From: Candidatus Altimarinota bacterium
Lineage (GTDB): Bacteria > Patescibacteriota > Gracilibacteria > UBA4473
Length of the DNA stretch: 47,375 nt
Direction: 5' to 3'
Assembly (NCBI GenBank): GCA_018608565.1
Contig: JABAZT010000027.1
Coordinates: 1,604-48,978 of the forward strand
Part shown: piece by piece, positions 1 through 47,375 of the stretch
Position numbering within the stretch: position 1 is the stretch's first letter
Layout: each line of letters starts with the position of its first letter
The notes under the pieces: generated by a model
Told to the model about the DNA's origin: nothing
What the model saw: only the letters and a program-made list of their open reading frames with translations
Database searches by the model: none
Position numbers and translations under genes: made by a program

Positions 1-1
1 T

Positions 2-874
2 TTAAAAAAAGTTCCTAAAATTAATCATCCATTATATCCACTTTATCAAGCAAAAATTGTGGAGTTGGAGGCAAAGCTTTCTATGTTAGAAACACGGGGA
101 ACAGTAGAGATGGGGAGTTTTTCTCATTCCGTATATGGAAAGGTAACAAGGCATTATTATTCTGAAGCGCTTAAGTATATAAAAGAAACGCCATTTGAAG
201 CAGATAATAGTGAAGAGTTGAATCTCAAGGAATCTAGCGATATAATTCGAAATTTCTTAGATACAAATAAACTTAAACATTGGAAAATAAAAGTAATAGA
301 AGATTCCGTGGTAGATATACAGGTAACCAAGAGAGAAAATATACTCGTAAAAAAAGGGGCTACATTTCAAAAAAATAGGCTAGAAGCCTTGCTTGTTCAT
401 GAAATAGGAACTCATGTATTTCGGTTTGAAAACGGGAAACGACAGCCATTACGAATACTAGAAAGAGGAACTGCCGGTTATCTACGTACCGAGGAGGGAC
501 TTGCTATCTGGAATCAGAATCAGCTTGGGCTTCCATTGGGAGAGAAACAGGTGAAACCCGCGTATCTTATTGTGGCTATTTATATGGCAGAAAAGATGGG
601 ATTTCGAGATTTATTTCACTACCTCCAATCAACATTTAACCTTGATAACGAACTCGCTTGGAATCTTTGTATAAAATCTAAGAGAGGGCTTGAGGATCCA
701 GAGGAGAATGCAGCATTTACAAAAGACATGGTCTATTTTACGGGACTAAGAGATATAGAGCGTTTTGTGGAAAAAAGAGCGGTCAATAATCTCTATATCG
801 GAAAAATTTGTATTGATGATCTCAAATACATGGAGCACATCAAGGATCTAAAAGAGCCACGGTATGTACTTTAA
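2..874 (+). CDS. DUF1704 (QEGLA-type) zinc metallopeptidase family, 5'-truncated
   Basis: The reading frame is open from base 2, so the gene enters from the left edge; the GTG at 59 is only the first in-window start candidate and is probably internal. Counting from that GTG, HEIGTH lies at residues 114-119 and TEEGLA at 144-149. This HExxxH plus EEGLA pair is the hallmark of the DUF1704 family (flavohemoglobin expression-modulating QEGLA motif proteins), distantly related to the tubulin-tyrosine carboxypeptidases of the MATCAP group. The two His and a downstream Glu would bind zinc. Family members are usually 400 residues or more, so roughly a third is missing. No signal peptide can be judged. 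It converges on argS with a 14-bp gap. The bacterial substrate is unknown. Family assignment is firm; function is not. Confidence 0.8.
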   Translation, partial: LKKVPKINHPLYPLYQAKIVELEAKLSMLETRGTVEMGSFSHSVYGKVTRHYYSEALKYIKETPFEADNSEELNLKESSDIIRNFLDTNKLKHWKIKVIEDSVVDIQVTKRENILVKKGATFQKNRLEALLVHEIGTHVFRFENGKRQPLRILERGTAGYLRTEEGLAIWNQNQLGLPLGEKQVKPAYLIVAIYMAEKMGFRDLFHYLQSTFNLDNELAWNLCIKSKRGLEDPEENAAFTKDMVYFTGLRDIERFVEKRAVNNLYIGKICIDDLKYMEHIKDLKEPRYVL

Positions 875-888
875 ATAAGTAATTAGAA

Positions 889-2640
889 TCACATCCGCTC
901 TGGAATCTCAATCCCAAGAATTTCCAATCCTTTCTCTAGAATAGAATATACTTTGCCAGCCAGAGCCAGCCGGGCTTGTTTGAGTTCTTCTGTCTCAGCC
1001 CCCAATACAGAGTTTTCCGCATAAAAACTAGACCAAGACTGTGCGAGTTCAAGTAGATAGGTGACGATCAGTGTAGGATTTTTTCCTTCAGCTGATCGAG
1101 TGAGGACTTTTGGCCATTCGAGGATTTTGACTCCAAGTGGTTTCTCTGAATCAGTAAAAGCTGAGAGTTTATAGTTTGACGTCTGAGACATATAGTCGGT
1201 CATATCAATTCCTTCTTTCTCAAAGATTGATTTGATCCGTACTCCAGCATACTGAAGGTAGGGACCAGTCGCACCCTGAAAATCTATAGATTTCTTGGCA
1301 TCAAAGGTAATAGTCTTATTCGGTGAAGTTCGCAGCAGAAAGAACTTCCACGCGCCATTCATGATCTGTTCAGCAATTTTATGTTGTTCTGCTTCAGGGA
1401 GTTCGGGATTTCGGGTAGAGATTTCAGCCTTCGCAATACCAGAGAGCTCGTCCATGAGGTTGTCGGCATCCACGACGGTTCCTTCCCGAGATTTCATTCG
1501 ACCATCCGGGAGATTTACAAGGCCGTAAGAGAGATGATGAAAATGTTCTCGTGTCAGAACCCCAAGTTTTTCAAGACTTATGAAAAGAGTTTTAAAATAA
1601 TAGGCTTGTTCATCAGCAACAACATGAATCATGAGGTCATATTTGTAGTCCTCATATCTTTTTCGGTCGGTTGCCAAATCATTGGTGAGATAGATAGCGG
1701 TTCCATCGGCACGAAGAACTGCTTTTTGTCCAAGATCCTCTTCTTCCAAATCAATTAGAATCGCTCCATCTTCACTCTTATAAAAAACACCTCGCTCTAA
1801 TCCATCATAGGCCATAGCCTTTCCTTCTTCATACATGTCAGATTCTTTGTAGGCTTTATCAAACCAGACTCCTTGTCGGGTATAGGTCTGTTCTACTCCT
1901 TCTAGAACCCAGTCAGTCATTGTCCGCCAAAGTCCATACCATTTTGGATCTTGGGCTTCCCAGAGTCTCATGATTTCTGGAAGTTCTTTTTCAAGTTCTG
2001 GATTTTTTTTGTATTCAGTTTCGTATTGGACATAGCAATCTCCCACAAATTGATCTGGTTTCTTGTCAGCACTTTCGGGTGTTTCTCCATTTTGAAAACG
2101 ATCATAGGCGAGCATAGTCTTGGCAAGTGCGAGTCCTTTATCATTTATGATATTAACTCGTTTAATATTACCTCCGGCAGATTCCAAAAGATTTGAAACA
2201 GAGATCCCAAGCGCATGATTTCGCATATGTCCTAGATGGAGCGGCTTATTGGTATTTGGTCCAGAGTATTCGACGACAATAGTTTTATTTTCCAGTAAAT
2301 CAGATTCCAATTGAGTGCTCAATGCCTGTTCAAAAAACTTCTCAATAGAAAAGAATAGATTCAGATACGGTCCAGATTGTTCAGCTTTTTCGAGGAGGGG
2401 ACAGTCTTGTAGTATTTCAGCTACTTCCTTCCCAATTTCTATAGGACTTTTCCCAAGCTCTTTGGTCAACGCAAAAAAATTAACGGCTAGATCTCCAGAT
2501 TGTCCTTTTGGAACTGGGGAGAAATTGAGTTTGGCTACATGGTCTGCAGACCAGTTTTGTGTAAGGTAGTCGAGTATGAGTTGTTCCATCGATAAGAGGT
2601 TAAAGTTTTTAAGCTGTTTTTCCAGTATTTTAAAGTCCAC
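889..2640 (-). CDS. argS: arginyl-tRNA synthetase
   Basis: Class I synthetase charging tRNA-Arg. HLGH at residues 135-138 is the HIGH motif, the KMSKS-like motif reads RMKSREGT, and the C-terminus (IEIPERM) matches the anticodon-binding domain end of ArgRS. The length of 583 aa is typical. The frame opens with a GTG at 2640 that overlaps argC by 11 bp. An ATG at 2589 (residue 18) gives an N-terminus more like other ArgRS proteins, so the true start is uncertain. It is the last gene of the leftward arginine cluster, which links arginine synthesis to arginine use. The stop codon is TGA, useful evidence that UGA is not recoded here. Confidence 0.97.
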   Translation of the reverse strand: MDFKILEKQLKNFNLLSMEQLILDYLTQNWSADHVAKLNFSPVPKGQSGDLAVNFFALTKELGKSPIEIGKEVAEILQDCPLLEKAEQSGPYLNLFFSIEKFFEQALSTQLESDLLENKTIVVEYSGPNTNKPLHLGHMRNHALGISVSNLLESAGGNIKRVNIINDKGLALAKTMLAYDRFQNGETPESADKKPDQFVGDCYVQYETEYKKNPELEKELPEIMRLWEAQDPKWYGLWRTMTDWVLEGVEQTYTRQGVWFDKAYKESDMYEEGKAMAYDGLERGVFYKSEDGAILIDLEEEDLGQKAVLRADGTAIYLTNDLATDRKRYEDYKYDLMIHVVADEQAYYFKTLFISLEKLGVLTREHFHHLSYGLVNLPDGRMKSREGTVVDADNLMDELSGIAKAEISTRNPELPEAEQHKIAEQIMNGAWKFFLLRTSPNKTITFDAKKSIDFQGATGPYLQYAGVRIKSIFEKEGIDMTDYMSQTSNYKLSAFTDSEKPLGVKILEWPKVLTRSAEGKNPTLIVTYLLELAQSWSSFYAENSVLGAETEELKQARLALAGKVYSILEKGLEILGIEIPERM

Positions 2641-3532
2641 AATTTTCCTCTAAACCAAACATCAGGTTTGCGTTTTGGATTACGGCACCTGCAGATCCTT
2701 TTCCAAGGTTGTCGAGTACGGCATGTACTTGGCAGTTATGCTCATCAACCAAAACGTAGAGAGATACTTTATTGGTTTGGTTATTCTCACGGATTGAGAT
2801 CGTATCTGGCGTTGGAAGAAGATTTACAAACGGTTCCTGGTCATACGCTCGTCGATAGTGATCTATTACAAACTGAGGGGATATATTCGGAAGAGTCGTT
2901 ATCATATGGATGCCTTGCTTTTCGCCATTAAGGACGATTGGTTGAAAGGACATTTTTTTATTGGCATATTTTTCTATCTCTGGTTTATGTTTGTGTTTTT
3001 TACCTACGCTATAAGCCATAGTGGATCCCTCACCAGCTTCAAATTGATCTATCATTCCATTTACTCCACCTGAATACCCAGTAAAAGGGATGCAAGAAAT
3101 ATCATTGATCTCAGCATTATAAAGTGGTGCGGTAGTGAGAATTGCGGCAGTTGCATGACAGCCTGGAGTTGCTACACGTAAAGAGTTTTTGATTTTTTTC
3201 CGTTGTCCTTCTAGTTCAGGTAGACCGTACGTCCAGTCAGGATCTATACGGTGAGTAGTTGAGCAGTCTATGATCTTTACATCTGCATCGTCGATAATTT
3301 TTATTATAGAAAGGGCTACCTCGTCAGCAACACAGAGTACTATTAGGTCAGCCTGCTTGATTATCGATCTAATTTTTTGTTCATATTTGATTTTATCTTT
3401 AAATAATGAACTCCAGCTCTCAACACCGGTGTCAATCTGAGATTGTGAAAAAATAGGATGATCATCTAGTTTTTCTTGTAATGTGACTCCGACAGATCCA
3501 GAGCTTCCAATAACGGCAATTTTGTGATTCAT
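2630..3532 (-). CDS. argC: N-acetyl-gamma-glutamyl-phosphate reductase
   Basis: Third step of arginine synthesis: NADPH-dependent reduction of N-acetylglutamyl-5-phosphate to the semialdehyde. The N-terminus has a Rossmann dinucleotide motif (GSSGSVG, about residues 9-15). The catalytic cysteine lies in TPGCHATAAIL, and a conserved GYSGGVNGM stretch follows. At 300 aa it resembles the shorter ArgC forms. The ATG overlaps the argH stop in an ATGA arrangement and the 3' end overlaps argS by 11 bp, so translational coupling is likely. No frameshift or missing key residue was seen. Confidence 0.95.
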   Translation of the reverse strand: MNHKIAVIGSSGSVGVTLQEKLDDHPIFSQSQIDTGVESWSSLFKDKIKYEQKIRSIIKQADLIVLCVADEVALSIIKIIDDADVKIIDCSTTHRIDPDWTYGLPELEGQRKKIKNSLRVATPGCHATAAILTTAPLYNAEINDISCIPFTGYSGGVNGMIDQFEAGEGSTMAYSVGKKHKHKPEIEKYANKKMSFQPIVLNGEKQGIHMITTLPNISPQFVIDHYRRAYDQEPFVNLLPTPDTISIRENNQTNKVSLYVLVDEHNCQVHAVLDNLGKGSAGAVIQNANLMFGLEENCGL

Positions 3533-4833
3533 TCTAAGTTTTTAGTTTCTAGTTCTTTTTCCAGTATTTCGAGTCCTAGATTACCAGTAGCACCAAGATG
3601 TTTTTTGGATTTTAGATTTTTATCTAGATCCTCTGTATCTAGTTGATCCAGGTTTTCTTTTACTTCCAGATACGCCTCTCGAAAACTCATCCCATTTTTC
3701 ACCAGTTCATTGGCTCTATCAGCAGCAAAGAGCTCTGCAGTACATTTGGCTCTCAGGTTTTTCTCTTTTGGTTTGATATGTGTGATGAGTGCCTCGGCCA
3801 TCTCCAACATTCCAATAATATTATCAATAGACTTCATCAGCGGTTCTTTGGTCTGTTGTCGATCTCGATGGTATCCAGAGATGAGATTGGCCGTCATCAT
3901 TCTCAGACTCGACTCCGCTCCGACAATCTCTGCGTGCTTGGCTCGCATGATCTCAGCGGGATCGACATTATGTTTTTGTGGCATGATAGAGGATCCAGTA
4001 CAGAGATCTCGATGTATTTCAAAGAAATCAAATTCACTACTCGTGAAAAATACGAGATCATTGGCAAAATGAGCCAGTGTTGCTCCTAGGTCAGCCAGAG
4101 CAGAGACTACGGTGGCTTCGACTCGTCCTCGAGAGTGTTGAGAGGTCAGCGCGACATTAAGACATCCATCGAATCCCATCTTCGTCGCATTATCTTCTCT
4201 TGGAAGATCAAATCCAACCCCAAACCCAGCAGCAGATCCCATAGGAGATTTGTTCACGATTTTATAGGCAGATTGAAGGGTTTCAAGATGAAGTATCAGC
4301 ATTTCAGCAAGACTTCCACCCCACATCCCAACACTCATCAGCATCGCTCTCTGCGTATGGGTGTATCCGGGCATCGGGATCATTTCATAGTTTCGAGAAA
4401 AATCTAAAAATTTTTGAACTAAATTTTTGTTCAGATGAAATATTATCTCAAGTTTAGCTCGGGTATAGAGTCTCTGCATAACCAGTACCTGATCATTTCG
4501 TGATCGTCCGGTGTGGATTTTCTTCCCGACGTCTCCATAGTGTTCCGTCAGATATTGTTCTATGGCGGTATGTCCATCCTCTTGTTCTATCGTGATTACA
4601 AATTCATCTTTTGCCCAGAGGTTGAGTATCTCATCCAGTCCTTTGTGCAGTTTTTTGAGTTCTTTTTTATCTAAAATTCCAATCTGTTCGAGCCCTTCAG
4701 CATGAACTTTGGAGGCTTGGATATCATAGGGAAGCATCTCCATATCATAGATATAGTCTTTGCCGACCGTAAACTGATTCGTGAGGTCTTTGAGTTTGGT
4801 TGTTTCGGAGCCTGCGTTCCAGAGTTTAGACAT
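3529..4833 (-). CDS. argH: argininosuccinate lyase
   Basis: Last step of arginine synthesis: splits argininosuccinate into arginine and fumarate, as a cytoplasmic tetramer of the aspartase/fumarase superfamily. The superfamily signature GSSIMPQKHN, with its mobile catalytic serine, is present, as are HTGRSRNDQV and PGYTHTQRA, which carry substrate-binding and catalytic residues. The length of 434 aa is near normal. It overlaps the upstream LysE-type gene by one base and argC by four bases. The stop is TGA within that overlap: if UGA were read as glycine the protein would run on into argC, so the standard code applies. Confidence 0.96.
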   Translation of the reverse strand: MSKLWNAGSETTKLKDLTNQFTVGKDYIYDMEMLPYDIQASKVHAEGLEQIGILDKKELKKLHKGLDEILNLWAKDEFVITIEQEDGHTAIEQYLTEHYGDVGKKIHTGRSRNDQVLVMQRLYTRAKLEIIFHLNKNLVQKFLDFSRNYEMIPMPGYTHTQRAMLMSVGMWGGSLAEMLILHLETLQSAYKIVNKSPMGSAAGFGVGFDLPREDNATKMGFDGCLNVALTSQHSRGRVEATVVSALADLGATLAHFANDLVFFTSSEFDFFEIHRDLCTGSSIMPQKHNVDPAEIMRAKHAEIVGAESSLRMMTANLISGYHRDRQQTKEPLMKSIDNIIGMLEMAEALITHIKPKEKNLRAKCTAELFAADRANELVKNGMSFREAYLEVKENLDQLDTEDLDKNLKSKKHLGATGNLGLEILEKELETKNLE

Positions 4834-5468
4834 TATTTTTTAGTTGAAAGGATTGTTTTAAATCCGAAGAAGAGAAGGATAGTTCCAATCACTTGCTCAA
4901 ATTTTTTGAAATGTAGTTGGGCAAATTTTTGAACGACGGTAATGCTAAATATCTTTGAAACAAATGCCATCCAAACAAATGTATTGAGCGTGACAAGTAC
5001 GCAGATACTTAGTTTTACCCACAGAGGAGTTGAGGGAGGTAGGAGGATCGCAAATATACTTACAAATGCCATTATAGGTTCGGCATTAAATACATTCGCA
5101 ATAGCGCCCATTTTAAAACATTTCCATTTTGAAAATTCTAGTGGAGATTTTGTAGTTTGTAGTGCACTGGCTTCAAGGTTTTTAGCATTTTTGACAAAAC
5201 TTCCTCCCAGGTAGATCAGGTAGAGGGCTCCAATTGTTTTGATTCCAGCCAGTAGATCAGGCGAATGAGCCACAAGTGCACTCAGTCCTGTCATTGCCAG
5301 AAGTGCATGAAAAAATGTTATCATCGCAATTCCACCAGCGGTTAGAGTTCCGGCTTTTTGGGAGTATTTACAGGTATTACGAGTAACGATAGCAAAATCC
5401 TGACCAGGTGTAAGGATAGAGAGAAAATCTATAAGAAGGATAGAGACGATGAGAGGAAGAAATTCCAT
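4833..5468 (-). CDS. LysE/RhtB-family amino-acid exporter
   Basis: Inner-membrane protein of 211 aa with about six hydrophobic helices. The N-terminal segment LSILTPGQDFAIVTRNT matches the LysE/RhtB signature (TPGPN...VxxxS-like), and a gap rich in Lys and Ser separates the two halves. Family members export lysine, arginine, threonine or homoserine by proton exchange. Its place between argD (8 bp upstream) and argH (1-bp overlap) suggests arginine or an arginine precursor as substrate, in the manner of ArgO or LysE. The substrate is inferred from context only. Confidence 0.85.
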   Translation of the reverse strand: MEFLPLIVSILLIDFLSILTPGQDFAIVTRNTCKYSQKAGTLTAGGIAMITFFHALLAMTGLSALVAHSPDLLAGIKTIGALYLIYLGGSFVKNAKNLEASALQTTKSPLEFSKWKCFKMGAIANVFNAEPIMAFVSIFAILLPPSTPLWVKLSICVLVTLNTFVWMAFVSKIFSITVVQKFAQLHFKKFEQVIGTILLFFGFKTILSTKK

Positions 5469-5476
5469 AGTTAGTT

Positions 5477-6634
5477 TTATTGTAAGAAAGAAAAATAATA
5501 AGTCAGATATTTGATCAATTGATCAATCTCGTTACGAGTTATAATTAAAGGGGGGAGTAATCGGATAATTCCTATTTGAGGACTATTAAGTACAAAACCA
5601 TTTTTAAGTGCATCTTGGATGAGGGCTTGTCCATAAAAATTTCCAGTAAAGGCAAGCATCAGCCCCTGTCCCCGAATATCGGTAATCACCTCTGGAAATT
5701 TATTCTGGAGGTATTGGAGTTCTTGTTCAAAATAAGCTCCAGTTTCTCGGACATGCTGGATAAGTCGTGGATCAAGCAGTTCCTCAAGTACAGCAATTCC
5801 AACACTCATGGCGAGCGGATTGCCTCCAAAAGTTGAGCCGTGATCTCCTGGTTCAAATGCGCCAAGTTTTGACTCATGCACGATCATGCCTCCAAGAGGA
5901 AATCCATTTCCCATACCCTTAGCAAAAGTAAGGATGTCGGGTCTAATATTTGAGGATTGAAATGCCCAAAGGTTTCCGGTGCGTCCAGCCCCGGTCTGTA
6001 TTTCATCAAAAATTAAAATAGCCCCAGTTTGATCACATTTTTTGCGCAACATATTTAGAAAATCCTTCGTTGCTGGATAAATTCCACCTTCTCCTTGTAT
6101 GGGTTCAATGATCACGCAGGCGGTGTTTTGGTTGATGTGCTCAAGTGCGTCTAGGTCGTTGAATGGGAGATATTGATTTCCAGATGGAAGTGGTTGGAAT
6201 GGGGTATGAAATTTATCTTGTCCAGTAGTAGCAAGCGTCCAAAGCGTTCTCCCATGATAGGACTGTGTAAAACTCACAACTTCTCGTTTTTGAGGATTTT
6301 TGAGATGAAATTTTCGTGCATATTTGAGCGCAGATTCATTGGCTTCGGCTCCTGAGTTACAAAAAAACACCTCTCCAGCAAAAGAATTTTTCACCAATTT
6401 TTGAGCAAATTTCTGCTGTCCTTCAACCAGAAAAGCATTTGAGCTATGCCATAATAATTGAGATTGTTTTTGTAAGACCGAATTTATTTGAGGAGGACAG
6501 TGTCCAAGGTTACAAACAGAAACCCCAGACAGGAAATCAATATATTCTTTCTCATCCTCATCCCAAAGTCTGGCGGCTGCCCCTCTCACAAACGTTGTGG
6601 AGTGGGAGCGGTATGCAGGGATGAGGGGAGACAT
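5477..6634 (-). CDS. argD: acetylornithine aminotransferase
   Basis: PLP-dependent class-III aminotransferase that converts N-acetylglutamate semialdehyde to N-acetylornithine. Visible motifs are the cofactor-binding NSGAEANE, the aspartate-containing IFDEIQTGAGRTG, and the PLP lysine in TFAKGMGNGFPLGG. IEPIQGEGG is also typical of ArgD and related acetylornithine/succinyldiaminopimelate enzymes. The length of 385 aa is normal. It lies 32 bp after the VOC-like gene and 8 bp before the LysE-type exporter. A diaminopimelate-pathway side activity is possible, but neighbours argG, argH and argC favour arginine synthesis. Confidence 0.93.
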   Translation of the reverse strand: MSPLIPAYRSHSTTFVRGAAARLWDEDEKEYIDFLSGVSVCNLGHCPPQINSVLQKQSQLLWHSSNAFLVEGQQKFAQKLVKNSFAGEVFFCNSGAEANESALKYARKFHLKNPQKREVVSFTQSYHGRTLWTLATTGQDKFHTPFQPLPSGNQYLPFNDLDALEHINQNTACVIIEPIQGEGGIYPATKDFLNMLRKKCDQTGAILIFDEIQTGAGRTGNLWAFQSSNIRPDILTFAKGMGNGFPLGGMIVHESKLGAFEPGDHGSTFGGNPLAMSVGIAVLEELLDPRLIQHVRETGAYFEQELQYLQNKFPEVITDIRGQGLMLAFTGNFYGQALIQDALKNGFVLNSPQIGIIRLLPPLIITRNEIDQLIKYLTYYFSFLQ

Positions 6635-6666
6635 AAGAAAAGGAATTAGGGGGTAGATTGATAATT

Positions 6667-7053
6667 TTAAATTTCGTAATCAGCAAGTTCTGGATTCATG
6701 GCTTCAATACAGAAATCGACAAAAACTTCAGGCACATCAAGGTGCCATTCTTTTTCAGACCAATTCCCGATTTTTGTAGCATAGCCTTTTGATTCTATCC
6801 ATTGAGCCAAATTTTTGAGATCAACTTCTGGGGTAGCACTCAGGAATGCAACATGAGAATTATGTTTATCATTTTCGTCTGGAGAGGAATTTGTTTCACA
6901 AAATTGAATATCAATATTGGCGTCTGGTTGTCGAAGCCAAACATCCGTAGGTATTTTTCGTAAGACAATACAGCCAAGTTGAGTTGTGAAGAGTTCTATT
7001 ACAAACTCTAGTTTTCCAGAGACGATTCGATTGGCGATATGATTAAGTTTCAT
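6667..7053 (-). CDS. VOC-superfamily (glyoxalase-fold) protein
   Basis: Small 128-aa protein. It starts with LNHIANRIVSG..LEFVIELFTTQLGC, the beta-alpha pattern of a vicinal-oxygen-chelate half domain. A second half has a typical SHVAFLS strand and ends EKEWHLDVPEVFVDF. The two-half pattern supports the glyoxalase/bleomycin-resistance fold, although the metal ligands cannot be assigned with confidence. It sits inside the arginine cluster, 18 bp after argG and 32 bp before argD, so it is probably cotranscribed. No arginine-related role is known for such a protein; the context may be incidental. Confidence 0.6.
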   Translation of the reverse strand: MKLNHIANRIVSGKLEFVIELFTTQLGCIVLRKIPTDVWLRQPDANIDIQFCETNSSPDENDKHNSHVAFLSATPEVDLKNLAQWIESKGYATKIGNWSEKEWHLDVPEVFVDFCIEAMNPELADYEI

Positions 7054-7071
7054 GATTTTTTAAATTTTAGA

Positions 7072-8346
7072 TTAATTCTGCCCAAGGTGTTTCTCCCAAT
7101 CAAACATCTGATAGGCTGTTTTCTGGGGAAGATTCCAGAGTTCAATGAATCCAGCCGAGGCATTTTGGTTGAAATCCGCAGATTTATCAAATGTAGCAAG
7201 GTTGTGGTCAAAAAGTGAGTGTGGAGACGTAAGAGAAAGCACCGTCACAGAACCCTTGTAGAGCTTGAGCTTAACCGTTCCTGAAACCTTTTGATTCATA
7301 CTGTTTTGAAACGCATGAATATGATACATCACCGGATCATACCATTTGGCGGCATAGGTGAGATATGCCCATTTTGTATCGATAAATCTTTTGAGTTCAT
7401 TTTCTTCTCTGGTCGAGACCAGTTGTTCTAGGTTTTGATGCGCCTTGATGAGTATAGTGGCACCAGGGTTTTCATAAATTCCTCGAACCTTGAGTCCTAC
7501 GAATCTATCCTCAATAAGAGGAAAAACTCCAACACCATGGATACCTCCAATTGTGTTACAGTCAGCAATGATATCGAGCAGTTTTTTGGTTTTCCCATTG
7601 ATGGCAATCGGAACTCCTTGCTTAAATTCGATTTCAATTTCTTCCGCTTTATCAGGGGCATTTTCTGGGGTGCTGCACCACTTGAGTATATTTTCAAAAT
7701 TTGGGGCTTCTTCTGGATTTTCAATTTCTCCTCCTTCCCCAGTATTTCCCCACATATTCTCATCATAGGAATACGGTTTCTTTTTAGTTTGAGACACCTC
7801 GATCCCATGTTTTATCGCCCAATCAATTTGCTCATCTCTTCCCATAGCCCATTCTCTGACGGGAGCAATAGTCTTGAGTTTTGGATTGAGCGTCGTGATG
7901 TATCCTTCAAATCTTACTTGATCATTTCCTTTTCCAGTACAACCATGGGCGATAACTTCACAGCCATATTTCTTGGCCATTGCCACCGCTACTTTTGAAA
8001 TAATAACTCTTCCTAGTGGGGTTGAGAGGGCATAACCTCCTTGGTAATCAGCATTGGCTTTGATAGCTTCACTAATAAGAATATCAGCAAATTCTTCCTT
8101 GGCATCATAGACGATTGCCTCTTTAGCCCCCAGGTCGATTGCTTTTTGTTTTATAGCATCCAGATCATCAGCCGTTTGGCCGATATCGATGGTGAGCGTT
8201 ATCATTTCGCAGTCATAGTTTTCAGGGATCCATTTGAGCATAGTAGAGGTATCCAGTCCTCCAGAGTAGAGGAGGAGACATTTGTCGAAAGAACCTTTTG
8301 CGGCTTCATGACTAGCGGTTTTGACGTATTGAGTAGTGGTTTCCAT
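7072..8346 (-). CDS. argG: argininosuccinate synthase
   Basis: ATP-dependent joining of citrulline and aspartate to give argininosuccinate. The PP-loop motif YSGGLDTS is near residue 27, in KCLLLYSGGLDTSTMLKW, and family blocks such as HGCTGKGNDQVRFE and a YSYDENMWG segment follow. At 424 aa it is slightly long because about 24 residues precede the usual start; no closer ATG is available, and the extension looks like a short tail. It begins the conserved part of the arginine cluster, 62 bp after the GNAT-like gene. The upstream spacer contains no Shine-Dalgarno sequence. Confidence 0.96.
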   Translation of the reverse strand: METTTQYVKTASHEAAKGSFDKCLLLYSGGLDTSTMLKWIPENYDCEMITLTIDIGQTADDLDAIKQKAIDLGAKEAIVYDAKEEFADILISEAIKANADYQGGYALSTPLGRVIISKVAVAMAKKYGCEVIAHGCTGKGNDQVRFEGYITTLNPKLKTIAPVREWAMGRDEQIDWAIKHGIEVSQTKKKPYSYDENMWGNTGEGGEIENPEEAPNFENILKWCSTPENAPDKAEEIEIEFKQGVPIAINGKTKKLLDIIADCNTIGGIHGVGVFPLIEDRFVGLKVRGIYENPGATILIKAHQNLEQLVSTREENELKRFIDTKWAYLTYAAKWYDPVMYHIHAFQNSMNQKVSGTVKLKLYKGSVTVLSLTSPHSLFDHNLATFDKSADFNQNASAGFIELWNLPQKTAYQMFDWEKHLGQN

Positions 8347-8408
8347 AGTGTTTGGTAAGTTAGTAGTAATAAGTTTGAGGGATAGAGCGGTCGAGAGTAG
8401 TGAGTATT

Positions 8409-8873
8409 TTACGGAATTGTAGCATTCCTTTGTTTAGCTTCAACAGGCCAATAGATAAAATATCGATCATTTTCCGAACGCTGAAATAATCGGTGACTTA
8501 CCTGACTTATTCTTCCATTCGTAATATTTTGAAATTTTTCAGCCGTATCCATATGTTTTGTTACTGCAAAACCACACAAAATATTTTGTGTCTGCAGCAT
8601 CGTTTGAAATTCGGTCAGCATAATTGTCAGAAATCCAGGTCTCTTGGACACAACAGAACCCATTTCCAAGAAAAATTTATCGTTGCCTGACCTCGCATGA
8701 AAGAATCCACAGATTTTCCCCGCTTCAACAAAACACCGCCACTCTTCGGCATTAGCTTGTATCTGATCTGCTTTTACATCGATCATACTTCCATCGATCG
8801 AGTATGGAGTTATGATATCTTCAATAGCTTGAGCTATGTCTAGATTTTGAGGAGTGATTATTTCGAAGTTCAT
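8409..8873 (-). CDS. Hypothetical protein, possible GNAT-like acetyltransferase
   Basis: 154 aa, first gene of the leftward arginine cluster. The layout (an N-terminal strand, a helix, a central CGFFHARSGNDKFFLEMGSVV hairpin-like region, then a helix and the strand NILCGFAVTK) is compatible with a GNAT fold, but the acetyl-CoA loop (RxxGxG/A) is not evident. Position suggests a link to N-acetylglutamate formation, the step otherwise missing here, but that is only inference. A leader of at least 80 nt with two hairpin plus U-tract structures precedes it (see the regulatory entry). No signal peptide or membrane segment was seen. Confidence 0.55.
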   Translation of the reverse strand: MNFEIITPQNLDIAQAIEDIITPYSIDGSMIDVKADQIQANAEEWRCFVEAGKICGFFHARSGNDKFFLEMGSVVSKRPGFLTIMLTEFQTMLQTQNILCGFAVTKHMDTAEKFQNITNGRISQVSHRLFQRSENDRYFIYWPVEAKQRNATIP

Positions 8874-8876
8874 AAT

Positions 8877-9016
8877 AAAAAAATTACCAAGAGAAGAGTT
8901 CTTGGCGTGAGGTGAAACAAAAATCCCATTCGTCTGAATTTCAGATAAATGGGCGTAGGATCTATTAAATTTTATATATCACAATCACGCCCCGATAGTT
9001 CGGGCGGCGCGGCGTG
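8877..9016 (-). promoter_or_regulatory. Structured leader of the arginine cluster, possible attenuator
   Basis: Read on the minus strand, two inverted repeats are each followed by a T-run. The first pairs 8948-8953/8941-8945 with 8933-8937/8925-8930 and is followed by ATTTTTGTTT. The second pairs 8900-8905 with 8887-8892 and is followed by seven T three bases before the ATG. CACGCC (9011-9016) can pair with GGCGTG (8986-8991), but an identical CACGCC at 8904-8909 overlaps the second hairpin's 5' arm, so the two pairings would compete. This is the layout expected of an attenuator or riboswitch. No known riboswitch class was recognised. Confidence 0.45.
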
Positions 9017-9039
9017 CTGCGAAGGCAGGAAATATATAA
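8972..9039. repeat. GC-rich nested inverted-repeat element
   Basis: An island much richer in G+C than its surroundings. It has nested arms: TTATATAT (8972-8979) with ATATATAA (9032-9039), CACGCC (8986-8991) with GGCGTG (9011-9016), and CCCGA (8991-8995) with TCGGG (9000-9004). It could fold as RNA or be a small repetitive element. No second copy was seen in the window. Confidence 0.4.
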
Positions 9040-9102
9040 TTCATAATGCTTCAAAACCTTAAAGCGAAATATGCGATGAGTCAAATTTTATTGAAATAAA
9101 AG

Positions 9103-9137
9103 ATGAAAAATGATTAATAATATGCTATAATAACAAA
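9103..9137 (+). promoter_or_regulatory. Promoter of the 9138 gene, leaderless layout
   Basis: A perfect TATAAT (9126-9131) lies six bases before the ATG, with ATGAAA (9103-9108) 17 bases upstream as a weak -35. Transcription would start at or next to the A of the ATG. Confidence 0.6.
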
Positions 9138-9581
9138 ATGATTAGACTAAATGAGGATTATGGAAAATATGATCCAGAGGGATTTGAGCCTGAGGAGCAG
9201 CAACATTCAGAATTCACAGTATCTCAGTTTTTTAATATATTAAAAACAATTTCAACCGCCAATCCATTGATGAAAATAGGTGATAACGATAAATCATTAA
9301 TATCTTGTGAATTTGAAATGTCAGAGGCTACCTATGTTGCAATACAATATGAAAACATCCTAAGCCTATCACAAGGAAATATAACAACTTCTTATCTAAT
9401 AAAGCCAGATGGAAGGTTGGAAGCAGAGCCATCTTCAGATGAGTATCAAGGGGATGAAGGACTTCTAATGCTCCAGTCAGTATATGACGAAGTAAAATTT
9501 CATTCTCCTTTGAGTTTTGATTCAACTCAGACAAATATTGATGCAGTTTTAGGTGATGATTCTATAGAATCACTCAACTAA
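9138..9581 (+). CDS. Hypothetical acidic protein
   Basis: 147 aa, acidic (many Glu and Asp), cytoplasmic by appearance, no family recognised. It alternates predicted strands and short helices, with a YLIKPDGRLEAEP segment in the middle. The ATG follows a consensus -10 by six bases, which supports both the start and real expression. Its 3' end overlaps the convergent Excalibur gene by 12 bp. It is an isolated plus-strand gene between two minus-strand biosynthetic clusters. Confidence 0.7.
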   Translation: MIRLNEDYGKYDPEGFEPEEQQHSEFTVSQFFNILKTISTANPLMKIGDNDKSLISCEFEMSEATYVAIQYENILSLSQGNITTSYLIKPDGRLEAEPSSDEYQGDEGLLMLQSVYDEVKFHSPLSFDSTQTNIDAVLGDDSIESLN

Positions 9582-10019
9582 TGCCGGTCGATTTGGTAGT
9601 CCTTCACAGACTATTCCGTCTTTGTCTCGATCGAGACCATGAGGATCTTCATCGCTTCCATTTGCACATTCTGCATAGAGCTCCTGAGCTTCTTGTTGGT
9701 ATTTAAAACTACTACAGTTGAACTGTTCCTTCGCACAATCTCCACCAAATATCCAAGTACCAGCTTCCGTCTTGTTGATCACAGATTCTTTGATCGAACC
9801 CGTTTCTATTAGTTTTCCAAGATCCAGATCTGTTCCACCAATCTCAAATCCAAGGGCAACCATTACGAGAACGCCCATGGCGATGATCCAGATCCGAAAT
9901 TTTTCCATCGTGAAGTACATTGCCACTAGAATTGCTAGAAGTACGATCAGAAGAATAATTCGAAACTTAGAACTTCGTCTTAGTTTTGAGGCTTTAGATG
10001 CTTTTTTAGATTTTGCCAT
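9570..10019 (-). CDS. Excalibur-domain membrane protein
   Basis: 149 aa. A Lys/Ser/Arg-rich cytoplasmic start is followed by two hydrophobic helices (about residues 19-59). The rest is probably extracytoplasmic and ends in an Excalibur-type calcium-binding motif: YAEC..., then DRDKDGIVCEGLP, with paired cysteines and the DxDxDG loop. Excalibur domains are common at the C-terminus of secreted or membrane-anchored bacterial proteins. It is the last minus-strand gene after the proline cluster, 67 bp beyond the PQ-loop-like gene, and overlaps the 9138 gene tail to tail. A role in proline metabolism is not implied. Confidence 0.75.
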   Translation of the reverse strand: MAKSKKASKASKLRRSSKFRIILLIVLLAILVAMYFTMEKFRIWIIAMGVLVMVALGFEIGGTDLDLGKLIETGSIKESVINKTEAGTWIFGGDCAKEQFNCSSFKYQQEAQELYAECANGSDEDPHGLDRDKDGIVCEGLPNRPALVE

Positions 10020-10086
10020 TTTTGAGAGTTGATTAATTCATCACCAGTTTAAGAGGAAGGTATCTGTAGTCAAGATTACAAAAAAA

Positions 10087-10686
10087 TTAGTCTGATTGAG
10101 TGTGTTTTCTTCGGCCCACAATAATCCAAACCATTAACAAGCTACCAAAGAATAGATAGAGCGGGAACGCCGTATTCTCAATATTCCAGGTTTCGATCGT
10201 AAAAAAAAGAAATCCCCAGCTAATAATACTAATGATGTAAAGGCTCAAGGTTTCTGTTTTTGGATGATTCCAGGCTTTTTTGATCGTCGGGACAAATGCA
10301 AATGCATCAGCTGTCGCAGCTGCAAAAATAGCTAGAATAGGTCGCTCTGCGACAAGCCATATGATCAGAGCAATAATAGAAAAAAATCCACACAGATAAT
10401 CAAACTTTCCAAGTTTCCAGTATCCATGCGGTGTCATGAATGTCGCTAAAAATACAAACAGAGGAAGGAGTCCTGTTATCAGTAATCTTACGAGCGTAGA
10501 AGTCTCAGTTCCCGCATCCACCGAGGCACCAAAACCAATAAGAGGAACCACCGACCATAAGAACCAAGAAATTCTATTGGGCTTAGTTTTACCTTTTAAT
10601 GTATCAATTGTGTAGGGAATAGTCCCAATAACAGCTAGCGCAAGACTTATTCCAATCAACCACTGATTCAATTCTAAGTCCATCAT
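10087..10686 (-). CDS. PQ-loop-like multi-pass membrane protein
   Basis: About 199 aa with six to seven hydrophobic helices. Two related segments, IPYTIDTLKGKTKPNRISWFLWS near the N-terminus and VPTIKKAWNHPKTETLSLY in the second half, carry the proline plus polar-loop pattern of PQ-loop/SWEET-like transporters. The frame extends to a TTG at 10695; the ATG at 10686 (with another at 10683) is the better start. It lies 29 bp after proC and is probably cotranscribed with it. Substrate unknown; transport of a small metabolite is inference from fold similarity. Confidence 0.6.
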   Translation of the reverse strand: MMDLELNQWLIGISLALAVIGTIPYTIDTLKGKTKPNRISWFLWSVVPLIGFGASVDAGTETSTLVRLLITGLLPLFVFLATFMTPHGYWKLGKFDYLCGFFSIIALIIWLVAERPILAIFAAATADAFAFVPTIKKAWNHPKTETLSLYIISIISWGFLFFTIETWNIENTAFPLYLFFGSLLMVWIIVGRRKHTQSD

Positions 10687-10715
10687 TATTACCAAATATT
10701 AAATGTGCCTCTTTT

Positions 10716-11552
10716 TTACTTCCCAAACTCTATAGATTTTGCCTCAGCTTTTTTGACCGCTGTTTCTATTATTTTTCCAAGTTTATCTTTTTTAAAACTC
10801 AAGAGGGCTTGCTCTGTGACCCCTTTCTTAGAAGTAACTTTTTCTCTCCATTCGGCAGCGCTGTCATCAGGATTATTCTCCATCACAGCCGCAGCGCCGA
10901 TAAGTGTTTCTCTGGCTAGTACTTCGGCATCATCCGGAGAGAACCCAAGTTTTACAGCCGCTTGGGTGAGCATTTCTGTGAAATAAAAATAATAAGCAGG
11001 ACCACATCCAGAGATAGCCCCAAGAGGATCAATAGTTTCTTCTTTCTTGACCTCAAGTGTCGTTCCACTTTCTTCAAAAATACCAGACACGGCTTCTTTA
11101 TCTTTTTTAGTAAATTTAGATCCATAATAAATTCCTGTCATCCCTTTTCCCTCAAAATGTCCCAAATTTGGCATGACTCGTACATATCGTCCTCCAACAA
11201 AAGTTTCTTTGATCTTTTCTAGCTTCACTCCTGCCAGCATCGAAATGATTATTTTTCCTCGACATTTTATTTCTGAAATATCCTCTAGATTTTGTGGCTT
11301 AAATCCAAGAATGATAACTTCGCAGTCATTCAAAATAGTTGGAGAGTTTGAGGTGTTGACTGTATAGTTTTTCTCTAGGTATCCGAGTCGGCTAAGGCTT
11401 CTTCCTACGATATTGATATTTACGGGACGGTTTGATCGTCCATTTACAAGACCTTTCAAAATAGCTTCACCCATGTTCCCACAACCGTAGAAACCAAGAG
11501 TTTTAAAAGGTGCCGTATAATTATTGAGAAAGGGGATTTTGTCTTTGAGCAT
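10716..11552 (-). CDS. proC: pyrroline-5-carboxylate reductase
   Basis: Final step of proline synthesis: NAD(P)H-dependent reduction of pyrroline-5-carboxylate. The N-terminal Rossmann motif GFYGCGNMGEAI (about residues 21-32) and the C-terminal block SGCGPAYYFYF...LARETLIGAA match the ProC signature. The length of 278 aa is typical. It lies 102 bp downstream of proA on the same strand; the spacer holds an imperfect inverted repeat (11603-11629) with no U-tract in the gene's direction. It is the third enzyme of a complete glutamate-to-proline route. Confidence 0.95.
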   Translation of the reverse strand: MLKDKIPFLNNYTAPFKTLGFYGCGNMGEAILKGLVNGRSNRPVNINIVGRSLSRLGYLEKNYTVNTSNSPTILNDCEVIILGFKPQNLEDISEIKCRGKIIISMLAGVKLEKIKETFVGGRYVRVMPNLGHFEGKGMTGIYYGSKFTKKDKEAVSGIFEESGTTLEVKKEETIDPLGAISGCGPAYYFYFTEMLTQAAVKLGFSPDDAEVLARETLIGAAAVMENNPDDSAAEWREKVTSKKGVTEQALLSFKKDKLGKIIETAVKKAEAKSIEFGK

Positions 11553-11654
11553 CTTGATAAATTGGTAATTAGCAGTGTTGTTTTTCTCGCTCTTTAAACG
11601 ATAACTTTCTTTTGTCCGTCAGGAAAGTTTTTTTATAAATTATTACTCATTTAC

Positions 11655-12908
11655 TTAAATTCTAATCTGTCCTTCTCCCCGTACAATCCATTTTTCGGTC
11701 ACGAGTTTTTCTAGTGCAAATGGACCACGTGCATGGAGCTTCTGTGTAGAAATACCAATCTCAGCTCCTAGCTGAAATACGCCTCCATCGGTAAATCGTG
11801 TAGAAGCATTGTGATAGACGGCGGCAGCATCTACTTTTTTGAGGAAAGATTCGGCGACATCTTTGTTATCTGTGCAGATCGCCTCACTGTGACGAGAGCT
11901 ATAGAGAGCAATGTGATCAAGTGCTGGATCGAAGCCATCCACGACTTTGACAGAACAAGCATAGTCGAGATATTCTCTTCCAAAATCTTCATCACTCGCC
12001 TCAAAGAGATATGGATACTCACACATGGCAATAATAGGAAAAGCTTCACTATCTGCATGAATTTTAACTTCATGTTCAGCCATTCCATCCAATATCAGTG
12101 GGAGAAAATCGCCAGCAATCTCACGATCGACAATCAGTGTGTCGAGGCAGTTACAGACGGAAGGTCGACTAACTTTTGCGTTGACGACAACAGTCGCAGA
12201 TTTAGCGAGGTCCGCGTCCTCATGAACATAAGTATGACAAACTCCCGCGCCAGTCTCAATGGTTGGGATTTTACTATGCTTTCGGACAAAATTAATCAGG
12301 TTCGCAGAACCACGAGGAATAACTACATCTATATATCGTTCGGCTTCCAGCATTGGCTGAACATACTCTCTATCAACCGGCATCAGATGCACGAGGTCTG
12401 GGGAAAGACCTTCTTGTTTGAGTACTTCATGCACGACCGAAACAGAGGCAATATTTGATTTCTCCGCATCAGTTCCTCCACGGAGGACGACGGCATTTCC
12501 AGACTTGAGACAGAGGCTGATCGCATCGAGGGTTACATTGGGACGAGCTTCGTAGATGATAGCAACAACGCCCAATGGAGTAGATATTTTTTGTAATTGT
12601 AGTCCTTGCTCGATTTCTCTTTCGAGGAGCACCGTCCCGGTAGGGTCGGGGAGTGCTGCTACATTTTTGGCGTCCGTGACCATTCCTGCGATTCGTTCTT
12701 CGTTCAGGAGGAGACGATCTTTTTTAGGATTGTCATCGTCCATTTTATTGAGATCGTTTTGATTTTCGATGAGGAGGATGTCTCGTTCGTTCCAGATCGC
12801 ATCGGCAATCTTGGTAACGAGGTTTGAGCGAGCATCATTATCAAGATCAAGGAGTGATCGAGAAGCAATCTGTGTATCTTGGAGTTGTTGTATTAGGTTG
12901 TATGACAT
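11655..12908 (-). CDS. proA: gamma-glutamyl phosphate reductase
   Basis: Second step of proline synthesis: NADPH-dependent reduction of glutamyl-5-phosphate to glutamate semialdehyde. It is an aldehyde-dehydrogenase-fold enzyme of 417 aa. The catalytic cysteine lies in PSVCNCLDTLIV, and the family blocks EARPNVTLDA and IPRGSANLI are present. It starts 11 bp after the proB stop, so the pair is clearly an operon. No anomalies were seen. Confidence 0.96.
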   Translation of the reverse strand: MSYNLIQQLQDTQIASRSLLDLDNDARSNLVTKIADAIWNERDILLIENQNDLNKMDDDNPKKDRLLLNEERIAGMVTDAKNVAALPDPTGTVLLEREIEQGLQLQKISTPLGVVAIIYEARPNVTLDAISLCLKSGNAVVLRGGTDAEKSNIASVSVVHEVLKQEGLSPDLVHLMPVDREYVQPMLEAERYIDVVIPRGSANLINFVRKHSKIPTIETGAGVCHTYVHEDADLAKSATVVVNAKVSRPSVCNCLDTLIVDREIAGDFLPLILDGMAEHEVKIHADSEAFPIIAMCEYPYLFEASDEDFGREYLDYACSVKVVDGFDPALDHIALYSSRHSEAICTDNKDVAESFLKKVDAAAVYHNASTRFTDGGVFQLGAEIGISTQKLHARGPFALEKLVTEKWIVRGEGQIRI

Positions 12909-12919
12909 GGTTTAGATAT

Positions 12920-13951
12920 TTATAAAAAAGAAATTTCTTCTGGACGAGCTAATATAACCCCCGAGGGACGAGTATTGAAATCCTCCGAGGTGGAGTTGAT
13001 TCGGGTTCGAGCTACAGCAAATGGTTCCGTCTCTTCAGTTACAAAAATTTCTACTATATCTCCTTCACCAAAAGTGCCTTTATGAGATTTTACACCCACG
13101 AGAAGGAGGCTGTTTTTTGCTTCCAATGCTTTTTTTGCACCAAGATCTACAAAGATCTTTCCTACCGCCTTAGCACCACTTCCGATCCAACGTTGATGTG
13201 CAGAAATTGTGGAAAATGTGGGGACACATGTTGTTCCAATTTTTTGTTCAATAGAGTCAATAATTCCATTTTTTCTATTAGCTTGGAAAATTGTGACTTC
13301 GACTCCCAGCTCGGCAGCTCGTTGTGCCACGGAAAGTTTCGAGTGCATTCCCCCTCTACCTCCAGCGGATGTTTCGTTTCGTACGTAGGATTGTGCCACT
13401 TCAAAATCTTCGATAACTGAGACAAGGCTTCCATCTTTATCCAGAAGCCCTTCGACGGAAGTCCCAAGGAGGAGTTTTTTGGCATTGAAGTTGATCGCCA
13501 GTAGTGCCGCGAGCTCATCGTTATCACTAAATCGGATTTCAAAATCAGAGACCACATCATTTTCATTACAAATTGGGATAATCCCATGTTTCCAGAGCTC
13601 TTGGATCGTTTCTCGTAGTTGGAGAAATTTTTTGCGATCAGCGAAATGATCTCTCTCGATCAATATCTGTGCATCGGCGAGATTATGAGTTTTAAAACAC
13701 TCCTGATAGTGTTGGATGAGGATAGGATTACCAATAGCAGCTGCGGCTTTTCGTTCAGAGACTTTACCACTGTAGTTTTGTATAAAATTTCTCCCACATC
13801 CTACCGCCCCAGAAGAGACAAGGAGTATGTGGTATGATTCACTGAGTATTGAAATTTGCTCCGTAAGATGCTGTAGGAAATCTACATCAATTTCACCACG
13901 TTCTGGAGTAATAGCTTGAGTTCCGATCTTGATAACGAGGATTGGTTTCAT
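12920..13951 (-). CDS. proB: glutamate 5-kinase with C-terminal PUA domain
   Basis: First, usually feedback-regulated, step of proline synthesis: ATP-dependent phosphorylation of glutamate. The N-terminal amino-acid-kinase domain shows VIKIGTQAI and LLVSSGAVGCGR. The active-site stretch CNENDVVS and a glycine-rich AGGRGGMHSKL loop follow. The last 80 residues (from about LLLVGVKSHKG) form a PUA domain, as in the long form of ProB. The length is 343 aa. A 5' leader of about 150 nt with a terminator-like hairpin precedes it, so attenuation is possible in addition to enzyme feedback. Confidence 0.95.
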   Translation of the reverse strand: MKPILVIKIGTQAITPERGEIDVDFLQHLTEQISILSESYHILLVSSGAVGCGRNFIQNYSGKVSERKAAAAIGNPILIQHYQECFKTHNLADAQILIERDHFADRKKFLQLRETIQELWKHGIIPICNENDVVSDFEIRFSDNDELAALLAINFNAKKLLLGTSVEGLLDKDGSLVSVIEDFEVAQSYVRNETSAGGRGGMHSKLSVAQRAAELGVEVTIFQANRKNGIIDSIEQKIGTTCVPTFSTISAHQRWIGSGAKAVGKIFVDLGAKKALEAKNSLLLVGVKSHKGTFGEGDIVEIFVTEETEPFAVARTRINSTSEDFNTRPSGVILARPEEISFL

Positions 13952-13983
13952 ATAGGTATGAAAAGTATAGAAAATTTTAGAAT

Positions 13984-14048
13984 AAAAAAAATCACCTCGT
14001 GTTGAGATGATGCAGATAAATTGTAGGTATTACATTATCGCTCACCTC
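13984..14048 (-). promoter_or_regulatory. Terminator/antiterminator candidate in the proB leader
   Basis: On the minus strand an 8-bp stem (14004-14011 with 13991-13998, one mismatch) is followed by a T-run at 13984-13990, an intrinsic terminator. The 3' arm sequence (TCACCTCG on the plus strand, 13992-13999) recurs exactly at 14041-14048, so the shared 5' arm could pair with the upstream copy and stop the terminator forming. It may simply end transcription of the 14169 gene, but its position 33 bp before proB and the repeated arm suggest attenuation. Confidence 0.5.
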
Positions 14049-14108
14049 GAGGGAAAGAATGGGGGGAGCGGCGTATTGTTAATAAGTGTTGATATCATAA
14101 CGATTCAT

Positions 14109-14137
14109 AGAATAACCAAATTACTGATTTTTTACAA
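14109..14137 (-). promoter_or_regulatory. Probable proBA promoter
   Basis: On the minus strand, TTGTAA (14132-14137) and TATTCT (14109-14114) are separated by 17 bases. A start near 14102 would give a leader of about 150 nt that includes the terminator-like hairpin. Confidence 0.45.
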
Positions 14138-14168
14138 TATTTTGATGAAAAGGGGTGTATCGGATATC

Positions 14169-14894
14169 CTAGTTTGCTGTAACCATTTTAGGTATTTGAG
14201 GCAGGGTAGTAGTGCTCTTATCAAATAATTCATCGGGAATAAGTAATTCCATTTGTGCTATAAGCGCTTGCTTGATTTTCTGCCCTTCTTGGTAGACCCA
14301 TTCTTTTACGGCATCAAACGCTTGCTCTCTTTCTTCAATACATTTTGTATTCTTTGTTTTTTGAGTTTCATCAAACCATCCTACAATGGAATCCTTCCAA
14401 CTAAGTTTTTTGGTAGATTTATCTAGTAGATTCCTAATATTTGGATCTTTAATTTCAACTATTTCTTTTGGTTTAACAAATCCTCGAGCAAGATAAGACT
14501 GAATGGAGTCGGCGGTATTATTTATATTCCAAAATTCTTGAATATATAGATACTCCTCATCACTTATAATCCCACCACGAACAAGAATTTCAACTGTATC
14601 GCGTAAAACCATTGAGCTTCTAGTTGTAAATGTAGGATCTTTGATGAATAATCCCCAAAAATCATTGAGTTGAAATGCTGGAACACCATGAACACAAATA
14701 CCATTCTCTCCATCAGAGCGAGCAAAACAATTACAAACAGATTTTAAGGTCTTAAGTCTTGTGAATTTTTCATGTTGATTAAGGCATTTGATAATCTTAA
14801 CACGAACCAAATCTCTATATAAAGAAATAATCTCAGACCATTCTAGTCCAATTGCTTCCCGAATTGCTTCTTGGTTTTTTCTTAAACCTTCCAT
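14169..14894 (-). CDS. Hypothetical soluble protein
   Basis: 241 aa from the ATG at 14894. A longer frame to 14972 would add 26 very hydrophobic residues, but the promoter described below lies inside that extension and puts the transcription start on the internal ATG, so the shorter form is preferred. The protein is mostly helical with a Cys pair (SVCNCFARSDG) and a WGLFIKDP segment; no family was recognised. It stands alone between the proline cluster and the bPH2 operon. Its promoter resembles those of the first two giant genes, which suggests a common expression mode. Confidence 0.65.
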   Translation of the reverse strand: MEGLRKNQEAIREAIGLEWSEIISLYRDLVRVKIIKCLNQHEKFTRLKTLKSVCNCFARSDGENGICVHGVPAFQLNDFWGLFIKDPTFTTRSSMVLRDTVEILVRGGIISDEEYLYIQEFWNINNTADSIQSYLARGFVKPKEIVEIKDPNIRNLLDKSTKKLSWKDSIVGWFDETQKTKNTKCIEEREQAFDAVKEWVYQEGQKIKQALIAQMELLIPDELFDKSTTTLPQIPKMVTAN

Positions 14895-14929
14895 TAAGAT
14901 CAGAATAAAACTTATACAAAAAAAGTCAA
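14895..14929 (-). promoter_or_regulatory. Leaderless-type promoter of the 14894 gene
   Basis: TTGACT (14924-14929), 16-base spacer, TATTCT (14902-14907), then seven bases to the ATG. The core GTTGACTTTTT is shared with the promoters at 17634 and 22849. Confidence 0.6.
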
Positions 14930-14942
14930 CAAGTGTTGTTAT

Positions 14943-14970
14943 AAAAAAACAACAGATCCAAAGATCTATC
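14943..14970 (-). terminator. Terminator of the bPH2 operon, copy A of a duplicated element
   Basis: Minus-strand hairpin 14963-14970 with 14951-14958 (8 bp, two G-U pairs, 4-base loop) followed by a T-run. The surrounding ~40 bp recur almost exactly beside tRNA-Leu (16075-16116). Confidence 0.6.
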
Positions 14971-15105
14971 ATTCAAAAATGGTCGGCAAACTCGGAAAGG
15001 TTATACTCCAATTCAGAGTGAAAACAGGATATAGATCTCCATGCATGGAACAAGGTTTGGTGTGCCTGAGCCTGGGCAGGTTTATTTTTATATATCGTAG
15101 ATATT

Positions 15106-15333
15106 TCAAAATATTAACTCGACAGACGAGCCTTGGAGGAAGAACCCAAAAACAGAGACAACAATAAGCACAAAGGCAAAACTAATAATGAATTGGCAAA
15201 AAAACTTAGAGGAAGATTCTTTTACTTTTGAATGTCCATCAGTGATATGTCTCAGTTTTCTGGAAAGAAATAAAAAATAGAAAAGTATCCAAATAAGCAC
15301 TATCAGTTTTAGAATCAATAAAAAAAGTATCAT
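15106..15333 (-). CDS. Small two-helix membrane protein
   Basis: 75 aa with two hydrophobic helices (about 1-24 and 47-67) separated by a basic loop. Its ATG overlaps the stop of the bPH2-like gene by one base (TAATG), the usual sign of translational coupling, which is the main reason to accept this short ORF. No family recognised; it may be an accessory subunit of the neighbouring membrane protein. Confidence 0.55.
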   Translation of the reverse strand: MILFLLILKLIVLIWILFYFLFLSRKLRHITDGHSKVKESSSKFFCQFIISFAFVLIVVSVFGFFLQGSSVELIF

Positions 15334-15983
15334 TATTTTGTTGAATGAAGAATCTGAGTCTTTTGTTGGCCTTTAGATTTTTCAATTTTCTTACAATTTA
15401 TCTCTATCTTCTTATGAATAGATGCTGGATTGTAAATATTTTTAAAAATTGTATTAGCCGGCCCATCTTTCTCGGTGATGATCGTAGCAATATTAAGATT
15501 CCCAAAGTTTAAAATAATTTTAAAGAAACCACTTTGATCAACATTCATAATACTAATTCTTTCTGTAGGTATTTTTTCATATTCATCACTAAAAACCGAA
15601 TCGTGAGAGAGAATAGTAAGACCATCTTTATCAAAAAAATAGGAATTTATCCTCCAAAATGCATAAGAACGAAAGAGTAAGGAAAAAGTTAATAATCCGA
15701 GAATTAGAGACCATAAAACAAGTTCAAATGAATTGTCGAGTTGAGGAATAAAATAGAAATATAAAAACACTAAAGGAGATAGTATGAAAAGCACATTGAG
15801 CATTCGAAGCATCAGGAATAAAGGATGTTTATAGAAACGAAAAAAGAGCGTGATATTTTCATTCGCCAATTCTTTTTTTTTAGATTGTGTCCATTTCTTA
15901 CTTCTAATGTTTTTTGCATCTAAAAGAACTCCATTAATGAGTTTTTTTTGTTTTTCAAGAATGCGAAAGAACTTTATTTCCAT
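15333..15983 (-). CDS. PH-domain (bPH2/DUF304-like) membrane protein
   Basis: 216 aa. Two adjacent membrane helices (about residues 64-105) precede a domain with the pattern YFFDKDGLTILSHD...EKIPTERISIMNVDQ...KIILNFGNLNIATI, which fits the bacterial PH-like domain found in YdbT/DUF304 proteins. The N-terminus is basic and cytoplasmic. A plausible promoter lies upstream (TTGAAT, 16 bases, TATGCT). It forms a two-gene operon with the 75-aa protein. The function of such proteins is generally unknown. Confidence 0.6.
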   Translation of the reverse strand: MEIKFFRILEKQKKLINGVLLDAKNIRSKKWTQSKKKELANENITLFFRFYKHPLFLMLRMLNVLFILSPLVFLYFYFIPQLDNSFELVLWSLILGLLTFSLLFRSYAFWRINSYFFDKDGLTILSHDSVFSDEYEKIPTERISIMNVDQSGFFKIILNFGNLNIATIITEKDGPANTIFKNIYNPASIHKKIEINCKKIEKSKGQQKTQILHSTK

Positions 15984-16074
15984 AAAAATTTAGTATCCGT
16001 AAGCATAGTTAAAATAAACAAATATTCAAACAGAGTATTTCTTAGTCTTTAGAATAATTTTAAAATACTGAAAT

Positions 16075-16104
16075 TAAAAAAAATAACAGATCCAACGATC
16101 TATC
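16075..16104 (-). terminator. Terminator downstream of tRNA-Leu(UAA), copy B
   Basis: Minus-strand hairpin 16097-16104 with 16085-16092 followed by a T-run (16075-16083), ten bases after the encoded CCA end. Near-identical to the element at 14943-14982. Confidence 0.65.
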
Positions 16105-16113
16105 ATTTAAAAA

Positions 16114-16201
16114 TGGTGCCCGGGGCGGGACTCGAACCCGCACGCCGTATTAGGACAAGAGATTTTAAGTCTCTCGTGTCTACCAGTTCCACCACCCGGG
16201 C
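16114..16201 (-). tRNA. tRNA-Leu (anticodon UAA)
   Basis: Class II tRNA with a long variable arm. The acceptor stem pairs GCCCGGG with CCCGGGC, the T arm contains GGTTCGAGTCC, and the anticodon loop CTTAAAA gives UAA (bases 16165-16167). The 3' CCA is encoded (16114-16116). Confidence 0.95.
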
Positions 16202-16208
16202 ATTTGTT

Positions 16209-16270
16209 AGAGATGACAGAACATCGTCATAATTTTTCACAAAATTATCTTAAACGTTTCGTAATCTTTT
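16209..16270 (-). promoter_or_regulatory. Upstream module of tRNA-Leu(UAA), duplicated
   Basis: About 62 bp homologous to the region before tRNA-Cys (16380-16440). It holds a possible promoter (TTTAAG, 17 bases, TATGAC on the minus strand) and a short GATG...CATC inverted repeat. Confidence 0.45.
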
Positions 16271-16299
16271 TTCGCATTCAATTTGATTTGAAGCGAAGT

Positions 16300-16373
16300 T
16301 GGAGGCGCCATCCGGACTCGAACCGGAGTACAGGGCTTTGCAGGCCCCTGCGTAGCCTCTCCGCCATGGCGCC
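16300..16373 (-). tRNA. tRNA-Cys (anticodon GCA)
   Basis: Acceptor stem GGCGCCA with TGGCGCC, anticodon loop CTGCAAA giving GCA, T arm GGTTCGAGTCC, encoded CCA at 16300-16302. It lies 98 bp upstream of tRNA-Leu on the same strand. Confidence 0.95.
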
Positions 16374-16379
16374 GTCGTC

Positions 16380-16440
16380 AGAGATGACTGCACATCTACG
16401 ATAATTTTTATAAAATTCTCTTCAATGTTTCGTAATCTCT
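16380..16440 (-). promoter_or_regulatory. Upstream module of tRNA-Cys, duplicated
   Basis: Homologous to 16209-16270. Minus strand: TTGAAG, 16 bases, TATCGT, then about 30 bases with a GATG...CATC repeat to the tRNA 5' end. Confidence 0.45.
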
Positions 16441-16545
16441 TCCTCCTTCCCAAAATTTCTGAAACAACAATAGTTTGTACAATTTTCGGGAGCCCTATTT
16501 AAAGAGCTGAGAGATTGTAAATTAGAGAAAGATTTTGTCCAATTT

Positions 16546-17055
16546 TTACTTTTTCTTCTGCTTGATAGTATTCCATTCTTTGAGGATGGAGAGGCAGTCA
16601 TCCTCAGCTATAGCCGTCTCATGACTACAACTTCCGAGGAGATAAAATGTGGTTTCTGGAATTTCAAAAAACTTTTGATGATAGATTCGAAGGGGAGTAC
16701 TGGCTCTTGTTTGTGCTTTAAATTTTATAGTACTTTCCACTTTTTCAATAGGTTCAAAGTAATAAAAATCTTTTTGTGCGGTTTGTGTAAAATAATCCAA
16801 AATATTACCACCTTTCCCTTCATGTCTTCGAATAAAAAAGTTTTGAGTATGTTTTTCGGCACTCAGAACACTATCGGGGTTACGGCTTTCCAGTGTTTTC
16901 CATCCTTCAGGAAGTTCTAGGCTCCACTGAGTGCTTCCAATTTCAAATTTGATGGTATTATCGATTGGAGTATCGGTTCCTGCTTTTTTTTCATCACTTC
17001 CACCACAGGCGGTAAAAAACAACATTACAATAATTAGTACGGAGTATCTAAGCAT
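16546..17055 (-). CDS. Predicted lipoprotein
   Basis: 169 aa from the ATG at 17055. The protein begins MLRYSVLIIVMLFFTACGG, a short signal peptide with lipobox FTAC, so Cys16 would be lipidated after signal peptidase II cleavage. A longer frame to 17127 would place the signal peptide internally and is rejected. The mature part is a mixed alpha/beta domain with SLELPEGWKTLES; two further cysteines (GSCSHETAIAEDDC) may form a disulfide. No specific family recognised. It is divergent from rlmH with a 94-bp gap. Confidence 0.75.
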   Translation of the reverse strand: MLRYSVLIIVMLFFTACGGSDEKKAGTDTPIDNTIKFEIGSTQWSLELPEGWKTLESRNPDSVLSAEKHTQNFFIRRHEGKGGNILDYFTQTAQKDFYYFEPIEKVESTIKFKAQTRASTPLRIYHQKFFEIPETTFYLLGSCSHETAIAEDDCLSILKEWNTIKQKKK

Positions 17056-17149
17056 ATAAAAATAGAGGTAACGAAAAAAAATATTTTTGATTAAACTAAG
17101 TATAATCATTTTTGAAAGTAACAGCAAAGAAGCTTAATTCCTCCTCATC

Positions 17150-17605
17150 ATGAAACTCAAAATCTATTTCTTCGGGAAAAAAACAGAAATTACATTAGAA
17201 GAACAAGAGTATCTGAGAAGAATTAATTTTCGTTGTAATTGCGAGCTGATTCCTCTGGCACAGGCGGGGCTTACTGATGGAGAGAAGGCAAAGAAAATAG
17301 AAGCTGAAAAATTTCTTTCGAAGATAGAAAAAGGCGATTATCTTATCGCTTGGGATGAGAGAGGGACGCCTATGGATTCAATGAAATTTGCTACATTTTT
17401 AGACACAACACTCAAAGACAGAAAGAATTTAGTTATGGTGATTGGAGGGGCTTATGGATTAGATGAATCTATTCGTCAGAGAGCAGATAGATTGATTCGA
17501 GGGAGTGATATGATTTGGACTCGAAATCTCTTTCGGTTGATGGTCTGTGAGCAGACGTATAGAGCTTTTGAGATAGAAGGGGGAGGGAATTTTCACAAAG
17601 CTTAG
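17150..17605 (+). CDS. rlmH: 23S rRNA pseudouridine1915 N3-methyltransferase
   Basis: SPOUT-class methyltransferase that methylates pseudouridine 1915 in helix 69 of 23S rRNA, using S-adenosylmethionine. The 151-aa protein shows the RlmH sequence blocks in order: LIAWDERGTPMDSMKFA, VMVIGGAYGLDESIRQRAD (the SAM-binding knot), and MIWTRNLFRLMVCEQTYRAFEIEGG..FH at the C-terminus, which carries the substrate-contacting residues. The length is standard. A TATAAT at 17101-17106 gives a leader of roughly 37 nt, unlike the leaderless giant genes that follow. Confidence 0.92.
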   Translation: MKLKIYFFGKKTEITLEEQEYLRRINFRCNCELIPLAQAGLTDGEKAKKIEAEKFLSKIEKGDYLIAWDERGTPMDSMKFATFLDTTLKDRKNLVMVIGGAYGLDESIRQRADRLIRGSDMIWTRNLFRLMVCEQTYRAFEIEGGGNFHKA

Positions 17606-17633
17606 GAATTTAATGCGAATTTAAGAAAGGGGG

Positions 17634-17668
17634 TTGACTTTTTTGGTTAAAAATATATTAAATGATCA
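17634..17668 (+). promoter_or_regulatory. Leaderless-type promoter of giant gene 1
   Basis: TTGACT (17634-17639), 16 bases, TATTAA (17656-17661), then seven bases to the ATG at 17669. The -35 region (GGGGTTGACTTTTT) is nearly identical to that before giant gene 2. Confidence 0.65.
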
Positions 17669-20600
17669 ATGAAGTCTGGTAATAAAGAAAGTATTGAACA
17701 GATTGATCTCAATGAGTTGGGAGATTCTCTTGATATTCCACAAGAAGATCGAGATGGTTTTATGGAAAAATCTAGGAGGATACATGAATTTTTTGAGAAA
17801 AATTCAGATCAAGTAAAACTAAAAATAAGAGAGCTAGATAGAGGGTTGAGAACGTCAAAGATAGACAGGACAAACGCACAAGTTTTAGATATGTACTTGT
17901 ATCTAATGCGTGAAATGAATTTTAATGGTCTTGAAAGAGATTATAAAATAGATCCTAATCTTTTTTCTGGAGTTTTAGATATTTTTGATATTGAGAAGGA
18001 TTTTGAGTTAGAGGATCTAATGAATATGCTCTGGTGCATAACGGAGGAAACCTTTGATCTATTTTCTTCTCCAGAAAAAGCCGAGTTCACGGCATCTATC
18101 TTGACCATGGCGGTATATGAAGGTCTGCTTCATCATATGATGTGTATTACCAACACGCATAGAGAAAAGCAGGAGAGCCCAGAAAAAACTCCTCTAGAAA
18201 TTTTAGCGAAAACTGATGGAGCTGAGGTTGCGTTCGGAGACTCTACTGAGGATGAGGAAGATGGTCAGTTATTTGTTCAATCATTGTTAGAAAGTTCCTC
18301 CAGCAGTATCGAAACAGCGGCTCCGGAGAAGAGAACTATGAAAATTCCAGTTGACCCAACCGTGGCTTCACAGTCGAGAAAAAAAACAAGAGTAACCAGG
18401 GAAGAGTATGAGAAAGCGGTAGAAGAAGGAAGAGTAATTCAAAGTCCAGAAGGGGGGCTGTTTATAAAAACAAAATATTCCGCAATAGAGGGGGACTTGG
18501 AGGCAGAATTGGGGAAAGTAATTCGTGCAGGGGTATTACCTCGGGTTTTAAGTCAAGAGTTTACGGATCTCAAGCCAGGGCAAATTGGGGTAGTGGAAGC
18601 ATTTTGTGGTTTGATATATGACACCCAGGTAACACAACTGGGTCTGACAAACCAAAATGGGCCATATACTGATTTAGAGACTTGGGAGCATCAAAATCTA
18701 TTAGTTATTAGGCCTGCAAGAGGTTTTGAGGAAGGGGGGGAGTTGGAAGATAAATACATTGCAGCAATTAACTTTATGCTATGGCGATATACAGCCGGAG
18801 CGGGTATCGATTTTGATTTGAGAAACCCAGAGTATATATGTTATTGGCAGCGATGGATCAAGCGTTATGGGGCTGAATTACTTGATCCCAGCTCACTTCA
18901 ATATCAAGTCTATCATCTTTATTGGAAAGATCAGATTCCCTTTGAACATAAATTTTTCCTAGAAAGACAGTCTCAGGAAGTAAATCAAGAGCTATTATCG
19001 AGTGCTAAAAATAATTTTTTACAATGCTCTGAGTATCAGGATATCGACTACGACGGATTTGAAAATCTAGAACAACAAGAGCGCGAAGTGGTTTTACATA
19101 TCAAAGAAAATCTGATCCCGTTATACAAATTTCTCATAGATATGAATGAGGAGGTCGGAGATGCTAATGACCGAGAAGAAATCAGTAGGAAAAAGGTGGC
19201 TTCATGGAATCTTGAGAATTCACCTCTTAGTTTGATTCCAGGACAACCAAATGCAATGAGTTTTATGTCCAAAGAGGCCTTTCTTGAAATTATAGAAGAC
19301 GCGCTAGCCAATCATCGAATAGAAAAAAATGATATGGGGGAAGAAGAGTCAGAGTATGCATTGGATGTATGTTGGTATAATTTTTCTACTTTGATGGATT
19401 ACTATCTTATAGAACAATTATTGACTCAGCTGGAGTTGGTAGCACCTGATACAGAAAGAATTGGAACCGTATTATTAAAAAATATATATGCAAATACAGT
19501 TATCGGACGATATGCTCCGTTTGAAGCAGAATTTGAGTCTATTCTAGAAAAATCAGGACTTGATTCTGACGGAGAAATTCAGGTAAATATAAAATCATGG
19601 AAAGAGATTGATAGAGATTATCCAGATTATGTATATCAGATAGAAGAAGAAAATACGCCAGAGGCATTGCGAGCGATCGATCATTATTTATATCGATTTC
19701 ACTTCAAACCATTTTTGTACCGAACGTGGAAGGTGACTGATTCTTCGGTAAAGTTATGGCTCAACTGGTTAGAGGTTCGTGCGGAGTGTTTTGAAGATCC
19801 AAACAATCCTATTCGAATTTTATTTGAATTATGGTGGATGCAGCTTCAAGCCGTTGATCCGAGCTTGGTTGAGGCATATGAGACATTGATAGCTCCAAAA
19901 GTAGAACCAGGAGAAGGTGATGATGGGCATCCCAAAGTAATTCCTGAAATTTCACTACAACAAGATAAGACGGCTAAATCAGTTAGCTTTATTATTGAAT
20001 CCAATGTTACACTGACAGGCGCAAAAATTAGTATTGATAAACATAAATCGGAGGTAGTTGATTTGGCAAGAGGAAGAGTCTCATATATTCCAGAGGCTAC
20101 CTTGGCTCCGGGGAAACACACAGCAATATTAACAGTAGGAGAAGTCAAAGAGAGTGTTGTGTTTGAGATCAGTCCCCCCAAACCAGTGCTGCCAGTTGGG
20201 TTTGTTGAGCTCATCTCTGGAGACAATATTGGGACTGAGGATGTTGAAATTCAATTTCCAGAAGGAGTATACCCCAAAGGAATGCAACTATGTGCCGCAA
20301 CAGCTACAGATGAATGTCATCATTTTCCTATAGATACAAAAGGAAAATGTATTATTGCGGAAACAAAACTAAAAACATTACAGCAAAATGAAACACTTAG
20401 GTTTACCCTGAGAACCCAAGATGGATTAGTTTCTGTCTCTGAAGAATTAGAGATGAAACTTCCAGCGCCAAATATTGAACAAATGGAAGAGCGAAAAGTG
20501 ATTCAAGCATTGGCATTAACAGCAAAAGGGAGTTTGAATTTAGCAGAAAAAACTCCTAGAGGGGCAGATCTCTGGGTTAAATTAGTACAATGGGAGGATC

Positions 20601-22828
20601 GAAAAAATGGTAAGCCAGTGAAGAAAACTAAGTTTGAGAAACTCGATAGTAATGAGTTAGACATAAGTGGATTTCATGAAAAAGGGAAAAAAGTAGAGAT
20701 AGTACTTGCCTATGGTTGGGAAGGGGTCGATGAAAAAAATATGAAAACAAAATCGATAGTAGCCCCTTGGAAAAAGCAGAAAGAAGATCTAAAAAGTAAA
20801 AAATTATCAGAGCCTGAAATTGATTTTTCAGAATTTCCTGAAATTCTTTATGCGAGTGATTTTGAATCAGGATTTCGGGTGTCACTCAAAAATGCTCCAA
20901 CGGATATTGAAAATTTAGCCGTTAAATTTCAGGGATCAACCAGGCATATAGTGGAGTCGGATCAGGATGGGGATTTCATCGTTATAGATCGTCCACCGCG
21001 TACTGAGGGACAAGGGAGTTGGACGATACTCTATAGTGGGAAAAATAAAATTCCATCAGATCCAATATCTATCCCCTATTACTATCAAGAAGAACCGATA
21101 GTCGAAACTCCCGAACCAGATAGCCCAAAACCCAAAGTATCAAGAAAAGATATAGAAAAAGAACGAATCGTTACGCAGAAAAGTTGTCCCACCGGAAAAA
21201 TAAAGGAAGGGCCTCTCAAGGAGTCAATTGAAACTTTTCTGTTGGAAGGAGATGCTACAAATTCAGAGATAATATTTTATAAAAAAGGAGTATGTATCCG
21301 GATTAAAAAAGATTATTCAGAGAGAGATAATATTCCAGAAAATGTACAAGAGATACGTATAAAAGGTGGATTTGGTATGGTAGGTGGGAATCCATCGGTA
21401 GATCATTATTTTTCACCATTACAATCAGATATAGTGGAATTTGCACAAAGGCGAACATTCGAGGCGATGCAAGAATCAACCGAAGAAACACTGCTCGGGT
21501 TTCCTGCCGAGTACGACCTTGATTTTGATGGAGTCTTTAGTTTTGAGGAAGGGGAGGCGTCTTCTTATGTAAATCCTGAGACAGGGCAGTTGTATTTCTG
21601 GGACAATTACCTACGAAAAGAAGATATGGATCATATTTTACTCCCGCTGATGAGAGATATGCCGTCAAACGTAGTAGTCTCATTTCCACGAGAATCAGGA
21701 TCAGGGATAAAAGCTCTTAAATACATAAATTTTGATATTGATATCAATGGATTAGTGGTTCGAGTTCAGGGGAAATTTGAAGCCGGAAAAAATATTGAAT
21801 GGGATATACATGCAATTGATACGACGAGTACAAAAAATCCATTACTTTCAGATGAGGGACGATTTGCACTCCAACAGAGTGCTTTTACTGTGAATTATGA
21901 ACGAGATAGTAAGAAAGTTGCTCCTCTTAGTGAAGAAATACAAGCTTTATTTGAGCCAATAAAATCAGCAACGATAAAGTTCTTAAATCAAACAGGAATT
22001 CAAGCTCAAAAAGATAAAACCAAAAGATTGGCCCTTGAGGAGGCACAGCGATTTGCAAAAGGATTTGAGAAAAAAACAGAAGCAGAGAAAATAGAGGCTG
22101 TAGATATGATCTACAAAAGATTTGAGCGAGGGGCTGGTCAGTTGATCCAAAATGGAAAATTGGTTCCTATGAGCGGGGAATATGATTTTGAAGCCCTAGA
22201 GGCATTAGTCGCGGATATGACAGAGGAGGAGCTTGATAAGACCTGTGTGGTTCAGAGAAAGCTGAGTATTCGAGTGGAGCAACGGGGTGAGAAAAAAGAA
22301 TATACCAAGGTGTTAACAAATCCAGCCTATTGGGACGATTTTGAAAGACGATCTCTGAAACATATTGATATATATGCTCAGGGAAATGGTTTTGAAAATG
22401 AATTGGCCGATGATCGTGTCTGGAAGGCGTTTAATGAGACGATTAGAATAGAAATGGAAGATCCAGATACAAAGGCGCTTATAGAGATGTCTCTAGCAGA
22501 AATTAATACAAAAGAAGAGAAGATTAGAATTCCACCCAATATGGATCAAAATGATTGGATCTGTGGAGTTCTGGGGTATCCAGGTATTGACGTAGGGGAG
22601 ATAGATAATTGGACTAGATCAAAAATTAGATCGATGTTATTACAAATTATGCCCAAAACACTAAAGACCGATTTTCCAAACGTAGTATTAACCAAATTTA
22701 AAAATCCAAATTATAAGCTCAGCCTTAGTTGTCAGCCATTTGAGAGTATTCCTCTTCGTTCATTTCGAGCATTGCAGGGAGAGGCAAAAACCAGATTTGA
22801 TGGAAAAGAAGTATCTTCCAAGACATAA
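17669..22828 (+). CDS. Giant protein 1: helical N-terminus, Ig-like domains, mixed C-terminus
   Basis: 1719 aa, no signal peptide or membrane helix, no family recognised. Residues 1-745 look largely helical, with a low-complexity acidic/Ser stretch at 183-215. Residues about 757-935 and 1048-1140 have the alternating strand pattern and SPPKPVLP-type linkers of Ig-like beta domains, followed by a Pro/Glu-rich linker (1141-1160). The rest is mixed alpha/beta with a charged helical stretch (1440-1490). The helical part ends in NPIRILFELWWMQLQ just before the first Ig-like domain; giant protein 2 has EPIRIMLDWFFGDQM at the same place, so they are probably distant paralogues. It is expressed from its own promoter. 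Cytoplasmic unless exported by a non-Sec route. Confidence 0.85.
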   Translation: MKSGNKESIEQIDLNELGDSLDIPQEDRDGFMEKSRRIHEFFEKNSDQVKLKIRELDRGLRTSKIDRTNAQVLDMYLYLMREMNFNGLERDYKIDPNLFSGVLDIFDIEKDFELEDLMNMLWCITEETFDLFSSPEKAEFTASILTMAVYEGLLHHMMCITNTHREKQESPEKTPLEILAKTDGAEVAFGDSTEDEEDGQLFVQSLLESSSSSIETAAPEKRTMKIPVDPTVASQSRKKTRVTREEYEKAVEEGRVIQSPEGGLFIKTKYSAIEGDLEAELGKVIRAGVLPRVLSQEFTDLKPGQIGVVEAFCGLIYDTQVTQLGLTNQNGPYTDLETWEHQNLLVIRPARGFEEGGELEDKYIAAINFMLWRYTAGAGIDFDLRNPEYICYWQRWIKRYGAELLDPSSLQYQVYHLYWKDQIPFEHKFFLERQSQEVNQELLSSAKNNFLQCSEYQDIDYDGFENLEQQEREVVLHIKENLIPLYKFLIDMNEEVGDANDREEISRKKVASWNLENSPLSLIPGQPNAMSFMSKEAFLEIIEDALANHRIEKNDMGEEESEYALDVCWYNFSTLMDYYLIEQLLTQLELVAPDTERIGTVLLKNIYANTVIGRYAPFEAEFESILEKSGLDSDGEIQVNIKSWKEIDRDYPDYVYQIEEENTPEALRAIDHYLYRFHFKPFLYRTWKVTDSSVKLWLNWLEVRAECFEDPNNPIRILFELWWMQLQAVDPSLVEAYETLIAPKVEPGEGDDGHPKVIPEISLQQDKTAKSVSFIIESNVTLTGAKISIDKHKSEVVDLARGRVSYIPEATLAPGKHTAILTVGEVKESVVFEISPPKPVLPVGFVELISGDNIGTEDVEIQFPEGVYPKGMQLCAATATDECHHFPIDTKGKCIIAETKLKTLQQNETLRFTLRTQDGLVSVSEELEMKLPAPNIEQMEERKVIQALALTAKGSLNLAEKTPRGADLWVKLVQWEDRKNGKPVKKTKFEKLDSNELDISGFHEKGKKVEIVLAYGWEGVDEKNMKTKSIVAPWKKQKEDLKSKKLSEPEIDFSEFPEILYASDFESGFRVSLKNAPTDIENLAVKFQGSTRHIVESDQDGDFIVIDRPPRTEGQGSWTILYSGKNKIPSDPISIPYYYQEEPIVETPEPDSPKPKVSRKDIEKERIVTQKSCPTGKIKEGPLKESIETFLLEGDATNSEIIFYKKGVCIRIKKDYSERDNIPENVQEIRIKGGFGMVGGNPSVDHYFSPLQSDIVEFAQRRTFEAMQESTEETLLGFPAEYDLDFDGVFSFEEGEASSYVNPETGQLYFWDNYLRKEDMDHILLPLMRDMPSNVVVSFPRESGSGIKALKYINFDIDINGLVVRVQGKFEAGKNIEWDIHAIDTTSTKNPLLSDEGRFALQQSAFTVNYERDSKKVAPLSEEIQALFEPIKSATIKFLNQTGIQAQKDKTKRLALEEAQRFAKGFEKKTEAEKIEAVDMIYKRFERGAGQLIQNGKLVPMSGEYDFEALEALVADMTEEELDKTCVVQRKLSIRVEQRGEKKEYTKVLTNPAYWDDFERRSLKHIDIYAQGNGFENELADDRVWKAFNETIRIEMEDPDTKALIEMSLAEINTKEEKIRIPPNMDQNDWICGVLGYPGIDVGEIDNWTRSKIRSMLLQIMPKTLKTDFPNVVLTKFKNPNYKLSLSCQPFESIPLRSFRALQGEAKTRFDGKEVSSKT

Positions 22829-22848
22829 ATCAAATTAGGGGCAAGGGG

Positions 22849-22883
22849 TTGACTTTTTGGCAAAAAAATTTAAAAAGTGATTA
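22849..22883 (+). promoter_or_regulatory. Leaderless-type promoter of giant gene 2
   Basis: TTGACT (22849-22854), 16 bases, TAAAAA (22871-22876), seven bases to the ATG at 22884. Copy of the layout before giant gene 1; the -10 is weak. Confidence 0.55.
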
Positions 22884-25800
22884 ATGAAAAAGAAAAGACT
22901 AAAAAGAGAGAACCCAGACCCAGCAGAAGAACTGCCTGATGGTGGTGAGGGCGAACGTAAAGCCGTGGTGGATCTGAAGCCTTCTATTGGTAGAACTATA
23001 GGGTCGGTAGATAGGGCGACCGAGATAGAGCTTCTTGGTGAATCAGTAGCCAGAAAAATATTTAGCCCTGAAAAACTACAGGAATTGAAGAATGCACAAG
23101 AGCAGCTTCGAGTGGCGGTGCAAGAAATCGGTCTCGAATATTTGAAAACAAAAGATATAGAAGGATTAGATTTAGGACCTTTTGAAAAGATCGATAACAG
23201 TGTTGATGCGAATTTTACATATTTTGATGGAAGATATCTTACGGATATTGGAATAGATCAGATGGCTACCTGTGATATAATCATAAAATTGACGGAAGTA
23301 AAAGGAAGGAAGTCTGAAGAGTTTCAAGCCGCGGATACATTCGAGGGAGCAACGATAATGAGTCAACAAGGATATAACATTATTAGTCATCAAGCAATTC
23401 AGCACAGCAAAGGAGTCTTGTCGGATGATTTTATAAAAAAAGGTGAAGCAGCCGCATTGGAGGACTATACGGAAAGCCAAGGAAATCCATCCTGGGCTAG
23501 TTTTTGGATCTTAATGTTAGATTCAGAAGTCAGTGTAAATGGTGGGGCTAATGCTAATCGTTGTATTGGAGAAGGGCTATATTTTGTTTGGGCGATTCAG
23601 GATAAAGTAACTCGAGATTACATGCGTCTTGCTTTTGAAAATTCAAATAAAAGAGATGTTTTACTTAATAACTGGATTGAAAGCTTTCAGGATGACCTCC
23701 AGTCAGGAAGTGAGTTTATCAAGATGGTTCAGTGGTTTTTTGAGGATATGGGGACCGTACCAAAATGTGTAGAATCATATTTACTAGAGGGAGAATCAGT
23801 AGAACAAGACGGAGACCTAGAAAAAGATACCTACGAGTACCAGGCCCAGTTGCTTGATGACTGGTTTTCGGGGGAGGATACAGAGCTTCATAAAAAAAAC
23901 ATCAAAGATATTATTAAGGCCTATGAAGAGCAGGGGAATTTTGATGAGTCGATAGAACAGCTGGTGGGACAGTACATTATGCCATTTCCTGTACTGAGGA
24001 AAATGGGGCAAGAAGAAGACGATGATTTTACAAGTTTTGAATCAAAATTAATAGGGAAACAGTTGGTCTATTCTGCAGAAGAACTCAAGCGTGGTCGATT
24101 TCATGTAGAGGGGATAATTCTCCTGCGGGCATATGGGAAAATCGATAGAGAAAAAATAGTTAAAAAATATAGAGATCAACTTAAAGAAACCCCTGGGGTC
24201 TGGTTACTCAAGGAGAAACAGGCTTTTAAGTCAAATAAGATGGAGGTCATGTTGGCGGAGGATGGGATTCATTTAGCCTTTTTCCGACGAGACGAAACAC
24301 TTAGAACCTACTACAGAAATATTCTTCTACATGAGAGAAATAAAAAATTTATCTCACATTTGGCAGAGGGTATGGCCGAACGAATCCAAAATTCACAACC
24401 AGTAAGAGATATGCTGAAGTGGTTCTTCGATGGAGATATTCCAGTAGAGGTGGGACAGTATATGTCAGAGGGTATTGAAGTCTTCGATGATGGAGGATAT
24501 CCGATGGTTAGGATTATGGCAGAGATTTATGGAGTAGAAAAGGGGGCGGAAGCACTAGCAGAATTAAGAACATCAGAAGAAAAATTAAAAGGTCATCTGG
24601 ACGAGCCGATTCCAGAGATCGCTGAAATTTGTAGAAAGGAAAAAATGCTGATGGCACATCTAGTCCTAGAAAAGTTGGGGTTTTCTGAGGAAAAAGTAGA
24701 AGAGTTTTATGATATTCGGAGGACGGAGGTCTTGGGAGAGTTTGATAAATGGTTTGAAACGGTTACTGGTCATAGAGAGATCAAATGTCTCAACGCTATA
24801 GCGAAAACACCACAACTTTTACTTCAGAAAATGGTGAGAGAGCCAATGAAGCAAGAGGTTTATTTCCCAAGTCATTTTGAAGAATTTTCGAAGGCTGGAA
24901 TTCCAAAATTTAACAGTGCATTTGCTGGCTGGTTATGTATGGAAAATATAGCTCTTGATAAGAAATATTTTGAGACTTTTAAAGAAAATATGTTTCTTGG
25001 GGGGATATACACGATATATTCTTTTAATCGAGATGAGAAGATGAGGGAATATATGTTGAAGCAAGTGCTACATCCAAAACAGAAACAATTTCTTCTAGAT
25101 AGTGTCGAGGTTTCCAAAGATCAAATACAAAATTCTAAATCGATTCAGAATATGTTGCTTTGGTTCTTTGGAGATCAGATGCCACATTGTATTCGTCAGT
25201 ATTATTCAGAATATGAGAAGGAGCCAGAAAAATATCCCAATCAAGCGCTTTTTGAGGAGATTTATAAAGATAGAGCGCATTTAGTGGCGCCATGGATGAA
25301 GGCATTGGATCGCCTGAGAGAGGTGGTGCAAGAAAATTCAAAAGATCTGGATGTCATTGCAAGAGAGTGCGTGATAGATCCAGATATCAGGGGGCTGGGG
25401 CTATCTCCAGAAGTTTTACGTCAGGAGGGATTAACTGAAGAAGAAATTGAGAATTTAAGAGCTAGATTTGTGACCCAATATTTAGATCATTTTGATGAAG
25501 GAATATTTGAGCATGGAGCTAATCTTACTGGAGAAGAATTTAGAGCATTTTGTATTGTGACTTTGTGTCGATATCCGAAATATACCATGGCTCGAATTAT
25601 TAATGACCATGGTGATAAGTTTTATATTCCAAAGGCTATTGGAGAATTTTCTGAAAAAAATAAACCCAGTTCTTATGGAGTCTGGTGTATGCTTCCCGAG
25701 GTTGAAATCAACTTTCATAGAGAATTTGATTTTGTGGTAGATGGTTTTTTTAGTGCCTATGAAACAGAAGATTTAGCAATGAGAGATTTTATGAGGAAGA

Positions 25801-28800
25801 AAATTTTAGATCCTAAGCAAAAGGACTTATTAGCAGCCTGGGCTAAGCATCATAGAAAAAATATTAGAGATTTGGAATCATTTAGAGATATGCTTAATTG
25901 GTTCTTTGGAGATCAGATGCCAGTGGCAATTATACACTACTTTGAAGGGAACGAAGAGGGTGGAGATCTTGAAATGCCAGCGTATTATTCAGCAGAATTT
26001 TTTATCTTGTTGGAGAGAGAGTTGCATGGAGAGGCGAACACAAAAATATTAGAAGCAAATATAGAAAAAGCAACAAGGGTAATCGCTCTAATAAAAGAAG
26101 AACCACTCGAAGAAATAGTTAACTATTGTTTTGAAAATGATATTACACAGCCTCAGTATGGATTAATTAGGAATGGATTTTCATATCAGGAAATTCAGGA
26201 ATTTATGCAGATTTGTCACAGAAAACAGATAAAACAATTTAATGAATCTTGGCCATCTCTTGCATCTACCGATAAAAATAGATCCATAGTTGCTATTGCC
26301 GAGCATTCTAATACAACATTGATCTGCGCGGCTAAGTGTGGAACTGAATTTTTAGATATACCTACGCCGGAAGAGCTTCAGAGCTCTGGTTATAAAATTG
26401 ATAAAATGGGGTTGTGGTTTCTAATGGATCAGATCAAAATTCCATTCATTGAGACAGAAAATCTAGTGATGGTTGGAGTGTCAATGGCCTTTGGATTTCA
26501 TGATGAAGATTGTCGTCAGTTTCTACTCGAACAAGTGCTTCATCCGAAACAAACAAAACTTCTTGAGAGTACAGCTGAATACTATGCAACAAAGATTAGA
26601 ACCTGTGAGCCGATTCGTATAATGCTCGACTGGTTTTTCGGGGATCAAATGCCTGGGTGTTTTAGTCAGTATTATCCAGTTTTGAAAGGGAAAGAGGACT
26701 CAGAGATTTTAAATCCAAAATTAAAGATAAATCATGAATCTGCAGGAAAAGGAATTAGGACTGGGGAAAAATTTGATATTGCCTATGAAAACTTTAGCAC
26801 ATCAGAACCCTATACTATAACCATAATCAGAAAAGGAGCTCAAGATGAATCCTCCATACAATATGAAATTCAACGCTCAGGGAAGTCTGCATTCCGAATG
26901 CCTATAAATTTAGGCGATAATAAAATTAATTTTCCAGAAGCAGGCGGAATCTATCTATATGAATTTATTCTTACTAATGCCTATGGAAATGAACTTGATA
27001 GAGATGAGGTAAAAGTTGAACGTATATATAATCCTCAATGTAAGATAGAAAAAGAGGCATCAAAAAATATACTAGAAGGAAAAGCATTTACATACAATGT
27101 ATCGGATTTTGATCCAACAAAAACGTATACAGCAAGGTTTGTCGATATAGATGGAGAGATACATAACCTTGGTTCAATAGTAGAGGCAGATCATCATACT
27201 TGTAGTGCTGCCACACAGCCAACAGTCCCTGGGAAATATAGCGGTGAAATACAGATCTATACGGGAGAGACCCAGGTCATAGCTGATCAGATAGAGGTAG
27301 AGGTTCAATTTGCAGAGGGACCAGCAGTTGACTCAGAAAACATGATTCAGGATATCTTAGACGATCCTGAATTTGGAGCGGATGAAAAACTAGAAATTCC
27401 ATTTTCGAATATTCAAGTAGGTGCATCGGTTACCCTAAAAAATGAGAAAATGGGAACCGCTCAATTCAAACCAGATTCAACTGGGACAATAAAATTCCCC
27501 ATCCTCAGTCTTAAAGCCGATGGTCAGCCAGATGATGCTGAGTTTATGGCGATAGAATCTCAGTTTACCAAAGATGGACTCAAGAGTGAATGGACTACCA
27601 TCCAATTGGATATCAAAAATAGACAGGCGATAGAGCGAGGATTACTTGAGCCCGGATTTGATGAGATAGATGCCCTCGTTACAGCATTTCAAGGAGGTGA
27701 AGATGCATATGCTATCTTTATAAAAAATGCACCTCAAAACGGTTCATTGGTGATTGAGAGAGAGGGAGTAGGTGGGATGAAATTAGAAAATTCAGAACAT
27801 GGAGTGTTTAGCCTAGATCTCACAAAACTTCGTCCTGATGACGGAGAGGAATATAAGCTTGTTTTTGTTTTTGAAAATACAAAAGGTCAACGAGGAATAG
27901 AGCGGAGAATCACAATTCCTGCAGTAGAAGAACAAGGACCTTCTCTAGAGGAGCAGTGGGCGGCTGGATTAGAAGCGTTCTTTGGGGATGAATCGACAGA
28001 GGGAGAAACACTTATGCAATCAGCAGATTACAATAGAGAATTAGGACTACTGGAACTTAAATTTCCAGATACTGTCGCAGAAAAAATTCCTGCCAAAAGC
28101 ATCTCTATCGAAGACTTCAATCAAGAACAACTCAGCAAAACCAGTGGAAATATAAAACCAGATGAAATACCAGAGAAGTATTATGAGAAAATACGAGAGA
28201 TTGGAAATAGGGTGTTATTTCGAGAGATACAAGGAAGAACAGCAGTAGAAATACGAGACTTCTACAGTCCAGTAAGTGATCTTGGGGGGGCGATTGATTT
28301 TGAGAGAGGGGTGTCGGTAGAAAACTATGCCGAAGAGTTAGAAGATGATAGTCGATGGCGTTGGAGGCAAGAAAAATATCCACGATGGGATCGGGTATTA
28401 CACAAATACGTGCACGTTATGAACTCCATAATAAGTGGGCATACAAATGGAAAAGTAACGATGGAAATTACTCCTGATAGAGAGGTGAATCGTCTTGGGG
28501 AAGTATTGTTGATTGTGTCTGGGACGCCCGTTGAGTTTGAGATGACACTTACATTTAATGATCACGGATTTGATGTTACATACTCTCTAGGGAGTGAAGA
28601 TATGCCATCGAAAAATCAACAGCAAATATTTAAAGCGTACCAAGTGGCTCTACTGCATATGCTCAATGCAGTTACAAAAGAGGCCATAACAGAAGAAAAT
28701 TCTCTCCCTCCAATGAAGGAGCGAGAAGCACTCACTGGGCCGAAACTCAGGCAACATAAAAAACGAATTGCAACACATCTTAATGTGAGGCATCCCGATG

Positions 28801-29642
28801 GAGATATTGAGCTCTCAAAAGGCCCAGGGCAAAAACCAGAAAAAATATCACTTCAAAAGTTGAGAGAAATACATGCTAAAATGGATAAGATTGCGGAGAA
28901 AAAATTAAAAAAAATAGAGTTAGAGCCGGAAGAAGAAGAGGACTATCAAAACTATCTCAAAAGTCGAAATATCATCCAGACTCACGCAATGAGGACGGGG
29001 CAAAAATCAGTCTATGATCCAGAAATTTACAAAGAATGTCGTGAAGATCGAGAAAAACGAAGGATTATCCTGGAACGAGTCTGCAATACGTTTGGATTTC
29101 CAGCACGAGTAAGAGCAAAATTTGGGATGACTGAAGATCCAGAAACAGGAAAAAAAGTCTCTACCAAAGCCTACGAAGAGCTCATGACATATTTCACAGA
29201 TAAATCTGGAATGCTCGAAAAATTTACGAGTTCAGAATTTTTGGATGGTGCTTATAAAGCTATAACGAGAGGCGTAGAAAGCCCACAACTGAAAGTCGAT
29301 GGGGTTATGAGGGATAAAGTGTTAGCTACTATAAACTGTGAAGCAAAAGCAGATAATAAAACACAAACACCATTCGCTGATGATGCAAAAGATCGATTCT
29401 TCGAATATCTTGGACAACAAAATTTCTTTCAAGATATGATGGATCTAGATGGAAGCTTTATCGGTGGACTGATCAACCGCTTTGACACGAAAGGAGTGCC
29501 TATGGGCTATATATTTGGGACGGAATTATCTCCATTGGATCTTTTCCTTGAGGAGCAGATTATTCTCTCCGAAGATGCTACTAAAGCACCGGAAGATAGA
29601 CTCCTTAGTTATACAGCCGAAGATATTACAACAAACCAATAG
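22884..29642 (+). CDS. Giant protein 2: five ~245-aa repeats, Ig-like domains, mixed C-terminus
   Basis: 2252 aa, the largest gene here, no signal peptide, no family recognised. Five degenerate repeats fill residues about 60-1265. Each contains a signature of the form MLxWFFGDQMPxxxxQYY, with the key Trp at residues 284, 513, 760, 1006 and 1250 (spacings 229, 247, 246, 244). The last three are preceded by a (L/D)PKQK-type stretch. Residues about 1275-1480 and 1490-1680 are Ig-like beta domains. The C-terminal 550 residues are mixed, with a Glu/Lys-rich helical stretch (1985-2025) and a final globular part. Repeats have diverged at DNA level, so they are old. It is followed after 30 bp by a small basic-tailed protein. 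Confidence 0.85.
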   Translation: MKKKRLKRENPDPAEELPDGGEGERKAVVDLKPSIGRTIGSVDRATEIELLGESVARKIFSPEKLQELKNAQEQLRVAVQEIGLEYLKTKDIEGLDLGPFEKIDNSVDANFTYFDGRYLTDIGIDQMATCDIIIKLTEVKGRKSEEFQAADTFEGATIMSQQGYNIISHQAIQHSKGVLSDDFIKKGEAAALEDYTESQGNPSWASFWILMLDSEVSVNGGANANRCIGEGLYFVWAIQDKVTRDYMRLAFENSNKRDVLLNNWIESFQDDLQSGSEFIKMVQWFFEDMGTVPKCVESYLLEGESVEQDGDLEKDTYEYQAQLLDDWFSGEDTELHKKNIKDIIKAYEEQGNFDESIEQLVGQYIMPFPVLRKMGQEEDDDFTSFESKLIGKQLVYSAEELKRGRFHVEGIILLRAYGKIDREKIVKKYRDQLKETPGVWLLKEKQAFKSNKMEVMLAEDGIHLAFFRRDETLRTYYRNILLHERNKKFISHLAEGMAERIQNSQPVRDMLKWFFDGDIPVEVGQYMSEGIEVFDDGGYPMVRIMAEIYGVEKGAEALAELRTSEEKLKGHLDEPIPEIAEICRKEKMLMAHLVLEKLGFSEEKVEEFYDIRRTEVLGEFDKWFETVTGHREIKCLNAIAKTPQLLLQKMVREPMKQEVYFPSHFEEFSKAGIPKFNSAFAGWLCMENIALDKKYFETFKENMFLGGIYTIYSFNRDEKMREYMLKQVLHPKQKQFLLDSVEVSKDQIQNSKSIQNMLLWFFGDQMPHCIRQYYSEYEKEPEKYPNQALFEEIYKDRAHLVAPWMKALDRLREVVQENSKDLDVIARECVIDPDIRGLGLSPEVLRQEGLTEEEIENLRARFVTQYLDHFDEGIFEHGANLTGEEFRAFCIVTLCRYPKYTMARIINDHGDKFYIPKAIGEFSEKNKPSSYGVWCMLPEVEINFHREFDFVVDGFFSAYETEDLAMRDFMRKKILDPKQKDLLAAWAKHHRKNIRDLESFRDMLNWFFGDQMPVAIIHYFEGNEEGGDLEMPAYYSAEFFILLERELHGEANTKILEANIEKATRVIALIKEEPLEEIVNYCFENDITQPQYGLIRNGFSYQEIQEFMQICHRKQIKQFNESWPSLASTDKNRSIVAIAEHSNTTLICAAKCGTEFLDIPTPEELQSSGYKIDKMGLWFLMDQIKIPFIETENLVMVGVSMAFGFHDEDCRQFLLEQVLHPKQTKLLESTAEYYATKIRTCEPIRIMLDWFFGDQMPGCFSQYYPVLKGKEDSEILNPKLKINHESAGKGIRTGEKFDIAYENFSTSEPYTITIIRKGAQDESSIQYEIQRSGKSAFRMPINLGDNKINFPEAGGIYLYEFILTNAYGNELDRDEVKVERIYNPQCKIEKEASKNILEGKAFTYNVSDFDPTKTYTARFVDIDGEIHNLGSIVEADHHTCSAATQPTVPGKYSGEIQIYTGETQVIADQIEVEVQFAEGPAVDSENMIQDILDDPEFGADEKLEIPFSNIQVGASVTLKNEKMGTAQFKPDSTGTIKFPILSLKADGQPDDAEFMAIESQFTKDGLKSEWTTIQLDIKNRQAIERGLLEPGFDEIDALVTAFQGGEDAYAIFIKNAPQNGSLVIEREGVGGMKLENSEHGVFSLDLTKLRPDDGEEYKLVFVFENTKGQRGIERRITIPAVEEQGPSLEEQWAAGLEAFFGDESTEGETLMQSADYNRELGLLELKFPDTVAEKIPAKSISIEDFNQEQLSKTSGNIKPDEIPEKYYEKIREIGNRVLFREIQGRTAVEIRDFYSPVSDLGGAIDFERGVSVENYAEELEDDSRWRWRQEKYPRWDRVLHKYVHVMNSIISGHTNGKVTMEITPDREVNRLGEVLLIVSGTPVEFEMTLTFNDHGFDVTYSLGSEDMPSKNQQQIFKAYQVALLHMLNAVTKEAITEENSLPPMKEREALTGPKLRQHKKRIATHLNVRHPDGDIELSKGPGQKPEKISLQKLREIHAKMDKIAEKKLKKIELEPEEEEDYQNYLKSRNIIQTHAMRTGQKSVYDPEIYKECREDREKRRIILERVCNTFGFPARVRAKFGMTEDPETGKKVSTKAYEELMTYFTDKSGMLEKFTSSEFLDGAYKAITRGVESPQLKVDGVMRDKVLATINCEAKADNKTQTPFADDAKDRFFEYLGQQNFFQDMMDLDGSFIGGLINRFDTKGVPMGYIFGTELSPLDLFLEEQIILSEDATKAPEDRLLSYTAEDITTNQ
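23061..26678 (+). repeat. Five internal protein repeats in giant gene 2
   Basis: Signature W-F-F followed by (G/D/E)-D-(Q/I/M) and usually M-P at Trp284, 513, 760, 1006 and 1250. Repeat 1 is the most divergent (WFFEDMGTVP); repeats 3-5 share WFFGDQMP exactly. Confidence 0.75.
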
Positions 29643-29672
29643 TTTCCATTCAAAATCTTAAAAAAAATTACA

Positions 29673-30017
29673 ATGCTAACAAAAGAAATTAAAGATCTCA
29701 GATACGATTTGTGCTATGATGAGGCTGAATCCGCAGCAACATTGGTAAAGTATGTTCTAGCTTGTATGGAGGAGCGTGAATTCGATGCGGTTGAAACTAT
29801 GATTGGATCTTATTTGATAAATAATGAGAAAACGTTGAACAGGGCCATGGAGCTGAGTGATGTAGTGAGAGATGAGGTAGAAATCGTACAAAAGAAAAAG
29901 ACAAAACAGGCTAAATCTTTAAAGAAGGGGGGTAAAAAGAAATCTCCAAGAAGAAAAGAGGAAAATTCAGGGGATTTAAGATCTAGGTTTCCAAGTGCCT
30001 CAGACTATGATGAGTGA
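29673..30017 (+). CDS. Small hypothetical protein with basic tail
   Basis: 114 aa. Residues 1-75 are predicted helical and acidic; residues 76-98 are strongly basic (KKKTKQAKSLKKGGKKK), suggesting nucleic-acid or polyanion contact; the end is acidic (SASDYDE). It starts 30 bp after giant gene 2 with no separate promoter seen, so it is probably cotranscribed. The stop is TGA. It converges on prfB with a two-base gap. No family recognised. Confidence 0.65.
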   Translation: MLTKEIKDLRYDLCYDEAESAATLVKYVLACMEEREFDAVETMIGSYLINNEKTLNRAMELSDVVRDEVEIVQKKKTKQAKSLKKGGKKKSPRRKEENSGDLRSRFPSASDYDE

Positions 30018-30019
30018 AT

Positions 30020-31090
30020 TTACCGCCGTAACCACTCCTCAATAAATCCGCCAATAGATCCATCCAATACTTTTTGTGGATCAGATTCCTCATAGTCCGT
30101 TCGGTGGTCCTTGACCATTCGATACGGCTGGAGCGTAAAAGTTCGGATCTGTGATCCAAAATTTGCATCGAGTTTATCACCTCTTAGTTCATCAAGTCGT
30201 TCAGCTTGTTGTTCGGCTTTGATTTGGATTAGTTTAGATTTGAGGATCTTCATCGCGGTTTCTTTGTTCTGTTGTTGTGATCGTTCATTCTGACAGGTAA
30301 CGACAATATTGAGCGGAAGATACGTGATCCGAACCGCAGAGTCCGTCGTATTGACCGACTGTCCACCAGCGCCACTGGATCGATATACATCCGTTCGTAT
30401 GTCTTCGGCTGCGATATCAATCGCACCACCATCCTCTACTTCTGGGATTACCTCTACTTTGGCAAAAGAAGTTTGTCTCAAGTTCTTCGCGTTGAAGGGC
30501 GAGAGACGGATAAGACGTTGGACTCCATGTTCTGCCTGAAGGTAGCCATAGGCATAGGCTCCTTGTATGTGTATTGTGGCAGATTTGAGTCCATCTTCGC
30601 TCGTAGATTCTTCTAGGATCGTAGCTTTCCATCCTTGTTGTTCAGCATATCGCAGATACATTCGTTCTAACCAGAGAGTAAATTCTTCCGCATCTTGTCC
30701 TCCGGTTCCTACATGGATTGAGACAATGGCATTAGACTCATCATAGTCTCCGTCGAAGAGGAGTTCTAATTCTTTTGAACTAAAAGTTTGTTCAATAAAA
30801 TTAACTTCATCATTCATTTCTTCAAGTTCGGATTCAGTCGCCATTGATATGAGGTCGGGAAGTTCTCGAATATTGGTTTCGATTTCCTGCCATACCCCGA
30901 TAAATTGTTCTAGATGGGAAGCTTGTTGGGCTATTTTTTGTGCCTTTTCTGGAGTATCCCAAAAACCAGCCGCTTCCATCTGTGTATTGAGGCTTTTTAG
31001 ATTTTTAGTTTTTTCTTCTAGGTTGAGCTTATCTTTTACAGCAGAGAATTTTTGAGAAAGGTCTTTCAGTCGATCGAGAAGTTCTTGCAT
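30020..31090 (-). CDS. prfB: Peptide chain release factor 2
   Basis: Reads UGA and UAA stops and triggers peptide release. The codon-recognition tripeptide SPF is at residues 197-199, which distinguishes RF2 from RF1 (PxT). The catalytic GGQ is at 242-244 in SSGAGGQSVNTTDSAVR. The 356-aa frame is continuous: the in-frame UGA with programmed +1 frameshift used by many bacterial prfB genes for autoregulation is absent. Its presence shows UGA is a stop in this organism. It is tail to tail with the 29673 gene and 55 bp downstream of the MATE gene stop on the same strand. Confidence 0.97.
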   Translation of the reverse strand: MQELLDRLKDLSQKFSAVKDKLNLEEKTKNLKSLNTQMEAAGFWDTPEKAQKIAQQASHLEQFIGVWQEIETNIRELPDLISMATESELEEMNDEVNFIEQTFSSKELELLFDGDYDESNAIVSIHVGTGGQDAEEFTLWLERMYLRYAEQQGWKATILEESTSEDGLKSATIHIQGAYAYGYLQAEHGVQRLIRLSPFNAKNLRQTSFAKVEVIPEVEDGGAIDIAAEDIRTDVYRSSGAGGQSVNTTDSAVRITYLPLNIVVTCQNERSQQQNKETAMKILKSKLIQIKAEQQAERLDELRGDKLDANFGSQIRTFTLQPYRMVKDHRTDYEESDPQKVLDGSIGGFIEEWLRR

Positions 31091-31145
31091 TGAGATAACT
31101 ATAAAAAGAAATTGATCATTGTCATTGTTTTACCCTTTTAGTATT

Positions 31146-32492
31146 TTATTCTAATTTCTTACCGATTAGACGTCGAGTATACCAGATCACAAAACAGGTC
31201 ATCACCGTATTAAGTCCAACGATGCTCCACCATATACTTTCTAGTCCAAGTCCCATGAGATTGACACAGAGGTTAAAGAGTAAGATTCGTCCAATAACAG
31301 TTCGAAAGAGGGGAGAAATAAATCCAAGCATTGGTTTCTTCATTCCTTGGAGAGCACTGAGGTGAATCCCTCCAATGACATAAGACCACTCCGTCCAAAA
31401 CATAACCCAGAGAAATTTCACTCCTAGATTAATTACTACGGCATCATTGGTGAAAATCCGCATAAGCCATTCTCCGAATACAGCCATCAACAAGCTCAAT
31501 GGCAGAATAATATACCAGCCCCATTTAGAGCCAATTTTGAGCGTTTGCATAATCCGATCAAATTTCCCAGCTCCATTGTTTTGAGCCACGATCGTCGAAA
31601 CCGCAATACTCAGACCAATACTAGGAAGGAGGATGATTTGTTCGATCTTGGTAGCGACTCCAAACATTGCGATTGCCTCAGCTCCAAATCCAGTAACAAA
31701 ATAATTGGTAACAAAGAAACCAATCGAAATCATCAGCATATTCATGCTCGCAGGAATTCCTTGGACCAACATTTCCTTGATAAAATTAAATCGAGGCACA
31801 AGGTGTGAAATTTTGAGCAATCCAAGGTAGCCTCTTTTAACACAAAGCATGAGAAGATATATTCCGGTTATAAATTCAATAATTACGGTAGAAAGAGCAA
31901 TCCCCGTAAACCCAAGTTTGGGAAATCCAAGCCAACCATAGATGAGGATTGGATTGAGGATAAGGTTAAGAAAAAAACCAAGAATAAGCATATTTCGAAA
32001 CGGTTTACTATCTCCATGAGCGGTGAGGATGGCATTGGAAAAACTAAATAAAATAAATCCAATCGTTCCATAGTAAATCATATGCGTGTACTCGAGGGCA
32101 AGAACAAGGGTTTGTCCTTCGATTCTCATCATTTCCAGGAGATACTGAGTCCCCAAAAGTCCAATAAGCATCAATATCCCAGTAATAAGGAAACCAAATC
32201 CAAAGGTTTGTTGCGTTTCGTTTGTGACAGAATTTTGCTTTCCAGTTCCAAGATTATTTCCAATAATCGCTCCAGCCGCTCGACCAAATCCATTGGAAAA
32301 TGCCAAAATCAGAAAAAATATAGGAAAGCTCAAACCAAGTGCCGCAAGAGCTTCGGTAGAGAGTTTTCCAGCAAAAATAGAATCAACGACATTGTACATC
32401 GTATGAAAGAAAAATCCGATAGAAGCCGGAATCGCTATTTGTTTTATTTGGATCGGAAGAGAGCCCGTGGTTAGGTCTTGAGATTTTTGCAT
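31146..32492 (-). CDS. MATE-family efflux transporter
   Basis: 448 aa from the ATG at 32490-32492. About twelve hydrophobic helices form two related halves, beginning IKQIAIPASIGFFFHTMYNVVDSIFAGKLS, the standard MATE opening, with the second half starting near LVQGIPASMNMLMISIGFFV. MATE proteins export drugs or metabolites by Na+ or H+ exchange; the substrate is unknown. The frame is open for another 119 codons upstream, but those overlap giant gene 3 in antisense and are not MATE-like, so the shorter start is chosen. Its first codons overlap the -35 of giant gene 3. Confidence 0.92.
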   Translation of the reverse strand: MQKSQDLTTGSLPIQIKQIAIPASIGFFFHTMYNVVDSIFAGKLSTEALAALGLSFPIFFLILAFSNGFGRAAGAIIGNNLGTGKQNSVTNETQQTFGFGFLITGILMLIGLLGTQYLLEMMRIEGQTLVLALEYTHMIYYGTIGFILFSFSNAILTAHGDSKPFRNMLILGFFLNLILNPILIYGWLGFPKLGFTGIALSTVIIEFITGIYLLMLCVKRGYLGLLKISHLVPRFNFIKEMLVQGIPASMNMLMISIGFFVTNYFVTGFGAEAIAMFGVATKIEQIILLPSIGLSIAVSTIVAQNNGAGKFDRIMQTLKIGSKWGWYIILPLSLLMAVFGEWLMRIFTNDAVVINLGVKFLWVMFWTEWSYVIGGIHLSALQGMKKPMLGFISPLFRTVIGRILLFNLCVNLMGLGLESIWWSIVGLNTVMTCFVIWYTRRLIGKKLE

Positions 32493-32512
32493 AAAAGTGT
32501 TATAATATTTCG
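32478..32512 (+). promoter_or_regulatory. Leaderless-type promoter of giant gene 3
   Basis: TTGAGA (32478-32483), 17 bases, TATAAT (32501-32506), six bases to the ATG at 32513. Same elements and spacing as before giant gene 4. The -35 lies inside the start of the divergent MATE gene. Confidence 0.8.
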
Positions 32513-35500
32513 ATGGGATCATACAATAAGCCTTCTCGAACACAAACGCGTATAGAAAAAAAGGATATAATTGTGCCTGATTTAGAGCATCTAGCATTAG
32601 AGGAAGCGCGTCAAACACTAAAAAAAAAAGTGAAGGGCGAGCTCGATACGGTGAAGACGATAGTATCAGGTCCAAGCACCAAAACACGTGAACATCAGTT
32701 AACGGTTGAGAATGCAATAAGTGGAGAGCATATAATTGATACGGAGTTAGATTTATTCTTAATTCCGATTGAAGGTGGAGGAACTGTCGTATACGAGCTA
32801 ACAGCTGATGGTGCGAAAGGGGCCTATATAGGAACGAGTCGAGAAGCAATATACGAAGAAACGCCAGTGGCAGTACCAGAAGAAGTCGATGTAGTAGAAA
32901 CTCCAGAACAACGGCAACTCAAGATACACAAAAATTCGATCATAGTCGCAATTCAGGGGCATAGATGGAGTATTGGAGCACGAGGAGATGGAGTTAGTAC
33001 GAGGATGACAGCCGCTTTGCTTGAGCCTGGATGGATGGATCCGAATATTGATGAAACTCAGTTTTTTAAGGCAGCACAGGAAATATATAAGGATATAACA
33101 GGAGGGGAAACATTGACTCTAGAGCAACTTGCAGAAATTAATCCAGCGCTCATGGAGGGAGCTGTAGATATGCCTCATTTTGCGGATGGATTTAAATCAA
33201 AATATACAACCCCGATTCTTCATAGTGGAGTAAAGCTAAAAGGAATTGGAAAGGATGTAACACTCAAGTCAATCCTTTCGGAGGGAATGCTCAAGGAATT
33301 TGATGAGGCGGATATGAAGATGATTTGGGTATATGACAAAACAAGCAAAGGAGGATCTGGTCGAAAGAACGGAATTCATGCTATCAGCTGGAATCCATCT
33401 CTAGATGCTGGTGCTAATCTTGTGTATCAAGACAATATAAGCGTACGAGCCATAATTAATACAGGGGACATGCTGTTCCCGACAGAGGCACACGCAACTG
33501 CTTTTCAAAATGAAGAAAATGGACTTCCTGCAAAGTCTACACCACCAGCAAGTGGAGCAGCGGGGTTATTTCGATGGAATCCAGACAGTGAAAAAGAATT
33601 TGGTCTCAAGGAACCAGTCGAAGTAGCAGGTCCAGTTCCAAGCGAAGAATTAAGTGAACCAAAGAGAAAACCAATAACACCGATCACGGCAGCGCCAGAA
33701 TTAGGAAAAGGAAGAATAAAAATTCCAGAGCCATCTCCGAGTATCTATACACAGTCAGAAACAAATATAGTCGATCCCGAGGTAGATCTAAAAACTTTGT
33801 CAGAAATTTCTTTTGAAGTACAGGATAAAAATCTTCGCAGAACCATAATAGACAAAACATGGGAGCGAGAATGTGGGAAGAGTATATCAGGATTAACCTC
33901 ATGGAATAAGGGAGAACCGTTTCCATCACTTGCATTTGCACATTTCATTTGGTTTCCAGAATCACTAAAAAAAGAAATAAAAGAAGATCTAGCAGCAGGA
34001 AAAGCCAATAAATATAATTTTGAGGAAAGTTTTCCTCCTATGATGAATTATCTACAGAAACAAGGAGTTGAATTTCCTGAGAGTCTTTCTTGGATGTTTG
34101 AAGATGAAGAACTTATAGAATGTAAATGGAAAACAAAAGAAGAATTTAATACAGCGAAAAATAACGGAGAATTTACAGCCTTACAGAATTTTTTTGCAGA
34201 TCCAGAAATACAAGATGTACAGCTAGATTATATTATCAAGGGTAGGGTGGAAGGGGTTAAAAATCATATTGCAGAGGATCTAAAATTACATCCCTACTTG
34301 CAACAAACCGTAATTGAAAATTTTGAATTATTATCCCAAACATCGGAAGGAAAAAGAGTCTTTATCGATTATGCAAACTACAAAGGAACCGGAACCGATC
34401 CAGAGAAGGATTACTATGTGACGAAAGATGGAGAGAAAATTCAATGGGGACTCTATCAGGTCTTATTGCATATGGAGCCATCCAATAATAATCCATTACA
34501 AGCAGTAGAAAATTTTGCAGATGCGGCATATCTAGTCCTCATAAATAGAAGACTTACCGAAAAAGGAGAAGATGGAACTAACGGACCTAATACAAATTAT
34601 GTAAATGGTTTTACCGGTCGAATAGATGGCTATTCGCCAGGACACATGAAAGATGGTCTAGACATAGCCAGCGATCCTCGAAAAAACAAGGAAAGAACAT
34701 TTAAAAAAATTGATTGGAGAGACACCCCAGAGGGAATGGCACGATGGGATTCAACACTTAAGGCCAGGCAACATCCAGAGAGCTTCGATCCAAGTCAGCT
34801 CATCGAATCAAAATACATTACGAATGTTGGAAGCAACCAGGCGACCTTTACGGCAGAAGTAAAAGATCCGCGGTTGAGCGAGATTGTTCCATGGGGACTA
34901 GAGTTTAATATTATAAAAAATGGGAAAAAAACACCGACCAAATGGGAATGGTGTGAAGATGAAAAGAAGATGGAATATTGTAATAATGGAAAAAGAGTGA
35001 AAATTGAAAAAGGAGATAAAATTGAAGCATTAGGAGTTCAGGGTGTAAGAGAAAAACTAATAGCCGGTAAAACCTATGAATTACCAAAAGAAAGCCATAT
35101 GGGGCCTGAGACGGTTCCAGATCTGACAAATGAACCTATAAGTCCTGATACAATTCATCTGATGACATTATTTCCAAAGCAATATCACTTTGGAGTCGTA
35201 TATTTATCAAAACTGGTACATGCACGAGGGAAAAATCTTTCAGTTAATGATACTTTTGCAATTCCAGATATAGCATCCAATACAATTGCTAAATATCACC
35301 CAACGAGAAAACCATCTATTAAAATTGAGACAGGAGGAACTTCCAAGCTAGGGATTGGTAATATATCAAGAGAATATGTTGGAGGAACTGCATTGGGGGT
35401 ATTCCAGATAGGAGATATCAAATATCCGGGAGGAAGTCGAAGTGCTTCTTTTACCCCAGGTTCTAAGACGGTACTAGGATGTAATATGGAGTTGAGAGGA

Positions 35501-37567
35501 CTAAGTGGGAAAGAGGTGCACGAAGAAAGTTATGATTATGAATTTAAGTATGCATCTGAAACTGCCTCAAAAAGAGATCCAGGAAATAAAATTAGAGAAA
35601 AGTTGGATGAAATACACAACTTTCGAACCTCAATGCCAAATTCAAATGCACGTTCAACTAATAATCCCGTAACAAAGAAAGATGATGCACGTGGAACAAG
35701 TTGGCATGGAATGGCTGGGGGGCGAGCTGATAAGCTTGATAATGGAGATTGTTCAAGTGCTTCGGGGGGGTGTGTAGTGCAGAGGATCAATCAGGTTTCA
35801 GATTTTGCAGAAGAGGTTGTTGCTGTTCGAAAGTTTGGAGCAAATGCATATGTATCTATCCAATATGATGGAGACCATTCATCACAATTGATTAAGGAGC
35901 TGAGTATAGATCAAGGAGAAGGCAAAGAATCACTTAGCTATTCTTATGAGGATATTCTTCAAGCCCAAGCGGAAAATAAAGAATTTGTGTCATGGCAGTA
36001 TGATTTTTTGACCGAAGGGGATCAAGATAATCGATTTGAGAAAAATAATGAAAAATGGTGTAACGATATTGAGCGGGAGATGCACAAGGATGGATCTGTA
36101 AAATTTTTGTTTTGTAAAAAATCAGAGCTCGAGAAGCTCGTTGTAGATAAACATCTGAGAACAAAACTAGAGATGCTCTATCCAGGAGAGAAAATAATAT
36201 TTCGAGACATAGATGCCAGAAAAAACAGTGGATCTGGAAATGCACCAAGTGAGGCAAAACATTTTGGAATACATATGTCTGCCATAAATACAAAGTCTAA
36301 TACATATGAAGAGAGAGCATTGGGGGATCTAGAGACATTTCATAACAGTACTATGTACGGAGGATATACCTTTCAAAATGGATTAAATCTCACTCGTATT
36401 TCAAGTTTTCATTCTTCTCTCGGAGGAGGGAAGGGGACCGTCAATGGTAGTAATCCAGTAGAAGGAAAAGAGAGTCCCGATCAACGATATTCCGGACATG
36501 AATTTTCTAACGGTTATGATCAAGACGGAAGAGAGTGGGGATTATTGAAAGATGGCACAGAATTAACATTTATTAATTTTGAGGGTGAGTATGCCAAATA
36601 CTCAAAACACCTTCATCGATATCAGTTGCCTAGCACACAGATGCAAGAGGGAATGACCGAGCAGCTTGAGGTTGCAAATGAACGAATGAGAAGAAAAATG
36701 AATAAAAAAGAACCAGGAAGATATCCTCTTGGCTCATGGGTGTTGGAAGTCACACACTCGTATGCGCTTATGAATTCTCCATCGACAAAAGTAAGTGGGC
36801 AGGGGGCTCATTCTGATTTCTTTACCCTGAGTAAGGAAGCGACAGAATTTGTAAGAATAGAACCAAGAGATAATACTGGATATACAGAAGATTTCAGAAA
36901 GGAGGCAAAAGAACTACTATCAGGAGAACAACCAACCGTAGAACAGCTAGACGAAATCGCTGAACTACAGTTAGACATGATTAAAGTTCGAGAAATGTGG
37001 TTGTCTCCAATTCGAAAAGCGATAGAAAATACGACAGGACAAGTGGCAAGTTTTGATATAGAGGATATGGTAGTGCATACGGACAGAATGCCAAAACCAA
37101 AAACGGAAGGAAGACCAAATTTAACTAAAGTTTCAAAAGAGGATACTGATGCGGATGTTTTTGATACAGCGCTCATTGGTGAAATGGCAGGAGCAGTTGA
37201 TCGATATATGCTTCAAAAAGAACATTTTGATGTAGATCCGAAAACAGGCGTTATGACTGTGAAAGACAATATTGGGGATAAACATTTAGGGGATATTCTA
37301 CAGAGATATCCAGGGATGTTGCTTGAGGCTCACGGGGAGGTTGCAAATATTGAGTTCGTGAGAAAGATAGATGATCCGGAAAGATATAAAGAAGAGGTGG
37401 GTAAAGATAGTGGGCGTGATGGAGAGTTTGTATATGCTGGAAAAGAAGAAATCCCTTCATATCATAAAGAGAAGTATTCTCAAGATGATATGCGTGTGAG
37501 AGTGAGTGCGGGGGCGAAAATATATATCAATCAAGCTCATTATGACCTCGTACATTCAAAAGAATAA
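32513..37567 (+). CDS. Giant protein 3 with possible YkuD-like domain
   Basis: 1684 aa, no signal peptide. Residues 365-410 form a Pro-rich linker. Residues about 955-1118 contain ALGVFQIGDIKYPGG, then SWHGMAGG (His1065) and SSASGGCVV (Cys1087) followed by a helix and VSIQYD. This order and the His...S-x-G-C pattern recall the L,D-transpeptidase (YkuD) active site, although the His-Cys spacing (22) is a little long and the usual Arg is absent. A module at about 243-325 recurs at 1587-1675 and in giant protein 4; it ends in a LysM-like (I/V)xxGxxLxxP motif. The protein starts MGS like giant protein 4, from an equivalent promoter. Cell-wall association is inference. Confidence 0.8.
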   Translation: MGSYNKPSRTQTRIEKKDIIVPDLEHLALEEARQTLKKKVKGELDTVKTIVSGPSTKTREHQLTVENAISGEHIIDTELDLFLIPIEGGGTVVYELTADGAKGAYIGTSREAIYEETPVAVPEEVDVVETPEQRQLKIHKNSIIVAIQGHRWSIGARGDGVSTRMTAALLEPGWMDPNIDETQFFKAAQEIYKDITGGETLTLEQLAEINPALMEGAVDMPHFADGFKSKYTTPILHSGVKLKGIGKDVTLKSILSEGMLKEFDEADMKMIWVYDKTSKGGSGRKNGIHAISWNPSLDAGANLVYQDNISVRAIINTGDMLFPTEAHATAFQNEENGLPAKSTPPASGAAGLFRWNPDSEKEFGLKEPVEVAGPVPSEELSEPKRKPITPITAAPELGKGRIKIPEPSPSIYTQSETNIVDPEVDLKTLSEISFEVQDKNLRRTIIDKTWERECGKSISGLTSWNKGEPFPSLAFAHFIWFPESLKKEIKEDLAAGKANKYNFEESFPPMMNYLQKQGVEFPESLSWMFEDEELIECKWKTKEEFNTAKNNGEFTALQNFFADPEIQDVQLDYIIKGRVEGVKNHIAEDLKLHPYLQQTVIENFELLSQTSEGKRVFIDYANYKGTGTDPEKDYYVTKDGEKIQWGLYQVLLHMEPSNNNPLQAVENFADAAYLVLINRRLTEKGEDGTNGPNTNYVNGFTGRIDGYSPGHMKDGLDIASDPRKNKERTFKKIDWRDTPEGMARWDSTLKARQHPESFDPSQLIESKYITNVGSNQATFTAEVKDPRLSEIVPWGLEFNIIKNGKKTPTKWEWCEDEKKMEYCNNGKRVKIEKGDKIEALGVQGVREKLIAGKTYELPKESHMGPETVPDLTNEPISPDTIHLMTLFPKQYHFGVVYLSKLVHARGKNLSVNDTFAIPDIASNTIAKYHPTRKPSIKIETGGTSKLGIGNISREYVGGTALGVFQIGDIKYPGGSRSASFTPGSKTVLGCNMELRGLSGKEVHEESYDYEFKYASETASKRDPGNKIREKLDEIHNFRTSMPNSNARSTNNPVTKKDDARGTSWHGMAGGRADKLDNGDCSSASGGCVVQRINQVSDFAEEVVAVRKFGANAYVSIQYDGDHSSQLIKELSIDQGEGKESLSYSYEDILQAQAENKEFVSWQYDFLTEGDQDNRFEKNNEKWCNDIEREMHKDGSVKFLFCKKSELEKLVVDKHLRTKLEMLYPGEKIIFRDIDARKNSGSGNAPSEAKHFGIHMSAINTKSNTYEERALGDLETFHNSTMYGGYTFQNGLNLTRISSFHSSLGGGKGTVNGSNPVEGKESPDQRYSGHEFSNGYDQDGREWGLLKDGTELTFINFEGEYAKYSKHLHRYQLPSTQMQEGMTEQLEVANERMRRKMNKKEPGRYPLGSWVLEVTHSYALMNSPSTKVSGQGAHSDFFTLSKEATEFVRIEPRDNTGYTEDFRKEAKELLSGEQPTVEQLDEIAELQLDMIKVREMWLSPIRKAIENTTGQVASFDIEDMVVHTDRMPKPKTEGRPNLTKVSKEDTDADVFDTALIGEMAGAVDRYMLQKEHFDVDPKTGVMTVKDNIGDKHLGDILQRYPGMLLEAHGEVANIEFVRKIDDPERYKEEVGKDSGRDGEFVYAGKEEIPSYHKEKYSQDDMRVRVSAGAKIYINQAHYDLVHSKE

Positions 37568-37617
37568 TCACTTCGGACTAAAAGCTAAAAAATAGATTAA
37601 TTTTAGATATATGTTCC

Positions 37618-37652
37618 TTGAGAAAACACCTTTTTTATGATATAATCATGAG
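37618..37652 (+). promoter_or_regulatory. Leaderless-type promoter of giant gene 4
   Basis: TTGAGA (37618-37623), 17 bases, TATAAT (37641-37646), six bases to the ATG at 37653. Identical elements and spacings to giant gene 3; both genes begin ATGGGATC. Confidence 0.8.
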
Positions 37653-40600
37653 ATGGGATCTATATTAGACGGAGTAAAAGCATCAGAATTAGCAATACCT
37701 TCTTTATCCAAAAAAGAAGAGGATAAGGTCGCGCCAAAAAATGTAGTAAAGAAGGGAATAGAAAAAGAACAAGCAGGTTTGGCATTTCAGGCAGAGATAG
37801 CCGCCATGCACGAAAAAAATGGAAAGATAATAATAAAGAATCCAATATCAACATTGGAGCCAAATCTAGGTGATATAAAAGCAGGGACAGAGATAGTTAT
37901 TGGAGGGATAGTAAAAAATGATCAGGGTGAATTTCTAGATATATATGAATACGATGAGAGTGCAGAAAATAATAAAAGTGATAGAAGGCTTGGGTATATA
38001 AAGTCAGATACATTGATCGGGAGTGTTCAGGTTGTAGCAAAAAGACTTACTCGAAACATTGTTATCAATCTAGAAGAGGAGCAAGTTTCAGAGGAAGAAC
38101 TAAAGAGGAGAGTTAAGATTCGAACGACCGTGCGAGATATTGCGAGTAGTTTTATCATCAGAGCCAGAAACGAAGGGTATCGAGGTAGGAAAATGACGGA
38201 TATGGTTCAAAAACTTATCCTTCTGGAAAACTCAATTGAATCAATAGAGGTTATCTGTAATCAATGTCTCGAAGCCTATCCAGAAAAGACTAGGTCAAAA
38301 ATAGATATTCGTCGAATTTTGGGTGGATTAGGAGATAGATTGAAAAATCCAAAAAGAGAGCAATCATTTTTGGATGAAGCGTTTAAAAACAAATCAAGTG
38401 GAACCGAAAATCATCTTGGCGGTGTAGTTATGAAGGACATTGGAGGTAAAAAACTAAGAGATGTACTAAAACACAAGCTTCCTAACTTTATGATAGAGGA
38501 GCGATCTTTTGTTCGTGAAGTAACCTGGGATGCTAATTGGAAATCTCCAGACGGAAAATATACAGGGGAATACGTCTATGCCGGAACTAAAGATCGAATC
38601 TCAATCGGTGGAGGAGAAATCCTCTATCCACCAGAGGACTATGTAGAGCGGGGGGAAGTGCCAGAAAGAGTCAAGAAACTCAATAATAACGGAATTATAG
38701 TCCAATCTTCATACTGTGAAGAGAATGGGCTGCAAGAAGATGGTCTCAGTAGAACAAAGACAAGAACTGGAGTATGGGGAATGAGAGAAAATACAATTGA
38801 CGGATTCATTGCCCTAAAAAATGGAATCGAGGGGATTGAAGATTTGATTTACTATGGAGGATCAGAGACAGGTCATTTTGAAGGATATAAATACAAAGGA
38901 GTAAAGGCATCTCATGGAGGAGGTTTTAAAATCGATATAGCTGGAACATCTCCTGGGTATAAAGCGCTACTCAAGGAATTGAAGCAATACCAAAAACCAG
39001 AAAACCTAACCGGAAATGGGAAAAATTATAAAGAATATGAATTTACAAAGCATGGATATGTATATCGATTTTTGATCGAGGATAATCCAGTCCATATCGA
39101 TCTGGCGATAGTCGATGGAGATGGAAGTAAAAAAAGTGAATTTATATTTCAAGCCATAAACAAAACTCTTGCCGAGGCAGTAAGAGTTCGTCAGGTAAAA
39201 GTCGGGAGTCTCCGCTATAAGATTTTGGAAAAGAATCTGTATAAATTGCTAGAAAAGGAGTCTAATTTTGATATGAATCTAGAACAGTTTAATGATCTTT
39301 GTACCTCGGTGCGAGAGAGAGAAGCTGGGATTATAAAATCTCCACTACCAGGACTTACTCGATTGTTCACACCACGGGAAACAGATCGATCTATAAATCC
39401 ATGGCGAATAAAAGACAAATTCGTATTACAGACAAATGAGTTTGCGTTCATGAAATTTACAGGAGGAAATTCATTGAGTGAGATGATCACAAAGAGTGGA
39501 AAACCAATAAATAGTTTACAGGTACTAGATAATAACGGATTTTTGGTAGAGTTAGTGAGAGATGAGACTTCGGATGAATTTGTCATTGAAAAATATCATC
39601 TTCCCCGTGGAGCTAAGACTCCGTCTCTAAATGGGAAAAGGCTAGAAAAAGGAGTTGTTTTTTCAATATCTAGAGGTCATACAATCCTCATGCATAAACA
39701 TGATCCGGAACGTATTCCAAAACTAAAATTTAGAGATCAGGAGATGACGAAGTATGAATTACTCTTAGAAAATTCTGAATGGTTTGCCTATCACGTCCGA
39801 CGTATAAATGCAAAATGGAAGAAATACTGTGAGAGTGATGAAGCAAAAAATAAAGGGATCGTATTTAGCCCACTCAGTCTATATGAAGCCGCAATGCTGA
39901 TCATTGGTGAGACGGCTTACAGTGGGGCTGCAGTGAATCATAAGACTGGTAGTCATGAAGATGCAGAAGGGGGGGATGAAAAAGGATTGCTGCCAGGAAC
40001 TAGATATCCAGATTCACATGTGGGAGTAGTGGGTGGACATCCGTTAAATTGTTATAAAGTTACACATCGAGTAGAAGAAAATATTCTTGGTGTCTTAGAG
40101 CAAAATATGGCACTCGGGCATGTCGAAATTAAGTATACTGCGGGGAAAACTGAGTATCATAAGTATATTAAGCAACTATTGCCATCATCAGATAAAGAAT
40201 ATGAGGCATATTTAAAATTTATAGAAGATCCCGATCACCTAGAGAGTCTTAGCAAAGAGAAAAGAAAAGAATTTCAAACTATCGCCAGAAATGTAGCGTA
40301 TTTCAGACTTGCGACATTTCACGGGATGGGATTTCAGTCTTCAGTTGATAACATAAAAGCACAAACATCAGGAAGTGAGATTGGGTATAAGCCTTCGTAT
40401 AAATGTAGGTATAGACCAGGAAATATGGCAACGGCTATAGAGTTTATTAACTATTTGTATTACGAAGGACCAAGACCAGATCTGGTCGTATTGAATACAA
40501 AGCTAGAAGAAGAAAATAAACTAGTAGCAGCAGTGGAAACGGCTAGCAAAGTCGCAAAGGAAATTGCAGGGTCTTCAGTTGGTCAGTCAGTATCTATGAT

Positions 40601-41267
40601 GGGGAATCCCGCGGCGAATTCAGGCTCTATGAATAATGAAAGGACAATGTCAAAAGAAGAATTTGCGCGATATGAGGGTGAACCTATTTCTCTTAATAAG
40701 TTTGAGATTCCTGGAGACACTATGCTCTTAGGTGATTCTCATACCCTATCCATGATTGGGTGCGGAAGTAAAAAAGAGTTGGATGGGGTAATCCCGAAAA
40801 AAGAAGGAAAAGTGACGGCAAGACGAGGAGCAAGCTTGGCTTGGATGATTGAGAAAGCGAGTGTGATGAATTTTTCTGGAATCAATAAAATAGTTATTTT
40901 GGGAGGAACCAATGGTGTAAATGATATTGATAAAGCTACAAAAGAACTTGTGAATCCCAATGCGATCCAAGAATTGGTAAAAATAATCCGAAGAAAGGCT
41001 CCACATGTAAAAATAAATGTTGGTACAATTCCTCCTATTGACCGAAATAAGATGATAAACACTAGCTATACAAAATGGTATACGGAAGAAACAGAATTAT
41101 CTGCCAAAACATACAATGAATATATTCGTAATTCTCTGACAGGAGTAGAAGTCATTGATTTTGATTTGAATCTAGACAAGAGTCTTTTGGCAGGAGATGG
41201 ACTACATCTAGGGTTAAAAGGAAACGGAATCATACGTGGAATGATCCAAGAAGCATTAAAAAGCTAA
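37653..41267 (+). CDS. Giant protein 4: SH3-like, M15 peptidase-like and SGNH hydrolase domains
   Basis: 1204 aa, no signal peptide. Residues about 58-125 resemble an SH3b domain ending LGYIKSDTL. Residues 263-328 are the module shared with giant protein 3. Residues about 395-490 match the peptidase M15 pattern: YYGGSETGH, then SHGGGFKIDI (His421, Asp428) and PVHIDLAIV (His481), which would be the zinc ligands of a D-Ala-D-Ala or L-Ala-D-Glu peptidase. Residues about 1020-1204 form an SGNH/GDSL hydrolase: GDSH with Ser1029, GGTNGVND with Asn1087, and DGLHLG with Asp1182 and His1185. Such domains often remove acetyl groups from glycans. Together they point to murein or glycan remodelling, but no export signal is visible. 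A terminator follows. Confidence 0.85.
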   Translation: MGSILDGVKASELAIPSLSKKEEDKVAPKNVVKKGIEKEQAGLAFQAEIAAMHEKNGKIIIKNPISTLEPNLGDIKAGTEIVIGGIVKNDQGEFLDIYEYDESAENNKSDRRLGYIKSDTLIGSVQVVAKRLTRNIVINLEEEQVSEEELKRRVKIRTTVRDIASSFIIRARNEGYRGRKMTDMVQKLILLENSIESIEVICNQCLEAYPEKTRSKIDIRRILGGLGDRLKNPKREQSFLDEAFKNKSSGTENHLGGVVMKDIGGKKLRDVLKHKLPNFMIEERSFVREVTWDANWKSPDGKYTGEYVYAGTKDRISIGGGEILYPPEDYVERGEVPERVKKLNNNGIIVQSSYCEENGLQEDGLSRTKTRTGVWGMRENTIDGFIALKNGIEGIEDLIYYGGSETGHFEGYKYKGVKASHGGGFKIDIAGTSPGYKALLKELKQYQKPENLTGNGKNYKEYEFTKHGYVYRFLIEDNPVHIDLAIVDGDGSKKSEFIFQAINKTLAEAVRVRQVKVGSLRYKILEKNLYKLLEKESNFDMNLEQFNDLCTSVREREAGIIKSPLPGLTRLFTPRETDRSINPWRIKDKFVLQTNEFAFMKFTGGNSLSEMITKSGKPINSLQVLDNNGFLVELVRDETSDEFVIEKYHLPRGAKTPSLNGKRLEKGVVFSISRGHTILMHKHDPERIPKLKFRDQEMTKYELLLENSEWFAYHVRRINAKWKKYCESDEAKNKGIVFSPLSLYEAAMLIIGETAYSGAAVNHKTGSHEDAEGGDEKGLLPGTRYPDSHVGVVGGHPLNCYKVTHRVEENILGVLEQNMALGHVEIKYTAGKTEYHKYIKQLLPSSDKEYEAYLKFIEDPDHLESLSKEKRKEFQTIARNVAYFRLATFHGMGFQSSVDNIKAQTSGSEIGYKPSYKCRYRPGNMATAIEFINYLYYEGPRPDLVVLNTKLEEENKLVAAVETASKVAKEIAGSSVGQSVSMMGNPAANSGSMNNERTMSKEEFARYEGEPISLNKFEIPGDTMLLGDSHTLSMIGCGSKKELDGVIPKKEGKVTARRGASLAWMIEKASVMNFSGINKIVILGGTNGVNDIDKATKELVNPNAIQELVKIIRRKAPHVKINVGTIPPIDRNKMINTSYTKWYTEETELSAKTYNEYIRNSLTGVEVIDFDLNLDKSLLAGDGLHLGLKGNGIIRGMIQEALKS

Positions 41268-41300
41268 GATGTATTCTTAGCAAAACAATTAGAACATAAA

Positions 41301-41326
41301 AAAAGCCTCCAATATTGAAGGCTTTT
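41301..41326. terminator. Bidirectional terminator between giant gene 4 and ftsZ
   Basis: Inverted repeat AAAAGCCT (41301-41308) with AGGCTTTT (41319-41326). T-rich on the plus strand and preceded by a longer A-run that gives the minus strand a U-tract. It sits between two convergent genes. Confidence 0.8.
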
Positions 41327-41348
41327 AGTATAGTTATGTGATGTATAT

Positions 41349-42524
41349 TTACCGAACTCGATTTCTGAGGAACGCAGGCGTATCAAAATCATCTCCTTCA
41401 TCAGGCATTCCCCCGGCTGGCGATTCTCCATTCATGCCAAATGCTTTTCTCATTAGTTGTGCATGACCCGGCTTCTTTTTACCTTCTTCGGCAAATCCAG
41501 TAGCAATAACAGTTATTTTTACTTCTCCGGTATAGTTTTCATTGATTACCGCCCCAAAGATTATATTAGCCTCAGGATCAGCCGCATCAGTGATGACTTT
41601 GGCCGCTTCATCAATCTCAAACATAGAAAGATCATTTCCACCCGTCACATTGAAAAGAATTCCTTTCGCTCCCGTGATAGATTGTTCGAGAAGAGGGGAT
41701 TCGATGGCGGCTTTAGCGGCATCAACCGCACGAGATTCACCTGCACCATATCCAATACCCATAAGAGCGGTACCAGCCGATGACATAACCGCTTTTACAT
41801 CTGCAAAATCCAAGTTTATCAGACCATGTAGTGTAATAAGGTCAGCAATTCCTTGTACTCCTTGTCGAAGTACTTCATCCACCACAGAAAAGGCATCAGT
41901 AAGTGGTGTTTTTCGATCAATGATAGATAGAATTCGATCATTTGGGATGGTGATGAGTGTATCAACACTATCTTTGAGTGCACTGTATCCTGTTTCTGCT
42001 TTTTTCCCTCGAGTAGCTCCCTCAAAACTAAATGGTCGAGTCACAACTCCAACCGTAAGCGCTCCAAGTTCTCGTGAAATCTGAGCGATTACAGGTGCGG
42101 CACCAGTACCGGTTCCTCCTCCTAGGCCACAGGTAACAAATACCATATCAGCTCCTTTGAGTGCAGATTTGATCTCATCCATAGATTCTTCAGCCGCATT
42201 TTTTCCTACATCAGGATTAGCTCCAGCTCCAAGACCTCGTGTGGCTTCTTTTCCGATATGGATTTTATGCTCAGCATTAGAGTGGTAGAGGGATTGTGCA
42301 TCTGTATTGACGGCGATAAATTCAACATTTTGAAAATCACTGCTCACCATTCGGTTTACAGCATTACATCCAGCTCCTCCTACTCCTATTACTTTAATAT
42401 TGGCTATTGGCGCAATATCAGGGACATAACTCTGAGAAGAGGCTTTAGGCGTTGGGTCTTTCTTTTTTGTGTCTTTTGTATTGTCACCATTAGATTGAAT
42501 AGCCGATTGCAGTAGGTCTTTCAT
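41349..42524 (-). CDS. ftsZ: Cell division protein FtsZ
   Basis: Tubulin-like GTPase that forms the cytokinetic ring. The tubulin signature GGGTGTG is at residues 135-141, and the N-terminal nucleotide-binding [13 protein letters not shown] precedes it at 47-59. The C-terminal tail ends [14 protein letters not shown], matching the conserved peptide that binds FtsA and other partners. At 391 aa it has a normal GTPase core, a 40-residue flexible N-terminus and a short linker. It follows ftsA with a 99-bp gap. No Shine-Dalgarno sequence precedes the ATG. Confidence 0.98.
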
Positions 42525-42623
42525 GAGAGTTAAATAAAATTACAGGTTATATGGGGGATAGATTTTTTTTAAATATTTGTATATATAAGGTTTCCTTTGG
42601 ATGCCAGCAGCTTGGAAAATTGT

Positions 42624-43853
42624 TTATGGAATAAAATTCTTAAACCATTGTCCTACTTTTCCAAAGGGTTTGAGAAAACTAAAATCCAAAATAGATTTTG
42701 TATTTCCATAACGATGATTGAAATGCAGAAGTCCAATACAACAAGCATAACTAGGATCATCAACTCGGTCGACAATACCTTCTATTTCTTTTGGAAATCC
42801 AATCTGCACTGGTAGTTGGAGTGTGTCTCGTGCGAGATCAACAACTCCAGGGATTTTCACTCCACCACCGACAAGTACGGCCCCAGCAGGAAGTAGTCCT
42901 TCTCGTCCGATTTTTGCCAGTTCATCTCGTGCCATGAGGAAGATTTCATCATATCGAGCACGGATGATTCGAGCGACTTGTTTCTTTGGGATAGAGTGTT
43001 CGTCTGTTTTAGAGATTTGAGAAAGATCAATTTCTTCTCTTTCTGGTATATCAGCTTCAAGACAAGTTCCGTATTCTATTTTTACTTTTTCCGCGGTATC
43101 AATCGCACATCGTAGACCAATAGCTAGATCATTGGTCACATGAGATCCTCCGACAGGAAGCACAGAAGAATAAATAACAGCGCCTTCTTCAAATACTGCC
43201 ACATTCGTACTACTGGCTCCGATTTCTATAAGTACAGATCCAAGTTCTTTTTGTTTTCGATCAAGCACACATTCGGCACAGGCAAGTACTGATGGAACAA
43301 TTTCCTCAGTATCGATACCAGTCTGGTACATACATTTTTCTAGATTTTTTACCGCGGCTAATTGTCCGGTGATTATATGAGCTTCTACTTCGAGACGGAT
43401 ACCAGTCATTCCTACTGGGTATTTGATATTTCGCTGACTATCGACAGCAAAGTTTTTTGGAATGATTCTCAAGATTTCTCGATTAGACGGAAGTGAAACA
43501 GTCTGTGCTGCATCGAGAACTCGATCTACATCATCTTCCGTAATTTCAGAGTTGTTTCCGTTAATGGCAATAACACCCTTGGAGTCATACGTTTCAATAT
43601 GTCCACCTGAAGTACTTATATAGGCACGATGGATTTGTTCTCCTGCCATTCGTTCGGCGTCCTCAAGACAGGCGGTTATATTAGATACCGCTTCATCAAT
43701 ATCAGAAACCATTCCTTTCCGAAGTCCTTCTGAAGGGGATATCCCGATTCCTATTAGATTAATAGTACTTTTCTTATCTTGTACCGTTCCAACAACGGTT
43801 CTGATCTTGGAGGTTCCAACATCAATTCCTACGATTATTTTTTGATTCGACAT
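42624..43853 (-). CDS. ftsA: Cell division protein FtsA
   Basis: Actin-family ATPase that tethers FtsZ to the membrane. The phosphate-1 motif GIDVGTSKIRTVVG is at residues 9-22. The FtsA-specific SHS2 insertion follows (about 83-160), and the second phosphate motif IEIGASSTNVAVF is visible. The C-terminus FGKVGQWFKNFIP is a short amphipathic helix, the usual membrane-targeting sequence. The length of 409 aa is typical. The pair ftsA-ftsZ keeps the order seen in the division clusters of most bacteria, here without the usual mur and ddl neighbours. Confidence 0.96.
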   Translation of the reverse strand: MSNQKIIVGIDVGTSKIRTVVGTVQDKKSTINLIGIGISPSEGLRKGMVSDIDEAVSNITACLEDAERMAGEQIHRAYISTSGGHIETYDSKGVIAINGNNSEITEDDVDRVLDAAQTVSLPSNREILRIIPKNFAVDSQRNIKYPVGMTGIRLEVEAHIITGQLAAVKNLEKCMYQTGIDTEEIVPSVLACAECVLDRKQKELGSVLIEIGASSTNVAVFEEGAVIYSSVLPVGGSHVTNDLAIGLRCAIDTAEKVKIEYGTCLEADIPEREEIDLSQISKTDEHSIPKKQVARIIRARYDEIFLMARDELAKIGREGLLPAGAVLVGGGVKIPGVVDLARDTLQLPVQIGFPKEIEGIVDRVDDPSYACCIGLLHFNHRYGNTKSILDFSFLKPFGKVGQWFKNFIP

Positions 43854-43896
43854 GGGTAATAGAGGTTTATTGCAAAAACTGCGTAAACGTAATCCG

Positions 43897-43924
43897 AATA
43901 TAGAAGAAAATAAGCCTTGTGCAA
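43897..43924 (-). promoter_or_regulatory. Probable ftsA promoter
   Basis: Minus strand: TTGCAC (43919-43924), 16 bases, TATATT (43897-43902). Transcription would start about 35-40 nt before the ftsA ATG. Confidence 0.5.
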
Positions 43925-44037
43925 ATGTTTTTTCCCTTAGCTATGCGCTTGTACTCATTTTTTATCCATTTTATGTATGGAGGAATAAGGCTTCAACAAT
44001 TTTATAGTGTAATAAAAAATAATTGAGAAAACACAAT

Positions 44038-44098
44038 TTGTGATCAGGCTGCTTTTGCCAAGCAACTATTAAGACAAATTACTCGGAGTTGTGATCAG
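44038..44098. repeat. Paired TTGTGATCAG direct repeats, possible operator
   Basis: TTGTGATCAG occurs at 44038-44047 and 44089-44098, 51 bp apart, about five helical turns. Both copies are followed by xxTG. The second abuts the -35 of the 44134 gene. This 280-bp gap between ftsA and 44134 otherwise holds only the two promoters. Confidence 0.4.
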
Positions 44099-44099
44099 A

Positions 44100-44133
44100 T
44101 TGTTTCAGATAGAAAAAAGAGTACTATCAATGT
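44100..44133 (+). promoter_or_regulatory. Leaderless-type promoter of the 44134 gene
   Basis: TTGTTT (44100-44105), 16 bases, TACTAT (44122-44127), six bases to the ATG. Confidence 0.5.
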
Positions 44134-44622
44134 ATGAATATCAATCTAGATACAGTAGTAGAAGAAATACTAGGTTCTTCAATATATCCTAATATTGCAA
44201 CTGTTGATGGGGATCATTTTCCATGGAATACACCAGTTTATGGAGTGTTTGATTCAGATCTAAATCTCTACTGGAAGTCATGGGTCAAGAGTCAGCATTC
44301 CCTTAATATAGATCAAAACGAAGATATATTTGTAACTTTGTATGACTCAAATAGAAAACTTGGTCAAAATCATCAGCGGTGTCTATATATAAAAGCTAAG
44401 GCTAAAATACTTAGGGATGAATCAGTTGAATCTGTATTAGAAAAATTTGAAAACAGGGGAGATTTAGGTGAATTTACTGGTAACTCACTCAAGAAAATAT
44501 ATAAAGCTATACCTCAAAAAATTTGGATTAATAATATGAGTGAAAGTCAGGTGACCGAAAATACTCAAAGTATGAGATTTGAGATAGATATTAATAAGAT
44601 AAAAAAAAGTATAAATTATTAG
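44134..44622 (+). CDS. Pyridoxamine-5'-phosphate-oxidase-like split-barrel protein
   Basis: 162 aa. The opening IYPNIATVDGDHFPWNTPVYGVFD...LNLYWKS is the first beta-hairpin pattern of the PNPOx-like FMN-binding split barrel, followed by a NEDIFVTLYDS strand and a YIKAKAKIL strand. Members bind FMN, F420 or haem and mostly reduce small substrates; this one cannot be specified. The ATG follows a -10 by six bases, supporting a leaderless start. It overlaps the convergent exonuclease gene by four bases. Confidence 0.72.
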   Translation: MNINLDTVVEEILGSSIYPNIATVDGDHFPWNTPVYGVFDSDLNLYWKSWVKSQHSLNIDQNEDIFVTLYDSNRKLGQNHQRCLYIKAKAKILRDESVESVLEKFENRGDLGEFTGNSLKKIYKAIPQKIWINNMSESQVTENTQSMRFEIDINKIKKSINY

Positions 44623-45566
44623 AATAAGCTCATTTGGTCTTCAGGTTCATCTTTTTTTGAGCTCTTATTTTGATCGAAGCCAAGGGGATTATCAGTGGAA
44701 GAACTCATTTTTTGTACACGAGTAACAATCCCACGAAAGTTCCATTTATCACAAAGAGACGCAAGATCTTGGTAGTTTGGGGTAAATATATCTGTGGAGG
44801 TAATATTCTGGTCAACAGGAACCGCAATTTCAATCTGTGCTAATTTTTGGCAATGATGAACGGCATCGATCTGTCCTTCAAATTTAGCCTTATACTTATC
44901 TGGAATAGCATCCATATTGTTCATCATTGATTCGAGATCACCAAACTGTTGCAGGAGTTCTATGGCCCCTTTTGGTCCAATGCCGGGAATACCTTTGAAG
45001 TTATCAGAGCTATCTCCCACAATAGCCTTGTAGTCGACGACCTGTGAAGGGGGAATCCCGAGTTTTGAGACGACCCCATCATGATCCATGATACTTTCAG
45101 GTTGTATCCGTCCAGCGGCTCTACAGAGCTTTATCCGATCATTAACCAACTGTGAGTAGTCCATGTCGTGACTCATTATATAGGTATTGAAATTTTGCTC
45201 AGCAGACTGTAGGGCAAGCGTTCCAATAATATCATCCGCTTCATATCCAGGTTTCCGTTGAACTGACACACCAAAAGTTTCAAGCATTTCATCGAGAAAC
45301 GGAAGCTGTGGATAAAAATCATCAGGAGCTTTTGATCGCTGTGCTTTATAGTTATCATCCATTTTATGGCGAAAGGTTTTTTCTTTGGTATCAAAGGCAA
45401 CAATGCAGTGCTGAGGGGCGAAATGTTCTATAGCATAGAGAACCCCTGAGGTGAAGCCATAAACCATTCCAAAAGGTTGGTCTTTATAGGTTGGATTAAA
45501 TTTAACAGCATGATACGCCCGGTGCATTAGTGCATTTCCATCGATAAGAAGCGTTGTATGGGCCAT
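44619..45566 (-). CDS. Standalone 5'-3' exonuclease (Pol I N-terminal type) with clamp-binding tail
   Basis: 315 aa covering only the 5' nuclease domain of DNA polymerase I. Key blocks are LLIDGNALMHRAYHA (metal-binding Asp), VAFDTKEKTFRH, YEADDIIGTLA, MSHDMDYSQLV, and the helix-hairpin-helix region GDSSDNFKGIPGIGPKGA. The polymerase and proofreading domains are absent. After the nuclease domain a charged linker ends in QMSLF (residues 311-315), the consensus pentapeptide by which proteins bind the sliding clamp. This would recruit the nuclease to replication forks to remove RNA primers or flaps. Assignment is firm for the fold; clamp binding is inference from the motif. Confidence 0.93.
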   Translation of the reverse strand: MAHTTLLIDGNALMHRAYHAVKFNPTYKDQPFGMVYGFTSGVLYAIEHFAPQHCIVAFDTKEKTFRHKMDDNYKAQRSKAPDDFYPQLPFLDEMLETFGVSVQRKPGYEADDIIGTLALQSAEQNFNTYIMSHDMDYSQLVNDRIKLCRAAGRIQPESIMDHDGVVSKLGIPPSQVVDYKAIVGDSSDNFKGIPGIGPKGAIELLQQFGDLESMMNNMDAIPDKYKAKFEGQIDAVHHCQKLAQIEIAVPVDQNITSTDIFTPNYQDLASLCDKWNFRGIVTRVQKMSSSTDNPLGFDQNKSSKKDEPEDQMSLF

Positions 45567-45636
45567 AAAAAAGAGATTAGTCCCAAAGAGTATAAATATC
45601 TCGACATAATTTCACATATTTTTCTATAGACTTTGA

Positions 45637-45665
45637 TTGTAGAACTTCTTTTTTTCTGCTATAAT
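45637..45665 (+). promoter_or_regulatory. Promoter of the glycosyltransferase-like gene
   Basis: TTGTAG (45637-45642), 17 bases, TATAAT (45660-45665). Transcription from about 45672 leaves a leader of about 18 nt before the ATG at 45690 and excludes the upstream TTG at 45633 as start. Confidence 0.7.
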
Positions 45666-45689
45666 GATCTGATTACTGACCCCAAATCC

Positions 45690-46205
45690 ATGAAAACCGC
45701 GATATCTATAAAAACAGTGCCAAAAACAAAAAAGAAACAAAAGATATTTACGATAGCGGTAGTAACTCCAATAATAGGAGATCAAGGACTTGAGGCATTG
45801 AAAGCCTGCTGTGAACTTGGGTATAGAATAAGCGTGGCAACCTGTGGTGATACGAAAGCACAGAAAATGTATACTTCCCTGGCAGACCGGTATCCTTACA
45901 CATTTGAGCTGACAGAGGATATAAATAAAAACCAAGACCTAGCACTTGATATGGCTAATGTAGTGCTTCTTACAGAGAAGCCTTCGAAGGAGCTGCTTGA
46001 AAAGTTACAAAGAAAGTCCGTAGTTCCAATTGTTCCAGAAGCATCTGGATTTATAGATTTCAATGCACAGAAAGAAGAGGGGAATGCTTTTGAGTATCGA
46101 AAAGATAGTCTATGGCACATGATGAAGTCAATTATCCGTGCCGCAGAAAATCACCAGTTCACCTATGACTGGCGCAACTTACAGAAAAATTTAAAAGAGC
46201 TTTAA
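45690..46205 (+). CDS. Short glycosyltransferase-like protein (GT5 C-terminal-like domain)
   Basis: 171 aa from the ATG at 45690. The second half, VVPIVPEASGFIDF...GNAFEYRKDSLWHMMKSIIRAAEN...YDWRNLQKN, follows the C-terminal GT-B domain of glycogen/starch synthases (xxPIVxxTGGLxD...GFxF...LxxAIxRAxxxF...WxxLxxN). The N-terminal part, IFTIAVVTPIIGDQGLEALKACCELGYRISVATCG, is a Rossmann-like half. The usual 450-500-residue enzyme is thus reduced to about one domain, without the acceptor-binding half, so catalysis is doubtful. It could be a regulatory or partner subunit. The start is set by the promoter at 45637-45665. Confidence 0.6.
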   Translation: MKTAISIKTVPKTKKKQKIFTIAVVTPIIGDQGLEALKACCELGYRISVATCGDTKAQKMYTSLADRYPYTFELTEDINKNQDLALDMANVVLLTEKPSKELLEKLQRKSVVPIVPEASGFIDFNAQKEEGNAFEYRKDSLWHMMKSIIRAAENHQFTYDWRNLQKNLKEL

Positions 46206-46233
46206 AGAGCTTTTGTTTTTATATTACGACAAA

Positions 46234-46256
46234 AAACCCAAGTGAATCTTGGGTTT
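46234..46256 (-). terminator. Terminator downstream of tRNA-Leu(UAG)
   Basis: Nine-bp perfect stem AAACCCAAG (46234-46242) with CTTGGGTTT (46248-46256), loop TGAAT. On the minus strand it is followed by further T residues, so it fits the tRNA transcript; on the plus strand A residues follow. Confidence 0.75.
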
Positions 46257-46351
46257 AAAAAAATTTAACATTCAGAATCTCAGCGGTTTTGAATCTACTT
46301 TTTTTTGACAAAAAAATAAAATATTTTATTTAAATACTTTACAGGTCTAGA

Positions 46352-46436
46352 TGGTGCGCGAGAGAGGACTCGAACCTCCACGGATTGCTCCACTGGTTCC
46401 TAAGACCAGCGTGTCTACCAATTCCACCACTCGCGC
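46352..46436 (-). tRNA. tRNA-Leu (anticodon UAG)
   Basis: Class II tRNA: acceptor GCGCGAG with CTCGCGC, anticodon stem CTGGT/ACCAG with loop CTTAGGA giving UAG, long variable arm, T arm GGTTCGAGTCC, encoded CCA at 46352-46354. Confidence 0.95.
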
Positions 46437-46627
46437 ATATCAAGAGCCAGAAGATCTTAATAACCCAGAAAAACATTGCAAGCAGAAAAATCGAATAATA
46501 CTGGTTGGTTTAGATATTTGAATATCAGAATAATTTAGTTTTTGAGGGATTTAATTATCAATCTATCGATAGGAACTCCTCTGGATCTCTCATGAAGAGT
46601 TTTATATATTTAAAATTTAAATAAGAA

Positions 46628-46657
46628 AATCCTAATCATTTCTGATCAGGATTTTTT
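46628..46657. terminator. Bidirectional terminator beyond the right-edge gene
   Basis: Inverted repeat AATCCTAATCA (46628-46638) with TGATCAGGATT (46643-46653), one mismatch, T-run on the plus strand and TTTTCTTAT on the minus. It lies about 30 bp beyond the stop of the minus-strand gene at 46686. Confidence 0.7.
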
Positions 46658-46685
46658 TATTGGTTCAACATCTTTCTTCAGCTTT

Positions 46686-47375
46686 TTATTCTATTCCATC
46701 CAATTCTTTTCTTAGATCAAGTATTCTGTCAGATTGTTGATCTATGAAATACTTGTCCCCACTCAAATCACCCTCAAGTCGATCTCCTTTAAATACTCGT
46801 TGAAGTTTCGGTCCTTGATGGATATGTTCTTTTTTTTCTGGCCGAGCCTCATTTCTTAGTGTTGCCATGCTTTTCCATGCTCTGGCTTTTGCATAATTTT
46901 TCCTAGTTGATCGTTTTCCTGTAGTGTCACTCCATTTTGGAGCATTGCTGAGATTTCCTGTACGAATTGCAGATTTTCGAAGTGTTTGTCCTAGTGCTGT
47001 TTTAGCTCGAACGGCATTCCGTTGATGTTTTTGTGCTAGCTCCGTAGATTCATCTTTTGATTGATTTCCTTTTTGATTATAACGTCGAAATGATGAAGAA
47101 TAATTTCGAGTACTTGAAGTTTTTCTAGTTTCAAAGCCTGATTTATCGCGACTTTCAACAGCGGGTCTATAAATTGAGGCACTACTTGGTTTTGATGCAG
47201 TGATAGCTCTTCTTGAATTTCGATAATGAGCAATTTTTTCCTTGAGGGAGGTTGTGGTACCAGGATTATCATTAACATTCCCAAGTCGTCGAGTTCTTCT
47301 ATCTTGAACTTCTTCGAGGGTTGGATGATGGTTTTCCTGTTCTACTAAATCACAAGAAGGAACGACCTTCCATGA
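46686..47375 (-). CDS. Basic, low-complexity protein, 5'-truncated by the window edge
   Basis: One minus-strand frame is open from the right edge (47375) to a TAG at 46686, at least 229 codons, although it shows only an internal ATG (46868). The visible protein is rich in Ser, Thr, Arg, Lys and Asn, probably disordered, with runs such as SRRAITASKPSSAS and RKTSTRNYSSSFRRYN, and ends in a more ordered, acidic stretch (FIDQQSDRILDLRKELDGIE). A terminator follows its stop, supporting a real 3' end. No family recognised. The composition would suit nucleic-acid or surface-polymer binding, but that is speculation. Confidence 0.55.
   Translation of the reverse strand, partial: SWKVVPSCDLVEQENHHPTLEEVQDRRTRRLGNVNDNPGTTTSLKEKIAHYRNSRRAITASKPSSASIYRPAVESRDKSGFETRKTSSTRNYSSSFRRYNQKGNQSKDESTELAQKHQRNAVRAKTALGQTLRKSAIRTGNLSNAPKWSDTTGKRSTRKNYAKARAWKSMATLRNEARPEKKEHIHQGPKLQRVFKGDRLEGDLSGDKYFIDQQSDRILDLRKELDGIE

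Follow-up and report, generated by a model that had tools for sequence, protein, structure and literature searches.

Giant protein 4, a 1204 aa open reading frame at positions 37653..41267 (+ strand) of the window (the whole 47,375 nt stretch of Candidatus Altimarinota DNA analyzed here), is probably a bifunctional, wall-active, large soluble multi-domain enzyme. Its C-terminal domain is almost certainly an SGNH domain by sequence. A second domain, at aa ~366–492, very probably has the peptidase fold of the LAS group (lysostaphin/D-Ala-D-Ala metallopeptidase/hedgehog), its relation to M15 lying at the superfamily level. The original prediction placed M15-peptidase-like and SGNH-hydrolase active sites together in this protein and proposed a murein or glycan modifier; the observation is confirmed, and the interpretation was right in kind and is partly supported.

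The motifs that had been read by eye are situated exactly where they were reported: SHGGGFKIDI at aa 420–429, PVHID at aa 479–483, GDSH at aa 1027–1030, GGTNGVND at aa 1084–1091 and DGLHLG at aa 1182–1187. When the protein was shuffled 2,000 times with its composition preserved, 1.6% of the shuffles contained the loose pattern H..G...D..Hx[DHE], 0.2% the ordered SGNH motif and 0% the full family motif of the peptidase domain, G[TS]E..H..H..G.K.D..Hx[DH]. Conservation of both motif sets in independent homologues (the peptidase set in the genome G181, the SGNH set in G317) is more decisive than the shuffle test.

The SGNH/GDSL hydrolase domain spans aa 1016–1204 (40698..41264, +), as placed by Pfam, by profile comparison with the PDB and by homologues. 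Pfam PF13472 aligns with aa 1080–1191 (E-value = 6.4e-5), which for a single sequence is under the curated cut-off. A homologue in a G317 protein, which holds two copies of the domain, shows 27% identity over 200 aa (E-value = 1e-8), and a profile of these two sequences (A2) finds solved SGNH hydrolases in the PDB with an E-value of 9e-10. As in SGNH/GDSL hydrolases generally (PF13472; solved structures 9kqz, 7tog and 2hsj), blocks I (GDS), II (G), III (GxN) and V (DxxH) are all found. Alignment and motif position give Ser1029 as the predicted nucleophile (40737..40739, +) and Asp1182 and His1185 as block V (41196..41207, +); by alignment, Gly1059 (40827..40829, +) and Asn1087 (40911..40913, +) form the predicted oxyanion hole. 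Unlike those enzymes, giant protein 4 scores below the Pfam cut-off as a single sequence, and its domain closes a very long chain. With the complete predicted catalytic set and the profile match to solved hydrolases, the SGNH part of the original prediction is borne out.

The predicted zinc-peptidase domain (38748..39128, +) is hedgehog/M15-like and is supported by homology, three alignments (A4–A6), the fold of a relative and a profile match to the PDB. In the 39-row alignment A6, residues E405, H408, H421, K426, D428, H481 and D483 (giant protein 4 numbering) are invariant, and G424 and the glutamate before the last motif, E476 here, are nearly so. E405 and H408 belong to a G-G-[ST]-E-x-G-H motif (38865..38876, +). 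H421 and D428 are the predicted zinc ligands 1 and 2 in an H-x6-D arrangement (38913..38936, +), in register with hedgehog H141 and D148; E476 is the predicted general base and H481 the predicted third ligand, followed by D483 (39078..39101, +). H421, D428 and H481, which had been singled out beforehand as a metal site, are thus the invariant predicted ligand residues of the family. The family signature reads TSLxGI..TI..GG[TS]ExGH..H..G.K.D..E..HxD. Some more distant members end in H-x-H, not H-x-D; H-x-H is the classical LAS ending (PMC6027127). The spacing E476-x4-H481 is found also in the family members L131 and L149 (ExNPxH), and many members show E-x-x-H.

On sequence comparison this domain belongs to an uncurated family that is widespread in Patescibacteria. 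It shows no match in Pfam, PHROGs or NCBIfam. Pfam M15_3 (PF08291) and M15_4 (PF13539) are unmatched by the whole protein, the domain alone, the relatives and the family consensus, and even that consensus, a majority sequence used solely as a search query, brings up no curated family, whether M15, hedgehog or phage. Searches of the protein's own genome with M15 families did not recover the locus. Since no M15 family profile matched, we do not class giant protein 4 within M15; the M15-like claim probably stands for the superfamily (M15/hedgehog, LAS) and fails for membership of any curated M15 family. Among 353 genomes of the class the sole initial match, a weak one, was the G181 protein (32% identity); aligned over 144 aa it shows 30% identity with an E-value of 1e-8. 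A two-row profile of giant protein 4 and this sequence gave a clear relative in G001 (E-value = 8e-10) together with others. Further rounds with enlarged profiles recovered the domain from 8 of the 353 class genomes and from 7 of 49 in one order; a phylum-wide set gave 10 of 333 and another class 41 of 238.

When profile A6 was compared with all PDB sequences, 16 of the 17 matches were hedgehog N-domains, with the alignment in exact register on H141-x6-D148, the hedgehog zinc ligands. The E-value is about 0.5 and the 16 hedgehog matches are not independent; what carries weight here is how exactly the alignment is in register and how pure the list is. Hedgehog N-domains are thus, by sequence profile, the nearest solved relatives of the family. 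The structure predicted for a canonical member, L111, is confident (pLDDT 91.2, pTM 0.85), and its Foldseek matches in the PDB are mostly LAS proteins (MepA 1u10, Shh/Ihh/Dhh, ChiX 5opz and the M15 endolysin LysECD7 8q2g), with weak scores (E-value 0.15–1.5, TM up to 0.48). Against viral models the best match of L111 is a hedgehog/M15-type protein (probability 1.00, TM 0.59, E-value = 2.9e-3), and several of the next matches bear the name Peptidase M15. Structure prediction, which had been proposed as the check, leans toward the LAS fold through this relative. The model of the protein's own domain (aa 335–525, 14 homologues) is mediocre at pLDDT 70.8, too poor to argue for or against, and Foldseek returned neither a LAS structure nor any significant match for it. 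When the family was set against four M15 sequences with hhalign, the H-x6-D motif alone aligned (P = 0.046).

The H-x6-D zinc motif is common to hedgehog/DD-peptidase proteins of the LAS type (the Shh N-domain, the bacterial Hh homologues of PMC6027127, MepA, ChiX and VanX-type M15 enzymes). Further likenesses to the superfamily are an acidic residue ahead of the downstream histidine, the order of secondary structure and the top structural matches of L111. In contrast to these proteins, the giant protein 4 family displays its own GG[TS]ExGH before the zinc motif, a lysine before the zinc aspartate and, in most members, an H-x-D ending in place of H-x-H, and it matches no Pfam or PHROG model. 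The chance that the H/D/H motif arose by accident or convergence, in a new fold unrelated to LAS, appears slight. No sequence match better than E = 1e-3 to a known family or PDB chain was obtained, and the Foldseek E-values in the PDB exceed 0.1, both as a new fold would give; against this, two independent methods, the profile search of the PDB and the fold search, single out one superfamily from hundreds of thousands of chains, and the zinc motif is in register.

The architecture of homologues points toward peptidoglycan. L117, a homologue in G041, has a PG_binding_1 domain above the cut-off. The proteins of G181 and G078 (the latter read with code 25) are soluble and multi-domain, and each has a further domain that resembles wall hydrolases: the first has an amidase_2-like stretch (E-value = 0.0036, below the cut-off) and the second a lysozyme-like second domain recognized by eye. 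In other classes the domain is C-terminal in 46 of 47 matches, and a membrane segment precedes it in 46 of 47 (13 of the 47 rows being repeat fetches of loci already counted), which is consistent with an extracytoplasmic site. All three relatives tested for T4SS_pilin (PF18895) show a match, L109 and L111 above the cut-off and L099 below it. A second giant encoded in the same genome as giant protein 4, L163 (~4000 aa), matches SLT (E-value = 1.4e-8) and M15_3 (E-value = 2e-4, just under the cut-off). Murein is therefore the likely substrate on indirect evidence, i.e. the PG_binding_1 homologue, the amidase-like or lysozyme-like motifs of sister proteins and the position of the domain beyond membrane segments. 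The proposed bifunctional murein or glycan modifier is the best reading, its murein part being likely through that indirect route.

In the proposed mechanism, H421, D428 and H481 would hold zinc, E476 would activate water and E405 and H408 would line the site, so that the LAS-type domain would cut the peptidoglycan at a peptide bond, either in the stem or in the cross-link. The SGNH domain would act as a Ser1029-Asp1182-His1185 serine esterase, with Gly1059 and Asn1087 as oxyanion hole, and take off an acyl group held by an ester bond, most plausibly acetyl on the wall glycan; this deacylation could open the glycan to other hydrolases. Giant protein 4 probably also cooperates with the three neighboring giants. 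Domain homology, the conserved catalytic residues and the fold of the canonical relative are direct results; activity, substrate and cooperation with the neighbors are inferred.

The hedgehog-like domain could be a catalytically dead zinc-holding or adhesive module, much as hedgehog serves animals as a ligand, with giant protein 4 a surface or binding protein whose one real enzyme is the SGNH domain. Hedgehog N-domains, the nearest solved relatives by profile, are of unproven peptidase activity (PMC4102407), and the predicted general base of giant protein 4 lies five residues ahead of the third histidine, a departure from the three usual in M15. However, the predicted zinc ligands and the flanking E, H, K and D residues are invariant in 39 diverse sequences, among them the two multi-domain wall-hydrolase-like proteins of G181 and G078. 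This suggests selection on catalysis and leaves a dead module unlikely. A housekeeping role in remodeling of the cell's own wall, possibly tied to the divergently placed ftsZ and ftsA, is about equally unlikely. Both genes adjoin giant protein 4 on the other strand, and the protein has no export signal toward another cell; but it likewise lacks a signal peptide to take it to the cell's own wall, and giants 3 and 4 are orphans (no full-length relative of giant 4 in 353 genomes of the class, none of giant 3 in 80 relatives), which is not what a housekeeping factor of the divisome would show.

Phage tail and tape-measure proteins often bear wall-degrading M15 domains, and the structure search of viral models with L111 yields M15-type matches, as would be expected if the giants had come in with a mobile element or virus, as its remains or its cargo, and their enzymes served lysis or entry. 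Nevertheless, giant protein 4 is unmatched in 50,697 phage records, viral contigs and PHROGs, and the giants are flanked by the cellular rlmH-like, prfB and ftsZ genes. A mobile-element or viral origin is already disfavored and is the least probable of the readings considered.

Hydropathy of the 1204 aa shows neither signal peptide nor transmembrane segment. The open frame begins just 12 nt 5′ of the ATG, which rules out an N-terminal extension. No secretion route was identified for giant protein 4. The source genome (1.66 Mb, 43 contigs, 98.9% complete) has 16 T4SS_pilin matches and may, on these, encode a type IV-like apparatus; no link was found between giant protein 4 and such an apparatus. 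A role in conflict or in host interaction would suit fast-evolving, lineage-specific giants, and it is conceivable, though somewhat doubtful, that giant protein 4 is aimed at another cell. Elsewhere VirB1 supplies the peptidoglycan-cutting step of the T4SS. A more speculative and rather unlikely scenario is that Patescibacteria own a hedgehog-like wall peptidase that is widespread among them, occurs mostly as a fusion with VirB2-like T4SS pilins and possibly does the VirB1 step, and that this lineage has placed the same domain, together with SGNH, in a soluble giant that is delivered to the wall of a host or prey. VirB1 is absent from most Patescibacteria that have VirB2 (PMC12102498), and if it is true that the pilin fusions cut peptidoglycan, this would explain a patescibacterial T4SS without VirB1.

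Several other proteins can be set beside giant protein 4. The T4SS_pilin fusions L099, L109 and L111 of other Patescibacteria carry the same hedgehog/M15-like domain at the C-terminus, but are short membrane proteins of 300–550 aa. The G317 giant of the same class (L087:1823-5575, 1250 aa) similarly has no obvious signal peptide and combines SGNH with other wall-active or signaling domains; it differs in having two SGNH domains, a DSP-phosphatase-like domain, an SLT-like motif and no hedgehog-like domain. The SLT-like motif has no Pfam match. Vampirococcus lugosii, a predatory CPR bacterium, is reported to have both giant proteins and wall hydrolases (PMC8080830). The giants of this wall-attacking CPR lineage are likewise very large and lineage-specific; however, they have been interpreted as host-recognizing proteins of the membrane surface, whereas giant protein 4 is without a membrane segment and carries predicted enzymes. 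The means by which ultrasmall Patescibacteria get through the walls of their hosts are a standing question in the field. To this the analysis adds a hedgehog/M15-type domain, uncurated and conserved phylum-wide, of which at least three copies sit on T4SS-pilin-like proteins, and an unusual giant, soluble, in which such a domain is joined to an SGNH esterase domain. The family would add another bacterial branch near the hedgehog fold and narrows the residues and proteins for testing to a few.

No full-length relative of giant protein 4 was found among 353 genomes of its class, and no domain is assigned to ~340 aa at the N-terminus or to the ~460 aa between the two domains. The middle region, aa 500–960 (39150..40532, +), shows no domain match and no homologue was found for it. 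A lysozyme-like reading of aa 735–900 (ETAYSG, resembling the SLT Glu motif) was rejected, with no Pfam match and an hhalign probability of 0.1% against two SLT-like sequences. A possible small repeated module at aa 258–330 (38424..38642, +) has a weak likeness to the C-terminus of giant 3 (aa 1581–1646); as an adapter common to giants 3 and 4 it was not retained, with phmmer giving an E-value of only 0.042 and jackhmmer no extension.

Giant protein 4 is the last in a set of four giant genes, which encode proteins of 1719, 2252, 1684 and 1204 aa and stand amid ordinary cellular genes (rlmH-like, prfB-like, ftsZ and ftsA, named from reading the translations). The adjoining ftsZ (41349-42524) and the nearby ftsA-like gene (42624-43853) are on the opposite strand to giant protein 4; the best identities of the FtsZ, 62–66%, are to Peregrinibacteria and Peribacteria records, which places the source organism with that group of Patescibacteria. 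Giant 1 (17669..22828, +) and giant 2 (22884..29642, +) have no signal peptide. Giant 3 (32513..37567, +) displays by eye a YkuD-like motif, WHG..SASGGC, to which a profile search gave no support, and no full-length counterpart of it was found in 80 relatives.

All four giants show TTGA[C/G] exactly 35 nt ahead of the ATG (TTGAC in giant 1), and giants 3 and 4 have in addition a TATAAT after a 17 nt spacer, ending 6 nt ahead of the ATG. In giant protein 4 this promoter-like element, TTGAGA-17-TATAAT-6-ATG (37618..37652, +), is a consensus match, and the pattern recurs ahead of giant 3. By its geometry the giant 3/4 element would yield a leaderless transcript. Adjacent as they are, and with matching promoter-like elements, the four giants probably work together. 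The exact giant 3/4 pattern with zero mismatches occurs at giants 3 and 4 only; with two mismatches allowed there are three matches against 1.06 expected. The shorter TTGAS-30-ATGR pattern gives 8 matches against 3.0 expected, a number reached in 1 of 100 shuffles.

The four giant genes of the window share a promoter-like element. TTGA[C/G] precedes the ATG by exactly 35 nt in all four, with the pattern, through to the ATG, at positions 17634–17671 (giant 1), 22849–22886 (giant 2), 32478–32515 (giant 3) and 37618–37655 (giant 4), each on the + strand. The complete form, TTGAGA-17-TATAAT-6-ATG, is found upstream of giants 3 and 4. This pattern suggests that the giant genes produce co-regulated leaderless transcripts.

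The same element, TTGACTTTTTT..ATG, is also present at 14891–14929 (−), within the called open reading frame 14169–14972 (−). Its internal position suggests that translation really begins at the internal ATG (MEGLRKNQ...); this open reading frame may belong to the regulon of the giants.

Giant 2 (22884–29642, +) displays approximately four long degenerate repeats around 'LHPKQKxLL...MLxWFFGDQMP', read from the translation. In giant 3 (32513–37567, +), a YkuD-like motif, WHG..DCSSASGGCVV, was spotted by eye at aa positions ~1095–1120; a profile search gave no support for it.

An Asn/Gln-rich giant of ~4000 aa on contig 42 of the same genome (L163:1–10527) matches SLT and, just below the cut-off, M15_3, and is followed by large secreted-looking proteins. 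Two SGNH domains and a DSP-phosphatase-like one occur together with an SLT-like motif in a 1250 aa protein of genome G317 (L087:1823–5575, −), which shows no obvious signal peptide. The 1919 aa giant of G178 (L097:82–5841, +) carries two PG_binding_1 stretches and, by eye, CHAP/NlpC-like motifs; downstream, a hedgehog-like domain starts at the contig end.

At three loci of other Patescibacteria (L099, L109 and L111), the hedgehog/M15-like domain is fused to T4SS_pilin. Further relatives of the domain, at L098, L117 and L118, lie in genomes with frames that are open only if TGA is read as Gly (code 25).
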